This document shows, one piece after another, positions 1 through 43,022 of a stretch of DNA of 43,022 bases (positions are counted from its first letter, which is position 1; every line of letters starts with the position of its first letter). The notes under the pieces are model-generated. The model did not search any database. It saw only the letters and a program-made list of their open reading frames with translations, and was not told the origin of the DNA. The DNA lies in the IMG/VR virus record IMGVR_UViG_3300042691_019400, positions 1 through 43,022 of that record; one strand, written 5' to 3'. This DNA comes from a virus. Made by a program: the position numbers and the translations under genes.

Positions 1-2680
1 AATCTACACTATTATTACCAACAGTTATAGTTTTAAACGCACCCCATCCAGTTGCTGAAGGATATCTAAATGAAGGGCAAGAACCATTAAGATAACCAGA
101 TCTACCCAATATGAACTTATCTTCATTTGTTCTACTTTCTCTATAAATGTCCCAACCATCAAAACCACCAGAACATAATAAGGTAAATTTACGTGCAAAT
201 AATCTGTAATATGGATTTGATTCACTTGTTGGGTCTGATGTGAAAGTTCCCGAACCAACATAGAATGCTGGAGTTCCACTTGTTGTGAATGAATTACCAA
301 TGGTGATACCACTAGCATTTATATCCATATGGAATCCTTTTGTCTTATATAACCAATTGTCACCACTAGTATCAGTACAAACTGATAAAGGAAGTTGTTT
401 ACCTTTGTAAGCATAAAAATCTAAATCATAACCAATTGTATCTGAAATACCTAAATAAGTTCTTCTAACATTATCTCCCGCACTTCTTATTATATCATCA
501 GAACCTGATGATAAACCAAAAGGTGGATTATAAATTACTTCACCAGGGAAATCATATTTAGTTTTATAGATTGGGAACGGAGGTTTTACACCAGCATACT
601 CTCTAAATTGATATCCTTCAAATCCACAAGGTAAAGCGTCAACTGGAGCATCTTCATTCATTACTAACATAACAAATTTAGAATTCAATGCGTACTCCCC
701 ATCCATTGTACCAATTTTCTTGGCAATGAAATTATTTTCATTTGGATTCATTGAACAATTGGTGAACTTCTCAAGTACAACAGGGTTAGAATCGTTATCA
801 AAGAAATCTCTTACAAATACATCAAATGTTCCATTGTTAAATGATATATTAGAAATTGAAAGCTTAACTTCATAATTCGCATCATTACCATCTGCGATTG
901 TAACAAATTTGAATAGGTTATATACTTTATTACCTCTTAATTCAGAAACTAACCAAGGTGATTCAGGCGATTGATATTTTTCTAAATACCATGCGATTGA
1001 TGTTGTATCAACACCTTGTCTAGCGTTAGGTAATGCAGTTAAAGAACAATTTAAACCTCTAATGTAACCTTTTCTATATCCATATGTTAATAAAGATTGG
1101 AAAGTTTCCTCAACAAATAAAGGAACAGTTGTTCTTTGTTTTGAGAAATTAGTAGTACCAAAAACTTTTGATAGATATTTTGGATCTGAATTAGTAAATG
1201 ATGTTTCAAAGAAAAACGTTTGATTATCTTTATTTGTTACATTTAATCCAAATGTTGCAAAAGGATTTTTAGTGACACCTGAATAAGCTCCAGTACATGT
1301 CATACTAACATCAGTTAAACCTGACACTTCATAAACAGCACCATCATCAGTAGTATATGTTGCCAAACCTCTTGAACGTAATGTAGCAATAACCAAATCG
1401 TCATAGTCAGTATAAGATTTACCTGAATAAACAAATGCTTGTCCTGATACAGTACCACTATAACAATTTAATGTTGTTCCAGTATTTGGTGTTCCTGTAT
1501 TACCGGAAGCACATAATCCACAAGGGTCATATAGATTTAAGTTTACAGTCCAATTTGTAATGACCGAACCATCTTCGGATGTTACAACATAACTTTTAGT
1601 TAGAGCACTAAAGTTAACATTAGTTTCAACCGATGATTGAGGAACACTTTCACTTGTTACATCTGCAGATGTACAAGAACTGAAAGTTACTGTCATAGCT
1701 GTTGTATCTGCAGTTGTTGAACCTGAAGGTAAACAAACATTAATAACATTTGTATTATAATTAATAGAACCAAAAACTTCACCAATTGTCGCAGCACTTA
1801 CAGAATAACTAAATATTGTTGCACAATCAGAGAGTGTAGGTGTTTGAACTATACTATCTACAACATTATAGAATGAATATCCTGTGTAATCAGTATTACC
1901 TACATTATCAAAGGTAGCATAATACCAAGTATCATTAACTGATGCGGTATAATCAGCTAAATCTGAACTTACATTGTCAACACCAAATACATTTGTACTT
2001 GCAGTATACGCTGATAATAAATCATAAGTTCCACCTGAAATAGTACCAAAATAACTTATCGAAGTTGCTGAAGTTGCAGGAGCGTTTAAGACATTAAAAA
2101 TTTGATTCTGTAAATCAGTTTTTATTGTTGATGTTGACCCATTAAATAATTCATATGTACTATCAATATCTGATAATATAATATCAGCATTAGAAGAACC
2201 AATAAATGAAATTGAATCGACACTATCAGTACAACCAGTAAAATCAATAGTGTAATCAACAATTGTATATCCAGTACATTCAACTGAACAATTTACTTCA
2301 GAAAACCCTGAGCATTCAAAACCAACTGTTGATTGGTCAACATTAGCTACAGTAACAATAGACCAAGAAGGTCCCGCATCATAACCTGATAATCCAAGAA
2401 CTCTTGTTACGAATAATTGGTTTGATTGTTGTAAATATGCTTTAGCGATATATGCTGCTTCATATTTTGGAATTTGTGTGTTAATAAATTTCTCAGGTGA
2501 AGTTCCACCAAAGTAAGCTTGAAATTCGTCAAAGTTTGTAATAAAGATAGGTTCGAAGGCGGGACCTTTAAGAGTTTCACCAACAATACCCAAAGTTGTT
2601 ACACCAACACTTTGAGAAACAAAGCTTAAATCGACCTCAGAAGTATATACACCAGGAGAAACGAATACTTTATTTGCCAT
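1..2680 (-). CDS. Contractile tail sheath protein (gp18-like), 3'-truncated by window edge
   Basis: An open frame runs leftwards from the ATG at 2680 to the window edge without a stop, giving 893 residues with the C-terminus missing. The N-terminus (MANKVFVSPGVYTSEVD, then a VGVTTLGIVGETLKGPAF stretch) is the typical start of T4 gp18-like sheath proteins, which polymerise around the tail tube and contract to drive it through the envelope. After about residue 115 there is a beta-rich, Ser/Thr-rich insertion of roughly 300 residues. The conserved sheath body resumes near YDDLVIATLRSRG (about residue 420) and continues with YLEKYQSPESPW and FREYAGVKPPFPIYKTKYDF. T4 gp18 has about 659 residues, so this one is clearly enlarged. 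It lies downstream of the gp14- and gp15-like genes on the same strand, matching T4 order, and an ATATTTAT element precedes it. The sheath identity is firm. Confidence 0.9.
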   Translation of the reverse strand, partial: MANKVFVSPGVYTSEVDLSFVSQSVGVTTLGIVGETLKGPAFEPIFITNFDEFQAYFGGTSPEKFINTQIPKYEAAYIAKAYLQQSNQLFVTRVLGLSGYDAGPSWSIVTVANVDQSTVGFECSGFSEVNCSVECTGYTIVDYTIDFTGCTDSVDSISFIGSSNADIILSDIDSTYELFNGSTSTIKTDLQNQIFNVLNAPATSATSISYFGTISGGTYDLLSAYTASTNVFGVDNVSSDLADYTASVNDTWYYATFDNVGNTDYTGYSFYNVVDSIVQTPTLSDCATIFSYSVSAATIGEVFGSINYNTNVINVCLPSGSTTADTTAMTVTFSSCTSADVTSESVPQSSVETNVNFSALTKSYVVTSEDGSVITNWTVNLNLYDPCGLCASGNTGTPNTGTTLNCYSGTVSGQAFVYSGKSYTDYDDLVIATLRSRGLATYTTDDGAVYEVSGLTDVSMTCTGAYSGVTKNPFATFGLNVTNKDNQTFFFETSFTNSDPKYLSKVFGTTNFSKQRTTVPLFVEETFQSLLTYGYRKGYIRGLNCSLTALPNARQGVDTTSIAWYLEKYQSPESPWLVSELRGNKVYNLFKFVTIADGNDANYEVKLSISNISFNNGTFDVFVRDFFDNDSNPVVLEKFTNCSMNPNENNFIAKKIGTMDGEYALNSKFVMLVMNEDAPVDALPCGFEGYQFREYAGVKPPFPIYKTKYDFPGEVIYNPPFGLSSGSDDIIRSAGDNVRRTYLGISDTIGYDLDFYAYKGKQLPLSVCTDTSGDNWLYKTKGFHMDINASGITIGNSFTTSGTPAFYVGSGTFTSDPTSESNPYYRLFARKFTLLCSGGFDGWDIYRESRTNEDKFILGRSGYLNGSCPSFRYPSATGWGAFKTITVGNNSVD

Positions 2681-2711
2681 TTTTTTTTATTTTTAAATGA
2701 TTTATTTTAAG

Positions 2712-2719
2712 ATAAATAT
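2712..2719 (-). promoter_or_regulatory. ATATTTAT element upstream of tail sheath gene
   Basis: The minus strand reads AATATTTATC here, 32 nt upstream of the sheath ATG, with an A/T-rich leader containing AAAAATAAAAAAA directly before the start. It is one of about ten copies of the same element at gene 5' ends in this window. I infer a late promoter box. Confidence 0.45.
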
Positions 2720-2769
2720 TACCCAAAAACACAAAAAACTTTACTTTGTAATATGTATTAATAAATTGA

Positions 2770-2785
2770 GTAGAATAAATTCTAC
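2770..2785. promoter_or_regulatory. Perfect palindrome before small RHH gene (operator candidate)
   Basis: GTAGAATAAATTCTAC is a perfect 16-nt inverted repeat ending 12 nt before the ATG of the ribbon-helix-helix protein at 2798. Such proteins commonly bind palindromes in their own promoters, so autoregulation is plausible. A run of six T follows the palindrome, so a weak terminator ahead of the gene is the alternative. Confidence 0.4.
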
Positions 2786-2797
2786 CTTTTTTCTACT

Positions 2798-2962
2798 ATG
2801 GATAATGAAGGTAAAAAAATAAAAAATTTAAAAATATCTTTAGAGGTTCACAATATACTTAAAAATTATTGTGATAAGAATGGAATTAAAATGTATAGAT
2901 TCTTGGAAAGACTTATAATTGAAAAATGTAAGGAGAAAAAAGATATATATGGGGATAATTAA
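2798..2962 (+). CDS. Small ribbon-helix-helix-like DNA-binding protein (54 aa)
   Basis: The ATG at 2798 opens a 54-residue frame ending in TAA at 2962. The protein is Lys-rich. A short strand-like segment (IKNLKISLE) is followed by two predicted helices (VHNILKNYCDKNG and MYRFLERLIIEKCKEK), the layout of Arc/MetJ-type ribbon-helix-helix repressors, which act as dimers on palindromic operators. A perfect palindrome sits just upstream. The gene lies opposite to and between the sheath and gp15-like genes, and its stop overlaps the stop of the gp15-like gene by four bases. It resembles the 50-residue protein at 25261 in fold and size. Its target is unknown. Confidence 0.6.
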   Translation: MDNEGKKIKNLKISLEVHNILKNYCDKNGIKMYRFLERLIIEKCKEKKDIYGDN

Positions 2963-3996
2963 ACTAATAAAGGTCTTTCTATTTTAATCATTGATTGTAA
3001 TGAGTTATCAGTTTTATCCACCTCAATTCTCAATACATCCCCAGTGTTAATTTGAATCTCATTGATATTACTCCCATAATAATCGTTGTTTATATAAACA
3101 TCAAAATTTTCAATATTATCAGTTTCCAATATTGATAGATTTGTTGTATAATCTAATGTTTGAGATAATGTAGTATTACCAACAACAAATACAGCATCAA
3201 AAATATTAGGTAATGAGGTATTTCTATTTTTCCCTTTCTTTGTTGTGATAGTATCTACTTCTAAAACTTGTAATACTCTAGTTATTGCTGGAGAAACTTC
3301 AAACTCATCTTCATCAATTAAAAATCCTAACATTGTAAAGTCATAACTTTGAATATAATATTTTCTTTTCTCCATATCCATCACAGATTCATCTGAGATG
3401 TTACTCATTATTATTGGAATATAATGACCTTTGATTACTTGATATGCTTGTCTAGAACTAAATTTCTCAATAACAATTTTATTAAATCTATTTAATTCTC
3501 TCATTCTATTACATACAATTTTTACTTGAAATGTAATATCAATTGGAACTGGTTGAGGTATTTTGTAAATATCCATACCACTTCTTTGACCATCCCAAGT
3601 TGGAACTTGAGCATAAAAGTATTGTCTTCTATTTGGTATTGTATATAATACAGCAGGATTAGTACCATATTTTACTTCAGGAACTCTAACAATTGAAATA
3701 AATGGAGGTTCAACATTTTTATCCAAATTTTGTAAATCCCAAGTTTCAGTAAATTGAGACCAATTTTGTGTAGTTATTAAAATATCAATTGTTGGTATAA
3801 CTTTACCATCAACAATAGTCTTTAATTCATTCTTAACAAAATCCAAAAAACCACCATCCAAATCTGCGTGTAATAAAGACTTGGGTAAATAAGTACCATC
3901 TTTGTTAATCTTATCAACTAATTCTTTTCTCCTTTCCAAAAGAATCTTTGATTCAGTTAATGGTATATTTTTTTTAATTTTTTTTGGTAATGGCAT
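2959..3996 (-). CDS. Tail sheath stabiliser/terminator, gp15-like
   Basis: This 345-residue protein precedes the sheath gene on the same strand. Its central part resembles T4 gp15, the hexameric protein that caps the sheath and tube below the neck. It has a PVPIDITFQVKIVCNRMREL strand-helix segment, then KFSSRQAYQVIKGHYIPI, then ESVMDMEKRKYYIQSYDFTM, followed by an acidic DEDEFEVSPAITRVLQV. In gp15 the same succession runs from IKMIYELSIFTRYEDD to the RRRIEWSLTFEVNGW region. The gene starts one base-pair step after the stop of the gp14-like gene (2-nt gap), suggesting co-transcription. The last ~100 residues form a beta-rich extra domain not expected from T4 gp15. The assignment is from remembered family patterns and gene order, not from an alignment search. 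Confidence 0.6.
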   Translation of the reverse strand: MPLPKKIKKNIPLTESKILLERRKELVDKINKDGTYLPKSLLHADLDGGFLDFVKNELKTIVDGKVIPTIDILITTQNWSQFTETWDLQNLDKNVEPPFISIVRVPEVKYGTNPAVLYTIPNRRQYFYAQVPTWDGQRSGMDIYKIPQPVPIDITFQVKIVCNRMRELNRFNKIVIEKFSSRQAYQVIKGHYIPIIMSNISDESVMDMEKRKYYIQSYDFTMLGFLIDEDEFEVSPAITRVLQVLEVDTITTKKGKNRNTSLPNIFDAVFVVGNTTLSQTLDYTTNLSILETDNIENFDVYINNDYYGSNINEIQINTGDVLRIEVDKTDNSLQSMIKIERPLLV

Positions 3997-3998
3997 AA

Positions 3999-4517
3999 TT
4001 ACAATCCTCTAAATTCATTATCTACAACAGCTGAAGCAACTATTGTTCTATAATATGGTCTATAACCAGCATAGTTATGTTTATTGTCCGATACAACCCT
4101 CCCATCATTATTTACAACATAATATCTAATTCTATCCTCAGTTTCGTTATAACCCAAATAATCCCCAAAATTAATATCAATTCCCAATTCATCCAATTGT
4201 TTTTGATAAATTGAAAATCTCATATTACCAGGTTCAGTTTGATTAATACCAGGTTTATTACCCGCAATCATTTTATTCTCAGGTGCTGATATTTGAACAT
4301 ATCCTTTCAATTCAATTGGGGGTAGAAATTTAATTCCATCCTTTAATGCTTCACCATATACATCGTCAGTCTTTGTTTTCATTCTATCTATACGATATAA
4401 TACAATGGTAAAGTTCATATCTCCATATAACCATTCCTCACCCATTGATATATCCAATTGATAATCATTTGCGTCAAAGAATTTACCAATTCTTGTTATA
4501 GGTATTTTGTTTGTCAT
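3999..4517 (-). CDS. Neck protein, gp14-like (probable)
   Basis: I choose the ATG at 4517 (MTNKIPITRIGKFFDANDY, 172 residues). The frame is open upstream to 4625, but that extension would run into the divergent helicase gene, and an ATATTTAT element lies 4 nt before the chosen start. The protein has a LDELGIDINFGDYLGY segment followed by RIRYYVVNNDGRV. This recalls the part of T4 gp14 that reads EPKEGDLIYFPMDNSLFEI and is common in neck proteins that join the head to the tail. It lies immediately upstream of the gp15-like and sheath genes, as gene 14 does in T4. The direct sequence evidence is modest, and other head-completion or tail-completion proteins remain possible. Confidence 0.5.
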   Translation of the reverse strand: MTNKIPITRIGKFFDANDYQLDISMGEEWLYGDMNFTIVLYRIDRMKTKTDDVYGEALKDGIKFLPPIELKGYVQISAPENKMIAGNKPGINQTEPGNMRFSIYQKQLDELGIDINFGDYLGYNETEDRIRYYVVNNDGRVVSDNKHNYAGYRPYYRTIVASAVVDNEFRGL

Positions 4518-4521
4518 ATTG

Positions 4522-4529
4522 ATAAATAT
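4522..4529 (-). promoter_or_regulatory. ATATTTAT element before gp14-like gene
   Basis: The minus strand reads TTAATATTTATCAAT and then the ATG, so only 4 nt separate the element from the start codon. If it is a -7 type promoter box, the mRNA would be nearly leaderless. It occupies the 31-nt gap between divergent genes. Confidence 0.45.
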
Positions 4530-4548
4530 TAAGATATCAACTATTTTT

Positions 4549-6330
4549 ATGTTAAAATTTACTTTGAGTTTAACAGGTAAAACATCTAATCTTATTGAAT
4601 CTAAAGCACTTGATATTTTGGACACATATTCAGGTGGTAATAACTTTATTTTAAAACTAAAACATCATAAAGAAACCAATAAGAAATTCTATCCAACACG
4701 TTCACAAGCTGAATATATAATTAACTATCATTCAGTTGAACCAAAGGTTGCCAAGAAGTGGGTTAATATTGAACCTTATTTTGCAAATAAAATTGCGGAT
4801 GAAAAAAATATGTTAACAATCCCAACTGATATATGGGTTGAAAAGTTATTGGTGGATAAAGATAAATCATATCATATTTGGGGTAGATTTAACTCAGGTG
4901 ACACTTTAACTGATATTTGGTTACCCAAGGCCGCATTACTAAAAACTCACAACACAGAGGAAGTTAAGATTGATTATTCAAAGTATGGTCATAGACCTCC
5001 ACTTGAACATCAAAAGATTGCAATAGAAAAATTGGTTGGTAGTAAAAGATTTATTTTAGCTGACGACATGGGACTGGGTAAGACCACGAGTACAATCATC
5101 GCGGTACTTGAAACTGATGTAAAGAAAATATTAATTATCTGTCCAGCATCACTTAAAATAAATTGGGAAAGAGAAATTAGGAATTATACAGATAGAAGTG
5201 TTTATATATCGGAGGGAAAGAATTTCTCTACTGACCACGACTTTGTTATTGTGAATTATGATATCCTTAAAAACTTTTATGATTTAAAAAATAAAGAGAA
5301 TTCACCAATAGCAAAAGCTAATTTTGATTTGGTTATAATTGATGAAGCTCATTATATCTCCAATCCCCAAGCCGCAAGAACAAAACTAATAAATGACTTC
5401 GTAAAGAAATCAAAATATCTTTGGTTATTAACTGGTACACCAATGACAAATCGACCAATTAATTATTACAATTTATTGAATCTAATTGAAAGTCCTGTGG
5501 CTCAAAATTGGATGGCTTATGTTATTCGTTATTGTCAAGGTTATCAATTTAAAGCTGGGAATAGAAAAGTGTGGAATGTTAATGGTGCATCCAACTTGGA
5601 AGAGTTAAGAGATAGAACATCAAGACAAGTATTGAGAAGATTAAAAACTGATGTATTAGATTTACCTGAAAAGATTATTACCCCAATCTATTTGAGATTA
5701 AAATCAAAACAATATGAAGAATTGATGGGAGAATATTATGAATGGTATAATAAACATCCAGAAGAATCAAAGTCATTGACAGTTCAATTCAATAAACTAA
5801 TGAAAGTAAGACAAGTTATTGCTGATGAAAAAGTTCAGGAGACAATTGGTTTAATTGAGAATATATCGGAACAAGGTAAAAAGGTAATTGTATTTACTAA
5901 CTTTACTGATAGTTTACAAAAAATACATTCCCATTTTGGAAAACAATCAGTTTATTTGGATGGGACTTGTAGTAAAGCTCAAAGACAATATTCTGTTGAC
6001 CAATTCCAAGAAAACGATAAAATAAAAGTATTCGTTGGGAATGTACAAGCAGCAGGTGTTGGTATTACATTAACCGCAGGTGAGGTTGTATTGTTTAATG
6101 ATTTATCTTTTGTTCCTGCACATCATCAACAAGCGGAAGATAGAGCTTATAGATATGGTCAAAAAAATTGTGTTTCAGTTTATTATCCCATATTTGAAAA
6201 TACAATTGAAGGGGTTATCTATGATATGTTAATTAATAAAAAGAATATTATTGACACTGTAATGGGTGACAATTTGGATAAGGCCGAATTCATTGAACAA
6301 ATTATGAATAGGATTAATACCCCCCAATGA
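4549..6330 (+). CDS. SNF2-family DNA helicase/translocase
   Basis: The likely start is the ATG at 4549 (MLKFTLSLTGKTSN, 593 residues); an in-frame TTG at 4507 would overlap the divergent neck gene. Numbered from this ATG, the SNF2 helicase motifs are: motif I ADDMGLGKTT (171-180), the DEAH box (265-268), LTGTPM (motif III), QAAGVGITLTAG (motif V) and QQAEDRAYRYGQ (motif VI, 527-538). The first ~145 residues form an N-terminal extension similar in position to the accessory region of SMARCAL1-type enzymes. SNF2 phage helicases are ATP-driven duplex-DNA translocases used in replication-fork remodelling or recombination, a role close to that of T4 UvsW. The TGA stop overlaps the upstream-most ATG of the next frame. 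Confidence 0.88.
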   Translation: MLKFTLSLTGKTSNLIESKALDILDTYSGGNNFILKLKHHKETNKKFYPTRSQAEYIINYHSVEPKVAKKWVNIEPYFANKIADEKNMLTIPTDIWVEKLLVDKDKSYHIWGRFNSGDTLTDIWLPKAALLKTHNTEEVKIDYSKYGHRPPLEHQKIAIEKLVGSKRFILADDMGLGKTTSTIIAVLETDVKKILIICPASLKINWEREIRNYTDRSVYISEGKNFSTDHDFVIVNYDILKNFYDLKNKENSPIAKANFDLVIIDEAHYISNPQAARTKLINDFVKKSKYLWLLTGTPMTNRPINYYNLLNLIESPVAQNWMAYVIRYCQGYQFKAGNRKVWNVNGASNLEELRDRTSRQVLRRLKTDVLDLPEKIITPIYLRLKSKQYEELMGEYYEWYNKHPEESKSLTVQFNKLMKVRQVIADEKVQETIGLIENISEQGKKVIVFTNFTDSLQKIHSHFGKQSVYLDGTCSKAQRQYSVDQFQENDKIKVFVGNVQAAGVGITLTAGEVVLFNDLSFVPAHHQQAEDRAYRYGQKNCVSVYYPIFENTIEGVIYDMLINKKNIIDTVMGDNLDKAEFIEQIMNRINTPQ

Positions 6331-6348
6331 TATTTATAAGATATTTAT
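6330..6348 (+). promoter_or_regulatory. Tandem ATATTTAT elements before the SOD fusion gene
   Basis: Two copies, ATATTTATA at 6330 and again at 6341, precede the ATG at 6354, the second with a 5-nt gap. Their presence argues for the 6354 start over the in-frame ATG at 6327, which overlaps the helicase stop. Confidence 0.5.
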
Positions 6349-6353
6349 ATCTT

Positions 6354-9134
6354 ATGGAAAAGAAATTAGAACTATTAAAAGAAACTATATTATTAGGTGA
6401 AAGTTTAATAACTGAAGCTAAAAAGATTGGTATTGATAAATTACCATATGGTTATGACTCACTTACAAGATTCATTGATGTAAAAACAATGAATGTTCAT
6501 TACAACAACCACTATAAAGGATATGTTAAGAAACTTAACGATGCCTTATCAAAAAAGAATTATGGTAATGTTGAATTGGAAGATATAATCAAATCAATAA
6601 CAAGATATCCAAAAGTAATTAGAAATAATGGTGGTGGTGCTTACAATCATTCATTATTTTGGAAAATGTTATCACCTGAGAAACAAACAATCAAAGGAGA
6701 AATATTAACCAAAATTAATAAAGAATTTGGGTCTTACAAAGAATTTAAGAAGAAATTTGAAGAAGAATCTATTGGAAGATTTGGGTCAGGTTGGGCTTGG
6801 TTGGTATTAACCAAAAACAATAGATTGAAAATTATGACAACACCAAATCAAGATAATCCCCAAATGAATGACATTGATGGTGGTTATCCTTTATTGGGAT
6901 TGGATTTATGGGAACACGCCTATTATTTGAAATACCAAAGTAAAAGAGATGAATACATTAAAAGGTTTTGGGATGTTGTAAATTGGGAATTCGTTAATGA
7001 TGTTTATTTATCAAAGTTAAAGACAAAACTAAAGGAATCTATAAAATCTAATAAAGTTATTAATGAAGAAGGTTCATACAAAAATTTCAAATACAATCCA
7101 ATAAAAGATTTTGGTAAGGTTACTGAATTTATAAAGGAAAATGGTAGAATTAATCCAAAGGTATTTGATGTGATGTTACCTAAAGTATATCCAAAATGTT
7201 CACCTGAAATTATTAATGACTATAATAAAGACACACATATAACTGAACCTTGTTTTGGAAAAATTAAAACCAATGATTGTGAAACAAACTATGGTGTAAT
7301 AGGTGGTAAATATGCTGTAAGTCAAAGAGGTGGAATTGGTGAATGGTCTGTTATAAATTGGTTTGATGCAAACACCAAAGTTAGTGATAAAATATTAGAA
7401 TATTTTGAAAAATACAATAAGGAGGGATTAGATTTTATTAGTTGGTTTTTTAAATTGAAAAAAACATTACTAAGTGATGATGGTAAGTTTACTGGTGAAT
7501 TAGCTGATTTTATAATGAACCCCCAAACTAAAAAAGGAACATTAGATTATGGTTCATCTCGTGAAAGTTTGGCTCTTGAAATATTGAATAAAGAATATGG
7601 CAACTCAAATATTACTAGATTTTGTGATGGTGATATAAGGGATAAATATAAAGGCCAAGATATGAAATTAACAAATGAGGATATATCGGAATATATTCAA
7701 GTTAAACCAACAAGAGATTTATATGAAACTAATATTGATGGTCAAGTAAAATATGTTTTCAAAAGTAAAAACAAATATACACCTAATAATATTAACATAT
7801 TTGCATTTATTGATAATATTAAAAACTATGTATTTTTTGATTTTAAAAATGTTGAGGTAAAAGAAGATGGGGGACAATCCAAGGAAAGATATTCTTATAT
7901 TTTCAAATCTGAAAACATTAAGTTTAAATCAAATACGTTAAGATTAAATAAATTAGTAACAGAATCAAAACTTAAAAAAATAATAATAACTGAAGAACAG
8001 AAAAAACTTATAGAAGCAATTATCTTTCAAAAAGAAAAAAATTTAATTGAACAACTATGTAGCTTCAAAGAAGTTGATAATATCTATTGTCATTTTCAAC
8101 GAGTAATCGATAGTATTGAAGGTGAAGAAAAAGAAGAAATAATAAAAGCTGCGGATACTATAATTAATTTTTATTATCCACAAATGGCAACAAGATTAAA
8201 AGATAAAGGACAAGTTAGATATATTGTTTTTGGTGGAGGTATAGTTTACAAAATATTAGAATTAGCATTAAAAAATGATTTACCTGGTAATTTTATCAAA
8301 ACTATTGCCAAATTTATAACTAATCCAACATTTGATAATACTGAAACTGAAAATAGATTAAAAAGATTAAAAAAACAATCCGATATTAAAACTGAAAATC
8401 TTGATAATTTTTTAAGTCAAGTTAGAGAAAAAACATACTCAAATTATGAAACAAGTTTGGAGGGTGATTATATGGGAAAATACCAAACTTCACTAGAGTT
8501 AAAATATAATTGTGATAAGTTTGAAAAACGTAATTTTGTTAATGTCGTTGAAATGGTTAAAAGTGGTCAGAAAGGTTTGGATGAAGTTATAAATGATTTA
8601 GTTGAATGTATTACTAACAATATGAAACAAACAAATCCAATTAAAGCGGATTTAATAGCTAAATCAGATTTTTATTATAATGACAAAGTAATATTTAAAA
8701 GAGGAGACAAATTTGAAGTAAAAATGATGAGTACTAATGTTGATAGTTATCTTTCTGAATTTTTCTCAATTTTTAAACGAAGTAAAGTAATTAAAAAAAT
8801 TAAAGATACTCACTTAGACGTTTATAATCAAATAATCAATTATTTACACTATGAACTTTTTGACCATCCTATTGTCATAAGTTTCTTAGAAAAAATTAGA
8901 AATAATATTGCTGGTATTTTCTTTGAAAATAATGTTGTAGTACCAATTCAATATATTAAACTTTATTGGTCTAATAAAGGACAAAAAACTTGTACCGAAA
9001 GTAGATTAAGTATTCGTTTTAAAATTATTGACTCAAATGTAATATCGTACATTTATGATAAAAATACCAATGAACTTCAATTAAATACTGAACCTATTAA
9101 AGTGGATGATTTTAAAGAGATTGATTGTTGGTGA
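6354..9134 (+). CDS. Superoxide dismutase fused to two nuclease-like regions; candidate packaged polyprotein
   Basis: From the ATG at 6354 the protein has 926 residues. Residues ~28-225 are an Fe/Mn superoxide dismutase, converting superoxide to peroxide and oxygen. All four metal ligands are present: H49, H99 (NNGGGAYNHSLFW), D184 and H188 (LDLWEHAYY), plus Tyr57 and the FGSGWAWLV signature. GGG before the second ligand and Q166 in PNQD favour the Mn or cambialistic type. Residues ~245-530 end with D436 and EYIQVK (446-451), compatible with a PD-(D/E)xK nuclease. Residues ~556-926 contain D766 and FEVK (787-790), again nuclease-like. The N-terminus ends in SLITE|A (E21), the first linker contains VINE|E (E238), and residues 540-555 (LKKIIITEEQKKLIEA) repeat the N-terminal tag of the metallopeptidase at 10278. 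These fit T4 prohead protease sites, (L/I)-x-E. The SOD call is firm; nuclease calls are tentative. Confidence 0.85.
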   Translation: MEKKLELLKETILLGESLITEAKKIGIDKLPYGYDSLTRFIDVKTMNVHYNNHYKGYVKKLNDALSKKNYGNVELEDIIKSITRYPKVIRNNGGGAYNHSLFWKMLSPEKQTIKGEILTKINKEFGSYKEFKKKFEEESIGRFGSGWAWLVLTKNNRLKIMTTPNQDNPQMNDIDGGYPLLGLDLWEHAYYLKYQSKRDEYIKRFWDVVNWEFVNDVYLSKLKTKLKESIKSNKVINEEGSYKNFKYNPIKDFGKVTEFIKENGRINPKVFDVMLPKVYPKCSPEIINDYNKDTHITEPCFGKIKTNDCETNYGVIGGKYAVSQRGGIGEWSVINWFDANTKVSDKILEYFEKYNKEGLDFISWFFKLKKTLLSDDGKFTGELADFIMNPQTKKGTLDYGSSRESLALEILNKEYGNSNITRFCDGDIRDKYKGQDMKLTNEDISEYIQVKPTRDLYETNIDGQVKYVFKSKNKYTPNNINIFAFIDNIKNYVFFDFKNVEVKEDGGQSKERYSYIFKSENIKFKSNTLRLNKLVTESKLKKIIITEEQKKLIEAIIFQKEKNLIEQLCSFKEVDNIYCHFQRVIDSIEGEEKEEIIKAADTIINFYYPQMATRLKDKGQVRYIVFGGGIVYKILELALKNDLPGNFIKTIAKFITNPTFDNTETENRLKRLKKQSDIKTENLDNFLSQVREKTYSNYETSLEGDYMGKYQTSLELKYNCDKFEKRNFVNVVEMVKSGQKGLDEVINDLVECITNNMKQTNPIKADLIAKSDFYYNDKVIFKRGDKFEVKMMSTNVDSYLSEFFSIFKRSKVIKKIKDTHLDVYNQIINYLHYELFDHPIVISFLEKIRNNIAGIFFENNVVVPIQYIKLYWSNKGQKTCTESRLSIRFKIIDSNVISYIYDKNTNELQLNTEPIKVDDFKEIDCW
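7971..8018 (+). other. Internal tag-like segment (candidate protease-cleaved targeting peptide)
   Basis: These 16 codons encode LKKIIITEEQKKLIEA inside the 926-residue fusion. The segment closely matches the first 16 residues of the metallopeptidase at 10278 (MKIIITESQYKLLLEA). An N-terminal tag found at an internal domain boundary suggests that a formerly separate gene was fused. The (L/I)-x-E followed by A would permit cutting by a gp21-like prohead protease. Confidence 0.5.
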
Positions 9135-9150
9135 TATTTATATATAAAAA
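9134..9150 (+). promoter_or_regulatory. ATATTTATATATAAAAA element before gp13-like gene
   Basis: This 17-nt sequence begins at the stop of the preceding gene and ends 6 nt before the ATG at 9157. The same extended form occurs, on the other strand, before the genes starting at 18959 and (with CTATTTAT) 22699, at nearly the same distance from the ATG. Confidence 0.5.
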
Positions 9151-9156
9151 CTAACT

Positions 9157-10278
9157 ATGTCAATAATTCCAGAACCAGAAAGAACACAATTATACACACG
9201 ATTGAGACATCTATTAGGTGCTCCTCTTAGAAGTATTGAATTGGAAGATGAACAATTAGATTCTTTATTAGCATTATCCATTGAGGATTACGCCCAATAT
9301 ATTCAAGATTGGCTAATTGAGTCTCAATGGTCATCATTGTATGGTTTAAATTTAGACACAGAATCATTAACCAAGGCATTCATCACCAAAAGTTTTGATT
9401 TTGAAGAACGTTATTCTTACGCATACTCAAAAATAGTCGGATTACAAGCAGGTGGGGATAATGTAATGAAGAAAGATTACATACAACTTGTACAAAATCA
9501 ACAAATATATGAAATACCTGCTGGTAGAGAAATAAATGAACTCTTATGGTATACTCCAGCAACACTTAATAATTTATTATTTGACCCTTGGAGTTTTGGT
9601 GGTTTAGGTGGTGTTGGGTTAGGAGGTCCAGCTGGATTTACACAGATGGGTTATGGTGGTTCATATTATATGATGCCAGCTTTTGATATCTTATTAAGAA
9701 TGCAAGAAATTAACATTCAAAGAAGAATTATTGCGGGTGATTTAACTTATCGAGTTACAGCTTTACCTGATGGTAAAAAAGCTGTTCATTTAATGCAAAC
9801 ACCTGGTGGTAAATTCGATTTTGGTAATTCATCGTTAATGAATGGTAAAGTTTGGTATTGGTATTATGAAGCTGATGGACCTGATAGAGATGATTGCTTG
9901 AAGAAAAATCCTGATATAATCAAATTACCTTCAGATGTTCCACTTAGTAAAATTGGTTGGTCAGATTTAAATAATCCTGCTCAAATATGGGTACGTAGAT
10001 GGTTTTATGCAACAGCCAAAGAAACCTTAGCAAAGGTTAGGGGTAAGTTCAGTGGTAACATCAAAACACCTGATAGTGAACTTACAATGGATTATCAGTC
10101 ATTGGCAACCGAAGGTAAAGATGAGAAAACAAAATTAATCGAAGAATTAACTGGTGCTGAAGGTAAATTAACAAGATTAAGACCTGAAAAAGTAATGGAA
10201 CGTGAAGGTTTAATTGCCGAAAATCTAAACAAGGTAAAGAAATTCCAAGCTTTGCCAAGACAAATATACGTAATCTAA
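9157..10278 (+). CDS. Neck / head-tail connector protein, gp13-like
   Basis: The protein has 373 residues. Its N-terminus (YTRLRHLLGAPLRSIELEDE followed by QLDSLLALSIEDYAQY) has the shape of gp13-family neck proteins, which start with a helical repeat of the form LR..LGAP...EL.DEQ.D..L..AL..Y. A Gly-rich loop (FGGLGGVGLGGPAGF, about residues 148-162) precedes the central region. A C-terminal helical segment (WFYATAKETLAKVRGKF, then KTPDSELTMDYQSLATEG) corresponds to the helical end of gp13 homologues. gp13 sits on the portal side of the neck and connects head to tail. It lies on the opposite strand from the gp14- and gp15-like genes, unlike T4. The TAATG overlap with the next gene indicates translational coupling. 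Confidence 0.65.
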   Translation: MSIIPEPERTQLYTRLRHLLGAPLRSIELEDEQLDSLLALSIEDYAQYIQDWLIESQWSSLYGLNLDTESLTKAFITKSFDFEERYSYAYSKIVGLQAGGDNVMKKDYIQLVQNQQIYEIPAGREINELLWYTPATLNNLLFDPWSFGGLGGVGLGGPAGFTQMGYGGSYYMMPAFDILLRMQEINIQRRIIAGDLTYRVTALPDGKKAVHLMQTPGGKFDFGNSSLMNGKVWYWYYEADGPDRDDCLKKNPDIIKLPSDVPLSKIGWSDLNNPAQIWVRRWFYATAKETLAKVRGKFSGNIKTPDSELTMDYQSLATEGKDEKTKLIEELTGAEGKLTRLRPEKVMEREGLIAENLNKVKKFQALPRQIYVI

Positions 10279-10904
10279 TGAAAATAATAATAACAGAATC
10301 ACAATATAAACTTCTTTTAGAAGCTACTGAAGGTTTGGATGAATTTCTTGAAACCTTAAAAAACGAATTAAAATTAAGTGATGAACTAATTGATGAAGTG
10401 AAATCAATATTTGAAAAAACTGATTGTAAAAAAGTTTCGTTTGAAAACTTATCAGGCCCTATGGGGTTAGCTTTACATAATAAATTAGTAATTAATATTA
10501 TTGTTTTAGATACGAAGTATATGTCTATATATGGCCGTAACGCTATTACTCAAACACTTTTTATTATCTTCCACGAATTAGCACATCAATATCAATTTAA
10601 AAAATATGGTGAGGAAAAAATGATGGGTCTTTATTTAAACGAAATACCTTTAGATGAAGCAGCCGAATCTATGGCGAAATATGAAGCTGTTGCCGATGAG
10701 TTTGCAATAAGAAAAGTTAGAGAATTACAACAAAAAAAATTATTACCTATGGATGTGAAAGCACGTAAAGGTTATGGTAACTATCCTTCGCCACAAATAT
10801 TTAAAGGTATGTTAGAAAAGATTAGAACAGAACTAACAAGAAGTGGTGTTGATAATATTGATAAAGCTGCAGAATATATCTATAATATGGTAAAACCAAG
10901 ATAA
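10278..10904 (+). CDS. HExxH metallopeptidase with N-terminal capsid-tag-like peptide
   Basis: This 208-residue protein carries a zincin signature HELAH (H99, E100, H103) and, downstream, YEAVADEFA (E136 to D140), the arrangement of a third zinc ligand in ImmA/IrrE- and gluzincin-like peptidases. A catalytic zinc peptidase is therefore likely, though the substrate is unknown. Residues 1-16 (MKIIITESQYKLLLEA) look like a detachable tag: a basic/Ile-rich start and an L-L-E|A site at E15. The same tag occurs inside the SOD fusion protein encoded two genes upstream. Its ATG overlaps the gp13-like stop codon, so it is made with a virion protein. This supports packaging into the capsid and delivery into the host, but it could also be a morphogenetic protease or a lysis factor. 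Confidence 0.75.
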   Translation: MKIIITESQYKLLLEATEGLDEFLETLKNELKLSDELIDEVKSIFEKTDCKKVSFENLSGPMGLALHNKLVINIIVLDTKYMSIYGRNAITQTLFIIFHELAHQYQFKKYGEEKMMGLYLNEIPLDEAAESMAKYEAVADEFAIRKVRELQQKKLLPMDVKARKGYGNYPSPQIFKGMLEKIRTELTRSGVDNIDKAAEYIYNMVKPR

Positions 10905-10905
10905 T

Positions 10906-11244
10906 ATGGAAAAGAAAAAAATAGGTGAAGTAACCAAAACATTAAGATATGGTCAATCACCATCCACCAAAATTAAAAAGATTGTCAATACACCAACTTA
11001 TGAAACAAATGGTGAATATCTTTTAATTGTTAAAGATGTTGATAAATGTACAATCACTTTGGATGGTTATACCACAGAATCTGTTAAAATTAAAGTCTTA
11101 ACCAAAACAAGTATTATTCCAAAATATTCTTTGATTGATGAACAATATGATGAAATTGAAATTGATAATGGTGCTTGTGTTGAACTTGAATATGTTTTAG
11201 GTGGTTGGTATATAATCTCCTCAGATGGAATGAAATTAGAATAA
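10906..11244 (+). CDS. Small beta-rich protein, possible virion decoration or fibre piece
   Basis: The protein has 112 residues and begins one base after the metallopeptidase stop. A Lys-rich N-terminus (MEKKKIGEVTKTLRYGQSPSTKIKKI) is followed by alternating strand-like segments: EYLLIVKDVDKCTITLDG, VKIKVLTKTSIIP and YDEIEIDNGACVELEYVLGG, ending in WYIISSDGMKLE. The last part resembles the short beta C-terminal ends of phage tail or capsid fibre proteins, in which a charged DNGACVEL strand leads to a WY..SSDG turn. No catalytic residues are evident. It is the last gene before a strong terminator. The function is not established; a structural role is inferred from composition and neighbours. 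Confidence 0.6.
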   Translation: MEKKKIGEVTKTLRYGQSPSTKIKKIVNTPTYETNGEYLLIVKDVDKCTITLDGYTTESVKIKVLTKTSIIPKYSLIDEQYDEIEIDNGACVELEYVLGGWYIISSDGMKLE

Positions 11245-11250
11245 AAATTT

Positions 11251-11278
11251 AACCCCACCTTTTGAGTGGGGTTTTTTT
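11251..11278. terminator. Bidirectional rho-independent terminator
   Basis: AACCCCAC and GTGGGGTT form an 8-bp stem around a 7-nt loop, followed by a run of seven T on the plus strand. On the minus strand the stem is followed by TTAAATTTTTATT. It separates the convergent late cluster and DNA polymerase gene. Confidence 0.9.
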
Positions 11279-11281
11279 ATT

Positions 11282-14002
11282 TTAATCAATATATCTTTCC
11301 CATCCTTCTTCAGCCAAGTCATAGATATAGTTGGGGTCAATCCCCCTCTTTTCCCAATACTCCAATTCCTTTGGTTCTAAATCTAATAAGTCTTCTTGAA
11401 TTCTATCTTGGTCTTTTTCTTCAAATGGGACACCATTAATTAATTCACATTGTTGACTTGTAAAGAAAGTTCTTTTCTCAGGATTATCAACAATTAAGTT
11501 ATCTCTAACATCTTGTTTAAATACAATTAACAATGGCTCAATACGATTATTAAATGTTGTTATTGCTCTTGGTACATTGTAATCCCCAGTCATATTAGGA
11601 TTATTTTCAATGTCATTTGAATTTAACATATAACAATTCAATAATATTTCATCCTTTTTCTTTTGTACATCTCCGTGACTTGCTTTAGTTCCATTATTAA
11701 CATAATAGATTACTTCACCAAGATTAACTTTTAGATTGTGTTTTATTGCCAATTCCATATGAGCCATTCTAGACATAGCACCACCTGATTTAGTCGTTTG
11801 TTTTGACCTATCAATATAATCTTTAATACTCAATTTAACTTTTGCTCTTTGTGCAATTTTAAGAAGGGGAATTTCTTTATTGTAAATCTTTGTAAGATAT
11901 TCGTAATACCACTCAACAAATTGTTGACCCTCACCCTCTAATAAAAGTTTGATTGCTTTGTCTAAGAAGTCCTCAATGTACAATGGAAGTTTTTTGGATT
12001 TAATTGAGTTACCTGTTAGTTTAACTTTACCATTATGTTCCATTGTGGCATAGTTCTTTCTTGCCAAGTTTATACAAGATTTCCAAGTACCATCACAATC
12101 CAATGCCATCTCACCCCTCATAAATGTATCATTAAACTCAGCAACATCAGCATCGTAACCTTTGTATTCTTTATCCTTTTTAACTTTCCAATTTAAGCCT
12201 CTACCTACATATACTCTATCATCAACACCACCTTCAGGTAATGAGAAGTTCATACCATCCGTATCACATACAAGTGGGGTATAACCCTTCTTCATAAAGA
12301 ACTTTAACATTTGACGAAGATATTGTCTACCAGTGCAAGTAATCTGTTCTCCCATATACATATCACCCCACGCAAATACTTGTGGTGCAGATAATGCACC
12401 AAACATTGAGTTGATGAATATCTTGATTGGTAATTGTTTTCTATCATAAGATAGAGATTTCTTCTTATCCTTATCATACCATTCAGCGGCCAAGTTCTTG
12501 TATTTAATACGAGCACTTCTAAAATAAGATAACATACCTTTCATTGCTCCCATAATATCACAATCAGGGAATACATCGTGAACCAATTGTATTGATGGAT
12601 ATAGAGAAGAATAGTCAAGTTTTAATACATCCTTAGAATAACCAACTCTTAATAATCTTGATAAACCACCAACAAAATCTTTCTTTTGTTCTTTCTGTGG
12701 AATTGCCAATTTGTATTTATAAGACCAAGCTAACATCAACATTTTCCATAATGTTGCAGTTCCCATAGTAGAAACCCTCTCATAAGTTGTTGGAATCATT
12801 GATGCCAACATAAATGTACCTTGATTGAATTCTTCATCCACTTTAAGGGTTTCTTCCAAGTCATCATCCAAATATCTCTCAACAAGATTATCTCCAGTTG
12901 TTTTGATATAAACATTTGAGTGTTTTTCACAAGCCAAATCAATCTTGGAATCAACACCAACCTTTTTGTATTTACCATTCTCAATATTCAACCAATACTC
13001 TTCTTTTTTTGAATAGAATGGTGCAATATCCAAGTGGTCAATATAAACTCGGTCTTTGGCTTCAGCATTGATATATTGGGTGATATATTTAAGACCAGCT
13101 GATTTGATATTTGAATTGATTGCTTGTGCTCTTCTAACTGAGTGTAGAATATCAATAATATTGTATCCCCACATACTTACTTGATTAAAGGATTCAACTT
13201 CATTGGCCAACTTTAACATCCCATTAGATTGTTTAAATTTATATTCAGGATGTAGAGTCTTACAAATCTTTTTAATATCCAAATGTAGAGCTTTACATCT
13301 TTCCATAATCCAATACCAGTCGAAGTTGAATGAATTGTATCCACCAATAATACTTGGTTTAATTTCATCAATTAATCTAAAGAACTCAACAATACCAGCT
13401 CTTTCTTGGTCTTCATTGGAACACTCAATTACTTTTTGTAATCCTTTATTTGTTTTGATTCCAATCATAAAGATTCTACCATCTTTAGGTTCTAAAGAGG
13501 TAGTTTCTAAGTCGAATCCAAATCTTGTTACATCATTGTATTCTTCATAACCTTTAAATAATCTTTTTTCTTTTTGGATAAGGTATTGTTCAACTGGGGG
13601 TAGAACTAATATTAAATCCTTGGTTTTTTCACCCCAAGGGTCAACTCCACCTTCTTTAAAGAATTGGATTAGATTTCTATAACCTTTAAGAGACTTAACC
13701 ATAAATTTAAGTCCATTCTCCAATCTTTCATTGTCACCAGTTTGTAATTTTTCTATTAGTATTCCGTGTTTTGTCATCGCTTCTTTTTGAAGACCTTTGG
13801 ATGACTTATAGAAATTAAGACCGTGTAAATCACCAACCCAAGCAAAGGCTGTGAATGTGTCTTTTCTTATTTCTTTTCCTTTACCAGGAATTTCTTTGAT
13901 TTTGAAAACGGAATCTGTTGCGTAATCGTATTCTACTGCTACGATAAATTGTTCGGGGTCGTTCCCATTAAGGAACATTTCAATTTGTTCTTGTGATATC
14001 AT
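11282..14002 (-). CDS. Family B DNA polymerase with 3'-5' exonuclease
   Basis: The protein has 906 residues. The proofreading domain shows Exo I FGFDLETTSLEP (D164, E166), Exo II YNSFNFDWYW (D228) and a Y-x3-D Exo III-like YNIID (Y280, D284). The polymerase domain shows motif A DYSSLYPS (D463), motif B KIFINSMFG (K527, N531, G535) and motif C VCDTDGMNF (D580, D582), followed by a lysine-rich KSKK segment. Motif C has DTDG where most family B enzymes have DTDS, a variant I associate with some phage enzymes. It is the replicative polymerase. It lies alone on the minus strand between two late regions, and has a sigma70-like promoter and a leader hairpin instead of the ATATTTAT element, suggesting earlier expression than the structural genes. 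Confidence 0.95.
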   Translation of the reverse strand: MISQEQIEMFLNGNDPEQFIVAVEYDYATDSVFKIKEIPGKGKEIRKDTFTAFAWVGDLHGLNFYKSSKGLQKEAMTKHGILIEKLQTGDNERLENGLKFMVKSLKGYRNLIQFFKEGGVDPWGEKTKDLILVLPPVEQYLIQKEKRLFKGYEEYNDVTRFGFDLETTSLEPKDGRIFMIGIKTNKGLQKVIECSNEDQERAGIVEFFRLIDEIKPSIIGGYNSFNFDWYWIMERCKALHLDIKKICKTLHPEYKFKQSNGMLKLANEVESFNQVSMWGYNIIDILHSVRRAQAINSNIKSAGLKYITQYINAEAKDRVYIDHLDIAPFYSKKEEYWLNIENGKYKKVGVDSKIDLACEKHSNVYIKTTGDNLVERYLDDDLEETLKVDEEFNQGTFMLASMIPTTYERVSTMGTATLWKMLMLAWSYKYKLAIPQKEQKKDFVGGLSRLLRVGYSKDVLKLDYSSLYPSIQLVHDVFPDCDIMGAMKGMLSYFRSARIKYKNLAAEWYDKDKKKSLSYDRKQLPIKIFINSMFGALSAPQVFAWGDMYMGEQITCTGRQYLRQMLKFFMKKGYTPLVCDTDGMNFSLPEGGVDDRVYVGRGLNWKVKKDKEYKGYDADVAEFNDTFMRGEMALDCDGTWKSCINLARKNYATMEHNGKVKLTGNSIKSKKLPLYIEDFLDKAIKLLLEGEGQQFVEWYYEYLTKIYNKEIPLLKIAQRAKVKLSIKDYIDRSKQTTKSGGAMSRMAHMELAIKHNLKVNLGEVIYYVNNGTKASHGDVQKKKDEILLNCYMLNSNDIENNPNMTGDYNVPRAITTFNNRIEPLLIVFKQDVRDNLIVDNPEKRTFFTSQQCELINGVPFEEKDQDRIQEDLLDLEPKELEYWEKRGIDPNYIYDLAEEGWERYID

Positions 14003-14031
14003 TATACTTAATTTTAGATGGTGTATTAGCT

Positions 14032-14050
14032 GTCATACTAAAGTGATGAC
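14032..14050 (-). promoter_or_regulatory. Hairpin in DNA polymerase mRNA leader
   Basis: The minus strand reads GTCATCACTTTAGTATGAC: GTCAT pairs with ATGAC, and AC pairs with GT after one bulged C. The hairpin lies 30-48 nt upstream of the polymerase ATG, within the predicted 60-nt leader. T4-type polymerases repress their own translation by binding a leader hairpin, so a similar role is possible but unproven. Confidence 0.3.
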
Positions 14051-14068
14051 ATTTACCTTGTCCTTATA

Positions 14069-14097
14069 AGTATAATGATACCTTTACAACTTGTCAA
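14069..14097 (-). promoter_or_regulatory. Sigma70-like promoter for DNA polymerase
   Basis: On the minus strand TTGACA (14097-14092) is followed after 17 nt by TATACT (14074-14069), close to the bacterial vegetative consensus. Transcription would start near 14062, giving a leader of about 60 nt. It is the best -35/-10 pair I saw in the window. Confidence 0.6.
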
Positions 14098-14102
14098 TTT
14101 TA

Positions 14103-14561
14103 TTAGTTATAAACTCGGATTTCTATAAATTGATTAATTAAAATATCGTTTTTTGTTTGAAATGAAATTGCAACATTACCCAAATCATAACATTCTAAAA
14201 TCATTTGTGAAAAATCAATAGAATTATTATATGCCCATAAAGAAACAAGTGAAGATGAATTTCCAGCTCCTTGTATAAAAGCAAATTTACCATCTTCAAA
14301 TGTATTTGGTAATCCTATAGCAGTGTAAACACCAATATTACTATACCCCCAAGTAATGTCATAACCTAAAGTATTTTCCAATACGATAGTAGTTGGCGCA
14401 CTTGTTCCTGTTTGTGTTAATAAAGCTGTATAAACTTTATAACTTGGTTGAGGTATTGGACTTCCACTTATAACAATTGTGTCGGCACTAATAGTTAAAG
14501 CTGATATACCACCCTCTATTACTTGGTCTGATAAATTATTTACAATATATTTTGTTGCCAT
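14103..14561 (-). CDS. Small beta-rich virion-associated protein (unknown)
   Basis: This 152-residue protein starts MATKYIVNNLSDQVIEGG and is rich in Thr, Ser, Ile and Asn with no charged catalytic motif. It ends in strand-like segments (VAISFQTKNDILINQFIEIRVYN). Such proteins in fibre regions are usually fibre-tip, adaptor or capsid-decoration pieces. Its ATG comes two bases after the stop of the 301-residue gene, so it is the last gene of the 22699-14103 transcription unit. I do not recognise a family. Confidence 0.6.
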   Translation of the reverse strand: MATKYIVNNLSDQVIEGGISALTISADTIVISGSPIPQPSYKVYTALLTQTGTSAPTTIVLENTLGYDITWGYSNIGVYTAIGLPNTFEDGKFAFIQGAGNSSSLVSLWAYNNSIDFSQMILECYDLGNVAISFQTKNDILINQFIEIRVYN

Positions 14562-14563
14562 TT

Positions 14564-15469
14564 CTATTTTGGATTAAATTTATTTTGTATTATTTGTTCA
14601 TATGTACTTGGTAGTGATGAACGTAATTGTTGAATTGTTGGGTTATTACTGAATTGTTCAGTGTAATACGAAAAGGGTAAAAGTCTTAATATACTAATTG
14701 ATGCTGAGGATGATACTTGTTTATTATCCGTTGCTGTAATAGTTATATTTTCATCAACATAACTTGTTATTAAGTTATCTCCATTAATTTGTTGTGTTCC
14801 TGAATCACTTGTAACTGAAAAAGTTATAGGTGATGAATATTCTCCATTAAAATTTAAAATATTATATAAATAATAAGTCTGGTTTGTTTGTAGATATTCA
14901 ACATTAAAACTTATTTGTAATCTATTATTACAAGCCTCACAACTATCAAAAATAGAATAAGTGTTTATTGTATTTGTGTCTTGAGGTTGATTTGTAAATC
15001 CATCCCAATAATAACAACCATTACCTCCCTTAATATTTGTTTCAATGTAGTAATTGTTTTCATTGTTTGGTAAAAATGGTAAATCTTGTGTTGGAATATA
15101 TATACTTTCATTAATAGGTGTTGGACCTATAAATATGGGGTCTATTGGTGTTACAACATTTTCAGAGTTTACTATTGGTTCAGATACTTGATTATTACAT
15201 TTTATAAAAACAACATACATATCACTATATATATCTTTAATACAATCCAAACAATTATTATATTTTTTTGTAAAGTAAGATGAGTCTTTTGGTAACTCTT
15301 GAGTTACCTCAATTAATTGAACACATTGTGACCCGCCTTTGACTGGATTATAAACTGATACGATATCACCAGGATTTAATGTTTCAACAATACTTCCATT
15401 ATCAGTAAAAACCGAAATTGAGTTTGGATTTGTACAAAAACTTACACTCCAATATATTTCTTGTGCCAT
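14564..15469 (-). CDS. Cys-pair-containing putative tail-associated protein (unknown)
   Basis: The protein has 301 residues. It contains two C-x2-C pairs (NNCLDCIKD at about 73-79 and SCEACNNR at about 177-184) plus other Cys residues, and beta-rich Asn/Thr/Ser-heavy sequence. The second half (QISFNVEYLQTNQTYYLYN, then TSYVDENITITATDNKQVSS) resembles an immunoglobulin-like fold of a fibre protein. The paired Cys could bind metal or form knots. It lies between the nonapeptide-repeat gene and the 152-residue gene on the same strand. The leader reads TAAAAATAAAAAA before the ATG. The function is not recognised; a structural role is inferred from context. Confidence 0.6.
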   Translation of the reverse strand: MAQEIYWSVSFCTNPNSISVFTDNGSIVETLNPGDIVSVYNPVKGGSQCVQLIEVTQELPKDSSYFTKKYNNCLDCIKDIYSDMYVVFIKCNNQVSEPIVNSENVVTPIDPIFIGPTPINESIYIPTQDLPFLPNNENNYYIETNIKGGNGCYYWDGFTNQPQDTNTINTYSIFDSCEACNNRLQISFNVEYLQTNQTYYLYNILNFNGEYSSPITFSVTSDSGTQQINGDNLITSYVDENITITATDNKQVSSSASISILRLLPFSYYTEQFSNNPTIQQLRSSLPSTYEQIIQNKFNPK

Positions 15470-15479
15470 TTTTTTATTT

Positions 15480-18400
15480 TTATGCGTTTATGTTATTGAT
15501 GTTTAAAACATCACTATTATCATAATAAGACAATCTTAATGTCCCATCATTTCTACTAAATATTTCACAATTGTAATCACCATAAACATAGGTTGCTAAT
15601 GTAAAGTCAATAGACTGAACCCTACTATTTATTATATTAAGTCTAAAATCATTACCAATAGTATTAGACTCAAAGTAATTAATTAAAATTTTATTTTGTG
15701 TAAAATTATTACCAATACTATTATTATAAAAATAATAACCGATAAAATTATTATAAAAATTATCACCAATAGTATTAGCATTGTAACCAAAACCTATTTC
15801 ATTTGTATTAAAATTATTTCCAATATTGTTAGCATTAAATCCACCACCAATTACATTTCCAACAAAATAACCATTAGTGTTGTTATTATTAAACCTATTA
15901 CCAATTTCATTGTTTTGGAATTTTGAACCACCAAATGAATCATTTAAAGTATTATTAAAAAATTCATTTCCAATATCATTTCTGTAAAATTCAACATCAA
16001 TAGTATTACTATAGAATTCATTACCGATTAAATTATCGTAGAATTCATAATTAATTACATTACCACCACTAGTTTGAGAACCATTATCACCAAAGTAGTT
16101 TCCAATGTTGTTATTTTTAAATCCTGTGGAAATAATATTTTGTGTTCCAGAACCAGCATTACCAAAGAAGTTTCCAATTTTGTTATATTGGAAATCAGAA
16201 TCAATCTCATTAAATGCTGAGTAGTTACCCAAATTATTAGATATTAAATTATTACCAATTGCAGTTGGAAACCCTCCAATACCTGAGTTACCAACAAATA
16301 AATTACCTATTGTATTATCTGAGTTATTTTGACCAAATACATTAAACCAAAAATCGTTGCCAATTTTATTGTTAGTAAAGTTTAAATCAATCGCATTGAA
16401 TATAACATTATTACCAATAGTATTAAATTGGAATCCATCGTTTATTATATTTCCACCATCATTGTTACTACCTCCACCAGTTGTTGGGAAATTAGTATCA
16501 TTTCCAAAATAATCACCAATTATGTTGTTAGTAAAGTTATCAAAAATAGTATTTTTGATATTACCACCATTATTACCAAAGTAATTACCAATTTTATTGT
16601 TAGATAAGTTATTACCAAGTAAATTGTTCTTGAAAAAATCTCCGACCTGATTATTAGCAAACGTATCCCCAATATTGTTATTATAAAATTCAAAACCAAT
16701 CACATTCTGTTCAAAGTCAGAACCAACAATATTATTGGTAAAATAATTACCAATAAAGTTATTATAAAAATATTGACCAATAGTATTATTTTGAAAGAAA
16801 TCATTTATTACATTACCTTGAGGACTACTTCCACCATATCCAAAATCACTATCAATTGTATTATTAGTAAAATAATTACCTATTTTATTATATCCAAATC
16901 TTTCACCATTATTAGGTTGGGTGTAAACTGAATTCCATTCCGTATCACCAGGACCTGGCCATTGACCTCCAAATGGAGGTACATCAGTAATTGTATTATA
17001 TAGACCACCTTGTGATTGTCTTGATAATTCAACAACACCAGGAACAACTACATCTATCTCATTTCCATAATTCGTTTTTGTGAAAATTATTACTTGACCT
17101 ATTTGATTACCATTTGAATCAAGTTCAGTTCTTTCATATTGAAATCCTCCACCATTACCTCCTTGAGTCCATTGGTTAAATTTAATTTTGAAATATTGTG
17201 ACGTTGAAATAACTTTCATTATTAATTCCTTACCTAAAATGTTATTACCAACGTTATTATTCAATGAAATTAGTAATGAGTTATAGGTTCTTGTTGAAAT
17301 TGTTGATAAATCATTCCACCCAAAAAGATTTGAATTTGTGGGTTGATTATTTGTAAAATATTCACCAATATTGTTACCAAAAAATTCGTTACTAATTATA
17401 TTACTATTAAAATAATACTTAGTTGTATTATTATAAAAATTGTCATTTATTCTATTATTGTTGAAAGCGTTCCCAATATTATTAACACGGAAATAAGAAC
17501 CAATTATATTATAGTTAAACCCATTTAATATATTGTTACCAACAAACTCACCATTAATTTCGTTTCCTTGGAAATTTGTTAGGATTTGATTGTTTTGGAA
17601 ATCCTGACGTATAATATTACTATTAAAATAATTACCAATATAGTTTCTGTAAAAACGGAATTGTGTTAAATTACCATAATCACCAATAATATTATTCTCA
17701 AAACGTAAATTAATATTATTGTCGTAAAATCTTGAATAAATAATATTATCTCTAAATTCATTACCAATTGTGTTATTTTCAAAAGCGTCATCATTTTCCG
17801 CAAATAATTTATTATATTGAAAATAAGAACCAATATTATTTCTTACCAAGTTGTCATTGATTATATTATTATTAAAATAGTGACCTATGATATTATCATC
17901 AATATCATTTGTTGATACGTTATTGTAACAGAAATCACCCCAAGTATTATTTTGATTATCAGTACCCCAAGTATTATTATAACAATAATCTCCAAATTTG
18001 TTACTTTCGTATTGACCTTCTAAAAATACGTTATTTGATAATAAAAACCCATTACCTTCATTTTGATAGTTATTAGCTTGATTTCCTATGTAGTTATTTT
18101 TTGCGTACTCATTAGATATAGCATCACCGAATGTTGTATATTCTAGATAATCATCACTTTTAACATTTGTTCTTTTATAACTAAAATAACCTGAACCATT
18201 TGTTTCTTCAATTGTACGATAAAAATAAACTCCAGAAGTTGGATTAATTGTGTCTCCTGAAACAATCATATTATTATTATCAATAATATTAACAATTTCA
18301 AAGTAATTTGGGTTGGTAGATGGTGTATATATTATATCACCAACTGAAAGAGCTGAAAATGTAGTATTCGTACCTAAAATAGTACCATCACTTTGTAATT

Positions 18401-18959
18401 CAAAAGTTCCATTGATTCTTAACTCTTCTCTGTATGTATATAATCTATATCTTTTGAAAAATACATTTCTATGGTCATAATCAGTTCTATTATTAAACTC
18501 ATCTATTCTTTCTGTGATTCTACCTTTTGCGGGTGTATTTGAAATTTCAGTAGTTGTAAAATTAATATCGTATGTTAATCCATCATATGGATAGTCCAAA
18601 GAATAAACTTTATCCGCTAATGTATTTACACTTGTTGCAAAAACCAAAAGTTGTTCAGTTATACCAGTCTTTGAATTACCAGTTATAATTGGATTACCAT
18701 CATAATCAAAATCAGGTTGGTCATAAATTGATTGAAAATCTGTTATTAAATAATATCCTCCAGGTGTAAGTGTTGAACCTGTGTACATAGAATATAACTC
18801 CTCATAAGTTACTTCTTCATATGAACCACCACCAGTTGATAAACCTGAATAAGGTATATGATATGTTGCTCCACTAAGTTCTACAGCGAACAAAGTGTCT
18901 GATGTTATTCCTGTTAGTAGTGCTAATTCACCAATTGTTTTTCCTGTTAAAGTTGCCAT
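15480..18959 (-). CDS. Giant nonapeptide-repeat solenoid protein (putative receptor-binding fibre)
   Basis: The protein has 1159 residues. Residues 1-40 (MATLTGKTIGELALLTGITS onwards) form a short attachment-like start, followed by a beta domain to about 280. Residues ~285-545 and ~690-1115 consist of tandem nine-residue units of the form [I/V/L]-G-x-x-F-x-N-N-x, for example VGDFFKNNL, IGDTFANNQ and IGNYFTNNI. I estimate 60-70 units. They are interrupted at ~550-690 by an unrelated beta domain containing a Pro/Gly-rich loop. A final ~45-residue cap ends the protein. Regular hydrophobic positions and Asn ladders predict a beta-solenoid; the period of nine differs from the five of pentapeptide repeats. 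Its place beside another large fibre suggests host recognition. Confidence 0.75.
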   Translation of the reverse strand: MATLTGKTIGELALLTGITSDTLFAVELSGATYHIPYSGLSTGGGSYEEVTYEELYSMYTGSTLTPGGYYLITDFQSIYDQPDFDYDGNPIITGNSKTGITEQLLVFATSVNTLADKVYSLDYPYDGLTYDINFTTTEISNTPAKGRITERIDEFNNRTDYDHRNVFFKRYRLYTYREELRINGTFELQSDGTILGTNTTFSALSVGDIIYTPSTNPNYFEIVNIIDNNNMIVSGDTINPTSGVYFYRTIEETNGSGYFSYKRTNVKSDDYLEYTTFGDAISNEYAKNNYIGNQANNYQNEGNGFLLSNNVFLEGQYESNKFGDYCYNNTWGTDNQNNTWGDFCYNNVSTNDIDDNIIGHYFNNNIINDNLVRNNIGSYFQYNKLFAENDDAFENNTIGNEFRDNIIYSRFYDNNINLRFENNIIGDYGNLTQFRFYRNYIGNYFNSNIIRQDFQNNQILTNFQGNEINGEFVGNNILNGFNYNIIGSYFRVNNIGNAFNNNRINDNFYNNTTKYYFNSNIISNEFFGNNIGEYFTNNQPTNSNLFGWNDLSTISTRTYNSLLISLNNNVGNNILGKELIMKVISTSQYFKIKFNQWTQGGNGGGFQYERTELDSNGNQIGQVIIFTKTNYGNEIDVVVPGVVELSRQSQGGLYNTITDVPPFGGQWPGPGDTEWNSVYTQPNNGERFGYNKIGNYFTNNTIDSDFGYGGSSPQGNVINDFFQNNTIGQYFYNNFIGNYFTNNIVGSDFEQNVIGFEFYNNNIGDTFANNQVGDFFKNNLLGNNLSNNKIGNYFGNNGGNIKNTIFDNFTNNIIGDYFGNDTNFPTTGGGSNNDGGNIINDGFQFNTIGNNVIFNAIDLNFTNNKIGNDFWFNVFGQNNSDNTIGNLFVGNSGIGGFPTAIGNNLISNNLGNYSAFNEIDSDFQYNKIGNFFGNAGSGTQNIISTGFKNNNIGNYFGDNGSQTSGGNVINYEFYDNLIGNEFYSNTIDVEFYRNDIGNEFFNNTLNDSFGGSKFQNNEIGNRFNNNNTNGYFVGNVIGGGFNANNIGNNFNTNEIGFGYNANTIGDNFYNNFIGYYFYNNSIGNNFTQNKILINYFESNTIGNDFRLNIINSRVQSIDFTLATYVYGDYNCEIFSRNDGTLRLSYYDNSDVLNINNINA
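15600..18110 (-). repeat. 27-nt coding repeats of the nonapeptide solenoid
   Basis: Imperfect units of about 27 nt encode [I/V/L]GxxFxNNx throughout this span, with a non-repeat break at roughly 16890-17330. The units are diverged at the DNA level, so the repeat is maintained at protein level. Confidence 0.8.
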
Positions 18960-18965
18960 TTTGTT

Positions 18966-18982
18966 TTTTTATATATAAATAT
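18966..18982 (-). promoter_or_regulatory. ATATTTATATATAAAAA element before the nonapeptide gene
   Basis: The minus strand reads ATATTTATATATAAAAA followed by AACAAA and the ATG at 18959. It matches base for base the element before the gp13-like gene at 9157. Confidence 0.5.
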
Positions 18983-19003
18983 TCTGATTTATTTAAATTA
19001 TGG

Positions 19004-22000
19004 TTAACAAGTTCCCCAAACTGGTCTTGGTAATACCCAAGATGTTGCATTAGTATCAAATTGTGCTGGTAATGATGGAATATTTGTAACACACCAACTA
19101 CTTAAATCTTGATTGAATGAAAATGAGTTAAAAAACATATAATCCATACTTGTTACATTACTTACATTCCAGTTAGTAATATCTTGGTTAAATAATCCAT
19201 TTGAAGTAAACATATAACTCATATCGGTTACATTAAACACATTCCAATTTCCAATGTATTGATTAAATGGTGTTGTATTAAACATAGATGACATAGTTGT
19301 AACATTGTTTACATTCCACCCACTTAATGGTTGATTAAATTGTGAACTAGCAAACATACCATTCATATAAATAACATTTGATACATCCCATCCACTAATA
19401 TCTTGATTAAATGGTGAATATGCAAACATAGAACCCATATCAGTAACACTACTTACATTCCATCCACTTAATGGTTGATTAAATTGTGAATTATTAAACA
19501 TACTATTCATACCAGTAACATTAATAACATTCCAATTATTAATATCTTGATTAAATGGTGTACCATAAAACATTAAATTCATATCAGTAACATTACCAAC
19601 ATTCCAATTTCCAATATTTTGATTAAATGGTGTACCATAAAACATATAACTCATAGTAGTAACATTGCTCACATTCCAATTTCCTATATTTTGATTAAAT
19701 GGTGTACCATAAAACATATAACTCATAGTAGTAACACCACTCACATTCCAACCACTTAATGGTTGATTAAATGGTGAACTAGCAAACATATTACTCATAT
19801 TAGTAACATTACCAACATTCCAATTTCCAATATATTGATTAAATTGTGAATATGCGAACATACCAAACATTTGTGTAACACTACTTACATTCCAACTACT
19901 AATATCTTGATTAAATGGTGTACCATAAAACATATTACTCATATTAGTAACATTACCAACATTCCAACTTCCAATATCTTGATTAAATGATGTATTATAA
20001 AACATACCAAACATTTGTGTAACACTACTAACATCCCAAGAATTGATATTATTAATTGTTGTGATACTTGTACAATTTCCAAACATACCATACAATGAAG
20101 TTATACCCATTAAATTAATTGTATCTGTAACACCAGTTAAAACTAAATTTGAACAATTAAAGAAGTAATAGTTATTATTAGTAAGTCTCAAACATCCCCA
20201 CCTTTGAATCTCAATTAGTTTTGGTGCATCAGTTGGATAACTATAAAAATTATAACCAATTAATGTCCCTTCGATTGTAACTACATAATCACCTGCAACT
20301 GAATATGTGTGAGTTCTTTCTGATTGATTCCAAGATGTAATTGTATCTGTATTTCCATCTCCCCAATCAACTATGAAATCATATGTTCCACTACTTTCTA
20401 ATGGTAATGTTATTGATTCAGATGGAGATGTTGTTCTCCATACAGATATGAATGGATTTGGTGTTGGCCAAGTTTTGGTATTTGTTATTAATATTTGTAT
20501 TTTAGCTGTTTGAGTATTAGGGTCAGTTTGTAACCAAGTAGTTCCACCATCAGGTGTTTGCCATCCAAAAGTATTTGGTACTGCATTAGGATAAGCTGGT
20601 GAACCAAAGTTTAACACTGGATATAAATTTGTTGATGATGGTGCTCCCTCAACACCATATGGTGCTTTTCTAACATAATAACTTCTTGTACCTGCATCTA
20701 ATAATGGAGCATTACCCATATATATTGGAGCACCAGTATGGAAAGTTGTAGTATAACCAAACTCAATTGTTCCAACTTGATTCCAAGATTCAGCAATGAA
20801 ACCAACAACATAATAATTTTGAGGTAAAATTAATGGTGTATTTGCATCTATTGTACCAAAAGTTGTTGTTAGGAAACCAGTTGCTGGAGCTCTTGTATCT
20901 ACTTCCAAATCTGTATTACCAATTTTAACAACACCATCAACATTGTTGAAAATATTATCGTATTCTGTCTTAGTAATCTTAACCCAATTATTAGTTATTG
21001 TATTTTCATAATCAGTTAAACTTGTTGTTAATTGTCCTTTTAACGCATCATAATTTGGATCAGTAACATAAGATGGTGCTAAGTTTGCCCCAAAATCTAT
21101 ATTTACACTAACTGTTGTACTTTGACCTGTTGATGAGAATGAACCCCCAAATATATTCCACCCAGCAAATAAATAACCAGGTTGAGGTACTGATTCAATA
21201 CTATAAAACTGATTTTTATTTATTGTCAATAATGTATCATTTGTATAAGTAACACCATCAAATATTATTGATTGACCACCACTAATAGTTTGAATAAACA
21301 ATTGTAACTCAGCCTGTGGTATTGGTGATTGAGTTGGTGTTGGTGTAGGTGTCTCTGATGATGTAGGTGTTATAGTTGGAGTCGGAGTTGGTGTCTCTGA
21401 CGATGTTGGTGTAATCGTTGGAGTTATCGTAGGTGTAGGTGTCGGAGTTTCTGTTTGAGTAGGTGTAGGTGTAATCGTTGGAGTTATCGTAGGTGTAGGT
21501 GTCGGAGTTGGTGGTTGTTCAAATTGTATTTGATTTGCCGAGAAATTAATTGGAAAATCAATACTTGGAGAATCAATGAACAATTCACCAGTTTGATTCA
21601 AACTATAAAAATTCAAAGAAGAATTATTAGTAATAGTTTGACCTGATGTTTGATTCGCAGGGATAATAACCGTTGCCGAAATGTTTACACTTCCACCACC
21701 AATTAATCCCAAATTAAGAGATAATGGTATTGAAACAACTTCATTTATAGGTATATTAGAAGTTATTGTAAATGTTGTTATAACCGAACCACTTGCAATA
21801 TAAACGTTTACAAGATATTCCAAAGTTGGGTCAACATAACTCAAATACTCATCACTACCAACCTCAATATACACATCAGTTTCATCAGTTAAAATAGCAT
21901 CAATTATTTGTTGTGCAGGTGTTGGAGTAGGTGTTGGTGTTTGACTTGGAGCTGGTGGAAATATTGAATTAAATGTTTCTACAAAATTGTAAGCAATTGG

Positions 22001-22699
22001 ATAAGTAACCGAAATATTACTAAATGTTGAAGTTCCATCCAAATTATAATAATCATCAGGTAATATAACCTCACCGAATCCAATATTTGAACCCGCATTT
22101 ATTGTAATACCAGTTGAAATTGTTAATCCTGTTCCGACTAATTGTCCTAAAGTATTTGTGAAATTTAATATTAGTGTATTTGATAATATCTCAGAAGATG
22201 TTACAACATAATCAACCTTTACTGAACTTGGTGTTATAACACTAACTATATTTAAATTTATAGTTATTGCTGTTGTTGGTCCATTAACACAACAAGGAAA
22301 TTCAGATATGTAACAAGAATCATATTCCAAATCATCAGCAATATAAGATTCTTGAACATTTATATATAATTTTTCTCTAATGGGTAATATTAAAACACCA
22401 TCAGAACTTCTTAACATAAATTGACCTTCGTATCTACCAACTCTATTTGTATCTCTATTTTGGAATTGATAATATAGATAATATTCCTTTTCAGCATTTG
22501 GGTCAACATTCGTCTTCTCAACAAATCCTGCAGGTCTTGAAACAATCTTTTCAACACCAGTTTCTGTATCAACCATAGAAAAAAATAAAGCAGATTGTTC
22601 TATCAAACTCATAAAGTTGTTGTAGTCCAATCTACCATTCTTAACCACTTGTAATTTAAGAAGAGGTAAAGTTGCGTTCTTCTTTATAAAAAATTCCAT
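19004..22699 (-). CDS. Large tail-fibre/adhesin with Thr-Pro linkers and DUF285 repeats
   Basis: The protein has 1231 residues. Residues 1-130 ([20 protein letters not shown] onwards, with [17 protein letters not shown]) resemble BppU-type baseplate-attachment domains. Beta domains follow, separated by Thr/Pro-rich linkers (QTPTPTPTP near 255 and a longer one near 395-460). An InlB-type repeat-like domain ([20 protein letters not shown]) comes next, then a PKD-like strand pattern ([12 protein letters not shown]). The C-terminal third holds 13 tandem 24-residue units of the form NVxxVTxMxxMFxxxxFNQxIxxW, the DUF285/BspA-like repeat of surface proteins. A Cys-containing cap ends the chain. It is probably a host-binding fibre. 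It faces the gene at 22746 across a 46-nt divergent promoter region. Confidence 0.8.
19085..20045 (-). repeat. 72-nt tandem coding repeats (13 DUF285 units)
   Basis: The repeats encode [14 protein letters not shown]-type units of 24 residues. Several neighbouring units are nearly identical (for example two reading [19 protein letters not shown]), indicating recent duplication or gene conversion. The high identity makes unit-number change by slippage or recombination likely. Confidence 0.85.
21408..21509 (-). repeat. 60-nt-period direct repeat in Thr-Pro linker
   Basis: A 42-nt sequence at 21408-21449 recurs exactly at 21468-21509, within a longer array of shorter PT-coding repeats (21321-21513). 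It encodes alternating Thr, Pro and Ile. The near-identical DNA could mediate recombination with the linkers of the fibre genes at 34330-35580 and 36174-39965. Confidence 0.75.
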
Positions 22700-22712
22700 C
22701 CAGTTTTTATAT

Positions 22713-22739
22713 ATAAATAGTCATTTAATTAGTATTTAT
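22713..22739. promoter_or_regulatory. Divergent pair of TATTTAT elements
   Basis: On the minus strand CTATTTATATATAAAAA (22720-22704) leads to the fibre ATG at 22699. On the plus strand GTATTTAT (22732-22739) lies 6 nt before the ATG at 22746. Both elements are oriented toward their own gene. Confidence 0.45.
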
Positions 22740-22745
22740 ATTCAT

Positions 22746-23366
22746 ATGAGAAATTTGATAAAAAAAATATTGAAGGAAGAAATTAATAATAACTATATTG
22801 AAGTTATTACTTATGAATTTGATGAAATTAAACATTTTTTTTCCATTAACGAAGGTGTCGCTAAAGCACCAATATATAGTGAGGATGTAACCTTGATTAA
22901 AAACAAAATTAAAAGAATGTACAATGTTGGTGATTCTCTTAAAGTGGGTAATTATAATATTCTTATTGAACCAACCAAACATTGGCTTCAGAGATTAAAT
23001 CGTAAGATGGAAGATGAATACAAGGATGATGAATCTGTTGAAGACCCTGAATTATTTGAGGGTTTAGATTTAATTGAAAAAAATATGGATACAATAATTT
23101 ATCCTTATTTGAAAAATATAAATTGGGAAAAAAAACCGAGACCTTGCATGGAACTTATAAATAATAATGCAATTCTACCAAATGGCGAAACAACTACTTA
23201 TAGTATTGTAATAAATTTTGAAAAATTAAATAAAGGTTTATTTCGTATTAAACTAATAACACAGATTAAAGGAGAACGTTTATTAAGTCAAAAATATAAT
23301 TGTTCTAAAATTAAGCTCAATGAAAATAAAAAAAGGATAAACAAATATTGTCATCCTTTTTATTAA
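22746..23366 (+). CDS. Unknown protein with capsid-tag-like N-terminus
   Basis: This 206-residue, Lys/Glu/Asn-rich protein starts MRNLIKKILKEEINNN. The start is short, basic and leucine-rich, with an L-K-E|E site at E11 that fits the (L/I)-x-E rule of T4-type prohead proteases. The body has no motif I recognise: an EVITYEFDEIKHFF segment, a helix WLQRLNRKMEDEY, an acidic stretch DDESVEDPELFEG, and a C-terminal strand region (TYSIVINFEKLNKGLFRIKL). There is no signal peptide or membrane segment. Its divergent promoter is shared with a fibre gene, so late expression is likely. I suggest a packaged internal protein, with low certainty. Its last codons overlap the terminator hairpin. Confidence 0.6.
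   Translation: MRNLIKKILKEEINNNYIEVITYEFDEIKHFFSINEGVAKAPIYSEDVTLIKNKIKRMYNVGDSLKVGNYNILIEPTKHWLQRLNRKMEDEYKDDESVEDPELFEGLDLIEKNMDTIIYPYLKNINWEKKPRPCMELINNNAILPNGETTTYSIVINFEKLNKGLFRIKLITQIKGERLLSQKYNCSKIKLNENKKRINKYCHPFY
23330..23363. terminator. Bidirectional terminator at the 3' ends of gene 22746 and the candidate RNA
   Basis: AAAAAGGAT and ATCCTTTTT form a stem around a loop of about 14 nt. On the plus strand it ends in CCTTTTTATT, and on the minus strand in CCTTTTTTTATTTT. It overlaps the last codons of the 206-residue protein and would also end a minus-strand transcript from 23540. Confidence 0.6.
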
Positions 23367-23534
23367 CTAACTCTCGTATAGTCGTTACGCTTACTAGGCA
23401 CTTGTAAGAGAACCTGTAGTCACCATCTTTCGATGTATTCAAGTTTCCCATCCTTTTCAACTACCGATGGTTTTTCACCACCATAACTTTTATTGGTAAG
23501 TCATCAACCATTCATTGTCCTACAAAGATAATAG
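23366..23534 (-). ncRNA. Candidate structured non-coding RNA (~170 nt)
   Basis: This part of a 289-nt gene-free stretch looks less AT-rich than its surroundings. On the minus strand it shows several consistent helices. ATGGT/ACCAT closes an 8-nt loop (23484-23467). GGTAGT/ACTAC (23465-23460 with 23420-23416) encloses a GNRA hairpin, CATC-GAAA-GATG (23435-23424). A three-way-junction-like element (23412-23371) has TTCTC/GAGAG outside and two inner hairpins, TTAC/GTAA and CGTA/TACG, with loops AAGTGCCTA and ACGACTA. The minus strand also has an ATATTTATA element upstream and a terminator downstream. AACGACTA recalls the R element of phage group I introns, but no matching S element was found. 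It also contains a 26-codon open stretch ending EKPSVVEKDGKLEYIERW without a start. I cannot name a family. Confidence 0.4.
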
Positions 23535-23539
23535 TTCTC

Positions 23540-23548
23540 TATAAATAT
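23540..23548 (-). promoter_or_regulatory. ATATTTATA element upstream of candidate ncRNA
   Basis: The minus strand reads GAATATTTATAGAGAAC, the same element and orientation as before the minus-strand structural genes. No long minus-strand ORF follows; the candidate RNA does. Confidence 0.4.
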
Positions 23549-23587
23549 TCAAAGAGTTTGGGATATTTTTTAAAAAAAATTGTAACC

Positions 23588-23595
23588 ATATTTAT
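23588..23595 (+). promoter_or_regulatory. ATATTTAT element upstream of the T9SS-type gene
   Basis: ATATTTATATTGACATTT starts here, 60 nt before the ATG at 23656. The rest of the leader is very A/T-rich, with AATTAAAAAAATTGAATT just before the start codon. Confidence 0.35.
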
Positions 23596-23655
23596 ATTGA
23601 CATTTAAATTACCTATATTGTTTAACGAACATTTATTAATTAAAAAAATTGAATT

Positions 23656-25179
23656 ATGAAAAACATTTTATTACTTCTTATTTTTATCCCCTCCATTTTA
23701 TGGTCACAAACCTATCTACATGGTACTACAGGTATTCAAGGAGAACGAGTTACCAATTGTTTAGTATCTACTTGTAGTGGAACTTATCTTGATAATGGTG
23801 GTGCTGGAGGTAACTACTCAAATAGTATTCTTGGTGGACTTTATCGTGTATTTTGTCCAACAGTACCTGGTAATTGTGTTAGGGTTACATTTAATTCATT
23901 TAGAACTGAAACGGGTTTTGATTTTTTAACCATAGGTAATGGTGCAACTCAGAATTCACCAGTATTTACAACACCTCCAGCGACAGTTCCAAATGGTAGA
24001 ATTTCAGGAGCACCTGCCGTACCATTTACATATACAGCTAACAATCCTAGTGGATGTTTAACTTTTAGATTCACTTCTGATGGGTCAATAACTGACGCAG
24101 GATGGAGTGCTTCATTGTCTTGTGTCCCTTGTGCAACACCCACTAATGGTCCAAATACCACAGATAATAATGATTGTTCAAGAGCAACTTTTATTTGTTC
24201 AGACATAACAACCAATGTAAATGCAAGAGGACCTGGACTTACAGCTGAAGGATGTGTTGGTACTACTTGTCCTGCTGGTGGTGAAAACCATTCTAATTGG
24301 TATCAATTTGAAATATTATCTAGTGGTACTTTAAATTTCACCATTGACCCCCAAACAAATACCGATGATTATGACTTTAGTATATATGGTCCTAATGTAA
24401 CTTGTGGTACTTTGGGTACTCCATTGAGATGTTCAGACTCAGGTAATACTGGAAATACTGGATTAAATACAACAGCAGTTGATAATGTTGAAAGTGTTAC
24501 AGGAGATGGATTTTTAGCTCAAATGAATGTAACTGCAGGTCAAACTTATTATTTGGTTGTAGATGAGTGGTTATCTAATACTGGTAATGGTTATCAATTA
24601 TTATTTGGTGGTACTGCAACATTGGATTGTGTATTATTTCCCCTTGAATTATTATCATTTAATGCCGAATATAGAAAAGATTATAAAGATGTTTATTTAA
24701 CTTGGGATGTTATTGTTGATGACTATATTGATGGATTTATAATTGAAAAATCATTAGATGGAATTAATTTCGATTCTATTGGTATTGTTAATGTAACAAA
24801 CCTAGGAAAAAGATATTATGACTTTAATGACAATTTTCCCAAACCAAATGGATTTACTTATTACAGATTAAAATGGTTTGAAGATGGTCAAATGTTATAT
24901 TCTGATATATCCGCGGTTGTAGTAAATGACCCAAAATTAAATGATGTTCTTGTTTACACAAAAGATAATAATTTGATATTAGAAAATTTTAGTGTTAAAG
25001 GTGAAACTTTTAATTTAAAAATTTATAATAATATGGGTCAGTTAGTTTACTCAAGACCTAATATATTTTTGATTTCTAATATAGAAATGTTAAGTTTAGA
25101 TAATTTTGGAATTGGAGTTTATAATATTGTTGTTGAGACAGATAAAAATTATACAACATATCGATTTATAAAATCATAA
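23656..25179 (+). CDS. Secreted CUB-domain protein with type IX secretion sorting domain
   Basis: The protein has 507 residues. Residues 1-18 (MKNILLLLIFIPSILWSQ) are a Sec signal peptide of Flavobacteria type. Residues ~30-150 resemble a CUB domain (FDFLTIGNG, then SGCLTFRFTSDGSITDAGW and a Cys). Residues ~160-325 are a Cys-containing, PPC-like beta domain (DYDFSIYGPNVTCG, YYLVVDEWL). Residues ~330-425 form a fibronectin-like beta-sandwich (PLELLSFNAEY, GFIIEKSLDG, YYRLKWFEDG). Residues ~430-507 are a type A T9SS C-terminal domain (LKIYNNMGQLVYS, GVYNIVVET, ending YRFIKS). In Bacteroidetes such proteins cross the outer membrane by T9SS and are attached to the cell surface. It was probably acquired from the host. 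It has its own terminator and no visible co-transcribed partner. Confidence 0.85.
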   Translation: MKNILLLLIFIPSILWSQTYLHGTTGIQGERVTNCLVSTCSGTYLDNGGAGGNYSNSILGGLYRVFCPTVPGNCVRVTFNSFRTETGFDFLTIGNGATQNSPVFTTPPATVPNGRISGAPAVPFTYTANNPSGCLTFRFTSDGSITDAGWSASLSCVPCATPTNGPNTTDNNDCSRATFICSDITTNVNARGPGLTAEGCVGTTCPAGGENHSNWYQFEILSSGTLNFTIDPQTNTDDYDFSIYGPNVTCGTLGTPLRCSDSGNTGNTGLNTTAVDNVESVTGDGFLAQMNVTAGQTYYLVVDEWLSNTGNGYQLLFGGTATLDCVLFPLELLSFNAEYRKDYKDVYLTWDVIVDDYIDGFIIEKSLDGINFDSIGIVNVTNLGKRYYDFNDNFPKPNGFTYYRLKWFEDGQMLYSDISAVVVNDPKLNDVLVYTKDNNLILENFSVKGETFNLKIYNNMGQLVYSRPNIFLISNIEMLSLDNFGIGVYNIVVETDKNYTTYRFIKS

Positions 25180-25206
25180 AAAAAGGGTGAGAAATCACCC
25201 TTTTTT
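25179..25206 (+). terminator. Rho-independent terminator after the T9SS-type gene
   Basis: GGGTGA and TCACCC form a perfect stem around a GAAA tetraloop, flanked by an A run before and six T after. Confidence 0.92.
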
Positions 25207-25247
25207 AATTTTCTTTTCTAAAAGTTATACTTTTCATACTTTTTATG

Positions 25248-25255
25248 ATATTTAT
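25248..25255 (+). promoter_or_regulatory. ATATTTAT element before small RHH gene
   Basis: GATATTTATTATAT leads directly to the ATG at 25261, with 5 nt between element and start, the same close spacing as at 4517 and 6354. Confidence 0.4.
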
Positions 25256-25260
25256 TATAT

Positions 25261-25413
25261 ATGAAACCAAAAAAACAAGAAGAAGATAAAAAGGTCAAGT
25301 TTGCAATCAGTTTAGACCCAAAAATCTTTAAAAGAATGGATAACGAAATGATTAATAAATCCAAATTGATTGAAAAATTATTAAAGGAATATTATGACAA
25401 CAAAGATTTGTAG
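25261..25413 (+). CDS. Small ribbon-helix-helix-like protein (50 aa)
   Basis: ATG at 25261 to TAG at 25413 encodes 50 residues. A charged N-terminus (MKPKKQEEDKK) is followed by VKFAISLDPKIFKRMDNEM, a strand-then-helix typical of Arc/MetJ ribbon-helix-helix proteins, and a second helix NKSKLIEKLLKEYYDNKD. It overlaps the HNH gene by 20 bases in another frame, so the two are probably translated together. A regulator of the homing-endonuclease gene is a reasonable guess. It resembles in size and fold the protein at 2798, but is not close in sequence. Confidence 0.6.
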   Translation: MKPKKQEEDKKVKFAISLDPKIFKRMDNEMINKSKLIEKLLKEYYDNKDL

Positions 25414-26272
25414 TAAGTGTAAAATTGAAAAAGATGTTTGTGAGTTTAGCCTTAGAAAGAGTTCAAAAGATGGTTTACAGATATGGTGTAAATTGTGTTT
25501 AACTCAGTATAGAATAAAATATAATATAGATAATTTTGAGAACAACAAGAATTATCAAAAAAATTACTATCAAAAAAATAGTGATAAAATAATACAAAAA
25601 ACTAATGATTATAAAAATAAAAATTATGAAAAATTTGAAGAGTATTACAAACTATATTATTTAAATAATAAAAAGAAGATAAATAACACAAATAAAAAAT
25701 ACTATAAAGATAATAAACAAATAATTGCTGAAAAATCAAAAATTTTTAGAAGTGAAAACAAAGAAAAAATAAAAGAAAATTATAAAAAATATTATCAAAA
25801 AAATAGTAATACAATAATACAAAAAACTAAAAATTACAAAAATAAAAATAAAGAAAAATATAAAGAATATTATAAAGTATATAATAAAGAGTACAAAATT
25901 AATAATCCTGAAAAGATAAAAGAACTAACTAAAAAATACAAAAAAAATAAATTACACACAGACCCTATACACAGATTAAAAATTAATATGAGAGCTAGGG
26001 TGTTTAATTTTTTAAAATCTAAGAATATTACTAAAAAAAATAAAACCTTTGATATTGTTGGTTGTACTCCTAAATTCCTTAAAGAACACATTGAAAACCA
26101 ATTTACTGAAGGGATGTCGTGGGAATTATTTGGTGTTGGTATACATATTGACCATATAGTACCATTATCATCGGCAAAAACTGAGGAAGAAATATATAAA
26201 CTCTGTCATTATACTAACTTACAACCATTATGGGCTAAAGATAACCTCAAAAAGAGTAATAAAATTCTTTAA
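25394..26272 (+). CDS. HNH homing endonuclease
   Basis: The protein has 292 residues. An N-terminal zinc ribbon is marked by C6/C9 and C32/C35. A long Lys/Asn/Tyr-rich middle (about 45-200) contains loosely repeated NYKNKNYEK..YYK units, probably helical DNA-contacting repeats. The C-terminal catalytic HNH module contains HIDHIVPLS (H251, D253, H254), the middle Asn in NLQPLW (N275) and DNLKKSN (N284). The DNLKKSN ending is typical of free-standing phage HNH endonucleases, which cut DNA lacking the element and spread by repair. The gene's composition is even more A-rich than its neighbours, consistent with a mobile gene. Its stop overlaps that of the glycosyltransferase gene by four bases. 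Confidence 0.85.
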   Translation: MTTKICSKCKIEKDVCEFSLRKSSKDGLQIWCKLCLTQYRIKYNIDNFENNKNYQKNYYQKNSDKIIQKTNDYKNKNYEKFEEYYKLYYLNNKKKINNTNKKYYKDNKQIIAEKSKIFRSENKEKIKENYKKYYQKNSNTIIQKTKNYKNKNKEKYKEYYKVYNKEYKINNPEKIKELTKKYKKNKLHTDPIHRLKINMRARVFNFLKSKNITKKNKTFDIVGCTPKFLKEHIENQFTEGMSWELFGVGIHIDHIVPLSSAKTEEEIYKLCHYTNLQPLWAKDNLKKSNKIL

Positions 26273-27939
26273 CATTCTTTTCTCAATTTTGAGTCGTAAA
26301 AATCAAATCTTATATGTTCAGTTGGGGTAGCTAATAACAACCCTGGTTTGATGTTGTTTTTTATTGTTTCCTGATAAACATATGACATTATGGTTTGTTC
26401 ATGAGGCCAGTCAAATTTTGTTTCAATATAACATTTGTAATTACCCTCTTTTGTCATCAATATTGGCCAATTTGACAAATATATTTCTCCTGACACATAA
26501 GGTAATCCTTTATGTGATTGTATATGTTTAAATTCTAAATTTGGTGAATTTGAATCTAAACCTAGAATTGGTAATTTTGGATTGTTAGGCCAATGTTTTT
26601 GTCTAAATTCGTGACTTACATTATACCATGCCCATTGTTTATTATGTGAACCAAAAAATTCGGTAAAGTTTAATTTAACAAAATCAAAGTTTTCTTTTTG
26701 AAGAATTTCTAATGTTTTATTATAAAGTTTATCCACTTTTCTTATAAATCCATTTTTACAAGTTGTATCATTACCTTTATAAAACCCCATGTCATCCTCA
26801 TAAAAATAATAACATGATAAATCAGTATTATGAAAATGTTCCGCAATAAAAACTCTACCTCTTGTAATACCAAGATTATCTTTCTTAATATGTTCAAAAC
26901 CATATTGTTCACATAACTCTTTATATCTTGGTGTTGTTGTTAAATCTGTTGAATTATCTAAAAGAAACTTCTTGGGTTTATTAATAAAGTCTGAATCATA
27001 CTCCAACATTGATTGAATTAGTGTTTCAAATTGTTTTGGTGAATTAAATGTTATTACGTATAATCCAACATTATCAATTGATGTGGTTTTGTTAATCTTA
27101 ATAAAATTTTTTTCTTTTTTGGGTTGTAATCTATTTTCCTTAATATCCTCAAAAAATTTACCCATCAATCCATTTGGTTCAATATCAAAATAAGATATTA
27201 GATTTGGATAAAGATAAACCATCAAAGTGAATATACTTTCTTCAGTTCCCATATATCCCCTATTCAATGTATCTGATAATAGTTGATAATAAATTGTATT
27301 AATCTCAGATATAACTTCTTTCTTACCACCAAAGAACCCACCTCTTGCAACTTTATTAACTTTTGAATTGGTTAGTCTATTCATCTCAGAAATGGTGAAT
27401 CCGTGTATTTCTGTTGTTGTTTCATAAGGGAAACAAACAAAATTAAAATCACCTAAAGATTTTGGTAATTTATTTAATACTTTATCGTGGGTAAAATAAC
27501 CTGGATGAATTGTATTTGTTAATCCAGCATCAATCCAAAACATATATTCTGAATCAAATTTATCCAAAAGTTTTGCATCGTGTAATAAAAACACTTTTGA
27601 CATAACCAATGGATTATACATATCAAGTTTTGCTTGGGTTGAATCTTTTAACCAACCAACTTGATTATACCATTCAGGTTTTTGTCTAATGTTTTGTATC
27701 TTTGGATAAAATTCACTATTTGTAAACCAAGATAAATCTCTTAATATAAATTGGGTATTTTTTTCATTTCTTCTTTCTTTAACGAATTGTTGTAATTCAT
27801 TATCACCAAAAATAATTAAATTACAATCAACTTCTAATAATTGGGAGAATTTATCCAAGTAGTGTTGATAAGACCTTGACCAACCCTCTTGAAGTTTATC
27901 TCTACCTATATTCCATAATCCTGTTACTAATGTTATCAT
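26269..27939 (-). CDS. Two-domain glycosyltransferase (HtrL/YibB-like plus GT2-like)
   Basis: The protein has 556 residues. The N-terminal ~270 residues resemble the HtrL/YibB (WlaTC) family: LVTGLWNIGRD at the start, MFWIDAGL (D137) and GGFFGGKKE (about 200-208), motifs shared with the next gene upstream. From ~290 the C-terminal part has a GT-A nucleotide-sugar fold pattern: VGLYVITFNSPKQFETL, KKFLLDNSTD, and YYFYEDDMGF, with EDD at 381-383 as the likely metal-binding DxD equivalent. WPHEQT occurs late in the chain. It is the last gene of a three-gene cassette. The donor sugar and acceptor are not evident from sequence. Confidence 0.75.
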   Translation of the reverse strand: MITLVTGLWNIGRDKLQEGWSRSYQHYLDKFSQLLEVDCNLIIFGDNELQQFVKERRNEKNTQFILRDLSWFTNSEFYPKIQNIRQKPEWYNQVGWLKDSTQAKLDMYNPLVMSKVFLLHDAKLLDKFDSEYMFWIDAGLTNTIHPGYFTHDKVLNKLPKSLGDFNFVCFPYETTTEIHGFTISEMNRLTNSKVNKVARGGFFGGKKEVISEINTIYYQLLSDTLNRGYMGTEESIFTLMVYLYPNLISYFDIEPNGLMGKFFEDIKENRLQPKKEKNFIKINKTTSIDNVGLYVITFNSPKQFETLIQSMLEYDSDFINKPKKFLLDNSTDLTTTPRYKELCEQYGFEHIKKDNLGITRGRVFIAEHFHNTDLSCYYFYEDDMGFYKGNDTTCKNGFIRKVDKLYNKTLEILQKENFDFVKLNFTEFFGSHNKQWAWYNVSHEFRQKHWPNNPKLPILGLDSNSPNLEFKHIQSHKGLPYVSGEIYLSNWPILMTKEGNYKCYIETKFDWPHEQTIMSYVYQETIKNNIKPGLLLATPTEHIRFDFYDSKLRKEC

Positions 27940-28811
27940 TGTTTAATTTCTTCTAAAACTTTGTAGAAACTTTTATTAATGTTAAGATAATCGGTGGGAT
28001 AATCTTTGGTTATATTGTTTTCGTGCAACCAAGTATCAAAATAAAAAGGGTTAAATAATTCTTTATTATCAGCATAAATTAAAGATATAAATTGTTCCTC
28101 CGAATAAAGTTTTTGTTCTTTTGGTGTTATGTCTAAAAAAATGTTTTCAAATAACTTAATAAAGTTTTCCATTTTTTCTTTTTTTCCACCAAAAATTCCA
28201 CCAATTATATGATATGTGCTATCATAAGTTTTGTAATAATTTTGAGGTATTGTATTTGACCAATAGTTTGAACCCACATTTGATTTACCAAGTATCAATA
28301 TTTTATCTCCTGATTTTTCAATTAATTTCGTTAAAAAACTATTATCAAAAAAATTAGAATCAAAATATCTTTGATATGTGTTATTGTTTATTAAATGTTT
28401 GTCAGGTATTATACCACAATGACTTAATCCAGCATCAATCCAATAAACATAATCATAGTTAGACAATTCATCTAAACTCCAAAATAATTTATTATATTGT
28501 ATTTCAAAACATCTATCCCCCTTCTTAATTGATTCAATATCTTTATATCTTGAATAGATTTCTTTATGTTTTGAGTCTTTTAATTCAAATGTTTTAAATT
28601 TTAGTTTATCTCTTGAAACATTGTGTTGGGTATAAAAAAAATTCTCTAGTTCATTTAATTCTTGATTATTGGTATAACAAACAAAATCCGCATCATTCAT
28701 TCTCATTAATGATAATAAACTATATCTGTAATGTTCTTTTCTACTTGGTCTACCCCCATACTCAGTACCATATAGATTAGAATAAATGGTTGTTATGAAT
28801 TTTATTTTCAT
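27936..28811 (-). CDS. HtrL/YibB-like putative glycosyltransferase
   Basis: The protein has 291 residues. It starts MKIKFITTIYSNLYGTEYGG and contains DYVYWIDAGLSH (D126) and GGIFGGKKEKM, the paired motifs of the HtrL/YibB group, which match the N-terminal half of its neighbour at 26269. The family is close to GT-A glycosyltransferases, and WIDAG holds the probable metal- or sugar-nucleotide-binding Asp. It overlaps both flanking genes by four bases (ATGA type), so the three are one operon. Substrate unknown. The resemblance to the neighbouring domain suggests an old duplication. Confidence 0.65.
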   Translation of the reverse strand: MKIKFITTIYSNLYGTEYGGRPSRKEHYRYSLLSLMRMNDADFVCYTNNQELNELENFFYTQHNVSRDKLKFKTFELKDSKHKEIYSRYKDIESIKKGDRCFEIQYNKLFWSLDELSNYDYVYWIDAGLSHCGIIPDKHLINNNTYQRYFDSNFFDNSFLTKLIEKSGDKILILGKSNVGSNYWSNTIPQNYYKTYDSTYHIIGGIFGGKKEKMENFIKLFENIFLDITPKEQKLYSEEQFISLIYADNKELFNPFYFDTWLHENNITKDYPTDYLNINKSFYKVLEEIKQ

Positions 28812-30058
28812 AATTTTCCAGTTATTCTATCGCACCATCCTTTTGATTTTGAGTGTGGCCACACAACCCAATAAGATGGTTTTGTTATGGTATTAAATTC
28901 CCTCCATATTTTGCAATAACCATCAGGGTCTTGCATAACTCTATTTATTTCATTGATGTCTGCATCTTGTCTAAACATCGTTTCATCTTTATTATCGTGA
29001 AATGCGACAACCCAAAAATCATAATCCTTTTCAGGTACTTGACCAAAATGAACATCAATACAATGTTTGAATACACTAGCAAAACTATTTAAGTATTCTT
29101 CTTCAGTTTCAAAATTATATGGATTTGGTGGATAGTTTTTATCAGTTGTATATTTCTGTACACCCCTCCTATTAAACTTTATGCCTGCATATTTCTCATA
29201 ATCCTCTAATGTCCTTTCAGTTCCAAATCCGTACTTACCAAATTCATTAGGATTAAATACTTCACCATCCATTGAGAATAATCTTCTATTCCTTGAATGT
29301 GATTTGTCATTTTTCTTAAACCATTCTTTATCTACATCCCATTGTTTTGTTCTTCCCTTCCTTGTGTACTCATGCCAAATAATAACTCGGTGTGGATGAA
29401 ATAAATCATATCCGTGGGTGAATGCTCTAACACCAACAGATATTTCTTCTCCGTGGAAATAATACTCAGGGTCGTGTTGAACTTCATTACTAAATTCACC
29501 TAATGTAAAACAGAAATGTGCTGAGTAGAATCTTGCGGGAATTGGTTCTGTTAAGTCTTTCCAATTTGGAATAACTTCAGGTAAAAAGAATACAGCACCT
29601 TCAGGAATAAATCTATCAAATGTCATTCTCCAAGGTTCAGTTACTCTACCTTGTGGGTCATTGTCAGGGTCAAATGATGAAACATAACCAGTCAACAAAG
29701 GTTTTGGATATCCTTTTGATTGAAGGTCTTTTAACATATTAATTAAAGTTTCATCCCAATCTTGTTCAAATCTCATATGGGAATCAATTTGTAAGGTATA
29801 TGTTTCTCCTGAATATAATTGTTGAACTTGGTTTCTTGCCCAACAAACACCTGGTGAATCAATATCTTTTACATCAATAATTCTAAATCTTTTATCCTTT
29901 CTATAATGGTCAAGATTAAATTCATCATTTTCATTATATTGATTACAAATACCAATTCTAAGTTTTTTAGGGTATTTTGCTTTTGAGATTAAATCTTGTA
30001 ATGTGGGATTAAGTTGGGGGTCTCTAAATGAGGCAATTTGTACAAATATTGTTGACAT
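28808..30058 (-). CDS. GT60-like (Skp1-type) N-acetylglucosaminyltransferase
   Basis: The protein has 416 residues. It begins IFVQIASFRDPQLNPTLQDL and shows VCWARNQVQQL, TLQIDSHMRF (D92 and H94) and YFHGEEIS (202-206), with a WHEYTR motif after it. These are the ordered motifs of the GlcNAc (Pfam) family grouped with CAZy GT60, which includes the Dictyostelium Skp1 hydroxyproline GlcNAc-transferase and the Trypanosoma cruzi polypeptide alpha-GlcNAc-transferase acting on mucin threonines. The enzyme probably uses UDP-GlcNAc. Thr/Pro-rich fibres are encoded just upstream and further downstream, so a protein acceptor in the tail is attractive, but lipopolysaccharide or another surface glycan is possible. 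Confidence 0.75.
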   Translation of the reverse strand: MSTIFVQIASFRDPQLNPTLQDLISKAKYPKKLRIGICNQYNENDEFNLDHYRKDKRFRIIDVKDIDSPGVCWARNQVQQLYSGETYTLQIDSHMRFEQDWDETLINMLKDLQSKGYPKPLLTGYVSSFDPDNDPQGRVTEPWRMTFDRFIPEGAVFFLPEVIPNWKDLTEPIPARFYSAHFCFTLGEFSNEVQHDPEYYFHGEEISVGVRAFTHGYDLFHPHRVIIWHEYTRKGRTKQWDVDKEWFKKNDKSHSRNRRLFSMDGEVFNPNEFGKYGFGTERTLEDYEKYAGIKFNRRGVQKYTTDKNYPPNPYNFETEEEYLNSFASVFKHCIDVHFGQVPEKDYDFWVVAFHDNKDETMFRQDADINEINRVMQDPDGYCKIWREFNTITKPSYWVVWPHSKSKGWCDRITGKL

Positions 30059-30094
30059 TCTTATTTTTAATTAAAAAATAAAAATAAATAGATA

Positions 30095-30103
30095 GAATTA
30101 AAT
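30095..30103 (-). promoter_or_regulatory. Degenerate ATATTTAAT element before the glycosyltransferase operon
   Basis: The minus strand reads GAATATTTAATTCTATC in the 63-nt gap between the fibre gene ending at 30122 and the ATG at 30058. It is followed by TATTTATTTTTATT closer to the start. It is a weaker copy of the window-wide element. Confidence 0.3.
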
Positions 30104-30121
30104 ATTCATTGTAAACTATTT

Positions 30122-33100
30122 TTATATGATTCCGTAAACCCTAAATGATTCAACAGTCCAAGTACCATTAGCAACACCAGTAGTATTAATTCTAACTACC
30201 CCTCCAGCTGTAAAAGCTTCACTATATTTAAGTGTATAACCTGCCGCGTGTTGGTCACCAGCACCTGTTGCATCAAATTCAATTAAAGCATTTCTTTTTG
30301 TTACACCACCATATTGTAATTCAAATGTAGTTAAACCATTTAGGTTAGCTGTTGAACGAAAACCAACCTCACTCTCAACCATAATTCTTGAATAAGTATT
30401 CACCGCCACTGTATAAGTAAAAATACCTGTTGAGTTAGCTACACCAGTTATTTCAGTTTCTTGTGTATTTAATAATATTAAAGTACCTGATAATGGTGTT
30501 GCTGGTGGTAAATTTTGATAAGTTGTTGCAGATATAACAGACGATGATATAGTTCCTGTAGATGTTAATCCCGTAACACTATTAAATGATACATTAAATG
30601 TCCCCCCTGTATTATTCGTATAAGTAAATGTGTTATCACTATAAGTTCCGCCAGTAACAAATACATCAGAAAAACCAACAATAGTTAATGTTGAACCATC
30701 ATTCCTATTTAATGTTAAAGTATCAGTTGAATTGTCAAATGAACCACCACTTATTGCTTGAGTTACTCTTACATCATTATCACCAACAACAATTGGGTTT
30801 GATGCGGAAATTGGTGCAACACTTAATTTAACTTTACCTAAAGTTGATGTTGAACCAGTTGAAATCCAATCATCTAATGTTCCACTTACATCAGCATAAG
30901 GTATTGCATTTGGTGATGGTGTTGTTGTTCCCACTTGGTCAACACCACCAAATTGATGTCTTGTTGCGTGAGTTTGAATTGTAACACCATTGATTGTACC
31001 AGCACTTACGATATTATTGTTACTCATATCCAAGTTACCTGACATTGCTCTTGTTCCTGAAACTAATAAGTATTGTGTATGGTCATCAGCATTTAATCCT
31101 AATAAGTTTCCGTGAACTGAGGAGGCATTTACACCACCAGCTCTAAAAGCTATTGTAGGTCTAATGTCCTCAATTTCTGTAATACCACTAGCCCCTTGTT
31201 GTACATAAATGTTAGCTACTTGAGTTACTGAATCTGAGAAGAACGATGGTGGTGTAGGTAATAAGGCGTTTTCAGTATCAACTAAAGTTGAATATTCATT
31301 TTGACCTAATACTAAGAAATAATTTTCTAGTGTACCATCTCCTACTAGATATAATGTATGTTTGGTATAATAACCAGCAGTTAATCCTGTAAGTGTTCCA
31401 TTATTATCATAACTTGTATTATTTACAAAAGTTGTTGCTGATGTTATCCAAGTACTACCAGTTCCGTTTCTATAATATTGAACAAATTGTAAATTAGTTC
31501 CACCTGATGGTAAAAACTGATTTGTTGCGAAGTAATATTCTCCACTTGTAACATCAAGTGTGAATGGTGTAACACCTTCAGTTACAATTGACCCAGTGGC
31601 ATAAATAGGACCTAAGGCATTTGACAAAAGGTCTCCATATCTATTTGAAGTATGTTCGGCATTAAATGGGCTCAAATCAATAAACTCAACATCAGTTGAA
31701 TTGGTTACAACTCTACCCAACAATATGTTGTATGCCGAGTTTGGTCTTGTACCAGAACTACTTAAATTACTATTTTCATTTATAAAAATATATTCATCTG
31801 TATTTGCAGATAATGTTATAAGATTATTCACCCAATCAATCCTCCTAACAATACCACTATTATCTGATTTTTCTAAATAACCAAAACCGCCATCCGCTTG
31901 GATTGTCGTTCCACTAACCACACTCAAACTACCACCACTAATTAATCCCATTGAACCTCCTTCAAATATCAATGTAGTAAAGTCAGTATGTGAACCATCG
32001 GTAAATGTTACAGACGCTTTTCTTGTGATGTCAAGTTCACCATCATCAATATCTAAAAATAACCAATAAATGTCAGTACTATTTGTGAATATTTTTTGAT
32101 GGTTAGCACTACCCCCAAATGTACCAAAGGTTGTTGACCTTTCAACATATAAATCCCAGTCACTATTGACAATACTTGCATTATCAATATCAAATCTTAC
32201 ACCATTACCTATATTTGGATTTCTAATACCATATGTAAATCCATCTATTGTTATGGTTGAAGCGTTTAATTCTGACCCATCTTGTATATAAAATGCCGTT
32301 GAACCAGAAACCCCATTTGATTGAGCATCACCAACAAATACACTTAATGTTGCTCCACTACCTGTTGCATAATTACAATATGTTATACCTGTACCAGTTG
32401 GAAAATTAAAATAGTTTTCCATATTTGCCAAAGCTATAATTCCACCTGAACTAACTACTTTTGTACCATATGTATATTCACCATTGAAATCTAAATATTC
32501 TCCATAAAATTTGGTGTCTTGAGTTGATGCCTCAACCCATACATTTGTATCACAATCATAAAATGAACATTTATGTGCTTGTCCAAAGTCACCAATATCG
32601 TAACAATAAATTGCGGCATATCCTAATCCTGCACCTGAAAAAGACAAGAATGAAATTTCATTGTTTTGACCTATATTGACTATATTTTGTGTTGAAGCTG
32701 ATGGTATAATAAGTGTTGTTTGTATATTACTACCAACTATACTAACATAAGGTTTTGTTGTTAAATCAATTAATCCTTCAACAAATTCACCAGGTCCAAC
32801 TGATATTAGATATCTGTTAGTTGTTGATGAACCAGTTATTGAATCAACCGCATCTTTGATTGAAGTAAAATCTCCACCTTGTTTTGCAACTATAATTTGT
32901 TTTGGGTCTTTTGTTAACTTGTAAACATTTGGTCTAACAAATATACTACCATTAACTCCAGCCTCAATAACCAAGGCTATTATAACATCTATATATGGTA
33001 CAATTGGTTTAACTTTTGTATACCCACCTGGTATTGTTGTTGAGATATATAGAATATCCCCATTTGCCCAAGTTTCACCATATGGAATACCAGTTGTGTC

Positions 33101-34330
33101 AATATTTCTTACCAAACCAAAACTTGTTACATAACCAACATCACCATTGTTTAGTGTTTGGGTTAAAACTCCCATAGTTGCAATAACAGGGATTGAACCA
33201 TCAGCAATAAATTTATCAACCAATATTCTACCTGACGCACCAGTTGTACCCACAGCACCAACAACTGAACCATCGTTAATTACATTCCCTGTTTGATTTT
33301 CAACTAAATAATATTGTTCTTGACCTATTTGTTGTACAGGACCCCCAATCATCCCTAAACTTAATGTTCGATTATCAAAATCCCAAAATAAACGTCCTTC
33401 ATCTGATGTAGTACCAGTTTGAGTAACATCAAAATTCACATAAGTTAAACCAGTTATAGTGGTAGCTGTAATATTATTTGTTGATAAACCACTATTTGCT
33501 AATATCAAATCATTAACATTAATTGGTGAACACCCATATATATTTGTCACATATAAATCAGTAATACAAGTCGCTGATGTGTTTCCAGTAAAATTGGATG
33601 TGAAACCAGATACTAATATTGTGTTACCACTATTGTCATATAATTCTAAAGTATTAGTTATATTATTAAATGTTCCTCCAGTTGTGTAAGTATCGGTAAA
33701 ACCTGTAATTGTAATAGTTCCACCCGAAGAACCCAAAGTCAATGTCCCAGTATTACTATCAAATGTCCCACCAGTAATACCACTACCACCTCCACCACTT
33801 GTAGTTAATTTCTTCCATACCGCAGTTGAATAAGTTTCACCACTAACACCATCAATTGTATTTGCTGTCCAACCACTCATAAATGCAATATTCTCAGGTG
33901 AATCCGCCTTTATAGTTGTACCAAAATCAGATATTACTATTGTTCCAGTTGAAGCAGTTGCGGCAGTCCATAATGATTCGTAATTATCAATCAAAAATTG
34001 ATACAATTGATTTTCTTCATAAACATAAACCATCATACCCAACTTTCTCCTACCTGACGAAATGTTATCAGGATGTAATGTCAATGTATCATATGAAAAT
34101 GTTGTACCACTTCCTTTTGAAAATGTTATTGGAATTGAATTACCACTATACTCTATAGGTCCATATGTTGAAGGTGGAATGGTGTAATAAAGTTGGTCTA
34201 GTGAAAATACTTCCATATAACCACCAGTGGACAAAATTGAGTAGTTTGTCCCAAAAGTCTTTGTTCTATCTAAACTTTGTTGTCCAATTAATTGACTTGG
34301 ACTTATTGGATTTTTATATGGAAAACTCAT
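30122..34330 (-). CDS. Large tail fibre with pectin-lyase-like and jelly-roll-like regions
   Basis: The protein has 1402 residues. The N-terminal ~180 residues are a baseplate-attachment-like part followed by a Gly hinge (SGGGGSG). TGGTFDSNTGTLTLG-type beta units occur near 190-260 and again near residue 1200. A long beta region contains QIIVAKQGGDFTSIKDAVDS, the typical start of a parallel beta-helix of pectin-lyase type. Later HGNLLGLNADDHTQY with LVSGTRAMSGNLDMSNN is a motif seen in many phage fibres before the distal domain. The last ~150 residues are jelly-roll-like (SGTLILLNTQETEITG, FRVYGII). It probably binds or degrades surface polysaccharide. Its ATG overlaps the stop of the next upstream gene (TAATG). 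Confidence 0.8.
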   Translation of the reverse strand: MSFPYKNPISPSQLIGQQSLDRTKTFGTNYSILSTGGYMEVFSLDQLYYTIPPSTYGPIEYSGNSIPITFSKGSGTTFSYDTLTLHPDNISSGRRKLGMMVYVYEENQLYQFLIDNYESLWTAATASTGTIVISDFGTTIKADSPENIAFMSGWTANTIDGVSGETYSTAVWKKLTTSGGGGSGITGGTFDSNTGTLTLGSSGGTITITGFTDTYTTGGTFNNITNTLELYDNSGNTILVSGFTSNFTGNTSATCITDLYVTNIYGCSPINVNDLILANSGLSTNNITATTITGLTYVNFDVTQTGTTSDEGRLFWDFDNRTLSLGMIGGPVQQIGQEQYYLVENQTGNVINDGSVVGAVGTTGASGRILVDKFIADGSIPVIATMGVLTQTLNNGDVGYVTSFGLVRNIDTTGIPYGETWANGDILYISTTIPGGYTKVKPIVPYIDVIIALVIEAGVNGSIFVRPNVYKLTKDPKQIIVAKQGGDFTSIKDAVDSITGSSTTNRYLISVGPGEFVEGLIDLTTKPYVSIVGSNIQTTLIIPSASTQNIVNIGQNNEISFLSFSGAGLGYAAIYCYDIGDFGQAHKCSFYDCDTNVWVEASTQDTKFYGEYLDFNGEYTYGTKVVSSGGIIALANMENYFNFPTGTGITYCNYATGSGATLSVFVGDAQSNGVSGSTAFYIQDGSELNASTITIDGFTYGIRNPNIGNGVRFDIDNASIVNSDWDLYVERSTTFGTFGGSANHQKIFTNSTDIYWLFLDIDDGELDITRKASVTFTDGSHTDFTTLIFEGGSMGLISGGSLSVVSGTTIQADGGFGYLEKSDNSGIVRRIDWVNNLITLSANTDEYIFINENSNLSSSGTRPNSAYNILLGRVVTNSTDVEFIDLSPFNAEHTSNRYGDLLSNALGPIYATGSIVTEGVTPFTLDVTSGEYYFATNQFLPSGGTNLQFVQYYRNGTGSTWITSATTFVNNTSYDNNGTLTGLTAGYYTKHTLYLVGDGTLENYFLVLGQNEYSTLVDTENALLPTPPSFFSDSVTQVANIYVQQGASGITEIEDIRPTIAFRAGGVNASSVHGNLLGLNADDHTQYLLVSGTRAMSGNLDMSNNNIVSAGTINGVTIQTHATRHQFGGVDQVGTTTPSPNAIPYADVSGTLDDWISTGSTSTLGKVKLSVAPISASNPIVVGDNDVRVTQAISGGSFDNSTDTLTLNRNDGSTLTIVGFSDVFVTGGTYSDNTFTYTNNTGGTFNVSFNSVTGLTSTGTISSSVISATTYQNLPPATPLSGTLILLNTQETEITGVANSTGIFTYTVAVNTYSRIMVESEVGFRSTANLNGLTTFELQYGGVTKRNALIEFDATGAGDQHAAGYTLKYSEAFTAGGVVRINTTGVANGTWTVESFRVYGII

Positions 34331-35580
34331 TATCCTACACTACCTCCTTTAAAATAAATATTGGTTAATTGATTATCAATTAAGAAATCACCTGATGGAT
34401 ATGTTGTATAAACTCTATATATTACAGGTGGTATTGTTGAACCTGTATTTAAGAATGTATTTGTTCTTATTGTTGGTTCTGTTAATACATTTGTAAATAC
34501 ATTAGGATTATTTAAACTTAAATCAATATCAAGTTGTTGTTGATAATTAGTACGTTCAATTGGTATTATAAATGTATACCAAGCTTGGTCTAAAACAGTA
34601 TTTTGTAATATTTCAGTTGTTGTAAAGTTATGTGCTACAATTGGATTACCAAAACTATCAACACCTATTGATACTGGTGAAATTGGTAAATTTATAATAG
34701 GTGGTAATTCACCGCTCGTCCAACCAGAATAATTAACATATAAATTCATTTCATAATCAAAATCAATTGGTGTTAAACTAGGTTGACTTGTATTACTAAA
34801 CCCATAGAACTGAGTTGACCCATTATTGAACATATATGTACCAATATTTGTCGCAGCACTTATTGGTTCAATAAATAAATATCCAAATCTAGATGTTGGT
34901 GTATTAGATGGTGTTATAGTTGGTGTTACAGATGGTGTATTAGTAGGTGTAACTGTATTAGTAGGTGTCATCGTAGGTGTAACTGATATTGTTGGAGTAA
35001 CACTTGGAGTAACTGATATTGTAGGTGTTACCGATATTGTTGGAGTAACACTTGGAGTTACCGATGGACTAAGTGATATAGTTGGTGTTGGAGTTGGTGT
35101 TACACTAACACAACTATTACTAACACAATTATCCCCAATATAAATGTCACATTCAGTCAATCCAATTGGATTAGTTCCACAATAATATAATGTTGTTCCA
35201 GAATTGATTGGTAATACACTTGTTACAGTTCCATCACATTGAGTATAATAAAATGTTCCAGTTGTTGTTCCCGTATTTGTAATTTGAATACATCTACAAG
35301 TTCCAGTTGGGGTAGGTGTTGGAGTTGGTGTTAATGTTGGTGTGGGTGTAGGAGTTGGGGGACAAGAATATGGTAAAAATATTTCACATCCATTACTATC
35401 CATAACCTTAACAATAACACTATCAGCAACATCTAATGGTGGTGGTACATCAAAAGTAAAGGTGGGTGGAATAGTAGTTGAACCCGTTATTAAATAACAA
35501 TAAACTAATGTGGTATCACAAACTGTGATTGAATATGGGGGTGTTCCTGTTACACCTGTTATACTTATTTGATGTGGCAT
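34330..35580 (-). CDS. Thr/Pro-linker fibre protein
   Basis: The protein has 416 residues. An N-terminal Cys-containing beta domain (MPHQISITGVTGTPPYSITV) ends in a [15 protein letters not shown] linker near 75-92. A small Cys-rich domain (CRCIQITNTGTTTGTFYYTQ) follows. A ~65-residue Ser/Thr/Pro linker of SVTPTISVTPT units (about 160-230) leads to a distal beta domain (RFGYLFIEPISAATNIGTYMF onwards). Such modular proteins are common in tail-fibre operons. Mucin-like linkers could be flexible spacers or O-glycosylation targets of the neighbouring transferases. It is co-directional and overlapping with the fibre at 30122, so the two may be subunits of one fibre. Confidence 0.7.
   Translation of the reverse strand: MPHQISITGVTGTPPYSITVCDTTLVYCYLITGSTTIPPTFTFDVPPPLDVADSVIVKVMDSNGCEIFLPYSCPPTPTPTPTLTPTPTPTPTGTCRCIQITNTGTTTGTFYYTQCDGTVTSVLPINSGTTLYYCGTNPIGLTECDIYIGDNCVSNSCVSVTPTPTPTISLSPSVTPSVTPTISVTPTISVTPSVTPTISVTPTMTPTNTVTPTNTPSVTPTITPSNTPTSRFGYLFIEPISAATNIGTYMFNNGSTQFYGFSNTSQPSLTPIDFDYEMNLYVNYSGWTSGELPPIINLPISPVSIGVDSFGNPIVAHNFTTTEILQNTVLDQAWYTFIIPIERTNYQQQLDIDLSLNNPNVFTNVLTEPTIRTNTFLNTGSTIPPVIYRVYTTYPSGDFLIDNQLTNIYFKGGSVG
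34883..35100 (-). repeat. Ser/Thr/Pro-coding repeat linker
   Basis: Short tandem units encode VTPTISVTPS and variants. The plus strand shows an antisense open frame here only because of this composition. A shorter PT array lies at about 35300-35365. Confidence 0.8.
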
Positions 35581-35588
35581 TAATAATA

Positions 35589-35798
35589 CTAATTATTTTG
35601 ATATTCTTCTATGGTATAAACACCATATTTTATATATATGGCGGGATATTGATATAATGGAAAATCTGGTGGATATTTTGGATTGTTTAATTCACCAACC
35701 AATACCATATCATAAGGGTCATAATCTCCCGTAACACAAACAACACAATTATATTCATTGTGTAAAACTTCACCTTGTTCTAAATGTATTGTTTCCAT
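35589..35798 (-). CDS. Small acidic protein of the fibre operon (69 aa)
   Basis: The protein has 69 residues, starting METIHLEQGEVLHNEYNCVV. A Cys-containing strand (NCVVCVTGDYDPYDMVLVGE) is followed by a Pro/Tyr-rich tail (NNPKYPPDFPLYQYPAIY). It starts two bases after the stop of the 51-residue gene and ends eight bases before the fibre gene at 35580. No family recognised. It may be a fibre chaperone or small tail component. Confidence 0.6.
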   Translation of the reverse strand: METIHLEQGEVLHNEYNCVVCVTGDYDPYDMVLVGELNNPKYPPDFPLYQYPAIYIKYGVYTIEEYQNN

Positions 35799-35800
35799 AA

Positions 35801-35956
35801 TTAACTAATAAAAATTACACTTATTTCACCACCTCCACCACTAGCAGCATCAAAATTATCCCCATCAAAGCTATAAGAGGATATAGTTCCTCCTGGTGTT
35901 TCTTCAGGGGTTTCATATACAAATATTAAAGAATCAAAAATTATATCTTCTATCAT
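35801..35956 (-). CDS. Small Gly-rich protein (51 aa)
   Basis: The frame runs from the ATG at 35956 to the TAA at 35801 and encodes 51 residues. It starts MIEDIIFDSLIFVYETPEET and contains ISSYSFDGDNFDAASGGGGE before a short hydrophobic end. The ATG overlaps the TGA of the 68-residue gene (ATGA), and the stop is two bases before the next gene, so it fills an otherwise empty gap in a gapless operon. This spacing is the main evidence that it is real. Function unknown. Confidence 0.6.
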   Translation of the reverse strand: MIEDIIFDSLIFVYETPEETPGGTISSYSFDGDNFDAASGGGGEISVIFIS

Positions 35957-36159
35957 ATTTCAAATGTTTTTGGTACATATTCAATAAGAGGTAAACTCTT
36001 AACCCATAAATATGATGGATTTACACATTGATTCATTTCCTCAATGGAAATAATCCAATTATCGTTTTTATCTTGGATTGTATTGAAATATGAATCTGGA
36101 GCAAACATCTTACCCACTATTTCATCTTTTTGTTGTTCTGTTAATAATCCTACTTCCAT
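35953..36159 (-). CDS. Small protein of the fibre operon (68 aa)
   Basis: The protein has 68 residues, with MEVGLLTEQQKDEIVGKMFA helix-like at the start. It continues PDSYFNTIQDKNDNWIISIE and EMNQCVNPSYLWVKSLPLIE. The charged N-terminal helix and Trp/Tyr-rich end recall short proteins that accompany fibre genes, but I cannot name a family. It lies 14 nt after the large upstream gene and overlaps the 51-residue gene by four bases. Confidence 0.6.
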   Translation of the reverse strand: MEVGLLTEQQKDEIVGKMFAPDSYFNTIQDKNDNWIISIEEMNQCVNPSYLWVKSLPLIEYVPKTFEI

Positions 36160-36173
36160 AATTTTATATTTTT

Positions 36174-39100
36174 TTATCTACCTAATGTTGCTTGGAAAGC
36201 TTGAACTGCTGTATTTAAATTAGCGACTTCAGTTGGGGTTAAACCATCCCCAATAGAAACAAAAGATAATTCAGCATCAGAGTATGATGACGCTGCCCCA
36301 CTTATATTTAATCCCAATAAATAAATACTATTATATGATAATGTTTGATTTATCGTTGATGTAAGTGACCCAATTACTGATGCGTTTCTATATAATTTTC
36401 TATCATTATTAGATAATACCGAACCAACATAAAATCCACTTCCATCTGTATTCGTAACACTAATATTTCCTTGATTTAAATTATCAGATGAGTTAAAAAT
36501 TGCAATATCACCAATTCTTCTACCAACACCTAAAAGTGAATTGACCGAAGCCGTACCATCATTAACACCTAAATCAACTGCAGTTGCAAAACTTCTCGCG
36601 GTTGATGTTCTAGAATACCAAGAAATATGATTATTATTTGCGGTTAAATAATAAGGAGAAAAGAATGTATCAGCGTAAGCATTAGTACCATTACCTTTTA
36701 ATCCTGTTTGACTATGTATTGTACTAATAAATGATAATCTAAATGCTGAATTTAAATCTAATGGATTTTTTAAATTAAATTTTTGAGTTGATGCGAAGTT
36801 ACCAACTAGTGGATAAATCACTTTCATTTTATCCCATATATTATATAATTTTAAATCAATAACTAATTGATTAACTGCTTGTGCTTCAGCTTGAAATTGT
36901 ATGTTCGTAGCATTTATAAATGCCTGAGCGTCTGAGTCAGAAACAACTTGAGGTCCTACTGCCCTACCTAATGTAGTTTGGAAATTTGTAACTATTGTCC
37001 TTAAATTTAAAAGTTGGGTATTAGTTAACCCTGATGACCTAGATATATAAGCAAATGAAAGTCTTCCGTTATAATAATTCTGTAAAATAGGCGCTTGTTG
37101 TGACGCTAAAACACCAATTCCAATATTACCACTATTCACCCAATTAAATGTTCTATTTAACGTTATTGTCTCAAATGTACCATCAGAACAAAGCATTCTT
37201 TTATCAGTACCAACACTATTCATCGCCCAAAAACCTAAAGAATTAGTTGAACTACTTGTTCTTGTTACACTATTAGTAGTTACACCAAAAAAAGTACGAA
37301 TTGAAGTTGTTGAATTTATTGTTATACCAAAATAGTCAGAAAAAGTATTATCTGCAGCACCAAAAATATATCCAGTATTACCTGATAAATTTGAATAAAA
37401 TCCTAATGAATAATTATTTGGGTTAAAACTTGAAAAAGTGATATAAGGAATGGCGTAACCATTTGAACCATTTGGTTGTGCCCCTAAAACATTATGTGTC
37501 CACCCACCAGCAAAAGTTAATCTAAATGCCACGTCTAAATCTCGTGGGTCTTTTAAGTTAAATTTTTGTGAAAAAGCACTATTCCCAACAATAGGATAAA
37601 TTGCAGGTATTATACTCCAAAGACCAAATGATTTTAAATCAACAACCAATTGGTTAATTGCATTTCTTTCTGTTGTATTTGAAATAGTTGCTGCGGTAAT
37701 AAACGTAAAAGCATCTGGGTCAAAATTTGGTGTTGGTGTTACGGTTGGTGTATTAGTCGGAGTTATTGTTGGTGTAATTGATATCGTAGGTGTTGGTGTT
37801 GGAGTTGGTGTTGCAGGATAAAGTATTGGTTTAACAATCTGTCCTGGTGCTGACAATGTTGAGGCACTAAATCTAATATAATTACCAACACTATTTGCGG
37901 AATATGACCAAGGAGACCAAGTTAGTCCTTCATCATTTGAATATTCCCAAATACCATTTGTTGATGTATTAACAGTATCGGATAGTAATAAACTATTTGA
38001 AGTATTGTAAACATCAATAGCTAATTCAGGTAACTGATTTATAAATTCGGTATTTTGTCTCCAAGAAAATATATTAGAAGTTTTATCTGTAAATTTTAAT
38101 GAAGGGTCATAATATGGTGATGATAAAGGAAGATAATTACTTTGATAAGATAATATTATACCCTTTATACGACAAGGTATTGTATATAACCCAGCTGTTC
38201 TAAATGTTAATTTAAATTGAATTGAATTTGAATTACCTGATATTTGTCCTGATGGTGGTACTAATGTCCAACTTCCAGTGTCAGTTGATATACCATTAGT
38301 TCTATAATAAATGTCCCAAGTTTCTCTTGGAATATAAAATCTTTGGTCTTTATTAAAAAATGTGTCAACATCAACATAAACTTTATTATATGATGTTGCA
38401 GATAATGTTGATAATTCTGGTGTTATAACACAACAATTTGATATTGTATGAAAATCTTCATCGGCCTCAATAGGTAATGAATAAATAATATTTGTATTGG
38501 TAGAAGAACCTCTAACTAAAAATAAAATACCATCACTATAATGTGTATATGTACTTAAACTTAAAAAATTAGTTGTTAAATTATCGAACTTATCCACCAA
38601 ATACGTTCCTTGTTGAGTTTGGTCATTAATATGAATTGGTCTGTCAAACAAACCACCAGGTGTATATTGGGTTACATAGTTTCTAATAGTTCCTTGAGCA
38701 TGTGAAATATAAAATCTTTGAGCTTGTCTCAAATATTGACCACCATATAGCTGAGAACTTAATGGATATGTATTTAACGTACCTGGAGGATTCTCAACCA
38801 TTGAATCAACAATAAATGTAGTTGAACTTGCAGTAATCCCACTTATTGGTATTCTACTAATTCTATTATTTGGTGTAATATAAAAATTATTATTAAAGTC
38901 TGTTATCATTGGTATATACCCAAGAATACTACTACCATTATGTACTTGACTACCTGTTGTTAATTGATATGGTGTATTACTTCTACCAGCGGTTAATGTT
39001 AAAGAAGACCTAATATTGAATTTTTGAATAGATATTGACGTACCACCAATTGTTGTAATTGTATATAAATCTTGATTAGTTAACGAAGTTTTATCCATTA

Positions 39101-39965
39101 AAACTCCACCAAATGGTGCAAATGTTGCTGATGTTGTTGCACTATCAAGTATTCTGTAGCAAGCCCTTATATTATCAATTGTAGTTGCTGCAGGTATTGA
39201 AGTTGGTGGTGTTAAAAATAATTCGTATCTTAAACCTTTAACTAAAGAAATACCTCTAATAGTTGCCGAACCTCCAGCATAATTGATATAAATTAATCTA
39301 AAATCCTCAATAACATAAGATGTTGCACCTGTAATATTTAATGTTGATGGATTACCGTCATTATAAAATTCTTTGATTATTGTTATACTTGTATTACTAT
39401 TAACACTATTCACACGATACCAAATCGTTATGTCATCAGAGTTTGTTGAACCAAAACCGATTCTATTTCCAACACAAACACCATCAGTCAACCAAGTAGT
39501 CCCTAATCCTGTAACAGAATTACCACTCACTGTTATAGTACCACCAGTATGTCTTTCTAATGATGGTAATATCGTATAACACTGATGATTAGTATTATCT
39601 GGAAAATTTATTAGAATACTACCTATATCAGTAAATTGACTTATAGATTTTTTAAAAGTTGCTAAAAATATTCTTTTTGGTGTTGTACCTTGAGACCCGC
39701 CCCCGCAATAAAATAACCATATTGTATCGTCATTATATTTAACACTACCTAATGAATCAATTTGTACTGCATAAGAATATGGTGAAACACTTAATACTTC
39801 ATAACATCTTAAAAATTTAGGTTCTAGTGGTGAAATATATAATTCACCATTTTCATCTGTTTTTCTATACATTAACCATCCTAAATTCAATTTTGTTGAA
39901 TCATAGCCAGATGGATACGTTGCCGTATTAGTATCAAAATTATATTGTAAGTAATTAGTAACCAT
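36174..39965 (-). CDS. Giant tail-fibre protein with tandem C-terminal domains
   Basis: The protein has 1263 residues. The N-terminal ~720 residues are beta-rich and paralogous to the protein encoded just upstream: both have an RIGFGSTN-x4-I-x-x-WYR segment and a shared end (GISTDTGSWT, FSWRQ, GIWEYSNDEGLTWSPWS). [15 protein letters not shown] linker follows near 725-755. The rest is two related copies, about 240 residues each, of a distal domain. The first begins DAFTFITAATISNTTERNAI, the second DAQAFINATNIQFQAEAQAV; both contain FNLK(D/N)P-x-DL and end in TTLGR or ATLGR. The copies probably form lectin-like receptor-binding tips. Its start overlaps the stop of the upstream gene (TAATG). Confidence 0.75.
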   Translation of the reverse strand: MVTNYLQYNFDTNTATYPSGYDSTKLNLGWLMYRKTDENGELYISPLEPKFLRCYEVLSVSPYSYAVQIDSLGSVKYNDDTIWLFYCGGGSQGTTPKRIFLATFKKSISQFTDIGSILINFPDNTNHQCYTILPSLERHTGGTITVSGNSVTGLGTTWLTDGVCVGNRIGFGSTNSDDITIWYRVNSVNSNTSITIIKEFYNDGNPSTLNITGATSYVIEDFRLIYINYAGGSATIRGISLVKGLRYELFLTPPTSIPAATTIDNIRACYRILDSATTSATFAPFGGVLMDKTSLTNQDLYTITTIGGTSISIQKFNIRSSLTLTAGRSNTPYQLTTGSQVHNGSSILGYIPMITDFNNNFYITPNNRISRIPISGITASSTTFIVDSMVENPPGTLNTYPLSSQLYGGQYLRQAQRFYISHAQGTIRNYVTQYTPGGLFDRPIHINDQTQQGTYLVDKFDNLTTNFLSLSTYTHYSDGILFLVRGSSTNTNIIYSLPIEADEDFHTISNCCVITPELSTLSATSYNKVYVDVDTFFNKDQRFYIPRETWDIYYRTNGISTDTGSWTLVPPSGQISGNSNSIQFKLTFRTAGLYTIPCRIKGIILSYQSNYLPLSSPYYDPSLKFTDKTSNIFSWRQNTEFINQLPELAIDVYNTSNSLLLSDTVNTSTNGIWEYSNDEGLTWSPWSYSANSVGNYIRFSASTLSAPGQIVKPILYPATPTPTPTPTISITPTITPTNTPTVTPTPNFDPDAFTFITAATISNTTERNAINQLVVDLKSFGLWSIIPAIYPIVGNSAFSQKFNLKDPRDLDVAFRLTFAGGWTHNVLGAQPNGSNGYAIPYITFSSFNPNNYSLGFYSNLSGNTGYIFGAADNTFSDYFGITINSTTSIRTFFGVTTNSVTRTSSSTNSLGFWAMNSVGTDKRMLCSDGTFETITLNRTFNWVNSGNIGIGVLASQQAPILQNYYNGRLSFAYISRSSGLTNTQLLNLRTIVTNFQTTLGRAVGPQVVSDSDAQAFINATNIQFQAEAQAVNQLVIDLKLYNIWDKMKVIYPLVGNFASTQKFNLKNPLDLNSAFRLSFISTIHSQTGLKGNGTNAYADTFFSPYYLTANNNHISWYSRTSTARSFATAVDLGVNDGTASVNSLLGVGRRIGDIAIFNSSDNLNQGNISVTNTDGSGFYVGSVLSNNDRKLYRNASVIGSLTSTINQTLSYNSIYLLGLNISGAASSYSDAELSFVSIGDGLTPTEVANLNTAVQAFQATLGR
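36177..37720 (-). repeat. Tandem duplication of a ~240-residue distal fibre domain
   Basis: Two homologous coding segments (about 36177-36925 and 36970-37720) encode the paired C-terminal domains. They share NQLV(V/I)DLK, IYP(I/L)VGN, QKFNLK(D/N)P and LGR ends but are diverged, so the duplication is not recent. Confidence 0.75.
37728..37815 (-). repeat. Thr/Pro-coding linker
   Basis: Short GGTGTTGGAGTTGGTGTT-type units on the plus strand encode a [11 protein letters not shown] linker, the same kind as at 21321-21513 and 34883-35365. Confidence 0.7.
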
Positions 39966-42900
39966 TAAATTGTATTTAAACCAACTCTTAATTTTATCCC
40001 TGATGGTATAAAGTCCGCAACATATCTAATATAATTACCAACACTATCTGCGGATGAACTCCAAGGTAACCAAGTTACACCATTATCTGTTGAGTACTCC
40101 CAAGTTCCTGAAACTGAATTAGTTACAGTATCATAGAAAACAATATTATTATTTGTTGCGTTATATAATCTAATTTTTAAATTTGGAATATTACTATTCC
40201 ATAATGATTCTTGCCTCCAAGCAAATGTTCTATTTGTTAAATTTGAATTTGATACTGATGGTGAATAATGTGAATCCGTTCTATCATCTTCATAAGCTAA
40301 AGTAAATCCATAAACTCTATTAGGTAAACAAGTATTACCCGCAATCTTATATGAGAATCTAAATTGTATTTCAATTGAAGTTATAACACCTTCACAAATA
40401 ATATCATCATTAAGATTTTGAACATTTGTAAATTCAGTCCAAGAACCTGTATTAGTATCAATTCCAGTTGTTCTATAATGAATAACCAAAGGTTCTGGTG
40501 GAATTGTGAAACCTAAAGAACCATATTCTTTATATTGGTTAACATAAAGACCTGTTATACCAACAACATTTGGTAAAACATATTTTGGAGAATATAAGGC
40601 ATTTTTACTATAATCAACATATTGTGCTTCACAACCAATTGGTACGGCATATAAATTGTTTTGTATAGTAGTTGCATTTCTACATAAATGTAGTACACCA
40701 TCCAATATAGTACCATAAAAACCAACACCTAATGTGTCAGGATATTTTTGTGAAAATATATTTGCAGTACTGCCTTGTAATTGATTACCATTCATTAAAA
40801 ATGCTATATCATAAGAGTTCTCATAAGATAATGTGTTGTAAGTATCTCTAGTATATAAAGTACTAACTAATGTTGGTTGAATTAAATTCAATTTATATTT
40901 AGTGATAAAACTCTTAGCTGTAGCCGATTGATTCAAAATAATTAAACTATCACTAATAGAATCATATAATACCCTTCCTACATTACCCGCAGCAGGATAT
41001 GTTGTTGTTGAACCCGGAGGAAGTTCTGGCATATAAGTATACGATGGAACAACATCATTTTGTAACAAATTAATTTCTGTTTGTACAATTCCAGTGTTAT
41101 CAGTGTACAAAGATGTTACTCCTGAAACACTACCACTTTGCATTGCAGCAATTGCTATTTTACCAGTACCTGAACCATTAATCGCAGCACCAGTTGGTGT
41201 TATTATTGGAACTCCAGTTAATAATAGCTGAGACGCTTTACTAAATCTTAATATACCCTGAGTACCCGAACCTAATTGTGTTATATTTGGGTCTTTAATA
41301 TTATATCTAGAAATACGACCCGCAGTATTTATAGTATAAAGATATTGTGTTGTACTATTTTCTTGTGGTAAAATATAAGAATCTTTTATTGAAGCTGTAA
41401 TACCAATAGTGTTAAATCCTGTTCCTGAAACATAAAAACCATCATATAAAACATATCTTCCTTTTGCTAATCCAGCATAATTAAAATCAGGTGTTGGGAT
41501 TGTATTTAGTGTTGAAAGAAAATCATCTTTAGATAATCCTTGTATTAAACATAAAGTAACAGTTTGATACCAAGCTGAAAGTAACAAATTCTCAATAACA
41601 TATGGTGTGCCAGCTGAAAATGTTCCTGCTGATGAATTCAACGTAATAACTTGAGATGTAAGATTTTGAGCATTAGTGATAAAATTACTAACTTTTTCAC
41701 CATTTGAAGTATTAACACAAACCATACCACTATCAATAGTATTACTATTGCTACCAACATATAATCTACTACCATCTGGACTTAATGCCATACTATTGAC
41801 TGATGTTGTGTAAGTTGAATAAACTATATTTGGGTTAAAATTTGGGTCAGCTGTTAAAGTTGTTAAATTTCTTTTTGTAATAATTTGACTTGAGCCATAA
41901 CAATATAGTAAATTATTTGAGTAATCAGGAATCATAGAATAAATAAATACCGAAGATCTTGTTACTAACAATAAAGTACCTATTGAAGATATTTCAGTTA
42001 AATATTGAGTTCCTGCCGCGTTCCAACTCGTAAATGTACCACCAACTATTATTGAATTTGTTGATGGTTTATATATTATTTTAGTTGCAGTACTTGCATT
42101 ACTCAGTCCTGGTGACACTATAAAAGTATTATCTTTAGTTCCACCACTTGTTATTTTCATTAAATATTGATTAGTAACTCCTTTATATATAGTAAAACTA
42201 CCACCAATATATATACTATCAATACTGTCAACCGCTATTGTAACCACTCCACCATTTAATCCAGTTGTATTATCGAATGATGTGTCTTTAGTTCCATCAG
42301 TATTTAATTTTATTATTCTATTGTTAGCGACACTTTTATATAGTGTAAAATCACCCCCAACATATAGTTTTCCTATTGAATCAAATTGGATATCATATAC
42401 CGTACCATTAAATCCAGTTGAATTATCAAACGATGTGTCTTTAGTCCCATCACTATTTAATTTTATGATGTAGTTATTTGTTACACCACTATATGTTGTA
42501 AAAGCTCCACCAACATAAATTCTACCACTTGAATCAATTCTTATTACATATGGTGCTCCATTTAATCCCGCACCAATATTAGTGTTGAATGTTGTATCTA
42601 ATGTTCCACCACTTGTTATTTTAGCTAAACGACCAACTGAAACCCCACTATAAGTTGTAAAAGTTCCACCAATATATAAAGAACCTGTTATTGAATCTAC
42701 CGCAATAGTACTAACAACACCATTTAATAATGTTGGAGTAGAGTTCATCAAAGGATAATTACTTATTCTATACCAAGTGGAGATATTTGCAGGATTTGTA
42801 GAACCAAAACCAATTCTTGCACCAATTGGAATACGACTACTAATCCAATCTGTACTAGTTCCAGTGACAGATGTTCCACTTACTTGAACTGTTCCTGCAG

Positions 42901-43021
42901 TATAATATGATAAGTTAGCACTTAATCCCCAATGTAATGGAGCTGTACCAGTATTTGAATTACTAGTTCTAACCGCACCAACATAGGTATAAGAATAATT
43001 AATTCTATTAAATTCATACAT
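39965..43021 (-). CDS. Tail/fibre protein with delta-60 (beta-propeller) repeats
   Basis: This frame of 1018 residues runs to within one base of the window end. The ATG at 43021 (MYEFNRINYSYTYVGAV) may be the true start or an internal codon. Residues ~100-300 hold about four ~50-residue units of the form AVDS-x-LYIGGTFTTYSGV-x-N-x-I-x-KL-x-x-DGTKDTSFD, the delta-60/DUF5122 repeat that builds beta-propellers. The C-terminal ~250 residues match the corresponding part of the next gene's protein (GIDTNTGSWT, FAWRQ, GTWEYSTDNGVTWLPWS). The two genes are therefore paralogues with different N-terminal and middle modules. The function is probably baseplate or fibre adhesion; no enzymatic motif is seen. 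Confidence 0.7.
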   Translation of the reverse strand: MYEFNRINYSYTYVGAVRTSNSNTGTAPLHWGLSANLSYYTAGTVQVSGTSVTGTSTDWISSRIPIGARIGFGSTNPANISTWYRISNYPLMNSTPTLLNGVVSTIAVDSITGSLYIGGTFTTYSGVSVGRLAKITSGGTLDTTFNTNIGAGLNGAPYVIRIDSSGRIYVGGAFTTYSGVTNNYIIKLNSDGTKDTSFDNSTGFNGTVYDIQFDSIGKLYVGGDFTLYKSVANNRIIKLNTDGTKDTSFDNTTGLNGGVVTIAVDSIDSIYIGGSFTIYKGVTNQYLMKITSGGTKDNTFIVSPGLSNASTATKIIYKPSTNSIIVGGTFTSWNAAGTQYLTEISSIGTLLLVTRSSVFIYSMIPDYSNNLLYCYGSSQIITKRNLTTLTADPNFNPNIVYSTYTTSVNSMALSPDGSRLYVGSNSNTIDSGMVCVNTSNGEKVSNFITNAQNLTSQVITLNSSAGTFSAGTPYVIENLLLSAWYQTVTLCLIQGLSKDDFLSTLNTIPTPDFNYAGLAKGRYVLYDGFYVSGTGFNTIGITASIKDSYILPQENSTTQYLYTINTAGRISRYNIKDPNITQLGSGTQGILRFSKASQLLLTGVPIITPTGAAINGSGTGKIAIAAMQSGSVSGVTSLYTDNTGIVQTEINLLQNDVVPSYTYMPELPPGSTTTYPAAGNVGRVLYDSISDSLIILNQSATAKSFITKYKLNLIQPTLVSTLYTRDTYNTLSYENSYDIAFLMNGNQLQGSTANIFSQKYPDTLGVGFYGTILDGVLHLCRNATTIQNNLYAVPIGCEAQYVDYSKNALYSPKYVLPNVVGITGLYVNQYKEYGSLGFTIPPEPLVIHYRTTGIDTNTGSWTEFTNVQNLNDDIICEGVITSIEIQFRFSYKIAGNTCLPNRVYGFTLAYEDDRTDSHYSPSVSNSNLTNRTFAWRQESLWNSNIPNLKIRLYNATNNNIVFYDTVTNSVSGTWEYSTDNGVTWLPWSSSADSVGNYIRYVADFIPSGIKLRVGLNTI
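42100..42720 (-). repeat. About four delta-60 coding repeats
   Basis: Units of about 150 nt encode YIGG(T/A/D/S)FT-type repeats. The segments around 42290 and 42440 (KLNTDGTKDTSFDN and KLNSDGTKDTSFDN) are nearly identical, which suggests recent duplication or gene conversion. Confidence 0.7.
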
Positions 43022-43022
43022 T

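Follow-up and report, generated by a model that had tools for sequence, protein, structure and literature searches.

The 43,022-base IMG/VR virus record IMGVR_UViG_3300042691_019400, analyzed here over its whole length and called the window, encodes in a single reading frame a complete Mn-type superoxide dismutase (SOD), a predicted PD-(D/E)xK nuclease (module M1) and a third region (module M2) that is probably a nuclease too. Its domain content, the conserved protease-type sites around the SOD, the short peptide tags that it shares with stand-alone proteins, the exchange of its modules, the presence of a prohead protease in related contigs and the fold of M1 are shown by computation. The protein is most readily understood as a capsid-targeted cargo that the prohead protease would cut up, that would be injected together with the DNA and whose modules would diversify as cassettes in the manner of the T4 internal proteins, a reading that we regard as likely and in which packaging, cleavage, injection, catalytic activity and target are all inferred. 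The phage is a large T4-like one from freshwater; Bacteroidota as its probable hosts rest on a weak T9SS-type C-terminus and remain tentative.

The frame is open and intact. An upstream in-frame ATG at 6327 would add nine residues; the start at 6354 is preferred because the relative at locus L001 lacks the upstream extension and because TATTTATA elements stand just before 6354. Of 262 upstream regions, 35 contain the element TATTTATA, where 4.5 would be expected, and it also precedes the genes for TerL, the gp22 scaffold and the neck protein. It is the enriched element, whereas the T4 late promoter TATAAATA occurs in the window no more often than by chance. The occurrence of TATTTATA before this gene, as before those for TerL, scaffold and neck, makes it probable that the polyprotein is made late, the timing being an inference. 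An assembly artefact was excluded as the source of the fusion by independent contigs that carry the same fusion, and frameshifted neighbors by the many relatives that keep all modules in one open frame. The features of the region are listed in Table 1.

Table 1. Features of the gene for the predicted cargo polyprotein and of its surroundings, in positions of the window (aa, residues of the window protein; a slash before the last letter of a peptide marks the putative cut).
Feature	Position	Strand	Basis and remarks
SNF2-family helicase, constant left boundary	4507..6330	+	Pfam, PHROGs, synteny
Two TATTTATA elements, promoter-like, upstream of the 6354 start	6331..6349	+	
Predicted cargo polyprotein SOD-M1-M2	6354..9134	+	926 aa; alternative start 6327 overlaps helicase stop
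Putative N-terminal propeptide	6354..6416	+	aa 1-21, ends LITE/A (E21)
Mn-type SOD module	6417..7037	+	aa 22-228, ends KLKE/S (E228); Pfam PF00081/PF02777
Linker with sites E228 (LKE/S) and E238 (INE/E)	7035..7067	+	
Module M1	7140..7934	+	aa 263-527; alignment; AlphaFold2 model, pLDDT 87.6
Predicted PD-(D/E)xK nuclease domain of M1	7518..7934	+	aa 389-527; structural matches
Internal tag KIIITEEQKKLIE/A	7971..8015	+	aa 540-554; matches N-terminal tags of 10278-10904, stand-alone M2 and M1
Module M2, probable nuclease	8016..9131	+	aa 555-926; alignment; model, pLDDT 85.5
Neck/head-tail adaptor protein, constant right boundary	9157..10278	+	phrog_211, E 6e-10; synteny
SprT-like metalloprotease-type protein, N-terminal tag MKIIITESQYKLLLE/A	10278..10904	+	PF10263 below cut-off

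The SOD is the firmest part of the protein. Pfam recognizes residues 27-216 as a Fe/Mn superoxide dismutase, with E values of 5e-20 and 7e-40 and 72 and 136 bits for the N- and C-terminal domains against cut-offs of 27 and 20.9, and they align over the full length with solved Mn/Fe SODs, the best PDB match being 5n56 (E 1.2e-61). An alignment of nine proteins shows no change at the metal ligands H49, H99, D184 and H188, and a dN/dS of 0.07-0.14 indicates strong purifying selection, which is weaker on M1 and M2 (0.15-0.53). The domain is of the Mn type; dN/dS marks constraint, and enzyme activity is inferred. The SODs of Vibrio phage 2.275.O and of the Pseudomonas PA5oct-like phages are 29% and 25% identical to it, respectively. 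Outside the SOD, Pfam gave no match for the window protein and PHROGs nothing useful, and in 50,697 annotated phage records the SOD part alone was matched, M1 or M2 in none.

In M1, the residues E404, D436 and Q449-x-K451 are invariant in 18 sequences whose identity falls to 26% (some at 26-30%). The closest structures to residues 389-527 are I-Ssp6803I (Z 9.2), the SPARDA nuclease (8.8), Hjc (8.6) and DpnI (7.5), and the 18 best-ranked ones (Z 6.6-9.2) are Hjc-type resolvases, the homing endonuclease I-Ssp6803I, the SPARDA nuclease and DpnI, restriction enzymes ranking below them; Foldseek alone found no match to M1 at E <= 0.001. M1 can be assigned with good confidence to the PD-(D/E)xK nucleases, a prediction that rests on the model and leaves activity and target inferred. 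In M2, K764, D766, E788 and K790, the last three forming a D...ExK set, are invariant in 41 of 41 aligned sequences, and the structural matches are weak (DpnI Z 5.4, HinP1I Z 4.0), below the level that would exclude chance. With an invariant motif and little support for the fold, M2 is called a probable nuclease, its activity again being inferred. DpnI is found among the structural matches of both modules; a methylation-dependent target of M1 and M2 would fit these matches and is possible, as a lead only.

A further module found in relatives, M4, is related to M1 (hhalign 96.9%, E 1.7e-10) and has the same E..D..QxK set; M1 and M2, when their profiles were compared with each other, proved unrelated by this test. 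PADLOC returned nothing useful for M1 and M2, and a single stand-alone M1 hit phrog_5018 (E 3.5e-5), a family whose function is unknown. Since M2 was not found in the 84,980 bacterial and archaeal genomes searched, a host origin or prophage residence of this module could not be traced.

The pattern cut by T4 gp21 is (L/I)-x-E, and both gp21 and the related proteases of giant phages cleave after Glu (PMC5694885). In the window protein, all eight sites of the form [LI]xE[ASGQEN] fall at residues 16-21, 228-262 or 547-566, that is, in or beside the junctions. Conservation of such sites was assessed in 36 non-redundant SOD proteins, as a conserved [LIV] at P3 and Glu at P1 around a variable P2, and this combination was found at three places only: in the propeptide, directly before the SOD and directly after it. 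At the site before the SOD (E21), both P1 Glu and P3 [LIV] are present in 36 of 36 proteins, with seven residue types at P2; at the one after it (E228) the values are 94% Glu and 91% [LIV], with nine residue types at P2. Apart from these, [LIV]xE is conserved only in the catalytic LWE of the SOD, in which the Trp is invariant, and in the interiors of M1 and M2 the same test revealed no conserved [LIV]xE with a variable P2. Fixed P3 and P1 with a free P2 at domain borders are the trace expected from selection for an (L/I)xE protease, which we consider the likely explanation, cleavage itself being inferred. The site is retained in SOD-only and unfused forms. Furthermore, the major capsid protein of these phages has LINE/ATS at the expected end of its propeptide, identical in three contigs, and their scaffold has an L(K/T/N)E/Q site. 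Among the proteins encoded by eight contigs, residues 8-40 are enriched in [LI]xEQ by a factor of 4.7 (family-weighted p 2.7e-8), compared with at most 1.6-fold for control patterns.

A protease of the appropriate type is encoded by relatives. Over residues 1-549 the window protein has 95% identity to the one at locus L002, and the contig of that locus has a gp21-like S77 protease (PF03420, Peptidase_S77; E 1.9e-24); six further related contigs, with differing arrangements of the same modules, encode one as well. The gp21-like protease of L018 lies at contig positions 27735-28454. In the window, a fragment of 43 kb without head genes, the gp21 profile search was empty and its controls were silent too. 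Of the 39 related records searched, which are all linear and possibly fragments, 32 yielded no protease either. One of the records without a detected protease (G016) is 214 kb long, which is unexplained.

The peptide preceding M2 (KKIIITEEQKKLIE/A) is similar to the first residues of the protein encoded at 10278 (MKIIITESQYKLLLE/A), the internal peptide KKIIITEEQKKLIEA matching MKIIITESQYKLLLEA in that protein. Many, and apparently most, stand-alone M2 genes, as well as the stand-alone M1 genes, begin with a tag of the consensus M-K-I-I-I-T-E-x-Q-x-x-x-(L/I)-x-E. The 45 distinct N-terminal tags follow M-(K)-I-I-I-T-E-x-Q-(Y/L/F)-x-x-(L/I)-x-E and are conserved to position 15 and not beyond, the Glu at that position being missing in 16 of them. 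The DNA of the tag varies (41 distinct 24-mers among 50), therefore selection acts on the peptide; conservation at the DNA level is ruled out by this variety of codons. Over about 1,080 ORFs, the tag profile matched N-termini or, internally, only the starts of polyprotein modules; one extra match, at residue 29, looks like a mis-called start. Even where proteins have diverged by 40-70%, the inner tags are still there. A cell-wall hydrolase and small proteins encoded in arrays bear the tag too, and its role may possibly extend beyond capsid targeting. The propeptide of the SOD does not belong to the MKIIITE type, and since the frequent form in which a metalloprotease domain precedes SOD and M2 starts without any tag, an N-terminal targeting peptide is not universal.

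An initial annotation, made without database searches, had described several of these elements, and they can be compared with the results above. The complete Mn/Fe SOD with its four ligands held, by Pfam, PDB match and invariance, and the three proposed sites (LITE/A at E21, VINE/E at E238 and KLIE/A at E554) are all present; KLKE/S at E228 is a fourth, and it is better conserved. The claimed match of the internal peptide to the N-terminal tag of a protein of the same cluster (10278-10904) held as well. The arrangement as a whole goes beyond chance: the tag occurs only at N-termini and module starts, and the conserved sites only in the propeptide and directly before and after the SOD. Of the two nuclease-like modules proposed, both have invariant motifs, while the fold is backed for M1 and only weakly for M2, so that the second nuclease is no more than probable.

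The surroundings of the gene are those of a variable accessory locus. Thirteen loci in viral contigs encode relatives of the window protein, and their C-terminal part varies, some having SOD-M1-M2, some SOD-M1-M1b, one SOD-M2 and two the SOD alone. Searches with the M1 and M2 alignments extended these to 27 and 78 loci, respectively. When only complete, non-redundant ORFs from IMG/VR were counted (57), eleven architectures were distinguished: the fused forms metalloprotease-SOD-M2 (among the commonest), SOD-M4, SOD-M1-M2, SOD-M1-M1b, SOD-M1-M3 and SOD-M2, the SOD by itself, a hydrophobic membrane-type domain with M2, and M1, M2 and M4 each alone, these three modules thus existing both fused and stand-alone. 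Nearly all SOD-bearing forms sit between the same SNF2 helicase and neck genes, in about nine arrangements (these synteny counts include overlapping loci of one contig), and the interval is a cassette locus. Between close relatives, M1 and the C-terminal module have been swapped at the junctions, and the breakpoints of exchange coincide with the linkers. In particular, DNA identity between the window and locus L007 is 93-100% in the SOD, 13-92% (mostly 62-85%) in M1 and 85-98% in M2; with locus L003 it is about 97% through the SOD and most of M1, and divergence sets in at the M1/M2 junction; loci L008 and L009 have SOD and M1b in common and not M1.

In the mechanism that we propose, the N-terminal propeptide, and probably also the internal tag before M2, would recruit the chain into the prohead core, where a gp21-type prohead protease would cut after (L/I/V)-x-E at about E21, E228/E238 and E547/E554. 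These cuts would remove the propeptide and free a mature SOD, the PD-(D/E)xK nuclease M1 and the probable nuclease M2, and the freed enzymes would stay beside the packaged DNA and pass with it into the next host. The locus would serve as a site of exchangeable cassettes at which the SOD is usually kept and the nuclease-type modules, fused or unfused, are replaced, much as at the variable loci that encode the internal proteins of T-even phages. In the least certain part of the proposal, the nucleases would attack the DNA of the host or of competitors, and superoxide early in infection would be limited by the SOD. The reading of cleavage and capsid targeting gains support from the conservation of the sites, the sites in capsid and scaffold proteins, the tagged stand-alone M1 and M2 and the exchange at junctions, and also, by analogy, from T4, in which proteins with a targeting peptide are cut by gp21 and injected (PMC9958956, PMC12373910). 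Against packaging it must be said that no proteomics are available and that the inactivity of nucleases beside packaged DNA is unexplained. For the initial annotation, which had suggested a packaged polyprotein processed in the prohead, the outcome is favorable: the absence of a gp21-like protease would have refuted it, and one is present in seven related contigs, none being detected in the window fragment, while structure prediction, a check on the nuclease fold, matched M1 to PD-(D/E)xK nucleases and M2 only weakly (DpnI). The suggested processing is supported, with packaging, cleavage and activity inferred, and the delivery of nucleases with the DNA is plausible, likewise as an inference. 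Its remark that no described phage system has this arrangement also held, no published precedent having been found in the open-access literature searched. In that literature (subscription papers and preprints being outside the search), we encountered no phage polyprotein from which the prohead protease releases several enzymes, and no packaged phage SOD.

A bolder reading, towards which we lean by a narrow margin, is that this is a virion-cargo polyprotein in which each enzyme is led by a tag or a cleavage site and the head protease would separate the chain inside the prohead, as in the polyproteins of animal viruses. The junctions would then be points of exchange at which nuclease cassettes are swapped and the SOD kept, and the tag of about 15 residues ending in (L/I)xE would be a code for capsid targeting that applies across whole genomes of large T4-like phages, with Bacteroidota as their probable hosts, and through which virion cargo could be listed from sequence alone. 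If the proposal is true, tailed phages mature virion cargo polyproteins by their prohead protease, and the tag reveals head-bound proteins of uncultured phages, so that the long-standing question of what large phages inject, and how that cargo diversifies, could be addressed with testable lists drawn from metagenomes. The proposal would, in addition, provide a phage case of an injected antioxidant enzyme combined with swappable injected nucleases, with a bearing on early host takeover, on competition between phages and on multi-enzyme cargo in T4-like heads.

The most serious alternative, which we nevertheless consider unlikely, is an uncleaved multidomain enzyme that acts in the infected cell and not in the virion, its linkers being merely flexible and its LxE patterns helix caps. 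SOD and nucleases would be fused for co-expression and, together with the SNF2 helicase, the modules would degrade host or superinfecting DNA. The helicase does adjoin the modules in nearly every arrangement, charged linkers often hold LxE by chance, and virion data do not exist. However, P1 Glu and P3 [LIV] are fixed around a P2 that is among the most variable columns, and this is so only on either side of the SOD; moreover, capsid and scaffold proteins hold the same site, stand-alone modules bear the same tag, and SOD-only and unfused forms keep the site.

There is still less in favor of two other explanations, both of which appear very unlikely to us. The tag could be a general N-terminal signature for localisation, stability or expression level, the polyproteins being read-through fusions and the inner tags fossils, as might be suggested by tags on a cell-wall hydrolase and on small-protein arrays of unknown function and by the unfused neighbors of the same genes at the same locus. 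Yet the tag ends in (L/I)xE and its conservation stops exactly there, the inner tags survive across 40-70% protein difference, and codon variety excludes conservation of the DNA. Alternatively, the chain could be a polyvalent protein, packaged and injected, whose processing would fall, on the model suggested for P1 DdrB, to a metalloprotease and not to the prohead protease, the enzyme being its own in metalloprotease-SOD-M2 and the adjacent SprT-like protein here. In support of this view are the frequency of the metalloprotease-SOD-M2 architecture, the tagged SprT-like protein two genes downstream in the window and the autoproteolysis proposed for polyvalent proteins (PMC5512222), but the sites fit the gp21 pattern and the site of the capsid protein, and the window fusion has no peptidase domain.

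The preferred reading, processing in the prohead, places the window protein among several known systems. With the polyvalent proteins, including P1 DdrB (PMC5512222), it shares many effector domains per chain, predicted packaging and a metallopeptidase in some architectures; compared with those proteins (Iyer et al., 2017), it is multi-domain and phage-encoded, and its M1 and M2 are without a Pfam match. For polyvalent proteins, processing by a built-in peptidase was proposed (PMC5512222); that paper does not mention SOD, and its relevant sections describe no repeated targeting tags with gp21-type sites. The head proteins of SPN3US and phiKZ, processed by gp245-type proteases (PMC10052503), are similar in that many of them, and of the ejection proteins, are cleaved after Glu, with several cuts per propeptide, and different in their A-x-E motif and in that the cuts remove propeptides, the separation of several enzymes being unreported in the relevant sections of the same paper. 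A viral SOD is also known from chlorovirus PBCV-1, where a Cu/Zn enzyme is made late, carried in the virion and associated with less superoxide in infected cells (PMC7019647); it differs in belonging to an unrelated SOD family, to a eukaryotic virus and to a stand-alone protein, while the isolated phage SODs of Vibrio phage 2.275.O and the PA5oct-like phages are of the same Fe/Mn family as that of the window. A close parallel is with the T4 internal proteins IPI, IPII and IPIII and with Alt, which have a capsid targeting sequence and are processed by gp21 (PMC9958956, PMC12373910). As in these, a short N-terminal peptide ends at a Glu-terminated prohead-protease site (its targeting role being inferred here), and, as for the internal proteins, the locus is variable and accessory, a gp21-like protease is encoded (here, in seven related contigs and not in the window) and injection with the DNA is predicted. 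In T4, every cargo is a single protein, either a small inhibitor or an ADP-ribosyltransferase, and has a short propeptide to itself, whereas the window chain holds several enzyme modules with internal sites and tags, and its predicted cargo is a SOD together with nuclease-type domains.

Upstream of the superoxide dismutase (SOD) start, the DNA of L003 and L008, two loci in related viral contigs bearing relatives of the polyprotein, is not alignable to that of the window (about 45% in pairwise alignment), despite SOD sequences 97-100% identical to the window's; therefore, exchange may occur at the left border as well. The element TATTTATA is enriched 5' of genes (35 of 262 upstream regions versus 4.5 expected), is common to the TerL, scaffold, neck and fibre-like genes, and could represent a phage promoter.

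Among the other products of the window, the 1159-residue repeat protein is likely fibre-like. The DUF285-repeat protein, also fibre-like, varies in length, with 1231 residues in the window versus 885 in the contig of L002, which bears another polyprotein relative. A Bacteroidota host is tentatively hinted by the weak type IX secretion match.

Coordinates of the features discussed
Feature	Location	Strand
TATTTATA element	window 6331-6349, 9135-9142; also upstream regions in related records G001, G002, G004	
1159-residue protein, degenerate NN-x-IG-x-x-F repeats	window 15480-18959	(-)
1231-residue protein, six DUF285 repeats (E 1.9e-168)	window 19004-22699	(-)
Secreted-type protein, weak C-terminal type IX secretion match (Por_Secre_tail, E 0.006)	window 23656-25179	(+)
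Three successive sugar-transfer-type genes (HtrL_YibB, one unassigned, GlcNAc transferase)	window 26269-30058	(-)
SprT-like metalloprotease-SOD-M2 fusion	L092, L095, L100, L113, L126, L132 and others	
Tagged cell-wall hydrolase (PG_binding_1 + Hydrolase_2)	L088 4047-4904	
Tagged small-gene runs	L088 4047-6817; L166 (G014), about 152-172 kb	

A frequent architecture places a SprT-like metalloprotease (HEWVH) ahead of SOD and M2, the probable nuclease-type module, without an N-terminal tag.

In L088, the tag (MKIIITESQ) is found on a cell-wall hydrolase. If the tag means packaging, this enzyme would be a virion-borne lysin; otherwise, it counts against the capsid-targeting reading, in which packaging is inferred. 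The small genes running consecutively in L088 and L166, nearly all starting with MKIIITE(S/N)Q or close variants, resemble arrays of tagged cargo genes.
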